Part shown: in pieces, positions 1 to 63,144 of the stretch | Numbering within the stretch: position 1 is the first letter of the stretch | How the letters are laid out: the number at the start of each line of letters is the position of its first letter | NCBI GenBank assembly: GCA_009861545.1 | Contig: VXME01000077.1 | Span: 1 to 63,144, forward strand | DNA: 63,144 nt | Source of the DNA: Acidobacteriota bacterium | GTDB lineage: Bacteria; Acidobacteriota; Vicinamibacteria; Vicinamibacterales; UBA8438 | Reading direction: 5' to 3' | The notes under the pieces: model-generated | Database searches by the model: none | What the model saw: only the letters and a program-made list of their open reading frames with translations | Told to the model about the DNA's origin: nothing | Position numbers and translations under genes: made by a program

Positions 1-2
1 CG

Positions 3-686
3 CTGGTGAACTGGATCTGGTTCGGGTTCGCGCTGCTGGCGTTCGGGACCGGGATTGCGCTGCTGCCGGAGAGCCGCTTCGCGTTCCTCGCCAGCCGGGC
101 GCCCGGCTCGGAGGTCGGCGCGACGTCGGGGGTGACGACCACGATGCTGGTCCTGGCCCTGGCTGTGCCGGGGCTGGCGGGGCCTGTGCACGCTCAGGTC
201 GGCGCCCCGCCGGAGTCGTACGCCGCCACCACGCCGCTGGAGGCCGACCTGCAGCGGCGGCTCGTCTGCACCTGCGGCGATTGTCCCCACTACACGTTGG
301 CCGACTGTCGCTGTTCGTCGCCTCCCCGCTACGTCCGAGGGTCGGACGGTTCGCAGCAACTCGTGGCCGCGGGCGCGGAGTTCATGCGAGGCCAGCTTCG
401 CGAGCAGATCGAGGCTGGCCGCGGCGAGCGCGAGATCCTGGACTACTTCGTCGCCGCGTACGGCAGCCAGGAGCCGCTCGGCGCGCCGCTCGACGAGGGT
501 TTCAACCGCATGGCCTGGCTCTTCCCCTATCTCGTGGGCTTCGGGTGCCTGGTGGCCGTAGGCGGTGTTGCGGTCCGCTGGTCGCGGCGCGGCGGGGCCA
601 CGGATGGCAAGGCGGCGCCGGCCCCCGAGCCGATCGACGCCGAGCTCGACGCCCGACTGGATGATGAGCTCCGGAACCTCGACTGA
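3..686 (+). CDS. CcmF-CcmH fusion, C-terminal part (left end cut by window)
   Basis: The frame is open at the left edge. The first ~25 residues (NWIWFGFALLAFGTGIALLP) look like the last membrane segment of the cytochrome c heme lyase subunit CcmF. The same frame then continues into a CcmH/CycL-type domain. A hydrophobic stretch at about residues 47-62 ends in HAQ and resembles a CcmH signal peptide, so an internal ATG start at 144 is possible. Further on come a cysteine cluster LVCTCGDCPHY in place of the usual LRC-x2-C, a helical region, and a last transmembrane segment near 518-585. In the family, CcmH reduces or holds the apocytochrome CXXCH thiols for heme attachment in the periplasm. The fusion is seen directly; whether one polypeptide or two are made is not known. 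Confidence 0.75.
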   Translation: MVNWIWFGFALLAFGTGIALLPESRFAFLASRAPGSEVGATSGVTTTMLVLALAVPGLAGPVHAQVGAPPESYAATTPLEADLQRRLVCTCGDCPHYTLADCRCSSPPRYVRGSDGSQQLVAAGAEFMRGQLREQIEAGRGEREILDYFVAAYGSQEPLGAPLDEGFNRMAWLFPYLVGFGCLVAVGGVAVRWSRRGGATDGKAAPAPEPIDAELDARLDDELRNLD

Positions 687-1245
687 CGCCGCGCCGGCGA
701 CTTTCCGCCCCTGGCACTTTTTCGTACTGGCCGGCCTGGCCGGCGCGACGGTCGCAGTGGTCACCGTGCGCCCGAGCGGTCTCGCGCCCTTGGTGCTGGT
801 GGTGCTGGCCGCGTGGGCCGGTGCTTACGTCGGCTACGCGATCTATCGCATGGTCGTGCCGCTGCTGACGCGCGACTTCGCCGAGCGCGTCGAGATGGTG
901 GGCGGCCGAACGCGGGCGGCCCTCGACCGCGAGAAGACCCTCGTACTGCGTTCCCTCAAGGAGCTGGAGTTCGACCGGGCGATGGGCAAGGTGTCCGACG
1001 CGGACTTCCACGAGATGGGCGGTCGGCTCCGCTTCCGCGCCCGCTCGCTCCTGAAGCAGCTCGACGTGGACGGGGCCAGCTACCGCGACCAGATCGAGCG
1101 TGAGCTGGCCGAGCGGTTGACGGGAGCCGGCGACGCGGGGACGGAAACGAGCGGCGCGCCGGCGACCCTTCTGGTGTGCGTCCACTGCGGCGCAAGCAAC
1201 GACCTCGACGCGAAGTTCTGCAAGGCATGCGGGGCGGCGCTGTAG
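661..1245 (+). CDS. Membrane protein with C-terminal zinc ribbon in ccm cluster
   Basis: This encodes 194 residues if started at ATG 661 (664 is equally possible), overlapping the end of the ccmF-ccmH frame by 26 bp. Two hydrophobic segments lie near the N-terminus (FFVLAGLAGATVAVVTV and LAPLVLVVLAAWAGAYVGYA). A charged, mostly helical middle follows, and the C-terminus has two CxxC pairs (CVHCG and CKACG), a typical zinc-ribbon tail. The position between ccmH and ccmA suggests an accessory role in cytochrome c maturation, but I do not recognise the family beyond the zinc ribbon. An upstream in-frame start at 565 would add a proline/arginine-rich leader that looks non-coding. Confidence 0.7.
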   Translation: MMSSGTSTDAAPATFRPWHFFVLAGLAGATVAVVTVRPSGLAPLVLVVLAAWAGAYVGYAIYRMVVPLLTRDFAERVEMVGGRTRAALDREKTLVLRSLKELEFDRAMGKVSDADFHEMGGRLRFRARSLLKQLDVDGASYRDQIERELAERLTGAGDAGTETSGAPATLLVCVHCGASNDLDAKFCKACGAAL

Positions 1246-1250
1246 GCGTC

Positions 1251-2585
1251 ATGGGAATCGAAGAGGAGACGGAGCGGGTGGGGACGGCGCACCGCGTTGC
1301 GGCCAGGCGCGGCTTCCCTGGAGCCGTTCTTCTCGCCGCCGTGGCGCTTCTGCTGTCCGCGCCGGCGTCGGCGCAGCCGGATCCGCGCCAGATGTCGGGC
1401 ATTCCGCTTCCCGATCCGCAGTTGCCGGCCGGCACGATTACGGTGCGGGTCGTTCGCGGCACCCTGTCCAACAACGTGCCCGATCAGGCGGTGGAGCTGC
1501 GCGAGGGAGACAACGTCGCCACCGCCGTGACGAACGCGGAGGGCCGGGCCGAGTTTCTGACGCTGAATCCCGGGGCGACGGTGGTGGCGGCCACCGAGCT
1601 CGACGGGGTACGCCTGGAGTCGCAGCCCTTTCCCGTGCCGGGGCAGGGAGGCATTCGGCTGATGCTCGTAGGCGGCGCCGACCCGCCGCAGCCGGATGCG
1701 CCGGCCGAGTCCGGCACGGTCAACTTCGGCTCCGACTCGCGGATCGTGATCGAGCTGGGCGAGGAAGTGCTGAACGTCTATTACCTGCTCGACATCGTGA
1801 ACTGGCGCGACGTGCCGATCGAGCCGGACACGCCCATCGCGCTGTCGCTGCCGGTCGGCGCGACGGGCACGACGCTGATGGGCGGCTCGACCCCGCGCGC
1901 GGCCGCGGCGGGAGCGCAGGTGTCGGTGCCGGGTCCGTTCCCGCCGGGCATGACGCCGCTCCGCGTCGGCTTCGTGCTGCCGTACTCCGGCCCCAGCCTG
2001 GCGTTCGAGCAGCCCTTGCCGGCCGCGCTCGAGTCCCTGCTGCTCGTGGTCGAGAAGTGGGGCGACATGGACATCGCGTCGGAGCAGATCGCGCGGCGCG
2101 CCGACGCGAGCCCGGAGGGAGCCGACGGGCGGACCTTCATCTTCGCGGCAGGTCCGCTCGTGGCGGCCGGCGCGGCCGTGTCGCTGGAGATCTCCGGTCT
2201 TCCGCACCACAGCCGATCGCCGGCGATGCTGGCGCTGGGGGTGGCGTTCGTGTTGCTGGCCGCCGGCGCCTGGGGCGCTGCGACGCCGGATCGTTCGGCC
2301 CCGGCCGCCGAACGGCGCCAGCAAATGGAAGCACGCCGGGAGAAGCGTTTCCGCGAGCTCGTGAAGAACGAGCAGCAACATCGTGCGGGCCGGATCGGCG
2401 ATACGAAGTACGCGAACCGGCGCCGTGTCTTGATGGCCGAGCTCGAACGGATCTACGCCGAGCTCGACGACGAGGTCGCGCCGGTCCTGCCGAGCCCGGC
2501 CGCCGCCGGGGCGGGGGTGCCGCCCGTCACCAGCCAGTCGAGCAGCGCCGGCCAGGAGCTTGCGCCGCAGGACGCAACGAAGTGA
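1251..2585 (+). CDS. Secreted/membrane protein with carboxypeptidase-regulatory-like (Ig-like) domain
   Basis: This encodes 444 residues from ATG 1251, 5 bp after the preceding stop. The N-terminus is a signal peptide ending in SAPASAQ. A beta-rich domain follows, with the pattern of a carboxypeptidase-regulatory-like fold (about residues 45-115: QAVELREGDNVATAVTNAEG). A second beta-rich region comes next, then a single membrane helix (MLALGVAFVLLAAGAWGAA) and a charged helical tail of about 100 residues that should be cytoplasmic. This layout fits a periplasmic sensor or scaffold anchored in the inner membrane. It lies within the ccm operon, so a link with cytochrome maturation is likely, but the function is not known. 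Confidence 0.65.
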   Translation: MGIEEETERVGTAHRVAARRGFPGAVLLAAVALLLSAPASAQPDPRQMSGIPLPDPQLPAGTITVRVVRGTLSNNVPDQAVELREGDNVATAVTNAEGRAEFLTLNPGATVVAATELDGVRLESQPFPVPGQGGIRLMLVGGADPPQPDAPAESGTVNFGSDSRIVIELGEEVLNVYYLLDIVNWRDVPIEPDTPIALSLPVGATGTTLMGGSTPRAAAAGAQVSVPGPFPPGMTPLRVGFVLPYSGPSLAFEQPLPAALESLLLVVEKWGDMDIASEQIARRADASPEGADGRTFIFAAGPLVAAGAAVSLEISGLPHHSRSPAMLALGVAFVLLAAGAWGAATPDRSAPAAERRQQMEARREKRFRELVKNEQQHRAGRIGDTKYANRRRVLMAELERIYAELDDEVAPVLPSPAAAGAGVPPVTSQSSSAGQELAPQDATK

Positions 2586-2697
2586 GTTCCGAGGGGCAGG
2601 GTCCTGCGGAGGTGGGGGCCGGGGCCGAGCACGGAGTCTCGCGACGGGTTTGGCGGCGGTAGCCGGCCCCGCTTCGTTTCCCGCGGTTCGCCATCCC

Positions 2698-3450
2698 ATG
2701 CCGACCACGAGTTCGGGCGTCTTCGACTTCGAACGGCTCACGGTCGCCGGCGTCTCGCGCCACTACGGCCGCCAGCGCGCGCTGTCGCGCGTGTCCCTGA
2801 ACATCCGCGGCGGTGAGATCATTGGGCTCCTGGGCCCGAACGGCGCCGGCAAGTCCACGCTGCTCGGGGTGCTCGCCACCCTGATCGCTCCGTCGCGGGG
2901 GCGGGTTCTGTACGGCGAGCTTCCGGCACGCGAGCTGGGGGCGGCGTTGCGCCGCCGCCTGGGCTATCTGTCCCACGAGCTGCAGCTCTATCCGGAGCTG
3001 ACGGCCGGCGAGAATCTGGAGTTCTTCGCCCGGCTCTACGGCGTCGCGCAACCGGCGGATCGCGTGGCGGCGGCGCTCGCGCGGGCGAGACTCACCGAGC
3101 GCGGGGGGGATCGTGTCGGTGGTTTCTCCCGGGGCATGCGGCAGCGTCTGGCTCTGGAGCGGGCGCTGTTGCACGAGCCGCGGCTCGTGCTGCTGGACGA
3201 GCCGTTCACCGGTCTCGACGAGCGGTCGGTCGGCGACTTCGTGGCGCGCCTGCGCGGTCTGCGCGCGGCGGGTCGCATGGTGCTGCTGGCGACACACGAT
3301 CTGGACATCGTCGACGGGCTCCTCGATCGCGCCGTGGTCCTCCGCGCCGGGCGCACGGTACCGCTCGGCGAAGACGGCGGCAGCCTTCGCGAGAGATACC
3401 GGGCCGCCGTCGCCGACGAACGCGCGGGGAGGACGACCTCCGGTGCGTGA
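2698..3450 (+). CDS. ccmA: Heme exporter ABC ATPase CcmA
   Basis: This encodes 250 residues from ATG 2698. The ABC ATPase motifs are all present: Walker A GLLGPNGAGKST, the signature FSRGMRQRLALERAL (an S-R-G-M-x-Q variant), Walker B LVLLDEPFTGLD, and the switch histidine in LLATHDLDI. In system I maturation, CcmA powers release of heme-loaded CcmE from the CcmC-CcmE complex and works with the membrane subunit CcmB, which is encoded immediately downstream with an 8 bp overlap. Earlier in-frame starts exist (2560) but would run into the intergenic region after the previous gene; 2698 matches the usual CcmA length. Confidence 0.88.
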   Translation: MPTTSSGVFDFERLTVAGVSRHYGRQRALSRVSLNIRGGEIIGLLGPNGAGKSTLLGVLATLIAPSRGRVLYGELPARELGAALRRRLGYLSHELQLYPELTAGENLEFFARLYGVAQPADRVAAALARARLTERGGDRVGGFSRGMRQRLALERALLHEPRLVLLDEPFTGLDERSVGDFVARLRGLRAAGRMVLLATHDLDIVDGLLDRAVVLRAGRTVPLGEDGGSLRERYRAAVADERAGRTTSGA

Positions 3451-4126
3451 GGTGCTCCGGATCGCCTGGCTCGTCCTGCGCAAGGACATCCGCGTGGAGT
3501 CCCGCAGCCGCGAGGTCCTGTACACGACCACCTTCTTCGCCGCGTCGTGCGTGCTCGTCTTCTCGTTCGCCTTCGTGCGTTCCGGACGTCCGGTGGAGGG
3601 GGCGGAGTCCGGCATCGTCTGGGTCGCCCTGGCCTACGCGGGCCAGCTTGCCCTGGGGCGCGCGTTCGAACGCGAGCTGCATCACGACGCACTGCGGGGG
3701 CTGCTGCTCGCCCCGGTCGAGCGGGGCGCCATCTTCGCCGGCAAGCTCCTCGGCATCGTGCTGCTGATGGCGCTGGTCGAGGTGGTCGTCGTCTTCTTCG
3801 TGGCGCTGTTCTTCTCGACGCCGTTCTTCGAGCATGCGCTGTTGTTCGTCGGATTGCTCGCGGCGGGCACGATCGGCTTCGCGGGGGTCGGCGCGCTGTT
3901 CGCGGCGATGCTCGCGAGGGCCCAGAGCCGCGCGGTGCTCCTGCCGGTGCTGCTGTATCCGATCACGGTGCCGGTGCTCATCGCCGGCGTCAACGGCACG
4001 CTGGCGCTGATCCAGGCCGATCCGAACCTCGACCTGGCGCGGTTCTGGCTGGCGCTGATCGTCTTCTTCGACGCGGTCTTCCTGACGCTCTCGTTTTGGA
4101 CATTCGAACCGCTCATGACAGAATGA
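3443..4126 (+). CDS. ccmB: Heme exporter membrane subunit CcmB
   Basis: This encodes 227 residues from GTG 3443, overlapping the ccmA stop. It has about six membrane segments. The N-terminal cytoplasmic stretch (LVLRKDIRVESRSREVL) is characteristic of CcmB, as is the family's usual length of about 220 residues. The internal segment ELHHDALRGLLLAPVERGAIFAGK matches the conserved CcmB cytoplasmic region. CcmB is the permease partner of CcmA. The next gene, ccmC, overlaps by 4 bp at ATGA, indicating translational coupling. Confidence 0.88.
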   Translation: MREVLRIAWLVLRKDIRVESRSREVLYTTTFFAASCVLVFSFAFVRSGRPVEGAESGIVWVALAYAGQLALGRAFERELHHDALRGLLLAPVERGAIFAGKLLGIVLLMALVEVVVVFFVALFFSTPFFEHALLFVGLLAAGTIGFAGVGALFAAMLARAQSRAVLLPVLLYPITVPVLIAGVNGTLALIQADPNLDLARFWLALIVFFDAVFLTLSFWTFEPLMTE

Positions 4127-4797
4127 GGCGCATGACGGGACGCTGGTCGATCGGGTGGCTCGCCGTCGCCACCGTGATGTTCGCAGTGGCTCCGCTGCTG
4201 ATCGCGCAGGCGCCCTACGAGGCGACCATGGGCCTGGTGGCCAAGATCGTCTACTTCCACGTGCCGGTCTGGTTCGTGATGTTCCTCGCGATCTTCGTCT
4301 GCGGCATCTCCAGCGGCATCTACCTGTTCAAGGAGCGGCCCGCGGCCGATCGGCTGGCGGTGTCCGCGGCCGAGTTGGCGGTGCTGTTCGGGGCGATGGG
4401 CCTGGCCACCGGCCCGCTCTGGGCGCGGGTTTCCTGGGGCGCCTGGTGGGTCTGGGACGTCCGGCTCACCCTGGCGCTGATCCTGGAGATGACCTTCGTC
4501 GCCTACCTGCTGCTGCGCAAGTACGGCGGGCCCGGCTCCGACAAGCTCTCCGCGGGGCTGGCCCTGTTCGGCATGTTCAACGTGCCCATCGTGTACGTGT
4601 CGGTCAACGTCTGGCGGACCCTCCACCCGCAGACCACGGTCGTGCCGGAGTTTCCGGCGTCGATGGCCGGCCCGTTCTGGTGGTGCGTGGCGGCTTTTCT
4701 CGCGCTGTTCTTCGTCATGCTCGGCGGCCGGCGCCGGCTGGCGGAGCAGGAGGCCGAGCTGGACCGCCTGCGACTGGCGTATGACGACGACTACTGA
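4123..4797 (+). CDS. ccmC: Heme-handling protein CcmC
   Basis: This encodes 224 residues with six predicted membrane helices. The tryptophan-rich heme-binding signature is clear: WGAWWVWDVRLT, the WWxWD-type motif in the periplasmic loop of heme-handling proteins. A histidine in YFHVPVWFVMF corresponds to one conserved axial-ligand histidine, and the second is in WRTLHPQ. CcmC loads heme onto the chaperone CcmE. The start at ATG 4123 overlaps the ccmB stop; ATG 4132 is an alternative. No ccmE is seen in the window, so it probably lies to the left. Confidence 0.9.
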   Translation: MRRMTGRWSIGWLAVATVMFAVAPLLIAQAPYEATMGLVAKIVYFHVPVWFVMFLAIFVCGISSGIYLFKERPAADRLAVSAAELAVLFGAMGLATGPLWARVSWGAWWVWDVRLTLALILEMTFVAYLLLRKYGGPGSDKLSAGLALFGMFNVPIVYVSVNVWRTLHPQTTVVPEFPASMAGPFWWCVAAFLALFFVMLGGRRRLAEQEAELDRLRLAYDDDY

Positions 4798-4809
4798 CCC
4801 CTTCACAGG

Positions 4810-5169
4810 ATGCGACGCGTGCTGGCGATGAACCCCGGAATACCTGGCGTTGGAGGCGCCCGCCGGCGACGCGCGTCGCCGTTGGCGCTCGTATCGGTCC
4901 TTGCGGCGGCGGTCGTGTGCGTCCTGCCTTGTTGGGCCGCGGCCCAGCCGGAGCAGGTGAACGAGTTCGTGCCGATCGACGAATTGCCGGAGGAGGATCG
5001 CCTGCCCGCGGCGCCGTTCCTGATCAGCGCCTACGCGATCGTCTGGATCCTCGCGTTCGGCTACTTCTGGCTCCTGTCGCGGCGGCAGGCCGACGTCGAG
5101 CGCGATCTGGCGGAGCTGGCCCGCCGCCGTCCGGTCCCGGACGACGACGATCCCCTGGAGGCGGCCTGA
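4810..5169 (+). CDS. CcmD-family small membrane protein
   Basis: This encodes 119 residues. A hydrophobic N-terminal segment (LALVSVLAAAVVCVLPCWAAA) looks like a signal peptide. It is followed by an acidic linker, the segment AYAIVWILAFGYFWLLSRR, and a charged tail. A single helix with Y-x4-W near its start and RR after it is the usual pattern of CcmD, which stabilises the CcmABC heme-release complex. The position right after ccmC supports this. The extended N-terminus with a signal peptide is longer than proteobacterial CcmD (about 60 residues). The next gene starts inside the stop codon (TGATG). Confidence 0.7.
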   Translation: MRRVLAMNPGIPGVGGARRRRASPLALVSVLAAAVVCVLPCWAAAQPEQVNEFVPIDELPEEDRLPAAPFLISAYAIVWILAFGYFWLLSRRQADVERDLAELARRRPVPDDDDPLEAA

Positions 5170-5351
5170 TGTTCGACATGACCGCCGGCCACTTCGTCTT
5201 CATTCCGGCGGTGCTGCTGTTCGGGATGGTGATCGGCTGGATCCTCGGATCGCGCGCCGCCGCCGACGCCTACGCGGCCGAGCTGCGCCGCCGCGAAGAG
5301 CGGGAGGCGCGGGCGGCGCGGCGCGCGCAGGTCAAGCCGCGGACGGCGTGA
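5169..5351 (+). CDS. Small single-helix membrane protein at the end of the ccm operon
   Basis: This encodes 60 residues, starting at ATG 5169 within the stop of the ccmD-like gene. It has one membrane helix (FVFIPAVLLFGMVIGWILGS), then an alanine/arginine/glutamate-rich helix that is probably cytoplasmic. The tight overlap and consistent reading frame argue that it is real and co-translated. I do not recognise a family; it may be a second CcmD-like or an assembly factor. Confidence 0.55.
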   Translation: MFDMTAGHFVFIPAVLLFGMVIGWILGSRAAADAYAAELRRREEREARAARRAQVKPRTA

Positions 5352-5384
5352 TCCGCCGTTCGCGCGGCGTGGCCGCAGACGCCT

Positions 5385-5885
5385 TCATTCTCCCAGCCAT
5401 TCCAGAACGCGCTCGACCAGCTCGCCGGCCGGTGCGCGGTCGGCGTCGAGCCGCAGGTGGGCGTGCCGGTAGGCCGACTGCCGCGTCCGGTACAGCGCCT
5501 CCATGGTCGTGCGGTCGGCCGCCAGTGGACGGCGGCCGTCCGGCGGGATCCGATCGACCACGGTCTCGAACGAGACGTCCAGCCAGATGGAAGCCCCGTC
5601 GGCGTTGATGAGTTGCCGATTCGCCGGGTCGGCGAATGTCCCGCCGCCGGTGGCGACCACCGTGTGCCGCATCGGCAGCAGCTCGCGGAGCACCTCGCGC
5701 TCGACCGCGCGAAATCGGGCTTCGCCGTGCGTCGCGAAGATGTCGGCCACCGCGCGGCGCTCGCGCGCCTCTATCCGCGAATCCACGTCCTCCACCCGCC
5801 AGTCGATACGCGCGCCGAGCGCTCGGGCGACGGTCGATTTGCCGGCGGCCATGAAGCCTACGAGAAAGACCTTGTCGGTTCGCAC
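5385..5885 (-). CDS. aroK: Shikimate kinase
   Basis: This encodes 166 residues from GTG 5885. It has the P-loop GFMAAGKST, a DVDSRIE region for shikimate/Mg binding, VVATGGGT (the GGG shikimate motif) and a lid arginine in RRPLAADR. Length is typical. It phosphorylates shikimate at O3 in the chorismate pathway, one step before the product of the neighbouring aroA. The two genes lie on the same strand but are separated by 67 bp, and aroK has its own -10-like hexamer 7 nt before the start codon. Confidence 0.9.
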   Translation of the reverse strand: MRTDKVFLVGFMAAGKSTVARALGARIDWRVEDVDSRIEARERRAVADIFATHGEARFRAVEREVLRELLPMRHTVVATGGGTFADPANRQLINADGASIWLDVSFETVVDRIPPDGRRPLAADRTTMEALYRTRQSAYRHAHLRLDADRAPAGELVERVLEWLGE

Positions 5886-5892
5886 GCGGCGC

Positions 5893-5898
5893 AGTGTA
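5893..5898 (-). promoter_or_regulatory. Putative -10 hexamer TACACT before aroK
   Basis: The hexamer reads TACACT on the minus strand and ends 7 nt before the GTG start at 5885. Transcription would begin at or almost at the start codon, implying a leaderless mRNA. I see no clear -35 element. Confidence 0.45.
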
Positions 5899-5952
5899 GC
5901 AAGGGTGCGGCGGATTGCGCGGGCGCCCCGGCGGCGCGCGGTCCCGCGCCGA

Positions 5953-7260
5953 TCAGGCGCGCAGCGAGTCCAGGGCGCTGAAGAATCCCGGATACGAGAC
6001 GTCCGCCGCGCCGGCGCCGTGGATCACGCTCGGTCCGGCGCCCGCGAGGGCCGCCACCGCGAACGCCATGGCCAGGCGATGGTCGCCGGCCGCGTCCGCC
6101 GCGCCGCCCGGCGGTACGCCCTCGCGCTCGGCGCGGAATCCGTCGGGACGTTCGTCCACCCGCACGCCGATGGCGCGCAGGCCGGCCGCAAGCGCCGTGA
6201 TGCGGTCGCTCTCCTTGTGGCGCAGCTCCGCCGCGCCGCCGACGTCCACGGCGGGGCCGTGCGCGGCGAGGGCGCCGAGGACCGGAAGCTCGTCGATGAG
6301 CGACGGCACCTCCGGCGCCCCGATGACGAGGTTCCGGAGCGATCCCGAGCGGACCCGGACGTCGCCGAGGGGCTCGCCGCCGGAGCTGTCCTCGACGCGC
6401 ACCTCGATAGCGGCGCCGGCGCGCATGAGAACGTCGAGGAACGCGGTGCGTGTCGGGTTCAGCCCGACGGCCTCGATGGTCACGTCCGAGTTCGGCACCA
6501 CGGCGGCCGCCGCCGCCCAGAAAGCGGCCGACGACGGGTCCCCGGGCACTCTGAGGGCCAGCGGCCGGAGCGGAGAGCCGCCGGCGACCGCGACCGCGCC
6601 GTCTCCGGCGTCGACCGGCACCCCGAACGCCTCGAGCGCGCGTTCCGTGTGGTCGCGGGTCGGCGCCGGCTCGCGGACTCGCGTGACTCCCCGGGCATGC
6701 AGGCCGGCCAGCAGCACCGCGCTCTTGACCTGGGCGCTGGCGACGGGCGGCACGTACGTCATGCCGTTCAGGGAGCCGCCGCGAATGCGCAACGGTGGGC
6801 GGCCGCCGTCGGCTTCGACGCGCCCCCCCATCCTCTCCAGCGGCTCGATGATGCGCCGCATCGGCCGGCGCTGCAGGGACCCGTCCCCGGTGAGCACCGC
6901 ATCGAACGGATGCCCGGCGAGGATGCCGGCCAGCAGGCGCATGGTCGTGCCCGAGTTGCCGGCGTCGAGCACGCGCGCCGGGGGAGAGAGACCGCCGAGC
7001 CCGCGGCCCGCGACGCGCAAGGTGGATGTCCCGTCGCTCGTCCCGGTCTCCTCGATCTCGACGCCGAGCTCGCGCAGGCAGCGGAGCGTCGAGCCGCAGT
7101 CCGCGCCCGTCGAGTAGCCGTCTATCGTCGACGTGCCATGCGCCAGCGCCGCCAACAGGGCATAGCGGTGGGATATCGACTTGTCGCCCGGCACCCGCAG
7201 CCGCCCCCGCAGCAGCCGGGCCGGTTCCACGATGACGGAGGGCGACGCCGCGACGCGCAT
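5953..7260 (-). CDS. aroA: 3-phosphoshikimate 1-carboxyvinyltransferase (EPSP synthase)
   Basis: This encodes 435 residues. The N-terminal signature RLRVPGDKSISHRYALLAALA carries the catalytic lysine and the KS-SHR motif. LDAGNSGTTMRLLAG holds the NSGTT motif, VASAQVKSAVLLAGL is the S-Q-x-KSA motif, and DELPVLGALAAHG and RHKESDRI are the expected C-terminal motifs. Length is normal. The enzyme joins shikimate 3-phosphate with phosphoenolpyruvate. It lies upstream of aroK on the same strand. Confidence 0.95.
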   Translation of the reverse strand: MRVAASPSVIVEPARLLRGRLRVPGDKSISHRYALLAALAHGTSTIDGYSTGADCGSTLRCLRELGVEIEETGTSDGTSTLRVAGRGLGGLSPPARVLDAGNSGTTMRLLAGILAGHPFDAVLTGDGSLQRRPMRRIIEPLERMGGRVEADGGRPPLRIRGGSLNGMTYVPPVASAQVKSAVLLAGLHARGVTRVREPAPTRDHTERALEAFGVPVDAGDGAVAVAGGSPLRPLALRVPGDPSSAAFWAAAAAVVPNSDVTIEAVGLNPTRTAFLDVLMRAGAAIEVRVEDSSGGEPLGDVRVRSGSLRNLVIGAPEVPSLIDELPVLGALAAHGPAVDVGGAAELRHKESDRITALAAGLRAIGVRVDERPDGFRAEREGVPPGGAADAAGDHRLAMAFAVAALAGAGPSVIHGAGAADVSYPGFFSALDSLRA

Positions 7261-7268
7261 GCGCGCCC

Positions 7269-7274
7269 ACTATA
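7269..7274 (-). promoter_or_regulatory. Putative -10 hexamer TATAGT before aroA
   Basis: TATAGT on the minus strand ends 8 nt before the aroA ATG at 7260, consistent with a leaderless or near-leaderless transcript. No convincing -35 box is present. Confidence 0.5.
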
Positions 7275-7484
7275 GCGCACGTTTCTTGCTTGCCGGTTGC
7301 ACGCGGTACTACCCGACGTCGACCGGCAGTTCGAACGGAGGGGCAGCCGCTTGGCGTCGAACCCGCTCGTTTCAATGGCACTTCACCGTGAGCGACTATT
7401 GGACGACCTGCCATGCGACCCTCCTTGCCGACGAGCTTGCCCGACCGCGGCCAGCCGGTTATCTTTACGCGTCGACCCCAGCGC

Positions 7485-7928
7485 ATGCCTCCCGCCGGGA
7501 ATCTCATCCGCCTCGACTTTCCGAGCCATCTGGACATGCTGGACGTGGTCCAGGTGTTGACGGATCACGCGGGTCAGGTCGGAGGTCTCGACGAGGAGAC
7601 GATCCACTGGGTCGGCGTGGCGGTTCGCGAATCGGTGATCAACGCGATCAAGCACGGCAACGGTGAGGACCGCAACAAGCGCGTAACCGTCGAGATCCGG
7701 CTCGAGCCCCGGGCGAAGCCGTTGCGCCTGGTCATTCGCGTTCTCGATCAGGGTCCGGGTTTCGACCCGGACGCCGTAGCCGATCCCCTGGCCCCCGAGA
7801 ACCTCCTCAGGTCGAGCGGCCGCGGCATCTTCTTCATGCGCAGCTTCATGGACGACATCAGGCTGCAGCGAATCCCCGAAGGGGGGATGGAGGTGCGCAT
7901 GGTCAAGAAGCTGGGCGCGGCGGAATGA
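7485..7928 (+). CDS. RsbW-type ATP-binding protein (anti-sigma factor/serine kinase family)
   Basis: This encodes 147 residues from ATG 7485. It is a GHKL ATPase domain: the N box is RESVINAIKHGN, the G1 box DQGPGFDP, and the glycine-rich lid SSGRGIFFMRSFMDD. Proteins of this shape bind anti-sigma antagonists or sigma factors, or phosphorylate STAS proteins in partner-switching. No STAS or sigma partner is adjacent. A longer in-frame start at 7413 exists, but a -10-like TATCTT (7460-7465) lies inside that extension, favouring 7485. The stop overlaps the start of the next gene. Confidence 0.8.
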   Translation: MPPAGNLIRLDFPSHLDMLDVVQVLTDHAGQVGGLDEETIHWVGVAVRESVINAIKHGNGEDRNKRVTVEIRLEPRAKPLRLVIRVLDQGPGFDPDAVADPLAPENLLRSSGRGIFFMRSFMDDIRLQRIPEGGMEVRMVKKLGAAE

Positions 7929-8758
7929 CGCGGGGCGGGCCGGGCCGGCGTGGCGATGCGGAGGCGGTGGATCCACTCCTGGTCGCCACCGCGGCCGAAG
8001 CCGTGCTGCAGGCCGGAAGGATTCAGCGCGCACACTTCGGAACCGACGTGCAGGTCGACAAGAAGGGGGTCATCGACCTGGTGACGCAGGTCGACCTGGA
8101 GGTCGAGCGCTGGTTCCGCAACATGATCGGGGAGCGGTTCCCGTCCCACGCCATCCTCGCGGAGGAGCTCGACGATCACGCCGGCGTACCCGCGCAGCCG
8201 CGCTACTGCTGGGTGTTCGACCCGATCGACGGCACGGTCAACTATGCGCACGGCCTGCCGATCTTCTGTGCGTCGCTGGCGCTCGAGATCGACGGCGTTC
8301 CAAGCATCGCCGCCGTTTACGACCCGATGCGCGAGGAGCTCTTCACGGCCGAGCTGGGCTCCGGCGCCCGGGTCAACGGCGTTCCGTTGCGCGTGTCCAC
8401 GACCTCGGGGCTGGTCGACGCGATGCTCTGTACGGGGTTTCCGTACGACGTGCATGAGACGGTGGACGAGGTGATCGGGCTGTTCGGCGCGTTCGTTGCC
8501 GAGGCGCGGGCCGTGCGGCGGCTCGGCTCCGCCGCGCTCGACCTGTGCTACGTGGCGGCCGGGCGGTTCGACGGCTTCTGGGAGCAGCGCCTGCATCCGT
8601 GGGACATGGCGGCCGGCGCGCTGATCGCGGCCGAGGCCGGCGGCACGGTCTCCACGCTGGCCGGCGCGTCCTTCGATTCGCGCGAGGGCTCGGTCGTGGC
8701 GACCAACGGTCTGCTGCACGACGCCATGCTGGGCATCATTCGCGGACGCGCCGTATAG
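7925..8758 (+). CDS. Inositol monophosphatase family protein
   Basis: This encodes 277 residues, overlapping the preceding gene by 4 bp. It has the metal-binding motifs of the Li-sensitive phosphatase superfamily: EELDDH (first metal glutamate), WVFDPIDGTVNYAHGLP (the DPIDGT motif) and the C-terminal WDMAAGALIAAEAGG (the WD-x-AAG motif). Substrates in the family include inositol phosphates, fructose bisphosphate and PAP; the exact one is not decided by these motifs. Coupling to an RsbW-type gene is a noteworthy arrangement but gives no mechanism. Confidence 0.88.
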   Translation: MTRGGPGRRGDAEAVDPLLVATAAEAVLQAGRIQRAHFGTDVQVDKKGVIDLVTQVDLEVERWFRNMIGERFPSHAILAEELDDHAGVPAQPRYCWVFDPIDGTVNYAHGLPIFCASLALEIDGVPSIAAVYDPMREELFTAELGSGARVNGVPLRVSTTSGLVDAMLCTGFPYDVHETVDEVIGLFGAFVAEARAVRRLGSAALDLCYVAAGRFDGFWEQRLHPWDMAAGALIAAEAGGTVSTLAGASFDSREGSVVATNGLLHDAMLGIIRGRAV

Positions 8759-9064
8759 CCCATCGCCCTGCCTGCGCGTCGACAGGGTGTCGATGGTCGG
8801 CCGGCGTTCTCTGCACTGGACGGTTGGACACCAATCCGCGACACCGATCGGCGAGTCGACGCTCGTCTCTTGCCAGCTTCGGCCGGGGCCCCGCGGCCGA
8901 GCCGGACCCGTCTCCGCCAGATAACATGGGATGCTTCCGCGGCTCCGGCCGAGCGGAAAGCACTGATGGCGCGCGCGTTCCGCGTGCCGGCCTGCTGGCA
9001 TCGATCGTGCTTGTAGACAGGTGGGAGGGATCGAATGCCTGTCTACTACACACCGGAGGCCAGC
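8759..9064 (+). other. Intergenic region with a GC-rich dyad and a leader hairpin
   Basis: About 306 bp without a gene I can support. Around 8880-8905 lies a very GC-rich inverted repeat (CGGCCG on both sides of GGGGCCCCG) that could act as a weak terminator for the preceding operon, although no T-run follows. Near the right end is the perfect inverted repeat listed separately at 9013-9046. Confidence 0.4.
9013..9046 (+). promoter_or_regulatory. Perfect 9-bp inverted repeat in leader of outer-membrane gene
   Basis: GTAGACAGG (9013-9021) is matched by CCTGTCTAC (9038-9046) across a 16-nt loop. The dyad ends 7 nt before a good Shine-Dalgarno sequence, GGAGG at 9054-9058, and 18 nt before the ATG at 9065. 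It could be an operator or an RNA hairpin that controls translation. Confidence 0.5.
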
Positions 9065-9787
9065 ATGTCACGCAGCGCCAGGAGAACGGGTTTCGCCGCC
9101 GCCGTAATCGTCGCGAGCGTCCTCGGCACGGGGTCGGCGCTCGCGCAGCAGTCGGTCACGCTAACCGCCGGGCAGTTCGCGATCAAGGGATTCGACAGCC
9201 GGATCGACCGTGACGTCCTGCTGGAGAACCTGAACGTCTTCGCGTTCCGGCTGGACGACTTCGACGGCGGGGCGGTGGGCGGGTCCTGGGATCTCGCTCT
9301 CGGGGACCACTTCGAGGTGAGTCTCGGCCTCGGCTTCTACCAGCGGACGGTCCCGAGCGTGTACAACGACTACGTGGACGTCGACGGCAGCGAGATCTTC
9401 CAGGACTTCCGTCTCCGTATCGTTCCGGCAACCGCGACCATCCGCTTCCTGCCGTTCGGAGACACGCCGGTACAGCCGTACTTCGGTGGCGGGTTCGGCC
9501 TCTACGCGTGGCGCTACGCCGAATTCGGCAAGTTCATCGACTTCAGCGCGGTCGACCGGTTCGGTTCTTTCGATACGTTCAACGACCGCTTCGTGGCCGA
9601 AGGGACGGACGCCGGCGGCGTCGTGCTGGGCGGGGTGCGGATTCCCTTCGGCGACCGGTACGCTCTCGGCCTCGAGGCCCAGTACCACGAGGTGAGCGGG
9701 TTGGTGGGCATCGACAACGGGTTCCTCGAAGACGAGATCGACCTCGGCGGCCTGACCACGCAGGTGACGTTCCAGGTGGGTTTCTGA
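9065..9787 (+). CDS. Outer-membrane beta-barrel protein
   Basis: This encodes 240 residues. It has a signal peptide ending ALAQQ and many alternating aromatic/polar strands, and ends in TTQVTFQVGF, with the C-terminal phenylalanine typical of outer-membrane proteins. The GGFGLYAWRYAEF segment resembles an eight-stranded OmpW/OmpA-like barrel strand. The start at ATG 9065 is fixed by GGAGG at 9054-9058; an upstream in-frame start at 9035 lies inside the leader dyad. The substrate or role is not known. Confidence 0.7.
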   Translation: MSRSARRTGFAAAVIVASVLGTGSALAQQSVTLTAGQFAIKGFDSRIDRDVLLENLNVFAFRLDDFDGGAVGGSWDLALGDHFEVSLGLGFYQRTVPSVYNDYVDVDGSEIFQDFRLRIVPATATIRFLPFGDTPVQPYFGGGFGLYAWRYAEFGKFIDFSAVDRFGSFDTFNDRFVAEGTDAGGVVLGGVRIPFGDRYALGLEAQYHEVSGLVGIDNGFLEDEIDLGGLTTQVTFQVGF

Positions 9788-9829
9788 CCGGCACGGTGAG
9801 GCCGCGGACGTGCGGCGGTCGCCGGTTGG

Positions 9830-9835
9830 TATAAT
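9830..9835 (+). promoter_or_regulatory. -10 hexamer TATAAT before VTT-family gene
   Basis: A consensus TATAAT lies 10 nt before a GTG at 9846 and overlaps the ATG at 9834. If it is the promoter, the true start is probably GTG 9846 and the mRNA is leaderless or nearly so. Confidence 0.5.
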
Positions 9836-10451
9836 GCCGGCGTCCGTGGCCCGCATCGTATCCTGGATTCAGGCCTTCGCCCTCGGCATCGGCGGCCCGG
9901 GGCTGTTCGTCGTCGCCTTCCTCGACTCGTCCTTCCTCTCCCTGCCGGAGATCAACGACCTGCTCGTCGTGATGCTGGTGATCGAGCACAACGCGCGCAT
10001 GCCGTACTACGCGCTGATGGCGACCCTGGGCTCGGTCACCGGGTGCCTGGTGCTGTACTGCATCGGCCGGTCCGGCGGCGAGGCCCTGGTCCGGCGGCGG
10101 TTCGGCGGGCCACGGATGGCGCGGGCTCTCGCGCTTTCGAAGCGCTATGGTGTCTTCGCCATCGCCATCCCGGCCATCCTGCCGCCGCCGGCGCCCTTCA
10201 AGATCTTCGTGCTGCTCGCGGGGGTCGCGGCCGTGCCCTTGTGGCAGTTCGCGACTACGATCGCCCTGGCGCGGGGATTCAGATACTTCGCGATCGGGAT
10301 GCTCTCCGTCCGCTATGGAGACGACGCCATCGCGTTCATCGAGGCCAACGGCCGCGCCGTCGCCCTCGTCCTGGTGGGATTGATCGTCGCCGGCGGCGTG
10401 GTCTGGATCCTCTGGCGGCAGCGCAGGGCGACGCGCACCGGCGAGCTATAA
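9834..10451 (+). CDS. VTT/YqaA (DedA-like) membrane protein
   Basis: This encodes 205 residues from ATG 9834, or 201 from GTG 9846, with about five hydrophobic segments. Features typical of the YqaA branch of the VTT/DedA superfamily are GGPGLFVVAFLDSSFLSLPE near the N-terminus, TLGSVTGCLVLYCIGRSGG, and PAILPPPAPFKIFVLLAG, with the re-entrant-loop prolines. Members act in lipid scrambling or membrane homeostasis. It lies just upstream of a glycosyltransferase that probably uses polyprenyl phosphate, which may hint at lipid carrier recycling; that link is inference. Confidence 0.75.
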   Translation: MPASVARIVSWIQAFALGIGGPGLFVVAFLDSSFLSLPEINDLLVVMLVIEHNARMPYYALMATLGSVTGCLVLYCIGRSGGEALVRRRFGGPRMARALALSKRYGVFAIAIPAILPPPAPFKIFVLLAGVAAVPLWQFATTIALARGFRYFAIGMLSVRYGDDAIAFIEANGRAVALVLVGLIVAGGVVWILWRQRRATRTGEL

Positions 10452-10452
10452 T
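10447..10452 (+). promoter_or_regulatory. -10 hexamer TATAAT upstream of GT2 gene
   Basis: A consensus TATAAT overlaps the stop of the VTT gene, 47 nt before the ATG at 10500. It probably starts the transcript of the glycosyltransferase gene. No strong -35 is visible. Confidence 0.4.
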
Positions 10453-10499
10453 CGACCGCCTCCACGGGTAGATTCCCCGCGGCCTCATCGAAGCGAAGC

Positions 10500-11522
10500 A
10501 TGACCCCCGACCTCTCGGTCGTGATTCCCCTCTACAACGAGGAGCCCAACGTTGCCGAGTTGCACCGCGAGCTGACCGCGGCGCTGGGCGCCTGGGGCCG
10601 TTCCTACGAGCTCCTGCTCGTCGACGACGGCAGCAGCGACGGCACCTTCGCGGCGTTGAAGTCGTTGCAGGCCGGGGACCCCCACGTTCGCGTCATTGCG
10701 TTTCGGCGGAACTTCGGACAGACCGCGGCGTTCGCGGCCGGCTTCGCGCACGCGCGCGGGCGGGTCATCGCTACCGCCGACGGCGACCTGCAGAACGACC
10801 CGCGGGACCTGCCCATGATGGTGGACAGGCTCGACCAGGGGCACGACATCGTCTGCGGGTGGCGCCGAAAGCGCCGCGATCCGTGGCTGAACCGGCGGCT
10901 GCCTTCGAACATCGCCAACTGGCTGATCTCGCGCACGACCGGCGTGCGGCTTCACGACTACGGCTGCTCGCTCAAGGTGTTCCGGGGCGATGTGGTCCGC
11001 TCTCTGCGGCTCTACGGCGAGATGCACCGGTTCATTCCGGCTATCGCCAGCGAGCAGGGGGTCCGCATCGCCGAGGTCGAGGTCAACCACCGGCCGCGGC
11101 GCATGGGCGAGTCCAAGTACGGTCTGGCCAGGACGATGCGGGTCGTTCTCGACCTGCTGACCGTCAAGTTCCTGCTCAGCTATTCGACGCAGCCGATTCA
11201 GATCTTCGGTCCGCCCGGGCTGTTGATGGGGACGGCCGGACTCGCCATCACCGCGTACCTCGGATACGTGCGGCTCGTCGCCGATCAGCCGATCGGGGAC
11301 AGACCGCTGCTGCTGCTCGGCATCCTGCTGATCTTCGCCGGCATGCAGTTCCTGACGTTGGGGCTCCTCGCCGAGTTGCAGGCCCGGACGTACCACGAAT
11401 CGCAGGACAAACCGATCTACGCGGTTCGCGAGATCCTGGAGACGCAGGCCGACCCGTCGCCGCACGACCGGGCATCCGACGCCACGGGCGGGGGCCGAGC
11501 CGGCCGCGTCACGCCCCGCTGA
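10500..11522 (+). CDS. Polyprenyl-phosphate glycosyltransferase (GT2, GtrB/DPM1-like)
   Basis: This encodes 340 residues. The N-terminal GT-A domain starts SVVIPLYNEEPNV, with VDDGSSDGT for nucleotide binding and TADGDLQNDPRDLP as the DxD-equivalent. RPRRMGESKYG is the conserved motif of the DPM1/GtrB/ArnC group. Two C-terminal membrane helices (FGPPGLLMGTAGLAITAYLGY and LLLLGILLIFAGMQFLTLGLL) match the GtrB/ArnC type. It should transfer a sugar from a nucleotide to undecaprenyl phosphate, making a lipid-linked donor for the GT-C proteins further along the window. It is convergent with the next gene (14 bp overlap). Confidence 0.85.
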   Translation: MTPDLSVVIPLYNEEPNVAELHRELTAALGAWGRSYELLLVDDGSSDGTFAALKSLQAGDPHVRVIAFRRNFGQTAAFAAGFAHARGRVIATADGDLQNDPRDLPMMVDRLDQGHDIVCGWRRKRRDPWLNRRLPSNIANWLISRTTGVRLHDYGCSLKVFRGDVVRSLRLYGEMHRFIPAIASEQGVRIAEVEVNHRPRRMGESKYGLARTMRVVLDLLTVKFLLSYSTQPIQIFGPPGLLMGTAGLAITAYLGYVRLVADQPIGDRPLLLLGILLIFAGMQFLTLGLLAELQARTYHESQDKPIYAVREILETQADPSPHDRASDATGGGRAGRVTPR

Positions 11523-12591
11523 GCAGACGGGCTGCCGCGAAGATCCAGACAACCACCACGGTTTGCTCGCCAAGGGCCGGAAGACGCCACGCGTCCTCGG
11601 CGAATGCCGTCCCGTCGTCCGCATGAAGGGCGACCGGCTGTCGGAGCTCGAAGGCAAGCTGATCGGCAACCCCGGCGCCGCGCGCGTGGTGGGGCTCTCC
11701 GGGGTGGAATACGAGCGCGTGCGTGTCGCCGACGACTGCGACCGGCGCGTCGCCACCGATCGCCACCGGTGCGAGCAGCGGATCCTCCGGCTCGATGATG
11801 CCGCGCACGCGAATCTCTTCGCGCGGCGGCGCTTCCGGCAGGCGCTGCCACAGATCCCCGCGGATCGGCGTGGTGAACCACGCCAGGCCGTATGGCCGGG
11901 CCGGCGTCATGTCGACAGCGACGTGGTCCCGAACCGCCTCCCCGATAATCCCCGCCGCCACGACGCACCCGACGCCCGACCAGTGCGAGTCCTGTCTGCA
12001 GTAGAGCGGCCCCTCGTGATGAAACCGGTCGCGGAGGAACGCCGGCGTCAGATCGACCAGACGAACGCCCTGGGCCCGGAGGTCGTCGTAGAGGGCCTGC
12101 AGGGTCGCGTCGAGCCGGCGGACCGGAATCGGTACGTCGAGGTCCGGCGCGAGCCGGTCGGGGTAGACGATGCCCTTCGGCGGCACGGGTGCGACGATGA
12201 GCTCGATGCCGTCGCGGCGCAGCCTCTCGGCCGCCGACGCGATCGCGGCGACAGCCGTACCCGAACGGGGAGCTGCGGCGCCCAGGGCGGCGGCTTCGTC
12301 CACGGCGAAGAGCCACCCGTCGCTGCCGGTCAGGACCTCCTCTCCCGCCGCCGACGCTTCCGCGGCCAGCCGCGCGCAGGCAACCCGGAATCGTTCGACG
12401 AGCTCGGGGTCGGCGGGACCCGCGCAGGCCATGGCCGCTGTCAACAGCAACCAGGAGGCCGCGGGGCCCCGGGGACGGCGCTTCTTGGGATCGGTGCCCT
12501 CGACGGGCCGGACGCGTGTCGTGCTTGCGGTCGAGCACGTCGCGGTCCGACGGCCCGCCGCCGGAGGCGTGCGTCGCGAATTGATTCGCAT
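11509..12591 (-). CDS. AlgX/AlgJ-like SGNH-fold protein (putative exopolysaccharide O-acetylation)
   Basis: This encodes 360 residues from ATG 12591 (ATG 12609 is possible). A basic N-terminus leads into the hydrophobic segment ASWLLLTAAMACAGP, a possible lipobox (AMAC). The mature part shows the AlgX/AlgJ pattern: TGSDGWLF near the start (as in family GxDGWLF), LIVAPVPPKGIVYPDRL, CRQDSHWSGVG (the D-x-HW catalytic pair) and VVGDTHALVFHPGE (the GDS/GDT nucleophile block with Thr in place of Ser). AlgX-type proteins O-acetylate polysaccharides in the periplasm. The Thr in place of the nucleophile Ser makes activity uncertain. It is divergent from another SGNH-type gene at 12640. Confidence 0.7.
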   Translation of the reverse strand: MRINSRRTPPAAGRRTATCSTASTTRVRPVEGTDPKKRRPRGPAASWLLLTAAMACAGPADPELVERFRVACARLAAEASAAGEEVLTGSDGWLFAVDEAAALGAAAPRSGTAVAAIASAAERLRRDGIELIVAPVPPKGIVYPDRLAPDLDVPIPVRRLDATLQALYDDLRAQGVRLVDLTPAFLRDRFHHEGPLYCRQDSHWSGVGCVVAAGIIGEAVRDHVAVDMTPARPYGLAWFTTPIRGDLWQRLPEAPPREEIRVRGIIEPEDPLLAPVAIGGDAPVAVVGDTHALVFHPGEPHHARGAGVADQLAFELRQPVALHADDGTAFAEDAWRLPALGEQTVVVVWIFAAARLLSGA

Positions 12592-12639
12592 GACTGTTGA
12601 GGCTAACATCTCGTCACCGTCGAATCGTCCGGCCTCGTC

Positions 12640-13713
12640 GTGAGATTCCACAGCAGCAGTACGCTCGTTCCAGTCGTCACGGTCCTCCTCTGGCTGTCCG
12701 CATGCGCAGAGTCGTCCGTGTTGCCGCCGGCGACGCCCTCGCCGTTGCCCGCCGACAGGATCGGGCGCCTCGCGATCGCCTGCCCGGCCGGCGGTCGGGC
12801 CCAGTCGTTCGACGGCAGACCGGCCACGGTGCACTTCGCGGCGCCTGTCGTCAGTGGCGGCCAGCCGCCGGTGACCGCGGGGTGCTCGCCGCACTCCGGC
12901 AGCGCCTTCGGAATCGGTACGACGGAGGTGACGTGCGGCGCCTCGGATGCACTGCAGCAGACGGCGAGCTGCGTGTTCGGGGTGACCGTTCTCGGTCCGC
13001 CGAAACTGGCGGTCACCCGGTTGCTCGCGTTCGGGGACAGCATCACCGCGGGTGTCGTGTCTTCACCGAACGGAGGAGCGAGGCTGGACAGCTTCAACTC
13101 CTACCCGGCCCGTCTCCGGCGGCGTCTGGCTTCACTCTATCTGACCCAGGACATCGAGGTCGTCAACGCCGGCGTGCCTGGAGAGGAAGCGTCGCAGGCC
13201 GAGGCACGATTCGGCCTGGAACTCGGGAGGCACCGCCCGGAGGTCGTGCTGTTGATGCACGGCACCAACGACCTGGACGTGATCGCCGGATCCGGCGCGG
13301 ACAGCGCCGCCGCGGCCCTCGACGGAATGGTCGCGGCCGCGCGCGCCGCCGGCATCGATACTCTTCTGATGACCATCCCACCCCAACGAGGCACCGGCTC
13401 GGCGTCTCTCGTATCGGGGCTGAACAGCAGCATCCAGGCGATCGCCGCCCGACACGGCGCCGAGCTCATCGATATCCATCACCTCCTGCTGACGGGACCG
13501 TGCAGCGGCCTGCCGCAGATTCCATGCATCGGGCGCGACGGCCTGCACCCGACGGAGCAAGGCTACGACTTGATGGCGCAAGAGCTGGAGCGGGTTCTCG
13601 TGGCCCGCTACGACGTGGAGATCGTGCCCGCGACCGGCGAGCAGCGCGGCGCTGCGCGTGGAATGGCGCTCGCGTCGGGTGAACAGTCGGTCGCTCGCCG
13701 GAGACAGGGATGA
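12640..13713 (+). CDS. GDSL/SGNH hydrolase lipoprotein with HYR-like domain
   Basis: This encodes 357 residues from GTG 12640. The N-terminus is a lipoprotein signal (LLWLSAC). Residues ~45-120 form an HYR-like beta domain (AAPVVSGGQPPVTAGCSPHSG). The catalytic SGNH blocks follow: LLAFGDSITAG (block I Ser), NAGVPGEEA (block II Gly), MHGTNDLD (block III Asn) and DGLHPTEQGY (block V Asp-His). It should be an esterase or deacylase attached to the outer membrane or facing the periplasm. The stop overlaps the next start at ATGA, so it is coupled to the outer-membrane protein gene downstream. Confidence 0.82.
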   Translation: MRFHSSSTLVPVVTVLLWLSACAESSVLPPATPSPLPADRIGRLAIACPAGGRAQSFDGRPATVHFAAPVVSGGQPPVTAGCSPHSGSAFGIGTTEVTCGASDALQQTASCVFGVTVLGPPKLAVTRLLAFGDSITAGVVSSPNGGARLDSFNSYPARLRRRLASLYLTQDIEVVNAGVPGEEASQAEARFGLELGRHRPEVVLLMHGTNDLDVIAGSGADSAAAALDGMVAAARAAGIDTLLMTIPPQRGTGSASLVSGLNSSIQAIAARHGAELIDIHHLLLTGPCSGLPQIPCIGRDGLHPTEQGYDLMAQELERVLVARYDVEIVPATGEQRGAARGMALASGEQSVARRRQG

Positions 13714-14546
13714 CCCACACCTTGTGGCGCTCGGCGGCGGGGATGGGATTGAGCTCGCTCCTGCTGTTCGCCGCTGCCGGCTCCGTGTTCGCACAGGAGG
13801 AAGAGCCCTCGGTTTCCCGGGCGCCGGAGGCTCGGTCCGGAGATTCCGGATGGCTCCTTTCCGGCCGCATGCTGCTCCACGTCAATGGTGGTTACCAGGT
13901 CGGTGACACGCGTTACGCCAGGGAGACCGATTTTCGAGCGTACGGCGAACGCGCGCGGTTTCTGGTGAGCGAGGAGTTCGGGGGCACCGCGCACGTCGAC
14001 GCCGGCGGCGCCCTGCATCTCTGGCGCGGACTGGAGATCGGCGCGAGCTACACCCAGGTCGGCAGGTCCGGGACAGCGCTGGTAACCGGCGCGGTCCCGC
14101 ACCCTCTCGATAGGGGCCGGGATCGGACGGCGCCTGCGCAGACGCTTACGCTGCCCCATCGGCAGCGAGCCACCCACGTCTACGCTGCGTGGCGCTTCAG
14201 ACCGAGCGGCATCTGGAGTCTGGCGTTCTCGGCAGGGCCCACTTACTTCAACCTGCGCCAGGGGGTCGTCGCCAACCTGACCGCAAGCGAGGCGGGCGGA
14301 CCGCCGTTCGCCGACGTCGATCTGCGGGTCGATACCGGGGAGCACACGAGAAACGGCGTGGGGTTCAATGCGGGCCTCGACGTTACGGTCATACTGACGC
14401 CCGCCAGGTTGGCGCCCAAGCTCGGCGTGGGGTACTTCGTACGTCTGACGCTCGGTTCGGTCGATACGCCTTCCGCCGACGGCGAGCAGAGTACCTACTA
14501 CGTCGGCGGGATCCAGACCGGCGCCGGGCTCCGCGTGCTGTTCTGA
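13710..14546 (+). CDS. Outer-membrane beta-barrel protein
   Basis: This encodes 278 residues, with a signal peptide (LLLFAAAGSVFAQ) and repeated amphipathic strands ending in GAGLRVLF, with a terminal phenylalanine. It overlaps the esterase gene by 4 bp, so the two products are probably made together and may act at the same outer membrane site. It is not related by eye to the barrel at 9065. No function can be given. Confidence 0.65.
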   Translation: MTHTLWRSAAGMGLSSLLLFAAAGSVFAQEEEPSVSRAPEARSGDSGWLLSGRMLLHVNGGYQVGDTRYARETDFRAYGERARFLVSEEFGGTAHVDAGGALHLWRGLEIGASYTQVGRSGTALVTGAVPHPLDRGRDRTAPAQTLTLPHRQRATHVYAAWRFRPSGIWSLAFSAGPTYFNLRQGVVANLTASEAGGPPFADVDLRVDTGEHTRNGVGFNAGLDVTVILTPARLAPKLGVGYFVRLTLGSVDTPSADGEQSTYYVGGIQTGAGLRVLF

Positions 14547-14554
14547 CGCGGAGG

Positions 14555-16201
14555 TCACCGATCCGGCTGACCGGGAAGGCGGTACGCGCCGCGAACGTCC
14601 GCGATTTCGGTGTCGATACGCTCCTGCGTCCAATCCAACGCTTCTGCCATGATCCCGGCCGCCGAGAACACCGCATCCTCTCCGGGGTAGCCCGCGGAAC
14701 CCGCTTCGGTACGTCTCAGCAGAGCATCGGCCAGTCTGACCGCCATTTCTTCTCGGACCGCGTACCTGATCTCCCCGGCAGTGACGGCGCACGTGGAGCC
14801 GAGCGGCACCCGGTCCGTCTTCGAGGAGGTCAGCATGCCGAGGACCTGCCGGTGTCGGGTTCCGTACGTGCAAGCCAGCCGCCTTCGCGTCTCGGGCGAA
14901 ATCGGGCCGTCCCCCGGACGCGTGACTTCTTTCATGAAGTCATCCACGTCGGCCGGGATGTCGCCGCCGAGGAGGGGTGTGTCCGCGGTCCGGCAGGGGG
15001 CGGCGACGCGCTGCAACTGGCGGACTGCCAGATCGACGGCGCGTTCGGCCGTATCGCGGGCGGTCGTGTAGCGCACGCCGAGCATGCTTATGAGCCCGTG
15101 GAGTCCGTCGTGGCGATGATCCACGATCTCGCTGATTGTCCTGCGCCGAACGCCGTCGCCGTTCGGAGACACCGGCAACAGGCCGCGATGGACCAGGCGC
15201 AGGTCGCCGAGCTCCAGGGACAGCCCCGGGAACGCCTCGCGGAGGGTTCCGATGAACCGCTCGATCTCGGTCCGATCGAGCGCGAGGCCGTTCGCACTGC
15301 CGTCGTAGCTGTCGTAGCTCGTGCCCGCGATGGCGAACTCGCGCCACGGCGCGATGAACAGGAATCGTCCGGCTGCCGGCCCGGCGACCGCATGCGAGCC
15401 CCGCAACGGCGACGCCATGACGAAGTTCATCGCCTTGGACAGTCGCCCATCGAGGCGTCCGCGGTCGCACGACGCGAGCCGGCGTGCGAGCTCCGGCGCC
15501 CAGGGTCCAGCGGCGTTGAGGACGATGTGGGCGCGAATCTCCAGCGACTCGCCGGTGAGGCGGTCGGATGCGCGAACGCCCTCGACCGTGTTTCCCCGCG
15601 TGAGCCCGGCCCTGGCCTCCACGTAGTTGGCGGCAATCGCCCCGTCCTCCACGGCGGACGCGATGAACGAGAAGTGGACCCGGTCGCTGTTGTGCATCTG
15701 GTGATCGAACCACTCCATGCCCCCGGTCACGCCGTCGGGATCGATGAGCGGATTGAGATCGAGACACTCGTTGCGGGACAGCAGTCGACTGGGCGGCAGT
15801 TGCCTGGAGACCGGGATTCCGTCGTTCCGATCGCGCGCCAGCAGGTCGTTGATCGCGAAATAGAGGCGCAGCAGCGTTCGATTGCGGGTTATCCCGCGGT
15901 ACGTCGGGACCACGAACGGCAATGGCCGGACCAGATGCGGAACGATGCGGCACAGGGCGCGGCGCTCGCGCACGAACCGGCGCAGCGCGGCGACGTTGCC
16001 GGACTGCAGCGCCCGAACCCCGCCGTGCAGTGTCTTTGCGCTGTTGAACGAGGTGCCGCCGCCGAAATCGGCGCGGTCGATGAGGCCGACGCGCAAGCCT
16101 CGCAGGGTCGCGTCCCAGGCCGCGATCGCGCCGTATATGCCCCCGCCGATGACGAGCAGGTCGAAGGTGCGGGACGTCAGCGTCGCGAGGTCTCTGCGCA
16201 C
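14555..16201 (-). CDS. FAD-dependent glycerol-3-phosphate dehydrogenase-like oxidoreductase
   Basis: This encodes 548 residues from GTG 16201. The N-terminus has the dinucleotide-binding motif DLLVIGGGIYGAIAAWDA, followed by the GlpD signatures LIDRADFGGGTSFNSAKTLHGG and GVRALQSGN. The C-terminal ~130 residues fit the GlpD alpha-helical cap (ACTYGTRHRQV, EIRYAVREEMAV). GlpD oxidises sn-glycerol 3-phosphate to dihydroxyacetone phosphate at the membrane. Here it overlaps the radical SAM gene by 25 bp at the end of a glycan operon, so a glycerol-phosphate or polyol substrate connected with the surface polymer is possible. A longer in-frame start at 16303 would overlap the neighbour much more and adds a poor leader. 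Confidence 0.82.
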   Translation of the reverse strand: MRRDLATLTSRTFDLLVIGGGIYGAIAAWDATLRGLRVGLIDRADFGGGTSFNSAKTLHGGVRALQSGNVAALRRFVRERRALCRIVPHLVRPLPFVVPTYRGITRNRTLLRLYFAINDLLARDRNDGIPVSRQLPPSRLLSRNECLDLNPLIDPDGVTGGMEWFDHQMHNSDRVHFSFIASAVEDGAIAANYVEARAGLTRGNTVEGVRASDRLTGESLEIRAHIVLNAAGPWAPELARRLASCDRGRLDGRLSKAMNFVMASPLRGSHAVAGPAAGRFLFIAPWREFAIAGTSYDSYDGSANGLALDRTEIERFIGTLREAFPGLSLELGDLRLVHRGLLPVSPNGDGVRRRTISEIVDHRHDGLHGLISMLGVRYTTARDTAERAVDLAVRQLQRVAAPCRTADTPLLGGDIPADVDDFMKEVTRPGDGPISPETRRRLACTYGTRHRQVLGMLTSSKTDRVPLGSTCAVTAGEIRYAVREEMAVRLADALLRRTEAGSAGYPGEDAVFSAAGIMAEALDWTQERIDTEIADVRGAYRLPGQPDR

Positions 16202-17313
16202 TTCCGCTTCTCGTACGACGCACGGCACAGGAACTTCACGTAGGGTAGGACCTGTTTGATAGCCGCGACGTTGATCTGGCAGGGGCTCACGCAGGTCGGA
16301 CACCGTTCCCGCCGTATGCGACGCCGGTGAGCCTGACTCGATTCCCGGAAGTAGATGTCGACCGGATCCTCTTCACGCACGTTGCCGACCGATTCGCTGT
16401 TCTCGCAGAAGAAGAAGCCGCCGTCCGGATTCAGCATGACGCCCTGGGTCTGGAACGGACACGGCGCCTGCCGGTGATAGCCGTTCGCGATCATGTCGGC
16501 ATAGTGCAGGTATATGTAGTTCTGACCGTCGAGCAGCGGGTCCGATCGAACCCGGTCGAGGAAGAACTGCCGCATCTTGTTCTCGGCCTCCCCGATCGGC
16601 CGGCAGCCGTCCGCCAGGTCGCCGTTTCCGAGCATCGGGTCGGTGACGCGGAACATGTTGAACACGATGTCGAGTCTTCTCCGGCGGGCCCAGGCGAGGA
16701 TGTTCTCGGCGTCGTCCAGGTTCTCGGAGAAGACGGTCGTCGATACGCCGAGGTTGAAGCGGCGCCGCCTCTGCAGTTCCTGCATCGCGCGGATCGTTTC
16801 CTCCGCCTTGTCGAAGCCGCGCGGTACGTCCCGTATGGCGTCGTGCCTTGGGCCGATGCCGTCGATGGCGATGCGGAAGCTGGCGATGACGTCCCGCTCG
16901 TGACACAACTCGACGATGTCGGTCAGCATCGGAATCGCCCGGTGGGGCGTGAGGCCGGTCGTGCTCAGGCCGAGTTTCCGCAGGTGCGGCAGCCGGTCGA
17001 GAACGACGCGGCAGACGTCGACCAGATCGTCCCGGGTCGTCGGCTCTCCTCCGGACAGGTGGAAGTTCTCCAGACGGGTCCACAACGCCGAGCCGAAGAC
17101 GCGCTCGATTTCCGCGAGAGTCAGGTCCGGTTGCAGGCCGCCACGCTTCCAGTTTCCGCACATCCGGCACTGCGCGTCGCAGTCGAACGTGCAGTTGAAG
17201 ATGAGTACGGTGGGTTGAATCGGCCGGAACCGCGCCAGCAGTGCGTCGGCAAGGTCTCTCGGGGCCCCTGCCGCGGCTCGAGCGAGGTACCGCAGCGCGT
17301 AGACCTGAGCCAC
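16177..17313 (-). CDS. Radical SAM enzyme (SPASM-like C-terminus)
   Basis: This encodes 378 residues from GTG 17313. The radical SAM cluster is CDAQCRMC (C-x3-C-x2-C), with an LSGGEPTTRDDL motif for SAM binding (GGE). The C-terminus has additional cysteines (APCPF, FFFCENSESVG, RCPTCVSPC) as in SPASM/twitch auxiliary-cluster enzymes. FFLD, NGYHRQ and MLNPDGGF resemble the MoaA/PqqE-like group. It sits between an epimerase gene (10 bp upstream) and the GlpD-like gene (25 bp overlap). The substrate is unknown; a sugar or lipid modification is the simplest idea from context. Confidence 0.8.
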   Translation of the reverse strand: MAQVYALRYLARAAAGAPRDLADALLARFRPIQPTVLIFNCTFDCDAQCRMCGNWKRGGLQPDLTLAEIERVFGSALWTRLENFHLSGGEPTTRDDLVDVCRVVLDRLPHLRKLGLSTTGLTPHRAIPMLTDIVELCHERDVIASFRIAIDGIGPRHDAIRDVPRGFDKAEETIRAMQELQRRRRFNLGVSTTVFSENLDDAENILAWARRRRLDIVFNMFRVTDPMLGNGDLADGCRPIGEAENKMRQFFLDRVRSDPLLDGQNYIYLHYADMIANGYHRQAPCPFQTQGVMLNPDGGFFFCENSESVGNVREEDPVDIYFRESSQAHRRRIRRERCPTCVSPCQINVAAIKQVLPYVKFLCRASYEKRKCAETSRR

Positions 17314-17323
17314 GGGAGGAATG

Positions 17324-18310
17324 CTACAGCAGCCCTTCCCGTCGATACCAATCGGCCGTGCGCCGCACTCCTTCGACGAGATCGACCGCCGGCTCGAAGC
17401 CAAGCTCGCGCCGCGCGCGCGCCGTATCGAACGCGCGGTTCTTGGTGAAGAACTCGACGCGCCGCCGGTAGAGCGGCGGCTCGACCCCCAGCGGCACGCA
17501 TACGGCTTCGCACACTGCGCCCGCCGCCCAGACCGGCCAGACCGGGAACCGCCAGCGCGGCGGTGGGACGCCGACCTCGTCGGCGACAACTCGAACGAGC
17601 TCCGTGAGCGGCGTATGCCGGCGGCCGGCCAGTATGTATGTCCGGCCGGCGGCAACCGGCGCCTCGCCGCAGAGTCGGAATCCCTCGACGAGATCGTCGA
17701 TGTACGTGAAGTGGTAGCACACCGCGCCGGAACCGAGCATCGGGAAGCGGCGTTTGGCGATACCCCGGAACAGCTTCAGGAATCTGGTGTCGCCGGGGCC
17801 GTAGATGCCGGCCGGACGGGCCACCACCACCTCCATGTCTCCCGACGCGCCCACGGACCTGGCCAGGCGTTCAGCTTCCAGCTTCGTTTCCTGGTAGATG
17901 TCGCCGGGCGCCAGCGGCGCGTCTTCGTCCGCGGGCGGACGCTCGACGTGCCCGTGGACGCCTACCGTGCTGCAGTGGACGAACCGGGTGACGCCGGCTG
18001 CCAGCGCGGCGTCGAGGAGCGCACGGGTGCCGCGCACGTTGACCGCGCGGTAGGCCGCATCCGGCTGACCCGCGTTCCTGTAGGTGGCCGCGATGTGGTA
18101 GACCGCGTCGACTCCGTCGCAGGCGCGCGCCAGCGACGCGTCGTCGGCCAGGTCGCCGAGCACGATCTCGACGCCGGCCTGCTCCAGCGCTGCGGCCCGC
18201 GGGCGGCTGCGGGGGCGAACGAGCCCGCGAACGGATGCGCCGCGCGTCGCGAGGTAACGGGCGAGATGGCCGCCCGTGAATCCGGTGGCGCCGCTGACCA
18301 GGACTCTCAT
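17324..18310 (-). CDS. NAD-dependent epimerase/dehydratase (extended SDR)
   Basis: This encodes 328 residues. The Rossmann motif is VSGATGFTGGHLARYL (GxxGxxG), the cofactor-contacting segment LGDLADDASL, and the catalytic pair YQETK (Y-x3-K) with an upstream serine in VHCSTVGVHGHV. It resembles dihydroflavonol-reductase-like or hopanoid-associated sugar epimerases. The start overlaps the stop of the GT4 gene at ATGA. It probably provides or alters a nucleotide sugar for the surface glycan. Confidence 0.85.
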   Translation of the reverse strand: MRVLVSGATGFTGGHLARYLATRGASVRGLVRPRSRPRAAALEQAGVEIVLGDLADDASLARACDGVDAVYHIAATYRNAGQPDAAYRAVNVRGTRALLDAALAAGVTRFVHCSTVGVHGHVERPPADEDAPLAPGDIYQETKLEAERLARSVGASGDMEVVVARPAGIYGPGDTRFLKLFRGIAKRRFPMLGSGAVCYHFTYIDDLVEGFRLCGEAPVAAGRTYILAGRRHTPLTELVRVVADEVGVPPPRWRFPVWPVWAAGAVCEAVCVPLGVEPPLYRRRVEFFTKNRAFDTARARRELGFEPAVDLVEGVRRTADWYRREGLL

Positions 18311-19530
18311 GCGGCTCCCGAATGCGGGGCGCCGACGCTTCCGATGGACGGACGCCGGCGGAGAAGCCGTTCGTACGCGGCCGCGGTACGCGAGAGGTAG
18401 GTCTCCCGGCTGTAGCGTGAAGCGGCCAGCAAGCGGGCGGCCGTTGCCAGTCGGCGGCGTTCCTCGGGCCGGTCCATGAGTCTAGCCAGGCCGGCAGCCA
18501 GAGCAGGAGCATTCGGAGGCACGAGCGCCGCGGTCGAGTCGCTGAGGACCTGCGTGTGCGTCTGAAGATCCGTCGCCACGATGGGTTTGCCCGACCGCAG
18601 GTACGAGTAGATCTTCAAGGGCGTGTTGGTGCCGCTGATGCGTGGCGACACCAGGATGTCGCTGGCGGCCACGAAGCTGGGGATCTCCTGCGGTGGACGC
18701 TGGCCCGCGAGCACGAGCGGGCTGCCGGACCGCACCGCCTGCGCACGGGCTCGATCGACCTGCGCGACCGTTCCGCCGACCACGAGGACACGCGCGTCGG
18801 GGTGGGAGCGCCGCAGCAGCGCGGCCGCCTCGGTGAGCAGATCGAGTCCCTGGTACGGCTCGAAGGTTCCGGTATAGAGCACCAGCGGCTGGTCGGAGCC
18901 CACGCCGTAGCGCGCGCGCATCTCCCGCGCCGGGATCGGCTTGGTCTCCTCCACGTCGCCCCCCATCACGTTCTCGATCAGGAACGCCCGGCGGCCGGCG
19001 CCCCGCGCGACGGCGGTCGCCTGCAACTCGGGACAGATCGTGATGATGACCTGCGAGTGCTCGATCATCGAGATCTCGACGCGCTCGAACAGCCGGCGGA
19101 GCAGCGCGGAGCGGGTGTATTGGAAATTGGCCAACTGTTGCGGCAGGCTGGAGTGCATGTCGTACAGGTGGGGAATCCCGAGTCGTCTCGCCAGCCACAG
19201 CCCGAGAACGCCGGCCTCCTCGTGGGAGTGGATCGCGTCGTAACGGCGGGCGAACGCCAGCCGTGTTGCGGTCACGGCGAGGAGTCCATCGAGGAGCAGC
19301 TTCGTGGCCGACGGGCCGACCTTCACGCCCTCCACCAACGGCGGTCGCGCGCAGCGCACGATCCGCAGGTTGCGGAGCGTCACGTCGCGGCCGAACGGAT
19401 AGGTCACGAGATCGACGGCGTAGCCGAGCTCGCCTAGGGCCTTGATGCGGTGGTACTCGCTGAAGGGCGTTCCCCGAGGCTCGAAGAAGGGCTCGGGGGC
19501 GAGCATCAGAATCCTCGCCAGACTGCTCAC
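18307..19530 (-). CDS. Glycosyltransferase family 4
   Basis: This encodes 407 residues from GTG 19530. It has the GT-B fold: ILMLAPEPFFEPRGTPFSEYHRI at the acceptor-side N-terminus, SHEEAGVLGLWLARRLGIPH, then the donor side LVLYTGTFEPYQGLDLL and DILVSPRISGTNTPLKIYSYLRSGKPIVATD, with the E-x7-E motif partly degenerate (the usual first Glu is replaced). It transfers a sugar from a nucleotide donor with retention. It belongs to an operon with the downstream epimerase, radical SAM and GlpD-like genes. Confidence 0.85.
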   Translation of the reverse strand: MSSLARILMLAPEPFFEPRGTPFSEYHRIKALGELGYAVDLVTYPFGRDVTLRNLRIVRCARPPLVEGVKVGPSATKLLLDGLLAVTATRLAFARRYDAIHSHEEAGVLGLWLARRLGIPHLYDMHSSLPQQLANFQYTRSALLRRLFERVEISMIEHSQVIITICPELQATAVARGAGRRAFLIENVMGGDVEETKPIPAREMRARYGVGSDQPLVLYTGTFEPYQGLDLLTEAAALLRRSHPDARVLVVGGTVAQVDRARAQAVRSGSPLVLAGQRPPQEIPSFVAASDILVSPRISGTNTPLKIYSYLRSGKPIVATDLQTHTQVLSDSTAALVPPNAPALAAGLARLMDRPEERRRLATAARLLAASRYSRETYLSRTAAAYERLLRRRPSIGSVGAPHSGAA

Positions 19531-19540
19531 GTGGCCGCTG

Positions 19541-19546
19541 ACTCTA
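19541..19546 (-). promoter_or_regulatory. Putative -10 hexamer TAGAGT before GT4 gene
   Basis: TAGAGT on the minus strand ends 10 nt before the GTG start at 19530, which would give a leaderless or nearly leaderless transcript for the GT4-epimerase-radical SAM-GlpD operon. Confidence 0.4.
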
Positions 19547-19587
19547 CCATACGGAGGAGAGCGTCGAATCGGAACCGGTACGAGCAG

Positions 19588-20688
19588 TCACGGGGTTCGG
19601 TGCGATCCGCCGCGGACCCGACGAATCCGGCCGGGGGCGACCAGGCGCCGCCGCCGGGGCAGCCACGGGATGAACCTGCCATTGAGTCTCATGAGCCGCC
19701 ACGGATCGTCTCCCGCACGGACGGCCCGCAGGCCCAGAAGCCGGCTGGAGAAGGCGGTTCGAAAGCCGATCGACCGCGCCGCGCCGTATGCGATGGCGCC
19801 CGCGATCTCCCAGGGAAAGCAGAGATGGCGGACGGTCCTGGTTCGAAGTCTGTCGCGCAACACCGCCAGCGCGCGATCCAGGTCCTCGTAGATCGCATCT
19901 CGGCGCTCGTTCTCGGTTTCGAAGACACCCCTGTCGTTCGCGTTCACGAGTGCCAGCAGCTCGGCTTGCCAGCCCTTGCGCCGGAAGAACGCCGCACCAC
20001 CCCGGGCGCGCACGTACGCCGTGCACCGCTCGCGCGCGCCCGTGCCGTCGAAGTGTCGGAGGGCGTCGCTCAAGCGTGATCGCTGCGGGTAGAGAGGCGC
20101 ACCGAGATCGTCGGGTGCGAGGTAGCCGTCGGCTGCGCGCCGGGAGATCAGCGGTCGGTCGAGCGGATGCCACCTGGCGAAGTCCGGGGTGACGAAACCC
20201 TGCGGCTGATCGTGGAAGAAGATCTTCGAATGCGAGTAACCGTGACACTGTACGTCGACGACACCCTCCCGGTGGAGCGCCTGCAACTCGGGCCACGTCA
20301 CGAAGTCGCCCGCCCGCGCCGGCGGCGGCGGGACCGGGTCGTCGATTGTCGTGCGAACGGCGGCCGCGTCCTCGATCCGTCCCGGGATGGCGAACGTGAT
20401 TGCCCGGAGTTCGTACCGGCGAAGCAGCGGGACGGCGATGGTCCACAGGCTCGCGTGCGCGTCGTCGAAGCAGATTGCCGCCGTTCGTTCGCCGGGGTGC
20501 ACGCCGCCGCGCACGAAACGGTCGATTTCCTCGGTGGTTACGGTCCGGTACCCGTGCTCGGCCAGGTATTGCAGCTTCGGCTCGAGCGAGGCCCTCGTCA
20601 CTTCGTGGAGATGAAACACCGGCAGGAGGCGCCCGATCGGTCCGCCGAAGAGGAAGGCAGGGTAGCGGCCCGTGGCGAGGTCGAGCAT
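19588..20688 (-). CDS. Polysaccharide deacetylase-like protein (variant active-site motif)
   Basis: This encodes 366 residues from ATG 20688. The segment LLPVFHLHEV starts the NodB-like fold; motif 1 is ICFDDAHASL in place of TFDDG, with both aspartates kept; motif 2 is CHGYSHSK (H-x3-H). The usual third motif (RxPxG) is replaced by HLCFPWE. It may therefore be an active deacetylase with unusual specificity. A start at GTG 20742 is also open. I prefer 20688 because TACGTT sits 7 nt upstream, as in other genes here, and because the protein then begins MLDLATGRYP. It lies between glycosyltransferase and flippase genes. Confidence 0.7.
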   Translation of the reverse strand: MLDLATGRYPAFLFGGPIGRLLPVFHLHEVTRASLEPKLQYLAEHGYRTVTTEEIDRFVRGGVHPGERTAAICFDDAHASLWTIAVPLLRRYELRAITFAIPGRIEDAAAVRTTIDDPVPPPPARAGDFVTWPELQALHREGVVDVQCHGYSHSKIFFHDQPQGFVTPDFARWHPLDRPLISRRAADGYLAPDDLGAPLYPQRSRLSDALRHFDGTGARERCTAYVRARGGAAFFRRKGWQAELLALVNANDRGVFETENERRDAIYEDLDRALAVLRDRLRTRTVRHLCFPWEIAGAIAYGAARSIGFRTAFSSRLLGLRAVRAGDDPWRLMRLNGRFIPWLPRRRRLVAPGRIRRVRGGSHRTP

Positions 20689-20695
20689 GCCTCGC

Positions 20696-20701
20696 AACGT
20701 A
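20696..20701 (-). promoter_or_regulatory. Putative -10 hexamer TACGTT before deacetylase-like gene
   Basis: TACGTT on the minus strand ends 7 nt before ATG 20688. A competing TATACT on the same strand at 20799-20804 would instead serve a start at 20742. Confidence 0.35.
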
Positions 20702-20895
20702 CCGCCCCGTTCTGCGAATGGCACAAGAGCCGAGGTGCCCACCGCGCTTGACTCACCACGGCCGCGAGCTCCAGGAACGCCGGAGTGCCGTGACGCAAAG
20801 TATACCCCTGCGCTGCGCGCGGCAGCCCGGGGTGACGGGTCTCGGGACGCGAATCGTCCGACGGGATCGGACCCCCGCCGAGGTCGTCGGCTCGT

Positions 20896-22146
20896 CTACC
20901 GGGGCGGGGCATGTGTGGGCCAGAGCCGATGGCGGAGCCCCCATCCGAGCAGAGCCGCGCTCAGGGCTTCGCCCGCCACCGTGGCGGCCGCCGCGCCATG
21001 CATGCCGTAGCGTGGGATCAGGACGAGATTCATCGCGATGTTCGCCAGACATCCGATGACCGCGATTTGCAGCAGTCGGGAGCCGGCATCGACCGACAGT
21101 GCGACCGCGTGCAGGACGAAGAGCGGAAACACGAACACGAACCCGACGCCGAGTATCTGCAACGGCAGTCCCGCCGCTGCGTACTCGGCGCCGAAGAAGA
21201 CGCCGACCAGGGGGTTGGCCAGGAGAACCGCGCCGATGCACACGGGGACGGCCAGTACGAAGCTCACCCATAGAGCCGTGCACGACAACCTCGCGTGGGC
21301 CGCCCGATCGCGGACGAAGTGGCTCGCCAGCCGTGGAATCAGGACCGCATGCAGCACCTGCGGCGCGCTGCTCAGGCCTTCGTAGAGGCGGTACGCCGCG
21401 CTGTAGAGCCCCGTTTCCGCGTCGCTGCGGAGAGCCCACAGCATGACGGTGTCGACGTAGCTGTAGAGATAGAACACGACCGCGAACGCCCCGAACGGAA
21501 GGGCCTGGAGCTGGAGAGCACGCCACGACGACACGTCGAACGCGAAACGAATTCGCCCGACCTGGCTCGCCGCCAGCATGCAGGCGACGAAGAGCGACAG
21601 CATGCGGGCGAACACGAAGCTCGCGGCGAGTCCGAGCAGCCCGAATCCGCCGGTCAGGGCCGCGGATCCGAGCCCCAGGAGAAGCAGGCGGTCGATGACC
21701 ACCGAGGTGCTGTCGAGTCCGAAGCGTTCGAGCCCCTGGAGCGTGTGTCGGATCGTGAGAAGGTACGATCGCAGGATCGATGCGGCTCCCAGCAGGTAGC
21801 AGGCGAATCGCTCGTCGGGCTCCGCGCCCAGGACATGTACCGCCAACAGCAGGGCTATCGAGGCCGCGGCGGCGAGCACCAGTTTCAATCCGAAGGTGTC
21901 GGCCAGGAGACGGCGGGCCGCCCGCCTCTCGCGGGCCACTTCACGGGTCGTGATCTCCTTGAGTCCGAAGTCGACGAGAGCCTCGAAGATCATCGCCACC
22001 GCGAGTGCAAAGGAGAACTTGCCGTACTCGACGTCTCCGAGCACCCGGCCGGCCAGGATGAGCAGTGCGGCGAGCAGCAGCGTGCTGGCGATCGAACCGC
22101 TGGCGCGGGCTGCGTTGCCGACGAGGCTCTGGTTCCGCGGGGTCAC
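20896..22146 (-). CDS. Wzx-type lipid-linked oligosaccharide flippase (copy 1)
   Basis: This encodes 416 residues from GTG 22146, which overlaps the upstream GT4 stop (GTGA). It has about twelve hydrophobic segments with the MATE-like oligosaccharide-flippase pattern: LILAGRVLGDVEYGKFSFALA, DFGLKEITTREVAR and SAAYRLYEGLSSAPQVLHAVLIPRL. It is paralogous along its length to the protein at 28659 (shared DFGLKEITTR, GLYxAAYRLYEGL and YGMHGAAAATVAGEALS). Flippases of this group move undecaprenyl-linked repeat units to the periplasm. A longer frame to the right reads through the neighbouring gene out of phase and is not real. Confidence 0.85.
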   Translation of the reverse strand: MTPRNQSLVGNAARASGSIASTLLLAALLILAGRVLGDVEYGKFSFALAVAMIFEALVDFGLKEITTREVARERRAARRLLADTFGLKLVLAAAASIALLLAVHVLGAEPDERFACYLLGAASILRSYLLTIRHTLQGLERFGLDSTSVVIDRLLLLGLGSAALTGGFGLLGLAASFVFARMLSLFVACMLAASQVGRIRFAFDVSSWRALQLQALPFGAFAVVFYLYSYVDTVMLWALRSDAETGLYSAAYRLYEGLSSAPQVLHAVLIPRLASHFVRDRAAHARLSCTALWVSFVLAVPVCIGAVLLANPLVGVFFGAEYAAAGLPLQILGVGFVFVFPLFVLHAVALSVDAGSRLLQIAVIGCLANIAMNLVLIPRYGMHGAAAATVAGEALSAALLGWGLRHRLWPTHAPPR

Positions 22147-23366
22147 GCCGCCTCGCGTCGGAACGCTGCGACGTCGGTCAGGAGCCCGGCGATGCGCGCC
22201 GCCATCCGCTCGCCGTCGAAATGACGCTCGGCCGTGGCCCGCGCCGCTCGGCGGAGCGCGACGCGAAGCGCGGTGTCGCCGATCGCGCGCCGCAGCGTTG
22301 CAGCCAGATGGTCCGGTCGCCCGGGTTCGCAGAGCAGCGCGTTCTCGCCGTGGTCGAGGTGGTCGGCGATGCCCGCGACCGGCGAGACGACCGGCGCCAG
22401 GCCGCACGCCATGGCCTCCGCCACCGCGATGGCGAAGGCCTCGTAGTAGGAAGGAAGCACGAATACGTCGGCCGCCTGCATGACCCTGGCCGGCGTGTCG
22501 GTGGCGCCCAGGAACCGCACCCGTTCGGAGAGGCCGTACCGCGCGACCAGCTCCCGGGCCTGGGGGCCGGCATCCAGATGATGGCCCGGCATCTCCGGCC
22601 CGGCCAGTGCCAGCACCGCCGACTCGTCGTCGACGCGCCGCCAGGCATCGACGAGATCGAGGACGCCCTTCTCCCGGCTGAGCCGGCCGAGAAACAGGCA
22701 GATGATTCGCTCCCGCGGCAGGCCGAGCTCGTCGCGGATCCGCCGTACCGCATCCGTCGCGGCCGGACGGTACCGATCGAGGCGAACGCCGTGGGGCTGG
22801 TACACCATTCGCCGCTCCGGTATTCCCGCTGACCGGCCTTCGTTCGAAATCTCTTGCGATATGCAGACGTACGCGTCGGCGGCGCCGTAGACCCGGCGGC
22901 CCGTGCTCTTGATGGCCCGTCCCAGTCTTCCCGCCGGATCCAGGGCGGCGCGCGCCAGCATGCCGTCCCAGTGCGTGCAGGACAGTACTCCGGGCGTCGC
23001 CGCCTGGAAGACGAGCCGCTTGGAGAGGAGGTGGCGCGCCGTTACCGCCGCGACGCCGACTCCCCGCGGATCGGGGCAGTAGACGACATCGTAGCGATTG
23101 CGCAATCGAACCAGTGCCCAGAAGATGAACGGCAGAGCCAGCCATTTCGCCCACTGCCGGCGGCTGCCCGACGGGCGTGTCCGATGCACGGGTACGCCGT
23201 CGACCGTTGGCGGCGCGGGTCGATCCATCCCGACGCGCGTGGTTAGCACCAGTGTCTCGTAGCCTCGCTCGTGCATCCAGCGAGCAATGAGGCGCGCGTG
23301 CGTTTCCACGCCACCGAGGATCGGCGCGTAGTACGTCGTCAGCACCAGCACCCGTGGACGGCGCAT
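22143..23366 (-). CDS. Glycosyltransferase family 4
   Basis: This encodes 407 residues from ATG 23366. The N-terminus is RVLVLTTYYAPILGGVETHA, the typical GT4 acceptor-domain GG-x-E motif. The donor domain has LFLGRLSREKGVLDLV, RVRFLGATDTPARVMQAADVFVLPSYYEAFAIAVAEAMACGL (the E-x7-E pair is seen) and VAGIADHL. It lies 1 bp after the GT2 gene and overlaps the flippase gene by 4 bp, so GT2, GT4 and flippase form one operon. Confidence 0.88.
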   Translation of the reverse strand: MRRPRVLVLTTYYAPILGGVETHARLIARWMHERGYETLVLTTRVGMDRPAPPTVDGVPVHRTRPSGSRRQWAKWLALPFIFWALVRLRNRYDVVYCPDPRGVGVAAVTARHLLSKRLVFQAATPGVLSCTHWDGMLARAALDPAGRLGRAIKSTGRRVYGAADAYVCISQEISNEGRSAGIPERRMVYQPHGVRLDRYRPAATDAVRRIRDELGLPRERIICLFLGRLSREKGVLDLVDAWRRVDDESAVLALAGPEMPGHHLDAGPQARELVARYGLSERVRFLGATDTPARVMQAADVFVLPSYYEAFAIAVAEAMACGLAPVVSPVAGIADHLDHGENALLCEPGRPDHLAATLRRAIGDTALRVALRRAARATAERHFDGERMAARIAGLLTDVAAFRREAA

Positions 23367-23367
23367 G

Positions 23368-24441
23368 TCATGTACCCGACGCGTTTCTGCGGCCCGGCGA
23401 CAGTACCGGCCTGATGGCGCGCCAGTAGGCGCCAAGCATCCGCTCGTACCCGTGCCGCGCCCGGCCGGTCAGGTTCCCGCCGGCCAGATCGGGCCGCACG
23501 ACCAGCGCGCCGTCCTTCAGCAGCTCCCGGTCGGAACGAACCCGGATGCGCTGGACTCGCGCCCGGTCGGCGGCCAGTGCGGGAAGCAGGCGGCACAGGC
23601 CGGCCCACGCTCTGAAGTAGGTGACGGCGTGTCCCTTGGCCGTCAGGACGATCGCCTGCAGCGCTTCGTGAAGCACGAAAGCCGGCAGCAGAACGAGGAT
23701 CGTACGGACCTCGTAGTTCTTGAGGATCACGTGCCAGCGGTTGCGGATCTGGTAGTAGAAGAGCCACGAGCCGCGCCGGCGGCTGCGGTGGCGAACCCGC
23801 GCGCGTGGAGGCTCGACGATTCGGTAGCCGGCCAGCCTGACCCGGTGCGTGAAGTCTCCATCCTCCTTGCCGATGAAGTAGCGCTCGTCGAACAACCCGA
23901 CTTCGGCCGCGACCGCGCAGTCGATGAGCAGAGCGCAACCCGAGGCTGCGCCGATGTCACGCGTGTCCGTTCCGCGCGCCTCGACCGGTCGATCCAGGTA
24001 TGGATTGACTGCTTCGCAGATGAAGTGGAACCCGGTGTCCGCGTACTGGATCAGGTCCGGTCGATCCGCGTGAATCACGACGGGGCTGGCGATGGCCGCG
24101 CCGGGCGTTTCCGCGGCCCGCCGCAGCAGGTCAATCGTGTCTGCTTCCACCATGACGTCGGCATCAAGCAGCAGCACCCAGGGGGTCGGACACTCGACAA
24201 TGGCCACGTTGCGGCCCGGACCGGGCCCCCGGTTGGCGTCGAGTCGGCGCTGGTGCACGCCCGGCGCGCTCCGGGAAAGATACGCGGCCGTCTCGTCCGT
24301 ACTGGCGACGTCGACTACCGTGATTCGCGCTTCGGGGCAGCCCGCCTCCCGTAGCGATTGCAGCGTGTCGGGAAGCGTAGCCGCGGCGTTGTGGGCCACG
24401 ATCGCGACCGACACGTCGCGCGGAAAATCTGGTCGGTTCAC
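23368..24441 (-). CDS. Glycosyltransferase family 2
   Basis: This encodes 357 residues from GTG 24441. The GT-A domain begins VSVAIVAHNAAATLPDTL, with VDVASTDET for nucleotide binding, LLLDADVMVEADT (the DAD variant of DxD) and KEDGDFTHRVRLAGYRI (the ED catalytic block). A C-terminal hydrophobic patch (ILVLLPAFVLHEALQAIVL) suggests membrane association. It resembles rhamnosyl- or galactosyltransferases of surface polysaccharides; donor and acceptor are not decided. Confidence 0.85.
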   Translation of the reverse strand: MNRPDFPRDVSVAIVAHNAAATLPDTLQSLREAGCPEARITVVDVASTDETAAYLSRSAPGVHQRRLDANRGPGPGRNVAIVECPTPWVLLLDADVMVEADTIDLLRRAAETPGAAIASPVVIHADRPDLIQYADTGFHFICEAVNPYLDRPVEARGTDTRDIGAASGCALLIDCAVAAEVGLFDERYFIGKEDGDFTHRVRLAGYRIVEPPRARVRHRSRRRGSWLFYYQIRNRWHVILKNYEVRTILVLLPAFVLHEALQAIVLTAKGHAVTYFRAWAGLCRLLPALAADRARVQRIRVRSDRELLKDGALVVRPDLAGGNLTGRARHGYERMLGAYWRAIRPVLSPGRRNASGT

Positions 24442-24635
24442 GGTCCGGACGCCTTGCGATGGTTTCGTTCGGGAACCGCCGCGTTGAAGTGTCTCCGGTA
24501 TGAAGTGGCCTGCGACGAATCAGGGAGCCGGCCGGCCGCCCGAATAATCGTGAGCAATCATAGCCGAACGAGGTGGTGGAGCGCCGCAAGGGGGCGAGGC
24601 CGAGCCGGTCGGGGCGCCCCGGCGGTCGAGCGCTG

Positions 24636-25502
24636 CTATCGCTTGCGGGCGACGACGTAGCAGTCGAAGGGTCGCAACTCGACCTCGTCGGCGCCCAGTC
24701 GCACCAGGTGGTCCAGTATCTCGCGGGCATAGGTCAGATAGACCGCGTCAGCGTCCGGGAACCAGGTCCGGGATTGCAGACAGATGGGGTCGAGGTGGAC
24801 CAGAAAACGGTGCTCGGGCGCGTCGATGGGATGATTCCGGCGGAGAAACCAGGGGTACGCAACCCGGTGCTGGTACAGGTGGAGCGCGGCATCCAGCCAT
24901 CTGAACGTGCGGATCTTGTCCTTGAAGGGACGCGGGCTGAGACCGTAGTCGAAGGACTTGATCGAAGCGCGTTGGCGAAACGGAGGCGTGAGAACGGCGA
25001 TGAGTCCACCCGGCCGAACGAGCCGAATCATCTCCTCGAGCAGGAGGTGCGGCCAGCAGAGATGCTCGATGGTGTAGAGGCTGATCGCTGCGTCGAACGA
25101 ACCGGCGGACAGGGAGGTGCGGTAGAGGGAGCCCGCCACGAACTCGTGGTTCGGCATGCGTTCCCGGTTGCGGTCGATCTGCGGCGTCGACCAGTCCACG
25201 CCGGTATAACGGACATCGCGATCTTCCAGGTTGCGGCACGGATGTGCGGTCCCGCACCCGAGGTCGACCACGCGGCTGCCCGGCGGGATGGTCTGCTTGA
25301 GCCGCCAGTGTCCGGTCATCTTCGGCGTCCAGGTGGGGTTGGTCCGCTCGGCGGCCTCGAAGTAACCGGCGGCGACGGCGCTGTCGTTGTAGAAGGCTTG
25401 CAGCCGCTCGCTCAACGCCTGGAGCTGCGGCTGCGCCTCCGGATCCAGGGCGCTACAGAGCCGCGGGCGGGGTCGCAAACGGCTTGGAAGGGACCAGGAC
25501 AC
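24636..25502 (-). CDS. Class I SAM-dependent methyltransferase
   Basis: This encodes 288 residues from GTG 25502. Motif I is SRVVDLGCGTAHPCRNL, followed by YTGVDWS (acidic end of beta 2), SFDAAISLYTIEHL (motif IV region) and LVRPGGLIAVLTPPF. It is similar in style to UbiE/Bud23-type or sugar methyltransferases of glycan clusters. About 194 bp without a gene separate it from the GT2 gene on the left; I see no further gene there. Confidence 0.8.
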   Translation of the reverse strand: MSWSLPSRLRPRPRLCSALDPEAQPQLQALSERLQAFYNDSAVAAGYFEAAERTNPTWTPKMTGHWRLKQTIPPGSRVVDLGCGTAHPCRNLEDRDVRYTGVDWSTPQIDRNRERMPNHEFVAGSLYRTSLSAGSFDAAISLYTIEHLCWPHLLLEEMIRLVRPGGLIAVLTPPFRQRASIKSFDYGLSPRPFKDKIRTFRWLDAALHLYQHRVAYPWFLRRNHPIDAPEHRFLVHLDPICLQSRTWFPDADAVYLTYAREILDHLVRLGADEVELRPFDCYVVARKR

Positions 25503-25559
25503 GGGAGAGGGTTGGGAGGGGACCGCCCGTTCTGGACGCCCGTCCCGAATACCGGCAGG

Positions 25560-26450
25560 TCAGTTCGGACGCGGCTCGACGTACACATCGAGCAACCGGA
25601 TACCGAGCTTGCGCGTGTCGAGAGCGCCGGCGTCGAGAGCGGCCGGCTCGAAGGTCCGATCTACCAGCAACTCGACCCGGACGTCGTCGGCTTCGCCGAG
25701 ATCCGCGGCGGTCATTTCGTACTCCAGTCGCACGGGGCTTTCCGTGTCCAGTGTGACTTTGTCGAACGTGCGCCCGCCGACGGTCAGCGTGAGCTGCTGC
25801 GGAGTGTCGAACAGACTCGGACGGCCCTGCAGTTCCAGGAGCAGTGTTGCCGCGCTTCCCGGGTTACGGAAAGAGAGCACCGCGCGGTCGGTGCTCCAGC
25901 GCCACGAGGTCTCGTCGAAAAGGTCGAACTCCACCTGGTGCCAGCCCTCGTCGTACATGACGAAGCTGCTCTCGTGCTGCGGCTCCAGAGTCAGGGTGGC
26001 TACGCCATAGGCCAACTCGCCGAGGTCGTCGCCCGCGAGAGCGAGGCGTTCCCCGGAGACGGGGGAAACGAGGCCGATCGCGACGGTCGCCGGACCGACG
26101 TACGGATAGGCCGGCACCCTGACGTTCTGCGTGTACCGGATCGACTCCCCGGGCCGCCATGCCGTCGTCGGTACCGGGGGATCGTGCTCGGTGGTCCAGA
26201 GCAGGACCTCGTTCTGGTCCAGCATCTGGAGAAACACCTGATAGTCCTCGCCCAGCGGCTCGAGGGTCGGTGCGAGATCGAACTGGATGGTTGCCTCGAT
26301 CGAGGCGCCCAGCGGGACGGTGTGCCGGTCCAGCGCAACCCTTGCGACGCCGACGGGCTCGGGAGGGGGAGCGCAGCCGCTCGTCAACACCAGCGCCGCC
26401 AGCACCGCCACGGCATCCAGCGCGACCGCACGGCGCATACTCCCACTCAT
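25560..26450 (-). CDS. Hypothetical lipoprotein with beta-sandwich region
   Basis: This encodes 296 residues from ATG 26450 (GTG 26456 and ATG 26438 are open alternatives). The N-terminus is a lipoprotein signal with the lipobox LTSGC. The rest is beta-rich with no family I recognise; GEDYQVFLQMLDQNEVLLWTTEHDPP suggests a carbohydrate-binding or Ig-like domain. An unpaired second half (SSFVMYDEGWHQVEFDLFDE) resembles the C-terminal beta domain attached to some GT-C transferases. It lies next to a GT-C-like gene transcribed the opposite way and may assist it. Confidence 0.55.
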   Translation of the reverse strand: MSGSMRRAVALDAVAVLAALVLTSGCAPPPEPVGVARVALDRHTVPLGASIEATIQFDLAPTLEPLGEDYQVFLQMLDQNEVLLWTTEHDPPVPTTAWRPGESIRYTQNVRVPAYPYVGPATVAIGLVSPVSGERLALAGDDLGELAYGVATLTLEPQHESSFVMYDEGWHQVEFDLFDETSWRWSTDRAVLSFRNPGSAATLLLELQGRPSLFDTPQQLTLTVGGRTFDKVTLDTESPVRLEYEMTAADLGEADDVRVELLVDRTFEPAALDAGALDTRKLGIRLLDVYVEPRPN

Positions 26451-26458
26451 GCGCACGG

Positions 26459-26464
26459 AGTCTA
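26459..26464 (-). promoter_or_regulatory. Putative -10 hexamer TAGACT before lipoprotein gene
   Basis: TAGACT on the minus strand ends 8 nt before ATG 26450, consistent with a leaderless transcript. The GTG at 26456 would lie only 2 nt after it, which argues against that start. Confidence 0.45.
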
Positions 26465-26724
26465 CTGCGTCTCGGCGAGCCGATGCAACGGGAGACGGTG
26501 AGCCGGCGCCCTGCTTTCACTCCGGCTTCGCTGCGGCCGGGGTCGGGACGCACCGCGCTGCACACCGGCCGCCTGCGCCCGCGGACGCTGAGTCCGCGGT
26601 GGTAGAATCCGCATTTATCGGCAAGGCCGGAGCCGTGGTGCTCGTGGGCTTCGATGACTGCCGCGCCGTCGTCTTCATGCCGTCCGCCGCATGCAGGGGC
26701 TGGAATCCCGATGAGAGCAGTCAA

Positions 26725-28584
26725 GTGACGGGGCACTCCGAATCGTCGTCGGGCGGGATTCGGTCCCGGCGCCTGCGCCGCGCCGTCGAGCCCGGGCTGC
26801 TGTTGATACTCGCCATCTCCGTCGCGGGTACCGCGGCGGCCCTCTCGCTGGACGTCGTCGGCGCACTGGGGAGCGTCAAGGGAGATGAAGCCACCTACGT
26901 GATGATGGCCCTGAGCGCCGCTCATGACGGCGACATGGTGTACGAGTCGACGGACTTGAGCCGGTTCTACCGGTTGTATCAAGGCGGGCCGGAGGGTCTC
27001 TTTCTAAAGCGCGAGGCGGGGCCGGGGGCGCCCGGGCAACTTTTCTTCGCGAAGGCCTGGCTTCACGCCGTCGTGGCGGCGCCGTTCGTCCGGGTGCTCG
27101 GGCTCAACGGTCTGCTGGTGCTGAACGTCTGGCTGCTGGCCGGCGCGGCGGTGGCCGGATACCTCTTCGTTGCCGCGCGCTCGCCGGACGGTGTGGCGTG
27201 CGCGTTCTCGTTGGCGTTTCTCTGCGCGTCGATTACGCCGATCTACGTCGTCTGGCTGTCACCGGAGATGCTCAACTTCGCGCTGGTCGTGTACGCGTAC
27301 TTCTTCTGGCTCTACAAGGAGGTGGCGCCGCCGGAACGCCTCCCCCAATCGCGGTGGCTGGCCGGTTCGCGGTCGGACCTGATCGCCGCCGTGCTGCTGG
27401 GGCTGGCGACGTTCTCCAAGCCGCCCAATCTGGCCCTGTTCGCCCCGCTGGTCGCGCTCTACTGGTGGCGCGGACGGTACGTTCCCGGTCTGCTGGTGGC
27501 GGGAGTCTTCGGGCTGGTGGCGGCCGGGGCGTTCGGCGTCAACACGCTCATGACCGGTGAATGGAACTACATGGGCGGCGACCGGCGGACGTTCTATGGC
27601 GGCGCGGGCGGATTTCCCTACGAGCACGGCACGGCTTTCGACCAGGCCGGCATCCCGATGACGACCAACGAGGTGACGTTCGACGAGCCGCCGGACAGGA
27701 TCGAGTCGTGGCTCGTGCTGTTGCGCAACGCCGGCTACTTCCTCGTGGGGAGGCACTTCGGATTCGTGCCGTTCTTCTTTCCGGCGGTGGTGGCCGTCGC
27801 GTGCATGCTGTGGCGGCGCCGTTCCATGGCCGCCTGGCACGTCCTGGTCCTCGGGGCTGCCTGCGGCATGGCCGCGGTCCTGCTGTTTCTTCTGCCGCAT
27901 TCCTGGTCGGGCGGCGGAGGCCCCCTGGGGAATCGCTATTTCCTCAGCGCCTATGGCGTGTTTCTCTTTCTTGCGCCGGTGATGGCCACCATGTGGCCCG
28001 CGGTGCTGGCCTGGACGGGCGGCTCGATCTTCGTGGCGCACATTCTGATCAACCCCCTGGTCTCGGCCCGCCAGACCTATGCGCCCACCCAGCAGGGAGT
28101 TCTGAGACTGCTGCCGGTCGAACTCACGATGGTAAGCGACCTGCCGGTCAATCTCATCCCGCAGCGGCGGGGCCTTCAGTACGGCGAGAAGCCCGAGATG
28201 TTCCTGTATCTGCTCGACGGGCACTCCACTCCTCCCGAGGAGTCCGCGATGTGGATCGAGGGCGGGGCGACGGCCGAAATCATCGTGCGCACCTTCGTGC
28301 CGGTGGAAGTCTTTGCGGTCCAACTGTCGTCGCACGTGCCGAACACGGTGGAAGTGTCCATCGGTGGAGCCACGGAGACGGTGCAGGTCGGGGGCGATCT
28401 GCCGGTCACGCTCCGCATCGAGCCACGGGCGGTCTACGCCCGCAATTCGTGGTTGCATCTGCTTTCCATCCGGACACGGGACGGCTACGTTCCGCACCTG
28501 TCGGAGCTGGACTCCGACGACGAGAGGTATCTGGGTGTGCAGGTGCGCCTCGCGGCGAGAGCGACGGACGCACCCGAGGAATGA
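26725..28584 (+). CDS. Polytopic GT-C-like membrane protein with C-terminal periplasmic domain (copy 1)
   Basis: This encodes 619 residues from GTG 26725; ATG 26677 is possible. It has about ten to twelve membrane helices. The first luminal loop carries KGDEATYVMMAL, where the acidic pair is in the position of the catalytic residues of GT-C glycosyltransferases (PMT/ArnT type). The last ~130 residues are soluble and beta-rich (SAMWIEGGATAEIIVRTFVP). It is a clear paralogue of the protein at 33327 (shared VKGDEATYV, MALS, DGD, VYES, YQGGP and LKR; TFSKP; VELTMV). The probable donor is a polyprenyl-phosphate sugar and the acceptor a periplasmic glycan or lipid. Confidence 0.7.
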   Translation: MTGHSESSSGGIRSRRLRRAVEPGLLLILAISVAGTAAALSLDVVGALGSVKGDEATYVMMALSAAHDGDMVYESTDLSRFYRLYQGGPEGLFLKREAGPGAPGQLFFAKAWLHAVVAAPFVRVLGLNGLLVLNVWLLAGAAVAGYLFVAARSPDGVACAFSLAFLCASITPIYVVWLSPEMLNFALVVYAYFFWLYKEVAPPERLPQSRWLAGSRSDLIAAVLLGLATFSKPPNLALFAPLVALYWWRGRYVPGLLVAGVFGLVAAGAFGVNTLMTGEWNYMGGDRRTFYGGAGGFPYEHGTAFDQAGIPMTTNEVTFDEPPDRIESWLVLLRNAGYFLVGRHFGFVPFFFPAVVAVACMLWRRRSMAAWHVLVLGAACGMAAVLLFLLPHSWSGGGGPLGNRYFLSAYGVFLFLAPVMATMWPAVLAWTGGSIFVAHILINPLVSARQTYAPTQQGVLRLLPVELTMVSDLPVNLIPQRRGLQYGEKPEMFLYLLDGHSTPPEESAMWIEGGATAEIIVRTFVPVEVFAVQLSSHVPNTVEVSIGGATETVQVGGDLPVTLRIEPRAVYARNSWLHLLSIRTRDGYVPHLSELDSDDERYLGVQVRLAARATDAPEE

Positions 28585-28658
28585 CACCGGCATGAGGCGG
28601 CTCACACCGTCCTTGCGCGGTGCATATCGTATTCCTGCCTGATTGCCCTCACGTGTCC

Positions 28659-29921
28659 CTACTCGCAGGTCGTCGGGCGGGGAACGCCGGCGGGCGGCCA
28701 GACGTGGCGCCGAAGACCCATCGCCAACACGGTCATGCTCAACGCCTCGCCGGCCACGGTGGCCGCGGCGGCGCCGTGCATTCCGAAGCGGGGAATCAAC
28801 ACCAGGTTCAGTGCGATGTTGGCGACGCATCCCGTGACAGCCGTCCGCAGAAGCCAGGCGCCGGCGCCCGCCGAGAGCGCCACCGCATACAGAGCGCAGA
28901 GCGGAAGGACGAACACGAAACCGATCGAGAGGAGTTGCAGTACCTGCCCCGCCGGTGCGTACGCTGGTCCGAACAGCAGGATGACCGCCCGTTCGCCCAG
29001 GAGGAAGCCCGCCGCCGCGGTTGCGGGCGCGAGCAGGCCACCGGCCAGCAACCCGCGACGCGCCAACCGACCGTGCGCGGCCCGGTTGGTCCCATAGTGG
29101 AGCGACAGCCTGGGAATCAGCACGGTTTGCAGCACCTGTCCGACGTTGGCGAGGCCTTCATAGAGCCGATAGGCCGCGTTGTAGAGCCCTGTCTCTTCGT
29201 CCCCCCGGATCACGCCGAGCATGACCGTGTCGGCGTAGCTGTACAGATGGAGCACGATGATGAAGGCCCCGAACGGCAGGGCCTGACGCTGAAGCGCCAG
29301 CCAACGCTCCCGGTCGAACGCCGGGCGAAAGGCTCCGATCTGACCGGCGGCCAGCGCCCAGGCCGCGATCAACGAGATCACGCGAGCGCCGACGAAGGCG
29401 ACCGCCAACCCGATCAGCCCGAAGCCGCCCGCGAGGACTCCCGCGCCCAGGACCAGCAACAGGGACCGGTCGATGACCACGACGAGGCCGTCCAGGCCGA
29501 ATCGCTCAATCCCCTGCAGGGTGTACCGAATCGTCAGCACGTAGGATCGGAGAATCGAGGCGGCGCCAAGCAGATAACACGCCAGCCGGACGTCCGCCTC
29601 CGGACGCAACAGGTTCGCGGCCACCACCAGGCCGATCGCCGCAGCCAGCGCGAGCGCCAGCTTCAATCCGAAAGTCTGGGCTACCAGCGACTGCGCCGCC
29701 TTGCGGTCGCGCGCGACCTTCCGGGTGGTGATTTCCTTCAAGCCGAAGTCCATCACCGTCTCGAAGATCATCGCCAGCGCCAGGGCGAAGGAGAACTTGC
29801 CGTACTCCTGGTCTCCGAGCAGACGCCCGGCAACGACGAGCAGGACGGCCAGCAGCAGCGTGCTCATCCCCGCGATGCTTGCGCGTGCGGCGTGGCCGAT
29901 GAGGCCCGTCCCTCGATTCAT
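28659..29921 (-). CDS. Wzx-type lipid-linked oligosaccharide flippase (copy 2)
   Basis: This encodes 420 residues from ATG 29921; GTG 29930 would overlap the presumed -10. It has about twelve membrane helices. The sequence follows copy 1 at 20896 closely (LLVVAGRLLGDQEYGKFSFALA, DFGLKEITTRKVARDRKAA, GLYNAAYRLYEGLANVGQVL). Two flippases in one locus suggest either two exported repeat units or a duplication after which one changed specificity. Confidence 0.85.
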   Translation of the reverse strand: MNRGTGLIGHAARASIAGMSTLLLAVLLVVAGRLLGDQEYGKFSFALALAMIFETVMDFGLKEITTRKVARDRKAAQSLVAQTFGLKLALALAAAIGLVVAANLLRPEADVRLACYLLGAASILRSYVLTIRYTLQGIERFGLDGLVVVIDRSLLLVLGAGVLAGGFGLIGLAVAFVGARVISLIAAWALAAGQIGAFRPAFDRERWLALQRQALPFGAFIIVLHLYSYADTVMLGVIRGDEETGLYNAAYRLYEGLANVGQVLQTVLIPRLSLHYGTNRAAHGRLARRGLLAGGLLAPATAAAGFLLGERAVILLFGPAYAPAGQVLQLLSIGFVFVLPLCALYAVALSAGAGAWLLRTAVTGCVANIALNLVLIPRFGMHGAAAATVAGEALSMTVLAMGLRRHVWPPAGVPRPTTCE

Positions 29922-29928
29922 CCCCGCC

Positions 29929-29934
29929 ACCCTA
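29929..29934 (-). promoter_or_regulatory. Putative -10 hexamer TAGGGT before second flippase gene
   Basis: TAGGGT on the minus strand ends 7 nt before ATG 29921, the same spacing as in several other operon-leading genes here. Confidence 0.35.
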
Positions 29935-29957
29935 CGCGCCCGCTGGGGCCTGCGCTG

Positions 29958-30986
29958 CTACTCTCCCCCGGCATCCAGGATCGCGGTGGGTTTGAACAGC
30001 TCCCGCAGCCACGGGAGATCGATGTTGAGGGCCAGAAGGCCGACAAGCACGCAGACGACGATGAACGCCATGAAGTAGGGCTCCCGATAGAGCTGTTCCG
30101 GATCTCGGGTCGGGCTGTCGCTCCGGAATCCCAGGTGGATGTACCAGGCGATCAGTCCCGCAACGAAGGGCACGATGAGCAGCAACTCGATCCGGTAGCG
30201 GATCAGGAAGATTCCAAGGAACAGCCCGAACGCCACGGCACAGAAGATCGCCAGCACGAGCAGGCGCTCTTCCGTGTAGCCGCGAAACGACGCGCGGTAG
30301 GCGGCGGCGCGCTCGCGGTCGTCGAGGTGCCGGTACTCCGCGAAGCGTTTCACCGCCATGAAGAAGCCGCCGAGCATCCAGAACGCCAGGGTAATCGACA
30401 AGGGCACCGCCAGCGTCGTCCCGGTTGCATACCAACCCATCGCGAGCCGCAACGGGTTGTTGATCGCCTCGACCAGCACGTCGAGGTAGGTTCGGTCCTT
30501 GGCCCGGATCGGTCGGACGTTGTATACGAGGCTCATCAGCCACAGGGCAACGATCGTGAGCAGAAACCGTCCCCCGATCAGGGTGGCCATGCCGAACCCT
30601 GCGGCGGCGAGGGCCGCCCACTCGGCATAGGCGATCGGCAGGCGCACTCTCCCGGAAGGGATCGGCCGGTTGCGCTTGACCGGATGTCTCGCGTCGGACG
30701 GCGCGTCCAGAATGTCGTTGAGCACGTAGTAGCTCGACGCGACGAGACAGGCGGCCACCAACGCCAGCGGGATCCGCCAGGCGAGCGCCGGGTTGCCGAA
30801 CCCGGCCGTCGCGTTCAGCACCAGCAGGCTTCCCGGCAGCATGAAGACGTTCTTGAACCAGTGGTCGGGTCGCGCCACCTGTACGTACGGCCGGACGGCG
30901 GCAGCCAGGCGGTTCCGGACCACGCAGGCCGACGCTTGCGGCGGGTGGGGCGACCATGTCGACGGTCGAGAGCGTTCGGTCGTCAC
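29958..30986 (-). CDS. UbiA-family prenyltransferase (decaprenyl-phosphate phosphoribosyltransferase-like)
   Basis: This encodes 342 residues from GTG 30986, with about eight membrane helices. The first Asp-rich motif is YYVLNDILDAPSDARHPVKRNRPIPSG (N-D-x2-D-x3-D), the second YVEAINNPLR-like region is DVLVEAINNPLRLA, and ARPDHWFKNVFMLPG near the N-terminus matches the UbiA subgroup that attaches phosphoribose to decaprenyl phosphate (DPPR synthase). Such enzymes supply lipid-linked pentoses for arabinan-type glycans. The assignment to DPPR synthase within UbiA is likely but not certain. It could supply a donor to the GT-C proteins nearby. Confidence 0.8.
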   Translation of the reverse strand: MTTERSRPSTWSPHPPQASACVVRNRLAAAVRPYVQVARPDHWFKNVFMLPGSLLVLNATAGFGNPALAWRIPLALVAACLVASSYYVLNDILDAPSDARHPVKRNRPIPSGRVRLPIAYAEWAALAAAGFGMATLIGGRFLLTIVALWLMSLVYNVRPIRAKDRTYLDVLVEAINNPLRLAMGWYATGTTLAVPLSITLAFWMLGGFFMAVKRFAEYRHLDDRERAAAYRASFRGYTEERLLVLAIFCAVAFGLFLGIFLIRYRIELLLIVPFVAGLIAWYIHLGFRSDSPTRDPEQLYREPYFMAFIVVCVLVGLLALNIDLPWLRELFKPTAILDAGGE

Positions 30987-31101
30987 AGCTCCGGATTCGC
31001 CTTCAGGAGGCGGCTGACGGCACCGGCAGGAGGCGGCGCGAAGCTGTCCTGCCGCGTGGCGAGGTACTTTTCGGTGAGACCCGGACGCGCATGTTGGCGC
31101 G

Positions 31102-33108
31102 TCAGGCGGAAAGCAGCCCCGCGATCAGCGCGACGATGTCGAGGAAGTACACCGTACACAGCGCGACAACGTTCCCCGTGAACCACGCGGGCAGCCGGCG
31201 CCCTGCCGGCGTCGCACGCGCGCGCAACCATTCGCAGCCCTGTGCGAAGCACCACGCGAAGCCCAGAATACAGGGAAACATGTAGATCGTCTTCATGATG
31301 CCGAAATCGCGCATGGTGAGTGCATAGACGATCGAGAAGCCGAGAGACCCGAACGCCGCAACGGTCAACAGGAGCGCTCCGGCGGCCGGAACCGCCGGCG
31401 CACGGTCCGCCAGCACCATGAGGCTGCGACGGCCCTCGCGCACGAGACCGATCAGCAGCACGGCCGTCGGGGCGAGCCCGAGCACGAGCGCCGCCCGGCC
31501 GATCCAGAGAACGATTGCGCTGTCGGATTGCCACGTCGGCGGCCAACTGTCGAAGTGCACGAAATGCAACCGTCCGTACACTTGCGACCACAACGATGTC
31601 TGGTGCAGCGGGTAGCCGCTCGCGTCGTAGTTCGTCGGATCGTCGAGGTCGTGCAGCGTCCGGTTCACCAGCGACGGCTCCCGCAGCATGTCGCCGAGAC
31701 GAAACGTCAAGATGCCGCTCGCGACCGACCGGATGCCGGGCCGGTACGCGGTCGTCTCTTCGAAGAAGTGCGGCAGCGGCGGCGCCTTCATGTTCTGCGC
31801 GAACGGCGATTCCGCGTCCCGATAGTTGTCGAGGTACGGACCGAACGCCGCCGCGGAAGAGATGACGGCCCCGACGAACAGCAGTGCGGCGGTCGCCAGC
31901 CGCACCCGCGGCCACGCGTCGTGGCTGGTGCGCCGGACCAGCAGCGCCGCGAAAACGCACGCGAGGGCCAGCAGCACCACGAGTCCATTCCCCTTGGACA
32001 GCACCGCGAGTGCCGCAAAACCGCTCATCCCGAACAGCGCCCGCCAGGACATGGCGTCGAAGAATCGCACTCCCCAGAACAGGGACAGCGTGCCGAAGAG
32101 AATGACGAACATGTCGTTGGTCGCCTGGCTGCCGACGCCGACGAGTCGTGGATTCAGCACCAGGAAGCCGAACGTCATCAGCACGATGGGGGGCGGGAGG
32201 CTCGAGCGCCTCAGCCAGCTCCGTGCGACGAGAAGCAGAGCGATGGCTGCCGTGCAGTTGACCAGGTTGGCGATCCGGATCTGGACGTCTCCGCCCTCGG
32301 GGATCCACGGTGCCGCCAACCTCAGCAGCCATGCCACTGTCCAGTGATAGAGCTTGGGCTGATAGCCCTGCCAGTCGTCCTTCAGGCCCGGCACCCGGTC
32401 TTCGAAGGCGATCGTGCGGATGATCCACATGTGATCGTCGTTCGCCTGCTGGTTGACGAATGACAGAATCAGCCGGAGGGCACAGCCCGTCACGAATACC
32501 GCCGCCACGAGCCTGTGACCGCCCGCGCCGTCCGGTGAGGCCGGCGACACCCAGCGGGCCGCGGTTTCCGCCAGCGCCGGGCCCGCTCGACGCGGGTCGG
32601 TGAACAGGGAGGAGAGCGCGGCGTGCGGAGACCGCAGGAAAGCCGGCAGCCATAGCCACCCGAGTATCGCCGTCGTCAACGCGAGCACCGCCAGGGTCGC
32701 GAACAGTACGACCAGGCCGTTCAGCACTTCGGCGAGCCAGTCGGGTCCCCTGGCATACGGTCCGCGCGGAGCGTCGGTTTCGAAACGAGACCCGGTTCGG
32801 TCGACCGCGTCGGTGACCTCGATGGCGGAGTCCTGAACCAGCGCGCGGAGGTTTCCCCGCGAGATGTCCGCCAGGTAGTACTCCCAGGTCCGCCCTCCCA
32901 GCGGGTTGCCCCGGGTGAGAGCGTACGCGGTTTCGCGTTCGCTCCTCGTCACCGCGTTCACTTCGGGAGCCCAGCGGACGTGGATGAGGGCCGATCGGTC
33001 GCCGAAGACCAGGCGGCGAACCTGAAGGATCCCGGACCCCGCGAGGGCAAGCACCAGGCAACCGACCAGGATGCGGCGCGTACGTTCCCGCGGTCCCTCA
33101 CCGACCAT
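31102..33108 (-). CDS. Polytopic GT-C/ArnT-like membrane glycosyltransferase
   Basis: This encodes 668 residues from ATG 33108, with about twelve membrane helices. The first helix is followed by a periplasmic domain of ~100 residues (ALIHVRWAPEVNAVTRSERE). The stretch FVNQQANDDHMWIIRTIAFEDR has the acidic pair in an external loop as in GT-C enzymes. QPKLYHWTVAWLLRL follows. It probably uses a polyprenyl-phosphate sugar. The longer in-frame start at 33273 would overlap the -10-like TATTCT and is unlikely. The 115 bp to the UbiA gene (30987-31101) hold nothing I recognise. Confidence 0.7.
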   Translation of the reverse strand: MVGEGPRERTRRILVGCLVLALAGSGILQVRRLVFGDRSALIHVRWAPEVNAVTRSERETAYALTRGNPLGGRTWEYYLADISRGNLRALVQDSAIEVTDAVDRTGSRFETDAPRGPYARGPDWLAEVLNGLVVLFATLAVLALTTAILGWLWLPAFLRSPHAALSSLFTDPRRAGPALAETAARWVSPASPDGAGGHRLVAAVFVTGCALRLILSFVNQQANDDHMWIIRTIAFEDRVPGLKDDWQGYQPKLYHWTVAWLLRLAAPWIPEGGDVQIRIANLVNCTAAIALLLVARSWLRRSSLPPPIVLMTFGFLVLNPRLVGVGSQATNDMFVILFGTLSLFWGVRFFDAMSWRALFGMSGFAALAVLSKGNGLVVLLALACVFAALLVRRTSHDAWPRVRLATAALLFVGAVISSAAAFGPYLDNYRDAESPFAQNMKAPPLPHFFEETTAYRPGIRSVASGILTFRLGDMLREPSLVNRTLHDLDDPTNYDASGYPLHQTSLWSQVYGRLHFVHFDSWPPTWQSDSAIVLWIGRAALVLGLAPTAVLLIGLVREGRRSLMVLADRAPAVPAAGALLLTVAAFGSLGFSIVYALTMRDFGIMKTIYMFPCILGFAWCFAQGCEWLRARATPAGRRLPAWFTGNVVALCTVYFLDIVALIAGLLSA

Positions 33109-33115
33109 GCGCAGC

Positions 33116-33121
33116 AGAATA
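33116..33121 (-). promoter_or_regulatory. Putative -10 hexamer TATTCT before GT-C gene
   Basis: TATTCT on the minus strand ends 7 nt before ATG 33108, as expected for a leaderless transcript. Confidence 0.45.
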
Positions 33122-33326
33122 CCAGACGCAAAGTGGAGCTTCTCCCGGTTCACTTCGCGTGCGGCAAGGGTCGGGTTGCCGATCCGTCCATACGCCGGGA
33201 AGTGCGGTCGTTGCCCCGGGGTGCGGTCCGGCGGAGAGGCGGCGTTGACCGGTACTTGCCCTTGCTGCGACAATTCGGCGGTTGGCTGCAGAGAAGGTAG
33301 CTGCCGTCCGCGACCCTGGCGCCCGA

Positions 33327-35132
33327 ATGCGACGCGGCGTCGATCCGGGACTGCTGGCGATAGGATTTCTGCTGCTGGCAGGGGCCTGCACGGCGCTGAC
33401 TGTCGATGTCGCGCGGACCGCGTACGGGGTAAAGGGCGACGAGGCCACCTACGTCGCGATGGCGCTCAGCGTGGCCTACGACGGTGACCTGGTCTACGAG
33501 TCGCGCGACATCGCCCGCCTGCACGAGGTCTACCAGGGCGGGCCTTCCGGCATCTTCCTGAAGCGCGGCGGCGGCGTCCGCGATCTCCGCGATCGCCTCT
33601 ATTTCGGGAAGGCGTACATCTACTCCTTCGTAGCCGCACCGTTCGTTCGCATCGCGGGTCTCAACGGCATGCTGCTGTTTCACGTGGTGCTGCTCGCCGG
33701 CATGGTCCTGGCGGCCTATTTCTTCCTGGCGGCGCGTTCGCCGCGCGCGGTAGCGATCTTCTCGGCGCTGGCCTTCTTCGGCGTCTCGATCATGCCGCTG
33801 CACGCGGTGTTTCTGGGCTCCGAGATATTCAACGCCGCCTGCGTGACGTTCGCGTACTTCTGCTGGTGCTACAAAGAGGTCGCACCGCCGCGGCCGGACC
33901 GGTGGACAGCCTGGTTGTGGAGGCCTGAATCGGACGTAGTCGCCGCCGTCCTGCTGGGGCTGGCCACCTTCTCGAAGCCTTCACATGCCCTGCTCGTCGG
34001 GCCCTGCGTGCTGCTGGCGGCGGGACGGTGGCGCCTGCGCCACAGCGCGCTCATCGCTGCCGTGTTCGTGGTCGTTGTCGCCGCCAGCTTCGCGACCAAT
34101 GCAGTCATCAGCGGAGAGCTGAACTACCAGGGGGGAGACCGAAAGATCTTCTACGAAGCGTATCCGTTCGAGCATCCGGGAGCCACCTTCGACAACCGCG
34201 GTACCTCGATGACGACCAACGATGTGGACGAGGAGGCATGGCGCGTCGGCTTCCTGTCGCTGATGCCGAGGAACCTCGGGTATTTCCTGGTCGGCCGCCA
34301 CTTCGGCCTGCTGCCGTTCTTCTTTCCCGGCGTGGTGGTGGTCGCGCTTTTCCTCACGGCGCGGCGAGAGCGTCGTCCGTGGCAGTGGAGCACACTCTGT
34401 GTCGTGGCGCTCAGCGTCGTCGTGCTCAGCGGGACCATGCCGTACACCTGGTCGGGAGGGGGCGGACCGGCGGGCAACCGTTACTTTGTCAGCATCTATC
34501 CGGCGCTGCTGTTCCTGATGCCGCCGCTGGCGTCTTCTATTCCCGCGATCGTCGCGTGGGCGGGCGGCGCGGTCTTCACCGCGCACATTCTCGTGAATCC
34601 TTTCGTCGCGGCCAAGCATCCGTACCTGAGTCCCGAGCGCGGAGTGCTCCGCGTGCTTCCGGTCGAGTTGACGATGGTCGACGATTTGCCCATTGCCCTG
34701 CACCCGTCCCGTCATCGCGTAGCATACCGTTCGGATCCCGAACTGTTACTCTCCATGCTCGACCGCAACGTGCATCGCTCGGGCGCGCTCGACTTGTGGG
34801 TGGCCGGAAGCAGCCGTACGGACATCGCCCTCAGGAGCGGGCGTTGCCTGTCGTCGATGGAGGTAACGCTCCGCGCGCCGGTCGCGAACCAGGTTACCGT
34901 GCGTTTCGGAGGTGACGAAGCGGCGACCGACCTGCGGCCCGGGGTGGAGGCGCGTGTTCTGCTGGAGCCGTCCGGCGTCCTCGTGCGAGGCCTTTGGAGC
35001 TATCTGTTGTCGGTTCGAACGAGCACGGGGTTCATTCCAAGCCTCCTTGCCCCGGGCTCACGTGACGACCGCTTCCTCGGCGCGCTCATCGCCCTGACGC
35101 CGCACGTCGAAGGCGGCTGCGCTGCGGGTTGA
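33327..35132 (+). CDS. Polytopic GT-C-like membrane protein (copy 2)
   Basis: This encodes 601 residues from ATG 33327; TTG 33282 would add 15. It has about ten to twelve membrane helices, with the loop VKGDEATYVAMALSVAYDGD after the first helix. It is paralogous to the protein at 26725 over its whole length, including the C-terminal soluble domain (DLWVAGSSRTDIALRSGR). Its 3' end overlaps the convergent gene at 35086 by 47 bp. It is part of the same glycan pathway by context. The substrate is unknown. Confidence 0.7.
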   Translation: MRRGVDPGLLAIGFLLLAGACTALTVDVARTAYGVKGDEATYVAMALSVAYDGDLVYESRDIARLHEVYQGGPSGIFLKRGGGVRDLRDRLYFGKAYIYSFVAAPFVRIAGLNGMLLFHVVLLAGMVLAAYFFLAARSPRAVAIFSALAFFGVSIMPLHAVFLGSEIFNAACVTFAYFCWCYKEVAPPRPDRWTAWLWRPESDVVAAVLLGLATFSKPSHALLVGPCVLLAAGRWRLRHSALIAAVFVVVVAASFATNAVISGELNYQGGDRKIFYEAYPFEHPGATFDNRGTSMTTNDVDEEAWRVGFLSLMPRNLGYFLVGRHFGLLPFFFPGVVVVALFLTARRERRPWQWSTLCVVALSVVVLSGTMPYTWSGGGGPAGNRYFVSIYPALLFLMPPLASSIPAIVAWAGGAVFTAHILVNPFVAAKHPYLSPERGVLRVLPVELTMVDDLPIALHPSRHRVAYRSDPELLLSMLDRNVHRSGALDLWVAGSSRTDIALRSGRCLSSMEVTLRAPVANQVTVRFGGDEAATDLRPGVEARVLLEPSGVLVRGLWSYLLSVRTSTGFIPSLLAPGSRDDRFLGALIALTPHVEGGCAAG

Positions 35133-36006
35133 GGCGCACCAGCAACTGGTTCCTGCAGAATCCGATCACCCCGATCGGATCGCCGTAGGGCAACGGTGAG
35201 TCGACGCCGCTTCTGAGCAGGCGTTTGAGGCCGGCGGCCGGTCGCGATCTTTCCACCGTTCCATCGATCACGAAACCGTAGCTTCCTGTGCGCCCCGCGT
35301 CGAAGCGCAGCGGAAAGGGGTCGCTGCCCGGAAGGATTCGAATGCCGCGTGATTCCGCCACCCGAAAGGGGCGCGGCCGAGGTCCAAGGCGCGTGCGGCC
35401 GCCGTTGTCGCCAAGAAAGATCCGGGTCGGTTCGGCCGCCTTCACGAACTCGTCAATCAGGTCGCCGCGCCGCAACCACCACTTCCCGAAGGCCCAGGGA
35501 AGCACCACGATGGCGTCCAGGCCGCGCGCAGCAGCGACGGCCGCTCGAAGCGGCCGGCCGTCGTCGGGGCTGGCGTCGCAGCAGAGCGCGAGGACCTCCA
35601 GACCCTCGGCGGTGATGACCTGCCGTCCGGCGACCAGCAGCAGCTTCGCGCCGGTGTCGCGCCGGGCCACCAGGCTTTCCGCCTCCCCGGTCGCTTGAAT
35701 GGTCCAGACGCCGTCGGCGGTCTGTCCGGCCGTGTCGCGAAAACGCCGGAAGTAGTGCATGCCCGCGGATTCGGCGAGCAGCAGCCAACCTGCGTATTCG
35801 GTGTTCGACGCATGGGCGCCTGCGGCGCTGCGAAAGTTGGCGAGCGCGCTGTCGAAGAACCGATCTCGATCGAAGTTCGGGTAGTAGTGAACGTGGCCGT
35901 CGATCAGAAACGGCCCACTGAGCACGTCGCCGCCGGGTTCCCGCCGCCGCCCTGCCTCGCTGGCGGCGGCGGGGTCGGCTCGAGGGAACCGCCGGTCGGT
36001 GACCAT
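35086..36006 (-). CDS. Amidohydrolase/PHP-like hypothetical protein
   Basis: This encodes 306 residues from ATG 36006. The segment FLIDGHVHYYPNFD near the N-terminus has the D-G-H-x-H pattern of metal-dependent TIM-barrel hydrolases (amidohydrolase or PHP). Near the C-terminus, GIRILPGSDPFPLRFD has the aspartate that such enzymes use as a late ligand. The middle (AGWLLLAESAGMHYFRRF) does not help. No signal peptide is seen, so it should be cytoplasmic. It could act on a sugar or be a phosphoesterase; I cannot say. It overlaps the end of the convergent GT-C gene by 47 bp. Confidence 0.55.
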   Translation of the reverse strand: MVTDRRFPRADPAAASEAGRRREPGGDVLSGPFLIDGHVHYYPNFDRDRFFDSALANFRSAAGAHASNTEYAGWLLLAESAGMHYFRRFRDTAGQTADGVWTIQATGEAESLVARRDTGAKLLLVAGRQVITAEGLEVLALCCDASPDDGRPLRAAVAAARGLDAIVVLPWAFGKWWLRRGDLIDEFVKAAEPTRIFLGDNGGRTRLGPRPRPFRVAESRGIRILPGSDPFPLRFDAGRTGSYGFVIDGTVERSRPAAGLKRLLRSGVDSPLPYGDPIGVIGFCRNQLLVRLNPQRSRLRRAASGR

Positions 36007-36038
36007 GTTTCTACCTGCGCCGGCGGGGGGAAGGCGCG

Positions 36039-37271
36039 TCACTGCGTCAGCACCGTCCGCTGCGGCGCCGACTCCTGGTCGGAAAGGAAGCTTAGATTCA
36101 CCCCGGCAAGGCCGCGGGGCGCCGGTTTGCCTCGAGACTCGTGCATTATCCGATAGAGCCGTTCCATCTTTCGCACGAAGGTGGTGATGTCGTAGCGGGC
36201 GCCGGTAAGGCGGGCGGCGCAGGCGAGTTCGTCGCGGCGGCCCGGATTGTCGAGCAGCGCCACTACGGCCCGAGCGATGGCCCCGGCATCGCGTTTCGGG
36301 ACGACGACGGAATCGCGGCCATCTTGCAGGATGTCGGTGAGACCGTCGGCGTCGCTCGCGACGATCGGGCGCCCGGCCGCGAGCGCCTCGAAGGCCGTCA
36401 GCGGAGTTCCTTCCCAAAGCGATGGGAAAACGACCAGATCGAATGCCGCGAGCGCCCCGGCCACGTTACGGGTGAAGCCGGTGAAATGGACGCGTTCCGC
36501 GACACCGAGCCGCCGGGCCCGCCGTCTGAGGTCGCCGAGCAGTTCTCCCTCTCCCACGATGCAGAAGTGAACGTCCGGATCGCGGTCCAGCACGAGCCTG
36601 GCCGCCTCGACGAGGTACCGGTTGCCTTTCGACGGCATCAGTCTGGTGACCGTGCCGACTACCGGGCCGGTGGCCGGCAAGCCCAGCGACGACCGCATCG
36701 CCCGCACCTCCTCCGGTGTCCGAGCTCTGCAGAAATCCTCCAGCGGGGCGCCGAGGTAGACGATTCTCGTCCGGTTGCGCGGAACCTGCCGCGCCCCGAT
36801 GACGAATTCGGCCGTCGAGCGCGACACGGCGATCGCGAGGTCCGTGTAGGGTGCGAGCAGCCGGTCGGCCACCTTCTGGAACCACGGGGTTCCCGTCAGG
36901 TTCGCGTGCTCGTGCAGCACGGTGGGGATGCCGCGTCGTGCGGCAGCCAGCCGTCCAAAGGTGGTTGCGCCGTATCCGTGCATATGGACTACGTCGGTCT
37001 TGCGCCGGTCGAGCTCCGACAGAAGCGCGGGGAGGGTCAGCGGATCGAACTTCGATCGCGAGAGGTACGTGACGTCGATGCCGTAGTCCTCCAGGCGTTC
37101 CTGCGACGTATCGGGCGAGCGCAGGCTGACGAGGCTCACGTTGAATCGCTCGGGGTCGAAGCGCGGGATCATCCAGGTGAACAATCGCTTGACGCCGTGC
37201 ATCCGTGAGCCGGGCCAGCCGAGGTGATCGCAGACCTGAACGATGTTGAGCGGACGCGGGGTTGCGGTCAT
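36039..37271 (-). CDS. Glycosyltransferase family 4
   Basis: This encodes 410 residues from ATG 37271. It has the GT-B fold: IVQVCDHLGWPGSRMHGVKR at the N-terminus, DVVHMHGYGATTFGRLAAARRGIP, then GTVTRLMPSKGNRYLVEA and DLVVFPSLWEGTPLTAFEALAAGRPIVASD, with the E-x7-E pair intact. It resembles EPS biosynthesis enzymes of the WcaL/TuaC type. The longer frame upstream to 37496 has no coding look. It is followed by the PHP-like gene 32 bp downstream on the same strand. Confidence 0.87.
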   Translation of the reverse strand: MTATPRPLNIVQVCDHLGWPGSRMHGVKRLFTWMIPRFDPERFNVSLVSLRSPDTSQERLEDYGIDVTYLSRSKFDPLTLPALLSELDRRKTDVVHMHGYGATTFGRLAAARRGIPTVLHEHANLTGTPWFQKVADRLLAPYTDLAIAVSRSTAEFVIGARQVPRNRTRIVYLGAPLEDFCRARTPEEVRAMRSSLGLPATGPVVGTVTRLMPSKGNRYLVEAARLVLDRDPDVHFCIVGEGELLGDLRRRARRLGVAERVHFTGFTRNVAGALAAFDLVVFPSLWEGTPLTAFEALAAGRPIVASDADGLTDILQDGRDSVVVPKRDAGAIARAVVALLDNPGRRDELACAARLTGARYDITTFVRKMERLYRIMHESRGKPAPRGLAGVNLSFLSDQESAPQRTVLTQ

Positions 37272-37383
37272 CTTCCTTGCGACGGGCGGTCCGGATACGC
37301 CGGGCGCTCTTGTCGGGGTGGAACCGGGCTCCGACAAGAATATCGCATGCGACAGGCGCCAGCGCATCTCGGTGCGGGCGGAG

Positions 37384-38178
37384 TCAAGCCGGTGAGTCGT
37401 TTCGCCGGTCGCGAATGATCCGGGCCGGCACACCGGCCGCGACGGCGAATGGCGGAATCCGGGTGCGTACGACGGCGCCGGCCCCGACGATTGCATCGCG
37501 TCCGATGGTCACGCCGTCGGCGACGACGACATGCGCGCCCAGCCAGGCGTTGTCCTCTACTTCGATTCCCCGGGCAATGCGTTCCTGATGGAGCACGGGG
37601 ACGTCGGTGCGATCGTGGGTGTGGTCTCCGCCTACGAGGTAGGTGTACGCGGCCAACAGCGTGTGCTTGCCGAGTCGGACGCGGGCGCCGGAGAATATCT
37701 CGCAGTTGAAGCCTATGTTGGCATGGTCGCCGATCTCGATATCGCCGTTCTTGCAACTGAGTATCGTCCCGCGGCCGATGAAGACGCCTGTGCCGATGTC
37801 TATGCCGTGGTTGTCGTTCCCCTTTGCGTCCAGGCAGCATCCGTCGTCGATCACGACGTTGTCGCCGATTCGGATCTTGTGCGGATGGCGAAGCACCACG
37901 TTACAGCCGAAGGTGACGTTGCGCCCGGTGCGGCCGAGCAGGAGCGGGTACAGCCTGGAGCGCAGGAAGAGTCCGATCGCGCCGGGCAGGGCGCTGCACA
38001 GGGTCACGATGGCTTCATACCTGACCAGCGCCCCGACGCCCGGCCGGCCGACGACGAGCTGCGCGTAGCGCGCAGCCCTCGAGCGTCCGGGCTTGAACAG
38101 CTCCTGCTGGATCACGGTGATCCGTCGTCCGTCCGCGCCCTCGGGACGCCCGGAAGACGGGGAAATCGAATCGGTCAA
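37384..38178 (-). CDS. Hexapeptide-repeat (LbH) acyltransferase
   Basis: This encodes 264 residues from TTG 38178, which has AGGAGG 6 nt upstream on the minus strand. The left-handed beta-helix repeats are clear (IRIGDNVVIDDGCCLDA, IDIGTGVFIGRGTILSC, IEIGDHANIGFNCEI). The C-terminal NAWLGAHVVVADGVTIGRDAIVGAGAVV is the WbbJ/maltose-acetyltransferase consensus. It should transfer an acetyl or other acyl group to a sugar in the cytoplasm. No cysteine-rich or zinc region is seen. Confidence 0.85.
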   Translation of the reverse strand: MTDSISPSSGRPEGADGRRITVIQQELFKPGRSRAARYAQLVVGRPGVGALVRYEAIVTLCSALPGAIGLFLRSRLYPLLLGRTGRNVTFGCNVVLRHPHKIRIGDNVVIDDGCCLDAKGNDNHGIDIGTGVFIGRGTILSCKNGDIEIGDHANIGFNCEIFSGARVRLGKHTLLAAYTYLVGGDHTHDRTDVPVLHQERIARGIEVEDNAWLGAHVVVADGVTIGRDAIVGAGAVVRTRIPPFAVAAGVPARIIRDRRNDSPA

Positions 38179-38347
38179 GGTCGCCTCCTGTCTGCGAGCC
38201 CAGCTTATCAGCGCGGCTCCGGCGCTGGTACTCCGTGCGAATGAAGTGGGGCTTCGATCCGGCCGGAGCCGGCAGCCGGCAGGCCCCGAGGCACTTCACC
38301 GGCGCCCGGGCAGGCCTGCCCGTTTGCGGCGCCGCGCGGCCGCATGG

Positions 38348-38353
38348 TACATT
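38348..38353 (+). promoter_or_regulatory. Putative -10 hexamer TACATT before spermidine-synthase-like gene
   Basis: TACATT ends 10 nt before the ATG at 38364, again close enough for a leaderless transcript. No -35 box stands out. Confidence 0.4.
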
Positions 38354-38363
38354 CCGCGCAACC

Positions 38364-40811
38364 ATGCAAAGACTCGCACTCGGGATCGGTCTGACCGCAT
38401 TCAACACGCTTATGGTCGAGCTTCTCCTCACGCGCGTGTTCGACGTGATTCTGTATCCGAACATCGGCTACATGATCATCACAAGCGCCCTTTTCGCCTT
38501 TGGACTCGCTGGAATATATACCACCCTGCGGCCGCTGCCGGACGCCGAACAGGTTCCAACTCGCCTGTGGTGGTTGTCGGTAGGAATGGCAGGGTCGCTG
38601 CTCGTCATTCGGCCCGCGCTCAACGCGATTCCCTTCCACTACGATGCGATCGCCGCGCAGCCGCTGTTTCAGTTCGCCTGCTTCCTGGCCGTGTACTTCC
38701 TGATAACCATGCCGTTTCTGCTGGCGGGCCTGATCTTCGCTCTCGTGTTCACGACGCACGCCAGACATATACAGGTGCTGTACTTCTGGGATCTCGCGGG
38801 GGCGGCGATCGGTTCGGTGGCGCTGGTCCCCTTGCTGCTCCCGATTGGCCCGGGGGGCGGGCTGCTCGTTGCAGCGGGCGTGGCGCTGGCCGCCGCCGTC
38901 ATGTTCGTCCCGTGGCGACCACGGAGCCTTGTGCCTGCCGCGCTGGCGGCCTTGCTCGTGGTGACCCCGTTCCTGCTCCCCGGCTACCTCGTCTTCGTCG
39001 AGCACAAGGCCGATCGGGGGCTGCGAGACGCGCGCGCCCAGGGCCGATCGGAAGTCGTCAGGTGGGATCCGATCTCGAAAGTCGAGGTCATCGACATCGG
39101 ACCGGTCAAGAACATCATCTATGACGGCGGATCACAGTCCAGCTTCATATATCCGTTCGACGGACAATACCCGCGGCTGCGGCGCGAGCTCGGAATGGCG
39201 GCCGAAGGGAACGACGAGGGGGGGTTTCTGCGGAACTTCTGGCAAAGGGGCGTCCTCGCGTCGCACTGGATGCGGGAAGGGAGCGCGCGGCGGGTTCTTG
39301 TCATCGGCAGCGCCGCGGGTCAGGAGATACGGGCCGCCCTCGCCTTCGGCGCCGGCGACATAGATGCCGTCGAGCTGGTGGGAGAAGTCATCGATCTGGG
39401 ACGGAACGAGTACAGCTTCTACAACGGACAGGTGCTGAACCACTTCCAGGTCAACGCGGTGCACGGCGAAGGGCGAGCGTTTCTTCGGGCGGCGGACCAG
39501 CCGTACGACATCATCCAGATCTTCAGCAACCATTCGACCTCGAGCGTTGCGGCCGGAGCCGGGGCGATGGACCCGACGTATCTGTTGACCGCCGACGCGT
39601 TCGAGGAGTATTTCGAAGGCCTGGGCGGCGACGGTATCCTGCACATAAACCACCATATCTACCCGCGTATAGTCACGACGGCGGCCCTGGGCTGGAAGCG
39701 GCTCGGACGGACCGATTTCCGGCGGCACGTCGTCGTGGTCATGAGGTACCCGATCGAGATCGACTCGCTGCCCACGGTGCTGGTCAAGATGACTCCGTGG
39801 ACGGCGTCGGAGATGCGCCGGCTCAGGGACCTGTACTCGCTGGATCCGGGGCGGGAGGCGCACTATGAAGTCGTGGAAGACCCGCTCGACCCCCGGGGCA
39901 GCTATCTGCCGCCGGAGTTCTACTCCGGGGCCCTCCCGGCGGAGATCGTCGAGCAGGCCGGCTACCGGATCGTTCCGACGACCGACGATCGCCCGTATTT
40001 CAACTTCATTCGCCGGCGGCTGAGCGGGGCTCCGGTCGACCGGCAGGGCTTCGTCCGCCCGGAGGTCGCATACCTGCTGAACAGCCAGGTCGAACGCGGG
40101 GGTGGGATTCCGATGGATGTGGTCCATCTAATCGTGACGGGCGTGGTTTCGCTGGTCTTCGCGTTCGTGTTCATTGGCGTGCCGCTTGCATTCTCGCGGG
40201 TGGGGCGCGAGCCATGGCGCGGGAAGGCGAGCACGCTGGTGTATTTCTCGTGTCTCGGGGCCGGATTCATCATCCTGGAGCTGACCTTCATTCAGAAGCT
40301 CTGGAAATTCATCGGGTACCCCCTGTACACGTACGCGATAGTGCTGTTCACGCTGCTGCTCGCGGCGGGGTTGGGCAGTCTGTCGTCGCCGCGCCTGCGG
40401 GTCCTGCCGACGGAACGTTGGCATCTGCCCTTCGTCGGGACGTTGCTGTACGGAGGGTTCTTCCTGGTCACGCACGAATTCCTTTTCGATGCCGCACTCG
40501 GACTGCCGGTGTCGTTACGGATGACGATTGCCGGTCTCTACCTTTTCCCAATCGGGTTCTTCATGGGGATGGCGTTCCCTCTGGGCGTGCTGTGCGTCGA
40601 GCGACGTTCACGGGCGGCAGTCGCGTGGGCCTGGGGCATGAACGGACTGTTCACCGTCGTCGGCGGTTTGGCCAGCGTGCTGCTGTCGATCTACCTGGGC
40701 TTCACCATCACCGAGGTGATCGCCCTGGGCATCTACGGGGTTGCGCTGCTCGCGCTGTCGCGACTCGTCCCGTCGAAAGGCGGGATTGCCCCACCGCGGG
40801 TCTTCCGTTAG
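38364..40811 (+). CDS. Membrane-embedded spermidine-synthase-fold protein
   Basis: This encodes 815 residues. The N-terminal ~190 residues have about six membrane helices (LALGIGLTAFNTLMVELLLT as the first). A soluble domain of about 370 residues with the class I methyltransferase/spermidine synthase fold follows: YDGGSQSSFIYPFDG, RVLVIGSAAGQEIRAALAFG (a variant of GGGDG), DAVELVGEVIDLG and YDIIQIFSNHSTS. The C-terminus has about seven more helices. Membrane spermidine-synthase-like proteins are widespread and mostly uncharacterised. The motif variant in the binding loop makes true aminopropyl transfer doubtful. The stop TAG at 40809-40811 is part of the first GTTAG junction of the tandem element. 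Confidence 0.75.
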   Translation: MQRLALGIGLTAFNTLMVELLLTRVFDVILYPNIGYMIITSALFAFGLAGIYTTLRPLPDAEQVPTRLWWLSVGMAGSLLVIRPALNAIPFHYDAIAAQPLFQFACFLAVYFLITMPFLLAGLIFALVFTTHARHIQVLYFWDLAGAAIGSVALVPLLLPIGPGGGLLVAAGVALAAAVMFVPWRPRSLVPAALAALLVVTPFLLPGYLVFVEHKADRGLRDARAQGRSEVVRWDPISKVEVIDIGPVKNIIYDGGSQSSFIYPFDGQYPRLRRELGMAAEGNDEGGFLRNFWQRGVLASHWMREGSARRVLVIGSAAGQEIRAALAFGAGDIDAVELVGEVIDLGRNEYSFYNGQVLNHFQVNAVHGEGRAFLRAADQPYDIIQIFSNHSTSSVAAGAGAMDPTYLLTADAFEEYFEGLGGDGILHINHHIYPRIVTTAALGWKRLGRTDFRRHVVVVMRYPIEIDSLPTVLVKMTPWTASEMRRLRDLYSLDPGREAHYEVVEDPLDPRGSYLPPEFYSGALPAEIVEQAGYRIVPTTDDRPYFNFIRRRLSGAPVDRQGFVRPEVAYLLNSQVERGGGIPMDVVHLIVTGVVSLVFAFVFIGVPLAFSRVGREPWRGKASTLVYFSCLGAGFIILELTFIQKLWKFIGYPLYTYAIVLFTLLLAAGLGSLSSPRLRVLPTERWHLPFVGTLLYGGFFLVTHEFLFDAALGLPVSLRMTIAGLYLFPIGFFMGMAFPLGVLCVERRSRAAVAWAWGMNGLFTVVGGLASVLLSIYLGFTITEVIALGIYGVALLALSRLVPSKGGIAPPRVFR

Positions 40812-40908
40812 CTGCCTTGTCCGGCGGAAGTTCGGATTCTGTACAAACTGCGGGCGTGTGACGCGCGGTCCTCGCCGTCGGCAACGGGTTGCCGGCGATC
40901 AGGCAGCT
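40810..40908 (-). repeat. Subterminal inverted repeat AGCTGCC/GGCAGCT of element unit 1
   Basis: AGCTGCC at 40810-40816 is matched by GGCAGCT at 40902-40908, and GGCGGAA occurs as a direct repeat next to each arm (40823-40829 and 40911-40917). Together with the hairpin between them this makes a structured end, which lies 3' of the gene. The same arrangement recurs in unit 2 at +1875. Confidence 0.45.
40872..40898 (-). terminator. Strong hairpin after the element gene, unit 1
   Basis: TCGCCG and CGGCGA arms enclose GGCAAC and GTTGCC arms around a 2-3 nt loop, starting right after the stop codon at 40899. It could be a terminator (without a T-run) or a recognition hairpin for the element's protein. 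A second copy lies at 42747-42773. Confidence 0.5.
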
Positions 40909-42524
40909 GCGGCGGAAAGCCCGAGGGTGGAACAGAGGGTGTCGAGGGCTCGGTCGACGGTGCGCAGGGCGGCCTCCACGGTGCTGGGGTTCTTGCTACG
41001 TGGCTTGGGAGCCAGGGTAGGGTCGGCGAAGATCGGACCGAGCAGACGGGTGCGGATCTTGACGAGCAACGCGCCGAGCCGCACACCGTCAGGGGTGAGT
41101 CGATAGCGCCGACTGCGACCGACCCGCTCCGCCAAGCCATGGGCGCGGAGCTTGCCCAGGTCGTAACGAAGCTGACCGAGGGTGTAGTCATCCTCGCCGA
41201 GGCGGTGCCGAGCCAGGATGCGTTCGTGCAGTTGTCGGGTCGTCCAGTCCCCGAGCAAACCGCCGGTGTACAGCAGGCTGTCGAGCAGTCGGACGAGGCG
41301 GTCGTCATGCAGCTTGATGCCGGGCACGCGGCGCGTCCCGGTGGTCACCGGTGCCGCCAGCGCAGCCAGCGCGCCCCGGTCCACGGTGGAATCGAGCAGT
41401 TCCGCCTGCTGCGTGAGGTAGCGGTCGGTCGTGGCGGCCAGATGCTGCTTGATCGCGGGTAGATTGTCGAGCTTGCGTCCGATGGCGAGGTGGTAGGTGT
41501 CGTTCAGGCAGGTCTCGGTGCGCAGCAGCCGGTCGCCCTTCTCGTACTGCTTGACGTAGGAGCTCTTGTAGTACCCCCGCAGCACCGGGAAGCCTTCATC
41601 ACGACGCTCCAGGATGGTCTCGAGCTTGCCCTGGTAGCGGCAGTTGATGCGTCGCCCGAAAATGTGCCGTGTCTGGGTTGCTCCGCCCAGGGCCACGCCG
41701 ATCTCGACCGCCCGCTGAAACAGCTCGTGCAGCCGCGCCCGGCGACGAAAGATCACGTCGCGGGCGAATTCGATCTGGGCCACCGACCACTGGTAGTCGA
41801 GCCCGCACGCGGCGCGCTCGCGGGGACTGAACCTCGGGGTCAGGCGCGAGGTCCAGTAGCCAGCACGCTGCCGCAAGATCTTCTCGTCGAGGCGGTCGGC
41901 GGTGGCGCTCAACTGGTCGGGCTCGGCGCAGCGGACGATCGCGTTGTCGTCCATCTGGAACCGGACACCGGCGCGCCGCAGCTCCTGCGCGACGTAGGAG
42001 TGTCCGTTCAGGAAGCAGCTGACGGTGAAAGGCAGATACGACGCGACACACAGGCTCATCGGTCCCATGACCGGGTCCAGGATGTAGAAGTAGTAGTGGA
42101 GAAAGCGCTTGCTGGCGCGGTTGATAATCCGATAATCGTCACCGCTCGGCGGGGCGTGGCGCGGTTCGTAGGAGATGAAGGTCGAGCTCTGTTCCATGCT
42201 CTTGAGGATGACGACCACGCCGCACTCGCCCCTGAACGCACGGTAGTAGGGCGCGACGAATTCCTCCTTGCGGGCGCCCTTCGGCGCCGTCAGGATGGGA
42301 ATCCCCTGCTGTTCGGCATAGCTCTCCAGCCACGCGCGGTAGCTCGCCGTCCGCCGCGCCAACACGGCCGGCGTGATCCGGGCCTCGCCCCCGACGTCAC
42401 GGAAGAGGTGGACGATGTTCGCCGGGCGCTGCAGGCTTGGGTAATAGCCGCGCAGCACGATGCGGTCCCAGCAGGCGTAGCTGAACTGGACGAACCGTCC
42501 GAGAAGCTGCAACAATCGGTCCAT
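40899..42524 (-). CDS. Uncharacterised 541-residue element protein with winged-helix C-terminus, unit 1
   Basis: I know no named family for this protein, although I have the impression that similar uncharacterised proteins occur in several copies per genome in other metagenomic bacteria. Visible blocks are CWDRIVLRGYYPS (residues 18-30), LDPVMGPMSLCVASYLPFTV (149-168), SCFLNGHSYVAQELRRAG (169-186), RFQMDDNAIV (188-197), YVKQYEKGDRLLRTET (323-338, a K-x-Y-x-K then R-x-E pattern) and a winged helix at about 440-490 (LGQLRYDLGKLRAHGLAERV, RRYRLTPDG). There is no DDE triad, HUH pair or serine-recombinase start. The K-x-Y-x-K/R-x-E block recalls Rep_trans-type rolling-circle initiators, a weak resemblance. 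ATG 42524 has AGGA about 8 nt upstream. Confidence 0.75.
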   Translation of the reverse strand: MDRLLQLLGRFVQFSYACWDRIVLRGYYPSLQRPANIVHLFRDVGGEARITPAVLARRTASYRAWLESYAEQQGIPILTAPKGARKEEFVAPYYRAFRGECGVVVILKSMEQSSTFISYEPRHAPPSGDDYRIINRASKRFLHYYFYILDPVMGPMSLCVASYLPFTVSCFLNGHSYVAQELRRAGVRFQMDDNAIVRCAEPDQLSATADRLDEKILRQRAGYWTSRLTPRFSPRERAACGLDYQWSVAQIEFARDVIFRRRARLHELFQRAVEIGVALGGATQTRHIFGRRINCRYQGKLETILERRDEGFPVLRGYYKSSYVKQYEKGDRLLRTETCLNDTYHLAIGRKLDNLPAIKQHLAATTDRYLTQQAELLDSTVDRGALAALAAPVTTGTRRVPGIKLHDDRLVRLLDSLLYTGGLLGDWTTRQLHERILARHRLGEDDYTLGQLRYDLGKLRAHGLAERVGRSRRYRLTPDGVRLGALLVKIRTRLLGPIFADPTLAPKPRSKNPSTVEAALRTVDRALDTLCSTLGLSAAAA

Positions 42525-42662
42525 GATCCGGTCCTGTCTGCGTGCTGGCGTTAGTCACTGAACACCAACTTACCGCAGGAGGGCCGGATCCGCTCACCCT
42601 CTCGCCCGATGCGAACCCTCACGACCGAACCGACACTCGACTCCCGTAGGCCGATTCCAGCC

Positions 42663-42689
42663 CAGCTTTCAGGTTTACCTGGTTAGCTG
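42663..42689. repeat. Junction-specific dyad between element units
   Basis: Nested arms CAGCT (42663-42667) and AGCTG (42685-42689) enclose CAGGT (42670-42674) and ACCTG (42677-42681). The left arms belong to the end of unit 1 and the outer right arm to the start of unit 2, so the full dyad exists only where two units abut; it is absent at both outer edges. This looks like a circle-junction or dimer-junction site. Confidence 0.5.
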
Positions 42690-42746
42690 CCTTGTCCGGC
42701 GGAAGTTCGGATTCTGTACAAACTGCGGGCGTGTGACGCGCGGTCC

Positions 42747-42773
42747 TCGCCGTCGGCAACGGGTTGCCGGCGA
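42747..42773 (-). terminator. Strong hairpin after the element gene, unit 2
   Basis: Copy of the 40872-40898 hairpin, directly after the stop codon of the second gene. In the tandem arrangement it lies between the two genes and could isolate unit 1 from transcription started in unit 2. Confidence 0.5.
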
Positions 42774-44399
42774 TCAGGCAGCTGCGGCGGAAAGCCCGAG
42801 GGTGGAACAGAGGGTGTCGAGGGCTCGGTCGACGGTGCGCAGGGCGGCCTCCACGGTGCTGGGGTTCTTGCTACGTGGCTTGGGAGCCAGGGTAGGGTCG
42901 GCGAAGATCGGACCGAGCAGACGGGTGCGGATCTTGACGAGCAACGCGCCGAGCCGCACACCGTCAGGGGTGAGTCGATAGCGCCGACTGCGACCGACCC
43001 GCTCCGCCAAGCCATGGGCGCGGAGCTTGCCCAGGTCGTAACGAAGCTGACCGAGGGTGTAGTCATCCTCGCCGAGGCGGTGCCGAGCCAGGATGCGTTC
43101 GTGCAGTTGTCGGGTCGTCCAGTCCCCGAGCAAACCGCCGGTGTACAGCAGGCTGTCGAGCAGTCGGACGAGGCGGTCGTCATGCAGCTTGATGCCGGGC
43201 ACGCGGCGCGTCCCGGTGGTCACCGGTGCCGCCAGCGCAGCCAGCGCGCCCCGGTCCACGGTGGAATCGAGCAGTTCCGCCTGCTGCGTGAGGTAGCGGT
43301 CGGTCGTGGCGGCCAGATGCTGCTTGATCGCGGGTAGATTGTCGAGCTTGCGTCCGATGGCGAGGTGGTAGGTGTCGTTCAGGCAGGTCTCGGTGCGCAG
43401 CAGCCGGTCGCCCTTCTCGTACTGCTTGACGTAGGAGCTCTTGTAGTACCCCCGCAGCACCGGGAAGCCTTCATCACGACGCTCCAGGATGGTCTCGAGC
43501 TTGCCCTGGTAGCGGCAGTTGATGCGTCGCCCGAAAATGTGCCGTGTCTGGGTTGCTCCGCCCAGGGCCACGCCGATCTCGACCGCCCGCTGAAACAGCT
43601 CGTGCAGCCGCGCCCGGCGACGAAAGATCACGTCGCGGGCGAATTCGATCTGGGCCACCGACCACTGGTAGTCGAGCCCGCACGCGGCGCGCTCGCGGGG
43701 ACTGAACCTCGGGGTCAGGCGCGAGGTCCAGTAGCCAGCACGCTGCCGCAAGATCTTCTCGTCGAGGCGGTCGGCGGTGGCGCTCAACTGGTCGGGCTCG
43801 GCGCAGCGGACGATCGCGTTGTCGTCCATCTGGAACCGGACACCGGCGCGCCGCAGCTCCTGCGCGACGTAGGAGTGTCCGTTCAGGAAGCAGCTGACGG
43901 TGAAAGGCAGATACGACGCGACACACAGGCTCATCGGTCCCATGACCGGGTCCAGGATGTAGAAGTAGTAGTGGAGAAAGCGCTTGCTGGCGCGGTTGAT
44001 AATCCGATAATCGTCACCGCTCGGCGGGGCGTGGCGCGGTTCGTAGGAGATGAAGGTCGAGCTCTGTTCCATGCTCTTGAGGATGACGACCACGCCGCAC
44101 TCGCCCCTGAACGCACGGTAGTAGGGCGCGACGAATTCCTCCTTGCGGGCGCCCTTCGGCGCCGTCAGGATGGGAATCCCCTGCTGTTCGGCATAGCTCT
44201 CCAGCCACGCGCGGTAGCTCGCCGTCCGCCGCGCCAACACGGCCGGCGTGATCCGGGCCTCGCCCCCGACGTCACGGAAGAGGTGGACGATGTTCGCCGG
44301 GCGCTGCAGGCTTGGGTAATAGCCGCGCAGCACGATGCGGTCCCAGCAGGCGTAGCTGAACTGGACGAACCGTCCGAGAAGCTGCAACAATCGGTCCAT
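42774..44399 (-). CDS. Uncharacterised 541-residue element protein, unit 2
   Basis: Its translation is the same as the product of the first unit, residue for residue. Identity of both copies means that the duplication is recent or kept identical by recombination, or that it is an assembly effect. See unit 1 for motifs. Confidence 0.75.
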   Translation of the reverse strand: MDRLLQLLGRFVQFSYACWDRIVLRGYYPSLQRPANIVHLFRDVGGEARITPAVLARRTASYRAWLESYAEQQGIPILTAPKGARKEEFVAPYYRAFRGECGVVVILKSMEQSSTFISYEPRHAPPSGDDYRIINRASKRFLHYYFYILDPVMGPMSLCVASYLPFTVSCFLNGHSYVAQELRRAGVRFQMDDNAIVRCAEPDQLSATADRLDEKILRQRAGYWTSRLTPRFSPRERAACGLDYQWSVAQIEFARDVIFRRRARLHELFQRAVEIGVALGGATQTRHIFGRRINCRYQGKLETILERRDEGFPVLRGYYKSSYVKQYEKGDRLLRTETCLNDTYHLAIGRKLDNLPAIKQHLAATTDRYLTQQAELLDSTVDRGALAALAAPVTTGTRRVPGIKLHDDRLVRLLDSLLYTGGLLGDWTTRQLHERILARHRLGEDDYTLGQLRYDLGKLRAHGLAERVGRSRRYRLTPDGVRLGALLVKIRTRLLGPIFADPTLAPKPRSKNPSTVEAALRTVDRALDTLCSTLGLSAAAA

Positions 44400-44563
44400 G
44401 ATCCGGTCCTGTCTGCGTGCTGGCGTTAGTCACTGAACACCAACTTACCGCAGGAGGGCCGGATCCGCTCACCCTCTCGCCCGATGCGAACCCTCACGAC
44501 CGAACCGACACTCGACTCCCGTAGGCCGATTCCAGCCCAGCTTTCAGGTTTACCTGGTTAGTG

Positions 44564-46555
44564 TTAGTCGGGGCCCCGCCGGGCGTGCAGGTCGAGCAGC
44601 ACTCCGTGATGCCCGGGCGGCGCGATCACGCGGACCGGCGGGTCGGCGGCCTCGCTGGCCGGAATCGCAAGTCCCTGCAGCACCGCGCCGGTCGTGGCGT
44701 CCAGGAAGCGACCCGACATCGGGACGGGCAGTCGCAGGGCCACGAACGACTCCAACCCCGTCGGCTCGATGTAAGCGATGAAGCGCCGCGGCGACTGGAA
44801 TCCGAAGGCGCGGCGCGTTCCGCCGGCAGCCCGCAGCATGCTCCCGTCGGTAGAATCGTCGACGAAACGGAGCTGCGACCAGCGCGGGGCGGGCGTCAGT
44901 GCTGCGATTGCACGAGCTCTCTCGGGTCGAACCCTGTACAGCCTCGTCGCTCCCTCTACGGCCTCCAGCGCCAAGTCCCGTCGCCCCTCCAGCCGAATCA
45001 GACTCCGAAGCGCGTGCATCGGGTCGGGAAACGCATCCAGGTGCACGACGACGTACCCGACGCCGATGTCTTGAAGCCACGCCACCGCCGGTACGGACGG
45101 GAACTGCCGTGCCACCTGGACGGTCTCGTCGAAATCCGGCGGAGCGAAACCGCCGAAGCCGTTCACGAGCGGGCGCCAATGCGCCGTGGAGGCCAGCAGG
45201 TACCGGGCGTTCCGGTGAAACTCGCGGAACCCGTAGATTGGCAGTTCGAGAACTGCGCCGGGCCAGGACGACCTCCCCAACAAGCGGTGGATGCTTCCGG
45301 CGTAGTCGAGCCGGGAGTATGCGAATGGCCCGTGGAAGCTCTCCACCGTGGCCAGCGCGATCAGGATGAACGTGACGAGGGTCCGCCGTCGCGCCGGCGC
45401 AGGCCATGTACATCCGCTCAGCCCGATGCCGGCCAGCGCCGCCGTCGCGAACACCAGGAGAACTCCGAAACGATTGACCGCGCGGAGTCCCTGCAGCGGG
45501 GGGAAGGCTTCGTATGCCCAGATATAGAACGGCGTGTGCGAGCCGAGGGACAGCAGTACGCCGATGCCTCCGACTGCCAGCAGCAGCCGCCGCGTGCCGC
45601 ACGGCGCCGCCCGCCGCCGGCGACAGAGGGCAACACCGGCCAGTACGAGTGCGACGCAGCCGGGAAACAACGTGCCGGGCGCCCGATGGTAGAATCCGCC
45701 GCTCCACGTTCTGTAGTGCACATGCGCGGCCGACGCGAGATAGCTGCTCAGCGCCGTCGTTATCTCCGGCGTCTCGGCGGCCGGCGGTCGGCGGTTGTCC
45801 GCATCCAGATAGGGTCGCAACAAGAAGAGCAGGATCACAAGCGTGGCCGCCGCCGCCGCCACGAGACGCACGAGCAGTCGGATCCCCTCACGTCCCAGAA
45901 ACGCCGGTGCACGCGCCACCGCGGCGGCCGCGAGCGCAAAGAACAGGAAGACCACGAGATACCCCGACGTCAAGGCCGCGCCGATCACGCAGAGCCCCAG
46001 CCAGGCCGCATGTCGCGCCCGCCCGTATGTCAGCAGCCGCTGGAGCGCGACGAGAGCCAGCGGCAACCAGTATGCGTGCAGCGCCTGCACATGCGGGATG
46101 CGGGTGATGAACGGCGTGCTGAACGCGAACAGCGCGCCCGACAGCAGACCGGCCCGCCAGTCGCCGGTCCAGACCCTGACGAGCCAGTACGTCGCCAGCG
46201 CGGTGAGCGTCAGTCCAGCCAAGACCAGAACATTGTGTGCGAGCAGCGCGGAACCGCCGAGCCAGTGAATCGGGGCGGCCATCAGGCCGGGAACGATGAG
46301 CGGCTCCGTGTAGGCGAGGGCGCCGCGGCGTGGATGGAACATGTTCGCGTCGAACAGGTGCAGCGGATCGCGGGGAATCTGGTGTCCAATCCACGCCACG
46401 GCCCACGCGTTGAGCCACTCGTCGTCATTCAGGAACGACAGGTGCGCCGGCCCCGTCGCGAGGGACCACGTATGAATGGCCGCAAGGACGAGAAACAGGA
46501 TGGCGGCCGGCAACCATCGGTTCGCTGCCGTCGCAGCCGTCAGGACCATGGCCAC
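44564..46555 (-). CDS. Polytopic GT-C-like membrane protein
   Basis: This encodes 663 residues from ATG 46555, with about twelve membrane helices. LNDDEWLNAWAVAWIGHQIP in the first external loop has the acidic pair expected for GT-C transferases. The C-terminal ~230 residues are soluble (WRPLVNGFGGFAPPDFDETV, DIGVGYVVVHLDAFPDP), which resembles mannosyltransferase-like proteins with a periplasmic tail. The start overlaps the end of the upstream gene at 46540 by 16 bp. Its stop (TAA, read at 44564-44566) lies 3 bp from the tandem element's last junction. Confidence 0.7.
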   Translation of the reverse strand: MAMVLTAATAANRWLPAAILFLVLAAIHTWSLATGPAHLSFLNDDEWLNAWAVAWIGHQIPRDPLHLFDANMFHPRRGALAYTEPLIVPGLMAAPIHWLGGSALLAHNVLVLAGLTLTALATYWLVRVWTGDWRAGLLSGALFAFSTPFITRIPHVQALHAYWLPLALVALQRLLTYGRARHAAWLGLCVIGAALTSGYLVVFLFFALAAAAVARAPAFLGREGIRLLVRLVAAAAATLVILLFLLRPYLDADNRRPPAAETPEITTALSSYLASAAHVHYRTWSGGFYHRAPGTLFPGCVALVLAGVALCRRRRAAPCGTRRLLLAVGGIGVLLSLGSHTPFYIWAYEAFPPLQGLRAVNRFGVLLVFATAALAGIGLSGCTWPAPARRRTLVTFILIALATVESFHGPFAYSRLDYAGSIHRLLGRSSWPGAVLELPIYGFREFHRNARYLLASTAHWRPLVNGFGGFAPPDFDETVQVARQFPSVPAVAWLQDIGVGYVVVHLDAFPDPMHALRSLIRLEGRRDLALEAVEGATRLYRVRPERARAIAALTPAPRWSQLRFVDDSTDGSMLRAAGGTRRAFGFQSPRRFIAYIEPTGLESFVALRLPVPMSGRFLDATTGAVLQGLAIPASEAADPPVRVIAPPGHHGVLLDLHARRGPD

Positions 46556-47970
46556 CAGCCGGCCGGTCGGTAGTCGATTCTACGGCGGCTGTTCCACAGG
46601 AAGCCGGTGACGGCCAGTAGTACTGCCGCCGTCACCCAGACGACGTTCGGAGGATGTGACAGGTAGGTCTCGAAGTCCCAGAAGTAGAAGCTGGGAACGA
46701 AGTGGCGCAAGTCGACCGGAAAGAGCGAGTTCCGTTCCCACAGCAGCTCGGAGTAGCGCGGAAACAACGTGGAGGGCGCCGGGACCCACTGCATCGCCAG
46801 GGCCGCCTGGTACGCCAGTCCCGTCAGGACGATCGGGCGAACATAGCGTTCTACCGCGGCTCTCTCGTCCTTCAGCCAGATGCCCAGTGGAACTATCCAC
46901 AGCCACATCGCCGACCAGGCGAAACGTCCGGCGGGTCCGCCTCCGCCGTACCAATTCAGCTCCATCGAGTTCGGGCCGATCAGGGACCCGTAGAGTAGCA
47001 GCCAGGGTACGGTCAGCGGGTGACGCCGGCCAACCATGTGGCCGAGTCCGATGAGCCCCGCCAGAAGTAACGGCTGCTGGAAGAACATGCCCTGGGCCTG
47101 GTCGAGATGCAGTCCGAGAAAGACCTCCAGAACCCGCAGCGGATCGGTGCCCAGATCAGCGAGCCGGCGCCAACCCAGCACGCCGCCGAACGTCTGCAGG
47201 TGCCACCACATCAGCGAACCGCTCCCGGCCGCGAACAGCACCGAGAGCGCCAGGGCGGGCCGCCGTTGGTCGCGCCGGGCCTGCCACGCTCCGACCGCCG
47301 CGAGCAGCACCGAGGTGGCGAAGTACTTCGTATGGAGCCAGGGGAGCAGTCCGGCGACCAGCCAGTAGCCTGCCCATCCCGGCAACGTGCGCCGCGCCGG
47401 ACTCCACACCCACGTAACCAGCGCCAGGACGATCGCGCCGCACTGCAGGTCCGGATAGATCTGGGAGCCGCCGAAGATCGTCGCCACACAGGCGATGATG
47501 CCCAGGACGGCAAACCGTGCCGCGTGCGGGGAGATGCTGTCGCGCATCTGGCGCCAGCAGCCCATCGCCAGCAACGACAGCGCAATCACAGACAGAGCGA
47601 CTCTGGCGCCGAGCACGCCGGCTAGCGACCATGGGGCGGCCAGCAGCATGCCGAGCCCTGGCGTGTGCATCGGTGACCAGCCCTTCGTCGTGGGCAGGGC
47701 ATGCGCGTTCACCGGGCCGAAGACCTCTCGCGTCCTGGCGTCCCACCAGTAGTTGTTGCGCAGCTCGAGGTCGAGGGCGCGGGCGACGCTGACGGACATG
47801 ATGACGTAGTGCGGTTCGTCACCACCGAAAGGCAATTGTCCGGACTGCGTCCACACGGTCGTCAGGGCGGCGCTCAGGAGGATGCAGCACGATGCCGCCG
47901 ATCTCCAGCCGGATGCGACCCTGCCAAGGGGTCGCAGACTGCGGCCGAGCCTTCCCGTCAATATCTTCAT
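46540..47970 (-). CDS. Polytopic membrane protein, GT-C-like
   Basis: This encodes 476 residues from ATG 47970, with about ten membrane helices. LPFGGDEPHYVIMSVSVARA in the first external loop is the GDE-P-HY block seen in many bacterial GT-C-like proteins; HTKYFATSVLLAAVGAW and GGGGPAGRFAWSAMWLW follow. It lacks the long C-terminal domain of its neighbours. It overlaps the next gene by 16 bp and is probably co-transcribed with it. Confidence 0.65.
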   Translation of the reverse strand: MKILTGRLGRSLRPLGRVASGWRSAASCCILLSAALTTVWTQSGQLPFGGDEPHYVIMSVSVARALDLELRNNYWWDARTREVFGPVNAHALPTTKGWSPMHTPGLGMLLAAPWSLAGVLGARVALSVIALSLLAMGCWRQMRDSISPHAARFAVLGIIACVATIFGGSQIYPDLQCGAIVLALVTWVWSPARRTLPGWAGYWLVAGLLPWLHTKYFATSVLLAAVGAWQARRDQRRPALALSVLFAAGSGSLMWWHLQTFGGVLGWRRLADLGTDPLRVLEVFLGLHLDQAQGMFFQQPLLLAGLIGLGHMVGRRHPLTVPWLLLYGSLIGPNSMELNWYGGGGPAGRFAWSAMWLWIVPLGIWLKDERAAVERYVRPIVLTGLAYQAALAMQWVPAPSTLFPRYSELLWERNSLFPVDLRHFVPSFYFWDFETYLSHPPNVVWVTAAVLLAVTGFLWNSRRRIDYRPAGWWPWS

Positions 47971-48047
47971 TCCCTTGCACGTGTGTAGTCACGACCGTCG
48001 TTTGTGAGACGACTCCGGGGGAGTATAGACTGTGCGACGATCATCGC

Positions 48048-48878
48048 ATGGCCTACCAGAGCACTCTCGAAGCCCGGCTCGCCCGCAAGACGACCCGCGC
48101 GATCAAGGCTTTCGATCTCATCGAGGACGGTGATCGTGTGATGGTCGGCCTGTCGGGGGGCAAGGACAGTTGGGCGCTTATGCACCTGCTCGACGTGCTC
48201 CGCCGGCGCGCGCCGGTCGATTTCTCGCTGGTGGCCGTCAACGTCGATTCCGGCTACGCCGCCTACAAGCACGAGGTCATCGCCCGTACCTGTGAAGATC
48301 GCGGGTGGGAGTACCGCATCGAGCACACGTCTATCGGCGACATCATGGACGACGTGCTCGACGCCGACGCGACCCCGTGCTCGCTGTGCGCACGGCTGCG
48401 GCGGGGGGTGCTGTACAGGATCGCCGCCGAGGTGGGCGCGACGAAGATCGCGCTGGGGCACCACGCGGACGACTTCGTGGAGACGCTGCTGCTGAATCTG
48501 CTCTTCGCCGGGTCGCTGAAGGCGATGCCGGCGCGGCTGGTCTCGGACGACCGGAGGCACGTCGTCATCCGGCCGCTGGTCTACGTGACGGAGGACGAAG
48601 CGCGCGCGTATACGCGCGAATGCGGGCTGGAAGTGATCGGTTGCTGCTGTCCGGTCTGCGGCGACCTCAGCCTTAAGCGGCAGCGGATCAAACGCTGGCT
48701 GCTGGACCTCGAGCGCGAGCATCCGGGCGTGAAGAGCTCGATGCTGAAGGCCCTCGGCAACGTCGCTCCACGGCATCTGCTGGACACGCGTCTGAATCCT
48801 CCCGGCGAGTTGCGTGCTGCAGGCCACATCCCGTCCGATCTGCCCGAGCCGGTGTCGGAGGGCGCCGCGCCGTCGTGA
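48048..48878 (+). CDS. ttcA: tRNA 2-thiocytidine(32) synthetase TtcA
   Basis: This encodes 276 residues from ATG 48048. The PP-loop is [17 protein letters not shown]. Iron-sulfur cysteines are [12 protein letters not shown] (C-x2-C) and CCPVCGDLS, and [18 protein letters not shown] is the conserved H-x-A-D-D block. It thiolates C32 in tRNA. Longer in-frame starts from 47892 overlap the divergent gene and are unlikely. It starts the housekeeping block on the plus strand. Confidence 0.92.
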
Positions 48879-48936
48879 TGGGCGACCTTGCGGTTGCCCC
48901 GATTCTCCGCCTTGGCGTCGAACGCGGATCAGCGCC

Positions 48937-49386
48937 ATGCGGGCCGTAGTGCAGCGTGTGCGGCGCGCCTCGGTGACCGTCGACCGGCGGGTGGTTGGCG
49001 CGATGGCGGGGGGGCTCCTCGTCCTGCTCGGCGTCGGCCGGGAGGACACGGACGACGACGTGACCTACGTTGCGAACAAGATCAGGGATCTGCGCCTGTT
49101 TACCGACACGGCGGGAAAGATGAATCTCTCGGTTGCCGAGGTCGGCGGCGCCGTGCTCGTCGTATCGCAGTTTACGCTTCTGGGTGACTGCCGTCGCGGC
49201 CGGCGGCCTTCGTACAGTGAGGCGGCTGCCCCGGAGCAGGCCCGCGCCCTCTACGAGGCCGTCGTCGGGCGGCTCCGTCAGGGTGGCCTGTCCGTGCAGA
49301 CCGGCGAGTTCCAGGCGATGATGGACGTCGAGCTGGTCAACGACGGTCCCGTGACCGTCCTGCTCGACAGCCGGCGTGCGTTCTGA
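48937..49386 (+). CDS. dtd: D-aminoacyl-tRNA deacylase Dtd
   Basis: This encodes 149 residues from ATG 48937. The start [21 protein letters not shown] is typical, with [17 protein letters not shown] (the SQFTL motif) and [11 protein letters not shown] (the NxGP[VMF]T motif) near the end. It removes D-amino acids from mischarged tRNA. Length is normal. It follows ttcA with a 58 bp gap. Confidence 0.92.
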
Positions 49387-49428
49387 GCGCCCTCGCGGTC
49401 AGGCCGTGTGCGGGGCGGCACTACAGGC

Positions 49429-50328
49429 ATGGAGCGAACGCTGCGGATGGCTCGATGCGCCGGTGCGGTCGGCTTCATCGTCGCCCGCTGGCTGCTCGGC
49501 ATCTGCAACGTAGCGGTTCTGTGCGGGTGGCTGGCCGTCGCGAGCGCGTTCTTCGCGGCTGTTTACGCGGCGGCGTTGCTGAGTTCCCCGGCGGGGTTCG
49601 GAGCATCGGTTCTGGGTCCGCGCGGCGCTCGCCTGCTGGCTCTGACCTGCGCACTGCATCTCGTGAGCGCCGGTCTCGACGTCCTGGCGCCGGAGCGGTT
49701 CGCCTGGCGCATGCAACTCGCCGATGCAGTGGACCTGCTCGCATGGGCATGGGTTCTGTACGCGGCGCCGGCGTCGGCCCGGCGGTTTCTGGGTGGGGAA
49801 TCCAGCCTGTTGCGGCCCCCTGCGAGTCCCCTACGGCCGCGCCACGCAGCCGTCTCCGCGTTCGTCGTCTTCGTGCTTCTGCTCCAGTTGTCGGCGTTGT
49901 TCAGGGATCGCCCCACCCTGTGGCCGTTCATCGACTATCCGTTGTACAGCGCCGCCCAGACCACGGCCGTCCGGGCCGTTCACTACAGGCTCTACGGCAT
50001 GCCCGCGCACGGGCCGCCGACCTACCTGGAGATCACCGCGGAGGCGCTCGGGATGAGCTGGTTCGTGTACCACACCGAGTTGATTCCAGGGTTGTTCGAC
50101 CGGCCGGGTTCGGTCCCGCCGCAGCTCCGGCGCGCGTTGGCGAATGCCGATCTGCCGCCGTTCGAGCGCATCGAAGCCGAACGCACGACCTACGTGCTCG
50201 AGGCGGGGCGCATCGCCGCGTTCCCCGAGCGTCGGCCGTTGGCGGTCGAATCGATCGCCGTTGAGCCCGGCGCCCCGTGGGAGGAAGGGGCCGCCGCCGG
50301 GCCTGCGGCCGGTACGGGTCCGCGATGA
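49429..50328 (+). CDS. Membrane protein of unknown function coupled to HTTM gene
   Basis: This encodes 299 residues from ATG 49429; GTG 49408 would add seven. It has four or five membrane helices in the first two-thirds, then a soluble part (TYLEITAEALGMSWFVYHTE, RIEAERTTYVLEAG). I do not recognise a family. The stop overlaps the next start at ATGA, so the product probably works with the HTTM-domain protein. Confidence 0.55.
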   Translation: MERTLRMARCAGAVGFIVARWLLGICNVAVLCGWLAVASAFFAAVYAAALLSSPAGFGASVLGPRGARLLALTCALHLVSAGLDVLAPERFAWRMQLADAVDLLAWAWVLYAAPASARRFLGGESSLLRPPASPLRPRHAAVSAFVVFVLLLQLSALFRDRPTLWPFIDYPLYSAAQTTAVRAVHYRLYGMPAHGPPTYLEITAEALGMSWFVYHTELIPGLFDRPGSVPPQLRRALANADLPPFERIEAERTTYVLEAGRIAAFPERRPLAVESIAVEPGAPWEEGAAAGPAAGTGPR

Positions 50329-51317
50329 GCAGCCACGCATCGCGGGCTTCGTTCACGTTCCTGGGAGACAGGTGGACCCGATTCTGGTTCCCTGTCACGA
50401 CCGCGGTGCCGCTCGCCGTCTGTCGTCTGGCGCTCGTGCCGGCGTGGCTGTTGATCTTCGCGAGTTCGCCGGACGACTACGCGGTCGCGCTGACCTACGA
50501 TCCGGCGCGCATAGACCAGGCGCTGATCCGCGGCATCCTGGTGCTCGTCCCGGTCGAGGTCTTCCACACGGAGTCGTTTCTGCGCGGCGTCTGGTCGACG
50601 GCGACGGCGGCGGGGGTTCTGGCCGCGGTGGGCTTCTTCACCCGCACTGCACTCCTGACGCTCGGGCTGGGCTATTGCATCCTGATCGCCCACCTCTACT
50701 CGTATGGCGAGCTGCACCATCCGGAGGCGTTGTACTGCATTGCGCTCGTACTGCTGGGCCTGTCGCCCTCCGGTTGTTGCTATTCGGTCGATTCGTGGAT
50801 GGGGAGGCGTTCGCGTCATCCCGAACAGTGGGGGCCGCACGCGCGAATGGACAACGCGACGTGGGCCCTGCGGCTGATTCAGTGCCTGCTGGCCGTCGCC
50901 TATTTTTCGTCGGGCAGTGCGAAGCTGCTGGACGGTGGATTGGCCTGGATGAACGGCGCGACGCTGCAGCAGATGGTCCTGACCGACTACGTCCGCCACG
51001 GCATGCCGGCCGGGCTGTGGCTGGCGCAGAACTTCTGGCTGTGCGTTGCCGGGTCCGTGGTGACCGTAGCGGTGGAAGTCTTCTTCTTCGTGGCCGTGTT
51101 CGTCACCGGGGCGCGCAAGTATCTGCTCACCGCAGGGGCGGCGCTGCATGTGGGAATCTATCTGACGATGGCCGCACCGTTCTTCACGTGGATCGTGCTG
51201 TACTCGTCGTTCCTCGACGTCGAAGCGCTTCGCCGGCGGCTCGTCGGGAGCGAAAGGGTCCTCGCGAATCCGGGCAAGGGGTCCGCGCCGCGACTGCACG
51301 ACGGAACGCGAGGGTAG
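50325..51317 (+). CDS. HTTM-domain (vitamin K gamma-carboxylase-like) membrane protein
   Basis: This encodes 330 residues from ATG 50325. It has about seven helices and the HTTM block: WALRLIQCLLAVAYFSSGSAKLLDGGLAWMNG, in which W-x-L-R-x-x-Q and K-L-L/W-x-x-G are characteristic. Family members at bacterial loci are poorly known. Coupling to the preceding gene at ATGA and to the CPBP protease 3 bp downstream suggests a three-gene unit. No substrate is implied. Confidence 0.75.
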   Translation: MSSHASRASFTFLGDRWTRFWFPVTTAVPLAVCRLALVPAWLLIFASSPDDYAVALTYDPARIDQALIRGILVLVPVEVFHTESFLRGVWSTATAAGVLAAVGFFTRTALLTLGLGYCILIAHLYSYGELHHPEALYCIALVLLGLSPSGCCYSVDSWMGRRSRHPEQWGPHARMDNATWALRLIQCLLAVAYFSSGSAKLLDGGLAWMNGATLQQMVLTDYVRHGMPAGLWLAQNFWLCVAGSVVTVAVEVFFFVAVFVTGARKYLLTAGAALHVGIYLTMAAPFFTWIVLYSSFLDVEALRRRLVGSERVLANPGKGSAPRLHDGTRG

Positions 51318-51320
51318 ACG

Positions 51321-51920
51321 GTGGTGGACGAAGCGCGACCTCGGTCGCCGAACTCCCTGTTGCGGTTGGCGTTGGCCGGCGAGTTGCTGCTGGTCCTGCT
51401 GGCCCTGGGCTGGGCGCGCTACCGCGCCCTTCCGCTGACCGTGGCCGCCGGTCCTTGGCCCCGTGACCTGGCCGCCGGCGTGGCCGGCGCCGCCGCCCTC
51501 GCCGTCGTCAACCACGGCCTGTTGTGCCGCGCGCCGGCGTTGCGGCCGGTGCGCGCCATCCGCCGCGTGTACCGCGACCTGCTGAAGCCCGCCTTCGCCG
51601 GCATCGGCGCGCGGGAGGTGGTGGTGATATCGCTCGCCGCCGGCATCGGCGAGGAGCTGCTGTTCCGCGGCGTGCTGCAGCCGGAGATCGGGTTGATCCC
51701 GGCGAGTCTGGTCTTCGGCGTGCTGCACACGGGTGGGCGCGGGACGTTCGCCTTCGGTTGCTGGGTGGCGTTGATGGGCGCGGCGCTCGGGTGGCTGGCG
51801 GCGGCGACCGGCGGGCTGCTGGCGCCGATCGTCGCGCACGCGCTGTACGATGCCTGGGCGCTCGCCTATATCCGACGCGGACGCGAGTGTGCGGCCGTCA
51901 AGGGGGGCGTCGTGGGGTAG
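51321..51920 (+). CDS. CPBP family intramembrane metalloprotease
   Basis: This encodes 199 residues. The motifs of the CAAX protease/bacteriocin-processing (CPBP) family are clear: AGIGEELLFRGVL (EE-x3-R), FGVLHTG (H of the second motif) and HALYDAW (H-x3-D). It has about five membrane helices. It follows the HTTM gene by 3 bp and should act in the same membrane. Some CPBP members mature exported peptides, but no such peptide is seen here. Confidence 0.82.
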   Translation: MVDEARPRSPNSLLRLALAGELLLVLLALGWARYRALPLTVAAGPWPRDLAAGVAGAAALAVVNHGLLCRAPALRPVRAIRRVYRDLLKPAFAGIGAREVVVISLAAGIGEELLFRGVLQPEIGLIPASLVFGVLHTGGRGTFAFGCWVALMGAALGWLAAATGGLLAPIVAHALYDAWALAYIRRGRECAAVKGGVVG

Positions 51921-52025
51921 GCCGGCGGACCGGGAGGCCAGGGGGCCGTGCCGTAGCGCCGGTGCGGAGTTCCGGACAAGCCTGGCTGGGTCGGCAACCG
52001 TAGCGGGAGCCGACGGTTGCCGGGC

Positions 52026-52031
52026 TAGAAT
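52026..52031 (+). promoter_or_regulatory. Putative -10 hexamer TAGAAT before exported barrel gene
   Basis: TAGAAT ends 6 nt before ATG 52038, so transcription would start at or next to the initiation codon. It probably serves the barrel-dapF unit. Confidence 0.5.
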
Positions 52032-52037
52032 CACCGG

Positions 52038-52892
52038 ATGCGTCTTCGATCGACAGTCCCGGCGGGCGTGGTGCTCGCCTTTCTCTGCAGCACGGCGCCC
52101 GCCGGCGCGCAGCAACGACCGCTCGTGACCGAGGATCCGGAGTCCGTCGGCAGCGGCCTCGTGCTGGTCGAGGCCGGGTTCGACTACCAGAAGGATCAGC
52201 ACTTTCCCGTGTCGGGTTTGACCGGTCACCTGCGCAGCGTCCCCCGGTTCGGCGTCAGCATCGGGGTGAGCTCGATCGCCGAGGTGCAGATCGACAACGT
52301 GTCCTACGACACGCTCAGCATCACCGGCCGGGCGGAGGCGCCGCTCTCCCACCTGCTGCGCGTCAGCGGCGATCGCACGTCGAGCTGGTCCGATACGGTT
52401 GTCGGCGCCAAGACGCGCCTGCTGTCCGAAGGCGGCAGGCGTCCGGGAATCGCGCTCCGATTCGCCACCAAGCTGCCGAACGCGGGCAACGAGGAGGGTA
52501 TCGGGCTCGATACGATGGACTTCTACAACTCGTTGCTGGTCGGCAAGACGATCCGGTCGCTCCGGGTCGTGGGGAACGTCGGGCTCGGGATCCTGAGCGA
52601 CCCGACTCGCGGGGACCGCCAGAACGACGTGCTGACCTACGGGATCTCCTTCGCCCGGGCGTTCGCGGAAGGCGCGGAGATCGTCGGCGAGGTGAACGGC
52701 CGGGCCAATACGCGGCCGGGCACGCCTCCCCCGGGGACCGACAGCTCCGGCTACGTCCGTTTCGGCGCGCGCTTCACGCGCGGCCTGGTCCGGGTGGACG
52801 CGGCGCTGGTGGCCGGCCTGACGGCGCACGACGCGGGACTCGGCGTGACCACGGGGTTGACGTGGGTCTTCCGCGCGCTGGAGCTGCCGTGA
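52038..52892 (+). CDS. Exported outer-membrane beta-barrel-like protein
   Basis: This encodes 284 residues. It has a signal peptide (LAFLCSTAPAGAQQ) and then beta-rich sequence (LVLVEAGFDYQKDQHFPVSG, RFGVSIGVSSIAEVQIDNV, VGNVGLGILSDPTRGD) in the style of transporter-like outer-membrane barrels. It overlaps dapF by 4 bp (GTGA), a surprising coupling of an exported protein with a lysine/murein enzyme. I do not assign a function. Confidence 0.6.
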   Translation: MRLRSTVPAGVVLAFLCSTAPAGAQQRPLVTEDPESVGSGLVLVEAGFDYQKDQHFPVSGLTGHLRSVPRFGVSIGVSSIAEVQIDNVSYDTLSITGRAEAPLSHLLRVSGDRTSSWSDTVVGAKTRLLSEGGRRPGIALRFATKLPNAGNEEGIGLDTMDFYNSLLVGKTIRSLRVVGNVGLGILSDPTRGDRQNDVLTYGISFARAFAEGAEIVGEVNGRANTRPGTPPPGTDSSGYVRFGARFTRGLVRVDAALVAGLTAHDAGLGVTTGLTWVFRALELP

Positions 52893-53743
52893 GCGGACGG
52901 CGGCCCGGTGCGCCGGTCGGATTCGCGAAGGCGCACGCCTACGGCAACGACTTTCTCTTCATCGAGGAGGACGAGGTCGGCGGAGAGGCGCTCGGCGACC
53001 TGGCGCGAGCCATCTGCCGACGGCAGCACGGGGTCGGGGCTGACGGCCTGATCGTCTATCGTCGGGCGCGTGCCGGCGCAACGATGCGGCTCTTCAACGC
53101 CGACGGGAGTCCTGCAGAGGTGTCCGGCAACGGCGTGCGCTGCCTGGGTGCGCTGCTGGTGGAGTCGGCTCCCGGGGAGATGGACGGCGCAACCGCGGAC
53201 TCCATCGAGATCGAGACGGCGGGCGGCCTCAAGACGCTGACGCTGCTGCGCGCGGAGCACCCGCGCTATACGTTCCGCGCCGGGATGGGGCGGCCCCGCG
53301 GGTTGCGCGAGGAAGAGTTGGCCGTGGGCGGCGAGCGCGTGCGCGTCGTCGTGCTGTCGGTCGGCAACCCGCAGTGCGTGGTCCTGTCGCCTTCGATGGA
53401 CGAGGTCGAGAGCCGGTTTCGCCGCCTGGGGCGGCTCCTCGCGATGCACGATCGGTTTCCCGAGGGGACCAACGTGGAGTTCGCGACGGTGGAGCGCCCC
53501 GACCGGATTCGGATCCGCATCTGGGAGCGGGGCGTCGGGCCGACGCTCGCCTCGGGCACCGGGGCGTGCGCGGCGGCGGTGGCGGCGGCCAGCTACGGCG
53601 GCGCGGCCCGGAGCGCGGAGGTCGTGTCGCCGGGCGGTGCGCAGCGCGTCGATTGGACGGAGGAGGAGATCCGGCTCACCGGATGGGCCGACATCGTCGC
53701 ACGCGGGCGGTGGGTCCCGCCGCTTCCGCCAACGGGTGTGTAG
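52889..53743 (+). CDS. dapF: Diaminopimelate epimerase
   Basis: This encodes 284 residues from GTG 52889. FAKAHAYGNDFLF is the N-terminal signature. The two catalytic cysteines are in EVSGNGVRCLGALL and ASGTGACAAAVAAA. MRLFNADGSPAE and SVGNPQCVV fit as well. It converts LL- to meso-diaminopimelate for lysine and peptidoglycan. The start overlaps the stop of the barrel gene. Confidence 0.93.
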   Translation: MSGRRPGAPVGFAKAHAYGNDFLFIEEDEVGGEALGDLARAICRRQHGVGADGLIVYRRARAGATMRLFNADGSPAEVSGNGVRCLGALLVESAPGEMDGATADSIEIETAGGLKTLTLLRAEHPRYTFRAGMGRPRGLREEELAVGGERVRVVVLSVGNPQCVVLSPSMDEVESRFRRLGRLLAMHDRFPEGTNVEFATVERPDRIRIRIWERGVGPTLASGTGACAAAVAAASYGGAARSAEVVSPGGAQRVDWTEEEIRLTGWADIVARGRWVPPLPPTGV

Positions 53744-53787
53744 TACGATCGGACCAATGCGGCACGCGGATTGTATGTGCTTGCCGC

Positions 53788-54459
53788 GTGAGCGTAAGAC
53801 AGCTGGCTCTGCACGATCGGCCGCGCGAGAAGCTGAGGCGTCTGGGCCCGGCCGGGCTCGGCGACAACGAGTTGCTAGCCGCGGTTCTCGGTCACGGATC
53901 CCAGAACGAGAGCGCGCTCGACATCGCGAACCGGGTCCTCTGCCACGCCGGGGGGGTACACGGGTTGACACGCGCGCTCGAGGGGCACCTGCAGGGGGTT
54001 GCCGGCGTCGGACCGGCGATGTCCGCCCGGATCATGGCCGCGATCGAGTTGGGCCGCCGCACCCTCGCGTTGCCCGACGCCCGGACGAGGCTGGGCGGGC
54101 CCCGCGACGTGGCGCGCTACCTGCTGCCGCGGTACGGCGCGCGGTCGGTGGAGCAGTTCGGGGTAGTGCAGCTCGACGCCCGGCAGCGCGTGCTGTTGAC
54201 GGCGTTGCTGTCGGTCGGGACACTGGACGAGACGCTGGCGCATCCGCGCGAGGTGTTCCGGATGGCGACGGCCGGCGGGGCGGCGGCTATCGTGGTGTTT
54301 CACAACCATCCGTCGGGGGATCCCACGCCCAGCGAGGACGACGTGGCCCTGACGGCGCGTCTGGTGGAGGCCGGGGCCATCATGGGCATCGACGTGCTGG
54401 ATCACATGGTGCTGGCCGATGCCTGCTACTACAGCTTCAAGGAGCACGGCCGCCTGTAG
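53788..54459 (+). CDS. radC: RadC family JAB/MPN-domain protein
   Basis: This encodes 223 residues from GTG 53788. An N-terminal helix-hairpin-helix region (GVAGVGPAMSARIMAAIELG) is followed by the RadC/JAMM block FHNHPSGDPTPSEDD (H-x-H-x10-D with an upstream Glu in EQFGVV). RadC proteins are common in bacteria and of unsettled function. Upstream at 53744-53749 lies TACGAT, a possible -10. Confidence 0.85.
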   Translation: MSVRQLALHDRPREKLRRLGPAGLGDNELLAAVLGHGSQNESALDIANRVLCHAGGVHGLTRALEGHLQGVAGVGPAMSARIMAAIELGRRTLALPDARTRLGGPRDVARYLLPRYGARSVEQFGVVQLDARQRVLLTALLSVGTLDETLAHPREVFRMATAGGAAAIVVFHNHPSGDPTPSEDDVALTARLVEAGAIMGIDVLDHMVLADACYYSFKEHGRL

Positions 54460-54515
54460 CCGGCCGGCGCGCGGCGCCGGACGCTGATTGCCGGGGAGAG
54501 CGGCGCCCAGGGGCG

Positions 54516-55868
54516 ATGTCCAGAATCCTCTACCTAGACTGCTTCTCCGGAGCGTCCGGCGACATGATCGCCGGCGCGCTCCTCGACGCGGGTGTGCCGT
54601 TCGACGTGCTGCAGAAGGTTGTCGACTCGCTCGGTCTGGACGGCGTCGGCGTCAGCAGCGCGCGCGTCGACCGGAGCGGAATCGGAGCGGCCAAGTTCCG
54701 TGTGACGGTCGACGGCGAGGCGGCCGACGCCGGCGCGGAGGCTCACGGGCACGACCACGGCCACGACCATGCGCACGGCCACGCCCACGGGCACGGCCAC
54801 GACCACGCGCACGACCGCGACCATGCGCACGGCCACGACCATGCGCACGGCCACGGCCGGCAGCACGCGCACGGGCATGGGGGCCATCACCACCGGGGTC
54901 TGGCGGAGATTACCGGCATCGTCAACCGGTCGTCGCTGTCGCCGGCGGGCAGGGAGCGCGCGGCGCGGCTCTTCCGCCGCCTGGCCGAGGTGGAGGCGGG
55001 CATCCACCAGGTGCCGGTCGAGACGGTGCACCTGCACGAGGTGGGAGCGGTCGATTCCATCGTGGACGTGGTGGCCGCGGTCGAGGCCCTGGAATGGCTC
55101 GCTCCCGACCGCGTCGTCGCGTCGCCCCTCAATGTCGGCTCGGGCACGGTGACGTGCGCGCACGGCGAGCTGCCGGTCCCGGCGCCGGCGACGGCCGAGC
55201 TCCTGCTGGGGGTCCCGACCTATGCGCAGGGGCCGCCGGCCGAGCTGGTCACGCCGACCGGCGCGCTCATCGTGACGGAGTACGCCGACGCCTACGGTCC
55301 GGCGCCGCCGATGCGCGTCGAGCGGATCGGCTACGGCGCGGGCGACCGGAATCCGGCGGGTCGCCCCAACGTGCTGCGCGCGCTCGTGGGGGAGGGAACC
55401 GGGACCGGCGCGTTCGAGCGCGTCGTCGTCCTCGAGTGCCAGATCGACGACATGAATCCCCAGCTCTATGGCGTGCTGATGGATCGGCTGGCCGCCGCCG
55501 GCGCGCTCGATGTCTTCTACGCGCCGATCCAGATGAAGAAGAACCGGCCGGGTACGCTCGTCACCGTGGTGGCGCCGCCGGGACGGCGCGAGGCGCTGTC
55601 GGACGTCCTGTTCCGCGAGTCCACCACCATCGGCCTGCGGGTGACCGAGACGGACCGCGAGCGGCTCGACCGGGAGGCGGTCGCCGTCGAGACGCCGATC
55701 GGTTCCGTTCGCATCAAGGTGGCGCGGCGCGACGGCGCCATCCGCAACGCGTCGCCGGAGTTCGAGGACTGCGCGCGGCTGGCCGCCGAGCGCCGGCTCT
55801 CGATCAAGGAAGTGCAGGCCATCGCCGTCAAGGCCTGGCTCGACGGGAACACGGAAACGGCTCTCTGA
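54516..55868 (+). CDS. larC: Pyridinium-3,5-bisthiocarboxylic acid mononucleotide nickel insertion protein LarC
   Basis: This encodes 450 residues from ATG 54516. The start LYLDCFSGASGDMIAGALLDAG and the blocks VHLHEVGAVDSIVDVVA, PVPAPATAELLLG, LVTPTGALI and QIDDMNPQLYG are characteristic of LarC. Residues 77-126 are an extreme His-rich stretch with 24 histidines in 50 residues. LarC inserts nickel into the pincer cofactor of lactate racemase-type enzymes; no larB, larE or larA gene is seen nearby. The His stretch probably binds or stores nickel. Confidence 0.88.
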   Translation: MSRILYLDCFSGASGDMIAGALLDAGVPFDVLQKVVDSLGLDGVGVSSARVDRSGIGAAKFRVTVDGEAADAGAEAHGHDHGHDHAHGHAHGHGHDHAHDRDHAHGHDHAHGHGRQHAHGHGGHHHRGLAEITGIVNRSSLSPAGRERAARLFRRLAEVEAGIHQVPVETVHLHEVGAVDSIVDVVAAVEALEWLAPDRVVASPLNVGSGTVTCAHGELPVPAPATAELLLGVPTYAQGPPAELVTPTGALIVTEYADAYGPAPPMRVERIGYGAGDRNPAGRPNVLRALVGEGTGTGAFERVVVLECQIDDMNPQLYGVLMDRLAAAGALDVFYAPIQMKKNRPGTLVTVVAPPGRREALSDVLFRESTTIGLRVTETDRERLDREAVAVETPIGSVRIKVARRDGAIRNASPEFEDCARLAAERRLSIKEVQAIAVKAWLDGNTETAL

Positions 55869-55872
55869 CGCG

Positions 55873-57990
55873 ATGGCGAAGTTCTATCTCACCACGGCGA
55901 TCGACTACGTCAACAGCCGCCCGCACCTGGGGACGGCCTACGAGAAGATTGCGGCCGACGTCATCGCCCGCTACCAGCGGCTGTGCGGCGTCGAGACCCG
56001 CTTCATGATGGGCAACGACGAGCACTCGCAGAACGTCTTCCAGCGCGCGCGCGAGCTCGGGGTCGAGCCGCTCGCCTTCTGCGACGGCATGGAGACGGCT
56101 TTCCGCGACGTCTGGGCGCGGCTCGACATCTCGTTCGACGACTTCATCCGCACGACGGAAGCGCGCCACCGGACCAGCGTGACGGCGCTGGTGTCGCGGC
56201 TGGCCGAGGCCGGCGACATCTACGACGGCTACTACGAGGGCTGGTACTGCGTCTCGTGCGAGGCGTTCAAGCCGGAAAAGGACCTCGAGGACGGCAACTG
56301 TCCCGTGCACGGGAAGCCGCCGCAGTGGATCAAGGAGAAGAACCACTTCTTCCGGCTGTCGAAGTACCGGCAGCCGCTGCTGGATCACTACGCGGCGCAT
56401 CCGGAGTTCCTGCAGCCGGAGATCCGCCGCAACGAGATGCTCCGGCTGCTCGAGTCGGGGCTCGACGACATCTCGATGAGCCGCACCGGCCAGGCATGGG
56501 GCATCCCGGTGCCGTCGGATCCCGACAGCGTGATCTACGTCTGGGTCGACGCCCTCATCAACTACATCTCGGGGGTCGGATACGGCGCCGACGAGGCGCT
56601 GTTCGAGACCTGGTGGCCAGCCGACCTGCACGTCGTCGGGAAGGACATCACCCGCTTCCACTGCGTGTTCTGGCCCGCGATGCTGATGAGCGCGGGGCTG
56701 CCGCTGCCGCGCCGGGTGTTCGGCCACGGCTGGGTGCACTGGCAGGGCCAGAAGATGAGCAAGTCGCTGGGGACGGTGGTCGATCCCCTGGAGGCGGCGG
56801 ACCGCCTGGGACCGGACCCGTTGCGGCTGTATCTGACCAAGGAGATCGCGTTCGGCCAGGACGGAGACTTCACGTGGGACCGGTTCGAGGAGCGCTACAA
56901 CGTCGACCTCGCGAACAACTTCGGCAACCTGGTTTCGCGGCTCGCGTCGATGGCCCACCGCTACCGCAAGGGTCGGCTGGTGGCGCCGCCGAGCGCGCCC
57001 GGGCCGCTGGCCGAGGCGGCCTGCGGGGCCGTGACGGCCTACCGCGAGGCGATGGACGCCTTCGCGCTGCATGGCGGCGTGGCCGCGGCGTTTCGGCTCG
57101 TCGACGCCGCCAACGAGTACATCGCGGCGGTCGAGCCGTGGGCGACGGCGCGGGATCCGGCGCGTGCCGCGGAGCTCGACCGGCAGTTGTACGACGTGAG
57201 CGAAGCGGTGCGGATTGCCGCCCTGCTTCTCGCGCCGGTGATGCCCAGCTCGTGCCGCGAGGTGCTGGCGCGGGTCGGGACACCGGTCGGCTTCGAGCCA
57301 AACCTGGACCGCGATGCGGTCTGGACGACGCCGCCGGGCGCCGAGCGGCAGGTCGTGAAGGGCGATCCGCTCTGGCCGCGGCTCGATCCCGCGCGGGCTG
57401 CGTCGAACGTCGAGAAGGATACGCAACGGAAGGACTCGCCGACGAGCGCGGCGGTCGGGCGGAAGGCGCGGGTGGCGGCCGATGCCGGCACCGGACCCCA
57501 ACGGAGGGAGCAGCGGACGATGAACGACAGTGAACGATCGGGCGGGGGCGAAGCGGCTTCTGCCGCGGCCCCGCTTCAGTCGGAGGTCGGCGGCTCGACG
57601 CCGGCCGGCGAGGGCGCCGCGACCGCCGAGGCGGCCGAGGCCCAGGCACCGGAAACGCCGCGCATCTCGATAGACGACTTCGCCAGGGTCGAGCTTCGCG
57701 TCGGGCGCGTCGTGACCGCCGAGGCGGTGCGGAAGTCGAAGAAGCTCGTGCGCCTGGAGGTCGACGACGGCGGCGGCGTGCGGCAGATCGTCGCGGGCAT
57801 CGCGAAGGCCTACGAGCCGGAGACGCTCGTGGGACGGCACGTCGTCTTCGTGGCGAACCTGCAGCCGGCGAAGCTGATGGGGATCGAGTCGAACGGCATG
57901 GTCCTCGCGGCACTCGACGCGGCCGGGCAGCCGGTACTTCTGAAACCGGACGATCCGGAGCGTGCCCCCGCGGGATCGGCGATTCGATGA
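55873..57990 (+). CDS. metG: Methionyl-tRNA synthetase with C-terminal tRNA-binding domain
   Basis: This encodes 705 residues. The HIGH equivalent is RPHLGTAYEK (~17-25) and the KMSKS loop is GQKMSKSLGTV (~292-302). Zinc-region cysteines occur in YCVSCEAFK and NCPVHGKP. An Ala/Glu-rich linker of ~70 residues leads to the EMAP/Arc1p-like OB-fold FARVELRVGRVVTAEAV at about residues 598-705. It charges initiator and elongator tRNA-Met. Only 4 bp separate it from larC, and it overlaps tatD at ATGA. Confidence 0.95.
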   Translation: MAKFYLTTAIDYVNSRPHLGTAYEKIAADVIARYQRLCGVETRFMMGNDEHSQNVFQRARELGVEPLAFCDGMETAFRDVWARLDISFDDFIRTTEARHRTSVTALVSRLAEAGDIYDGYYEGWYCVSCEAFKPEKDLEDGNCPVHGKPPQWIKEKNHFFRLSKYRQPLLDHYAAHPEFLQPEIRRNEMLRLLESGLDDISMSRTGQAWGIPVPSDPDSVIYVWVDALINYISGVGYGADEALFETWWPADLHVVGKDITRFHCVFWPAMLMSAGLPLPRRVFGHGWVHWQGQKMSKSLGTVVDPLEAADRLGPDPLRLYLTKEIAFGQDGDFTWDRFEERYNVDLANNFGNLVSRLASMAHRYRKGRLVAPPSAPGPLAEAACGAVTAYREAMDAFALHGGVAAAFRLVDAANEYIAAVEPWATARDPARAAELDRQLYDVSEAVRIAALLLAPVMPSSCREVLARVGTPVGFEPNLDRDAVWTTPPGAERQVVKGDPLWPRLDPARAASNVEKDTQRKDSPTSAAVGRKARVAADAGTGPQRREQRTMNDSERSGGGEAASAAAPLQSEVGGSTPAGEGAATAEAAEAQAPETPRISIDDFARVELRVGRVVTAEAVRKSKKLVRLEVDDGGGVRQIVAGIAKAYEPETLVGRHVVFVANLQPAKLMGIESNGMVLAALDAAGQPVLLKPDDPERAPAGSAIR

Positions 57991-58784
57991 TCGATTCCCA
58001 CTGCCATCTGGCCGACGAGCAGTTCGCCGCGGACCTCGGTGCGGTGATCGAGCGAGCGCGCACCGCCGGCGTGGACGGCGCCCTCTGCATCCTCGACGCA
58101 CTGAACGACGACGAGGCGCGCCGCGCGGACGGCGTGGCCGCGGCCTGGCCGAATGCCGCTTTCGCAATCGGGGTCCACCCGCACCAGGCGGGGGCGGTCG
58201 AAGACGCCGCCGGCGGTCTCGAGGGGGTTGCGTCGTTCGTGCGGCGGTTGCTGGATGCGCGGGCCGGGGCGTGCGCGGTCGGCGAGATCGGACTCGACTA
58301 CCACTACGACTTCGCGCCGCCGCGGACCCAGATCGACGTCTTTCGCCGTCAGATCGCGCTGGCGCGCGATCTGACGCTGCCGATCGTCGTCCACACGCGA
58401 GAGGCGGACGCCGACACGGTGGACGCCATTCGAGCGGAGGGCGGCGGCGACGTGCAGGGGGTCTTCCACTGTTTCACCGGTGACGCCGCATTCGCGCGCC
58501 GGGCCCTCGATCTCGGCTTTCACGTGTCGTTCTCGGGCATCGTGACATTCCGCAACGCAACGGCGATTCGCGAGGCGGCCGCCATCGTGCCCGCCGAACG
58601 TCTGCTGGCCGAGACCGACGCGCCGTACCTGTCACCGGTCCCGTACCGCGGCCGGCGCAACGAGCCGGCGCGGGTGGCCCAGGTGATCGATACCCTGTCC
58701 GAGGTGCGCGGCGAGGACCGCGCCGACATCGTCGAGGCGACGCGGCGGTCGTACCACGGATTGTTCGGCGCCCCCGCGGACTGA
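57987..58784 (+). CDS. TatD family metal-dependent DNase
   Basis: This encodes 265 residues. MIDSHCHLADEQF is the H-x-H metal block; GEIGLDYHYDF has the conserved glutamate; VVHTREAD, GVFHCFTGD and LAETDAPYLSPVPYRGRRNEP complete the TatD pattern. It follows metG as in many bacteria. It is thought to act as a 3'-5' exonuclease in DNA repair or turnover. Confidence 0.92.
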   Translation: MIDSHCHLADEQFAADLGAVIERARTAGVDGALCILDALNDDEARRADGVAAAWPNAAFAIGVHPHQAGAVEDAAGGLEGVASFVRRLLDARAGACAVGEIGLDYHYDFAPPRTQIDVFRRQIALARDLTLPIVVHTREADADTVDAIRAEGGGDVQGVFHCFTGDAAFARRALDLGFHVSFSGIVTFRNATAIREAAAIVPAERLLAETDAPYLSPVPYRGRRNEPARVAQVIDTLSEVRGEDRADIVEATRRSYHGLFGAPAD

Positions 58785-58876
58785 AGTGCGTGGATTCCCC
58801 ACTCTCGGAACCGGGCATCGCCTGAAGTGCCGGCGCGTTGACGCTCGCGGCGCAACTGTGGTCTGATTCTCGCGGC

Positions 58877-62685
<3,809 letters not shown>

Positions 62686-62856
62686 AAGGACGTTGAAGCG
62701 TACTACGAGCGCTGCCGCGAGGTTGGCTGCGTTGATGCAGGGTGGCGCTTGGGTCGATCGCGCGGCGCTGATGCCGTTGTCGGAGTGAGTCGTGGGGCCG
62801 CATGTGGATGGACCATGGTGTTCGACCATGGTCTATCATGAGTGGCGGAGGCTTGT
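62686..62856 (+). other. Intergenic region before toxin-antitoxin module
   Basis: 171 bp hold the operator-like repeats and promoter of the Phd-VapC pair (62811-62851, listed separately). I see no gene or clear terminator in the first 120 bp after ligA. Confidence 0.4.
62811..62839 (+). promoter_or_regulatory. Operator-like direct repeats and -10 for Phd-VapC
   Basis: GACCATGGT occurs at 62811-62819 and again at 62824-62832, 13 bp apart, each containing the palindrome CCATGG. A -10-like TATCAT follows at 62834-62839. The repeats would occupy the -35 region, the usual position for a Phd-type autorepressor. Confidence 0.55.
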
Positions 62857-63099
62857 GTGGAGCAGCTCGCCATCTCGAAGTTCAAGGCAACCTGTCTGGC
62901 CGTTCTCGACCGCGTGAACCGAACGGGACAGCCGGTCCTGATCACCCGGTTCGGCAAGCCGGTGGCGGAAGTGGTGCCCCCGTCGCCCCCTGAACGTCCG
63001 GAGCAGTGGCTCGGCTGCATGCGCTCCACGCTCCGCATCACCGGAGACATCGTCTCGCCCGCGCTGGACGAAAACGAGTGGGAGGTGCTGCGCTCGTGA
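62857..63099 (+). CDS. Phd/YefM-type antitoxin
   Basis: This encodes 80 residues from GTG 62857, preceded by GGAGG at 62847-62851 (GTG 62842 is also open). The N-terminus EQLAISKFKATCLAVLDRVN and PVLITRFGKPVAEVVP are typical of Phd/YefM DNA-binding antitoxins. It overlaps the toxin start at GTGA. It should repress its own promoter together with the toxin. Confidence 0.82.
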   Translation: MEQLAISKFKATCLAVLDRVNRTGQPVLITRFGKPVAEVVPPSPPERPEQWLGCMRSTLRITGDIVSPALDENEWEVLRS

Positions 63100-63144
63100 A
63101 GCTCCTGCTGGATACGCACATCTGGATCTGGAGCGTTGCCGAGC
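63096..63144 (+). CDS. PIN-domain toxin (VapC family), 5' part only
   Basis: Starting at GTG 63096, the first 16 residues read KLLLDTHIWIWSVAE after the initiator. LLLDTHIWIW is the PIN-domain start with the first catalytic aspartate. It overlaps the antitoxin stop by 4 bp. The rest lies beyond the window. PIN toxins cleave tRNA or rRNA. Confidence 0.8.
   Translation, partial: MKLLLDTHIWIWSVAE

Follow-up and report, generated by a model that had tools for sequence, protein, structure and literature searches.

A radical SAM enzyme and a GlpD-like oxidoreductase as proposed partners in an acidobacterial surface-polysaccharide operon

In a 63,144-nucleotide stretch of DNA from a member of the class Vicinamibacteria (Acidobacteriota; contig VXME01000077.1, hereafter the window), the gene for a radical SAM enzyme overlaps that for a GlpD-like FAD oxidoreductase within an operon of polysaccharide genes. 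Our preferred explanation, to which we give a probability of about 0.5, is that these proteins are redox tailoring enzymes of one Wzx-type surface-polysaccharide pathway, combining FAD-dependent oxidation of an alcohol with radical abstraction of hydrogen. Both types of enzyme are already known; what we did not find described in the open-licence literature that we searched is the pair itself, a clade of GlpD-like proteins in glycan loci that lacks the equivalent of R317 of E. coli GlpD, or the association of that clade with a radical SAM family.

The genes concerned all lie on the minus strand, and their order is that of a glycan operon: a GT2 glycosyltransferase (23368..24441; PF00535), a GT4 glycosyltransferase (22143..23435; PF00534, 120.1 bits), a Wzx-like polysaccharide flippase whose start is uncertain (20896..22227; PF01943, 91.9 bits), a polysaccharide deacetylase-like protein (19588..20742; PF01522), a further GT4 glycosyltransferase (18307..19530; PF00534 and PF13579), an SDR-family NAD-dependent epimerase/dehydratase (17324..18310; PF01370), which shares 4 bp with the GT4 gene before it, and finally the radical SAM enzyme of 378 aa (16177..17313) and the GlpD-like protein of 548 aa (14555..16201). 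This arrangement on a single strand supports placing the pair in a glycan pathway. A SAM-dependent methyltransferase (24636..25502, minus strand; PF08241) is also present, and belongs to a different family from the one that abuts GlpD-like genes in relatives. Ten base pairs separate the SDR gene from the radical SAM start downstream of it, a GTG at 17313 that gives (M)AQVYALRYL where aligned relatives begin MAQVYAAKYL; the radical SAM stop codon ends at 16177, and the GlpD-like frame opens with a GTG at 16201, giving (M)RRDLATL against M-x-RDLRxLAD in the alignment of its relatives. Because both starts agree with those of relatives, the 25-bp overlap (16177..16201) can be regarded as fixed, and the first-pass annotation, which had reported it together with the position of the pair downstream of an epimerase and a GT4 gene, was right on both counts. 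A scan of 14400-25600 for promoters and terminators returned counts no higher than those from shuffled sequence.

Relatives of both proteins are found in other genomes, so a chance origin need not be considered: the radical SAM protein has relatives in 29 of 59 other genomes, at 52-73% identity, and GlpD-like relatives were found at 36-67% identity. In a survey of 193 genomes of the class (E 1e-40, scoring at most seven GlpD-like and ten radical SAM candidates per genome), the radical SAM protein was matched in 75, the GlpD-like protein in 124 and both in 70; the GlpD-like counts rest on search matches, part of which were inspected as full sequences, and the best GlpD-like matches of four genomes (G171, G162, G189 and G098) were set aside as canonical, an assignment checked by sequence for G171 and G189. 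A GlpD-like match is thus present in 70 of the 75 radical SAM genomes and in 54 of the 118 others (Fisher odds ratio 16.6, p = 2e-12, uncorrected for relatedness). The coupling is one-way, the radical SAM gene going with the GlpD-like gene and not the reverse. Where the two share a contig, as they do in 44 of the 70 genomes, they always lie within 25 kb and in 32 cases within 10 kb, and in the single-contig genomes G030 and G042 they are 9.9 and 9.7 kb apart. The doubt voiced at first pass, that the pairing might be found only here, is thereby answered for the pair. The overlap is another matter: it was seen in the window genome alone among these 44 (a gap of -22 bp between matches), the next smallest gap being 843 bp and the largest 24,953 bp, so that the other 43 genomes hold the two genes 0.8-25 kb apart.

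Several observations count against a single shared pathway. The genes are on separate contigs in 26 of the 70 genomes, and in at least one of them (G053) they are truly unlinked: there the GlpD-like gene sits 108 kb inside its 499-kb contig, on which the radical SAM gene is not found, being carried by a different contig. Five genomes have a radical SAM match without a GlpD-like one (G016, G048, G098, G114 and G124), and as many as 54 of the 124 GlpD-like genomes, including two from the window's own genus (G001 and G003), gave no radical SAM match, which means that the pair is not an obligate two-enzyme unit.

The neighbours that these genes keep elsewhere speak to the same issue, with the proviso that the counts are of loci and not of independent genomes, some stretches being represented twice (for example, L028 and L100). 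The most constant partner of the GlpD-like gene is a methyltransferase of one particular family, at most 400 bp away in 32 of the 33 loci that hold both; an asparagine-synthase-type amidotransferase lies at the same distance in 15 of 22 such loci, and the radical SAM gene has a flippase-like gene (PF03706) equally close in 32 of 47. In loci L028/L100, L036, L026 and L032 the methyltransferase gene (minus) stands between the radical SAM gene (plus) and the GlpD-like gene (plus), holding them 846-1056 bp apart. Searches with the proteins of G001 found this methyltransferase at 69-100% identity in four relatives (G001, G003, G005 and G011), against a best match of 34%, on another contig, in the window genome; the flippase-like protein was present in the same four, which serve as positive controls, and gave no match in the window genome, where the best matches to the amidotransferase and to a second methyltransferase of relatives reached 31% and 35%. 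The assembly being 99.29% complete, loss of these neighbours is likelier than a gap in the assembly. It looks as though the neighbours were lost and both oxidoreductases stayed, packed into one operon behind the SDR and GT4 genes, and since the window genome keeps the pair without its usual company, the direct pairing looks derived. A tie between the SDR and radical SAM genes also emerges from G090 and G088 (loci L214 and L215), more distant members of the class, where an SDR gene comes first, the radical SAM gene next (gaps of 808 and 787 bp between their matches) and an amidotransferase gene last.

The same facts can be told differently, and this is the alternative that we take most seriously, if still as a somewhat doubtful one: the two enzymes may serve the same polymer but work on separate units and at separate steps, and the window's overlap would then be a by-product of losing the methyltransferase gene that intervenes in the loci named above. 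The absence from the window genome of so constant a partner, and the many genomes in which the GlpD-like gene has no radical SAM companion, are what such an account would lead one to expect. It is less at ease with the near-regular presence of a GlpD-like match wherever the radical SAM gene occurs, and with the one genome seen to be devoid of the other partners, which has kept these two and brought them into overlap. The suggestion made at first pass, that the pair forms a modified polyol or sugar building block, comes out of this comparison in mixed condition: the pair recurs, and its GlpD-like member belongs to the R317-less clade described below, but the overlap is confined to the window, the immediate partners elsewhere are others and 54 of the 124 GlpD-like genomes manage without the radical SAM enzyme.

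What kind of radical SAM enzyme is this? PF04055 (53.2 bits in the window protein, where it is the sole Pfam family above cut-off) was found in all 36 family members, and the SPASM domain PF13186 falls slightly short in the window protein (residues 285-341, 19.3 bits against a cut-off of 21.5) and is detected in 33 of the 36 at E up to 1. The CX3CX2C site (C45, C49 and C52) is invariant across the 36 aligned members, as is C41. Extra cysteines towards the C-terminus had been noticed at first pass, and five of them (C285, C303, C338, C341 and C345) are likewise invariant in 36 of 36; the last two of the window protein, in KFLC and KRKC, are not conserved. The family is largely acidobacterial: of 45 loci in a species collection, 40 have Acidobacteria, Acidobacteriota, Acidobacterium or Vicinamibacteria/-les in their titles, and the titles of the remaining five name Acidimicrobiia (two), Cyanobacteria, Sulfopaludibacter and, for a 22% match, Spirochaetes (one each). 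Among 297 genomes spread over the phylum 18 had a match, five of them outside the class, and a search of plasmids gave a single match, at 26%, in Parabacteroides.

The predicted structure of the radical SAM protein (pLDDT 71.6, with a weak C-terminal part that drops below 50 at 343-357) most closely matches the RiPP maturases SkfB (Z 22.9) and SuiB (Z 22.4), at 11-16% identity, which counts against a role in glycan synthesis and raises the idea of a RiPP-type peptide maturase that stands in a glycan locus by chance. The weak NCBIfam matches lean the same way, being largely to peptide maturases and cofactor enzymes, and none of the matches listed (25 of 29) is to a model above its own cut-off. 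We nevertheless consider this improbable. SkfB and SuiB act on peptides, and the window has no space for a precursor gene beside the radical SAM gene, which lies 10 bp from the SDR gene on one side and overlaps the GlpD-like gene on the other; in relatives, with ORFs called at 70 aa or more, the usual neighbours are the flippase-like, methyltransferase, GlpD-like and amidotransferase genes; and BlsE (Z 21.5) and MoaA (Z 20.7) score nearly as high as the two maturases. Further down are DesII (Z 17.9) and BtrN (Z 15.1), with SpeY in the Foldseek list. BlsE, DesII and BtrN act on sugars or sugar-like substrates, and so do SpeY and NeoN, which are also of the SPASM/twitch type, NeoN having a SPASM domain. 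BlsE and BtrN share with the window protein the CX3CX2C site and, judging from the predicted model, what may be the SPASM/twitch fold, at 13-15% identity; they differ in setting, BlsE belonging to blasticidin S (according to the title of its structure entry) and the window enzyme to a polysaccharide locus.

The GlpD-like protein was correctly called GlpD-type at first pass as far as fold and domains are concerned: PF01266 (118.8 bits) and PF16901 (75.5 bits) are both above cut-off, and the model (pLDDT 85.1) matches the GlpD/GlpO entries 2qcu, 2rgh and 3da1 at Z 36-40 and 25-29% identity, with the DAO fold, the FAD motif and the DAO_C domain in common. Yet against the NCBIfam GlpD models NF008899 and NF009906 it reaches about half of what is needed (187.5 bits for a cut-off of 360, and 188.9 bits for one of 352). 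For a tree, 129 sequences (128 plus the window protein) were reduced to 120 by dropping duplicates and those below 400 aa, and two plasmid proteins brought the total to 122 rows; the tree is a quick LG+G4 one, with long branches flagged and the motif columns kept in. In it a clade of 107 rows, the window protein among them, stands apart from 15 canonical GlpD rows (SH-aLRT 99), which were defined from the tree and a GGK motif, independently of R317, and within the clade the window falls in a nested subclade of 44 rows with the motif VRYTTAR (SH-aLRT 99). The clustering with housekeeping GlpD contemplated at first pass was therefore not seen.

Four residues of E. coli GlpD, R317, K354, Y358 and R54 (numbering counted on the 2qcu alignment), we take to bind glycerol phosphate, R317 presumably helping to hold the phosphate itself. 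Arginine fills the R317 position in all 15 canonical rows but in not one of the 107 rows of the clade, where Leu, Val, Tyr, Thr or Ile stands instead (Leu342 in the window); the first-pass proposal to check whether the protein lacks residues for this substrate thus finds a missing one here. K354 is lysine in all 15 canonical rows, and Lys, Arg or Ala in 62, 44 and 1 of the clade rows; the window protein has Arg377, arginine being the rule in its subclade. Tyrosine at Y358 (14 of 15 canonical rows) is missing from all 107, which have Ala or Gly, and R54 is retained in every one of the 122 rows (R63 in the window). The column of R332 is ambiguous in the alignment and was given no weight. These losses are all the more notable because, according to PMC11962113, the FAD and glycerol-3-phosphate sites are conserved across archaeal enzymes, GlpD, GlpA and GlpO.

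That the gene encodes the organism's own glycerol-3-phosphate dehydrogenase is very improbable, and we reject it on cut-offs, tree and residues: the protein is the sole full-length GlpD homologue found in the window genome, it has the DAO_C domain and overall fold of GlpD/GlpO and the lysine at K354 survives in many of its relatives, but R317 is gone throughout the clade, that lysine is arginine in the window and canonical GlpD occurs alongside the GlpD-like gene in G030, G042, G052 and G190. The loss of R317 and the separate clade favour a substrate in glycan synthesis that has so far gone unrecognised. More generally, a GlpD-derived clade that fills 107 of the 122 rows of one tree, is easily mistaken for glycerol-3-phosphate dehydrogenase and, where looked at, mostly sits in glycan loci is now linked to a radical SAM family without a name.

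How might the two enzymes work within one polysaccharide pathway? The GlpD-like protein would be an FAD-dependent dehydrogenase acting at a secondary alcohol; its substrate would be a glycan precursor, a sugar or polyol unit without the phosphate that GlpD binds with the help of R317, and its electrons would probably pass to the respiratory chain, as for GlpD. The radical SAM protein, as a putative SPASM/twitch enzyme, would abstract a hydrogen atom bound to carbon in this building block or in a neighbouring unit, the outcome most likely being dehydrogenation, as in BtrN, or epimerisation, and the adjacent SDR enzyme may act in the same branch. The closest worked precedent that we found for the radical step, by analogy, is BtrN itself, a twitch enzyme that, according to PMC9012708, carries out a two-electron oxidation of an aminocyclitol in butirosin synthesis, where the window enzyme belongs to a polysaccharide locus. 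Observed are the order of the genes, the membership of both proteins in their families at the level of fold, the lost residues, the linkage elsewhere and the survival of the pair without its usual neighbours; substrate, product, order of reactions, electron acceptor and action on one and the same unit are all things that we infer. Our most specific version, which is tentative and in our own estimate rather unlikely, is a redox relay in which the radical SAM enzyme, of SPASM/twitch type, and a GlpD paralogue that is linked to quinone and lacks R317 would work one after the other, together with the SDR enzyme, on a single sugar carried by a lipid or a nucleotide. The resulting building block, a sugar or polyol that is epimerised or carries a keto or deoxy-keto group, would come from a route that matches no known surface-glycan pathway and would be characteristic of Vicinamibacteria. 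If a shared pathway is indeed the answer, poorly cultured acidobacteria would bring radical chemistry and a quinone-type dehydrogenase together in making their surface polysaccharides, and one would expect an unusual sugar to be detectable as the product.

Three established types of locus were considered and set aside. A hopanoid (HpnA/HpnH-type) locus is rejected because the SDR protein, whose best NCBIfam match is HpnA (TIGR03466), scores 184.9 bits against a cut-off of 367.65, and the radical SAM protein falls well short for HpnH (27.6 bits against 225.05); the flippase-like partner of relatives matches TIGR00374 only. A UbiA-like gene at 29958-30986 brought the decaprenyl-phosphoryl ribose pathway to mind, for which all matches were under cut-off. 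The window's GT4 proteins and the relatives' amidotransferase resemble TIGR04063, TIGR03088 and TIGR03108 of XrtA/PEP-CTERM loci, below cut-off in each case, and an exosortase-type locus was rejected, since PF09721 had no match in the window genome (one of 14 control genomes was matched).

The glycan-linked GlpD-like clade seems to extend past Acidobacteriota. An Antarctobacter plasmid encodes a GlpD-like protein (WVHQGLIP, VGVKYTTAR) close to an O-antigen ligase and a pair of GT2 genes, and Indioceanicola has one (CMAGLLP, SGVKFTTAR) in the vicinity of ORFs that best match GT2 genes, both proteins falling inside the 107-row clade on long branches. By contrast with these loci and with the operon of the window, the match on a Thermus plasmid adjoins glpK.

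In the relatives that we compared, the GlpD-like gene keeps quite consistent company: genes of a single methyltransferase family abut it in 32 of the 33 loci in which both were found (among others L026, L032, L104 and L028/L100, the last being two entries for the same stretch), and in most genomes it is possibly these two that form the true functional pair. A further GlpD-like gene without R317, which in E. coli GlpD is a substrate-site residue, lies on plasmid pSMS3-1 of Antarctobacter heliothermus (locus L209, 6995-8530), where a gene for an O-antigen ligase and a pair of GT2 genes are found nearby and IS6 and IS30 transposase genes follow some 2-4 kb downstream.

Within the window itself, three genes in a row on the minus strand (28659-33273) make up a flippase/UbiA/PMT-like block, comprising another Wzx-like flippase (the window's second), a UbiA prenyltransferase resembling decaprenyl-phosphate phosphoribosyltransferase at a score below the cut-off, and a protein that matches PMT weakly. 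The block is flanked by two plus-strand members (26287-28584 and 33282-35132) of one protein family, which has no Pfam match and which, in relatives, is seen again close to the radical SAM locus.

Two tandem minus-strand ORFs of 541 aa (40899-42524 and 42774-44399) encode proteins that are 100% identical, the first having no Pfam match; the pair could have arisen by an exact duplication not long ago, belong to a mobile element or be an artefact of the assembly. A gene for an AlgX-type SGNH protein (11509-12594, minus strand) adjoins one for a GDSL lipase-like protein (12640-13713, plus strand) where the glycan locus borders on other genes, and the two proteins perhaps serve to O-acetylate the polymer.
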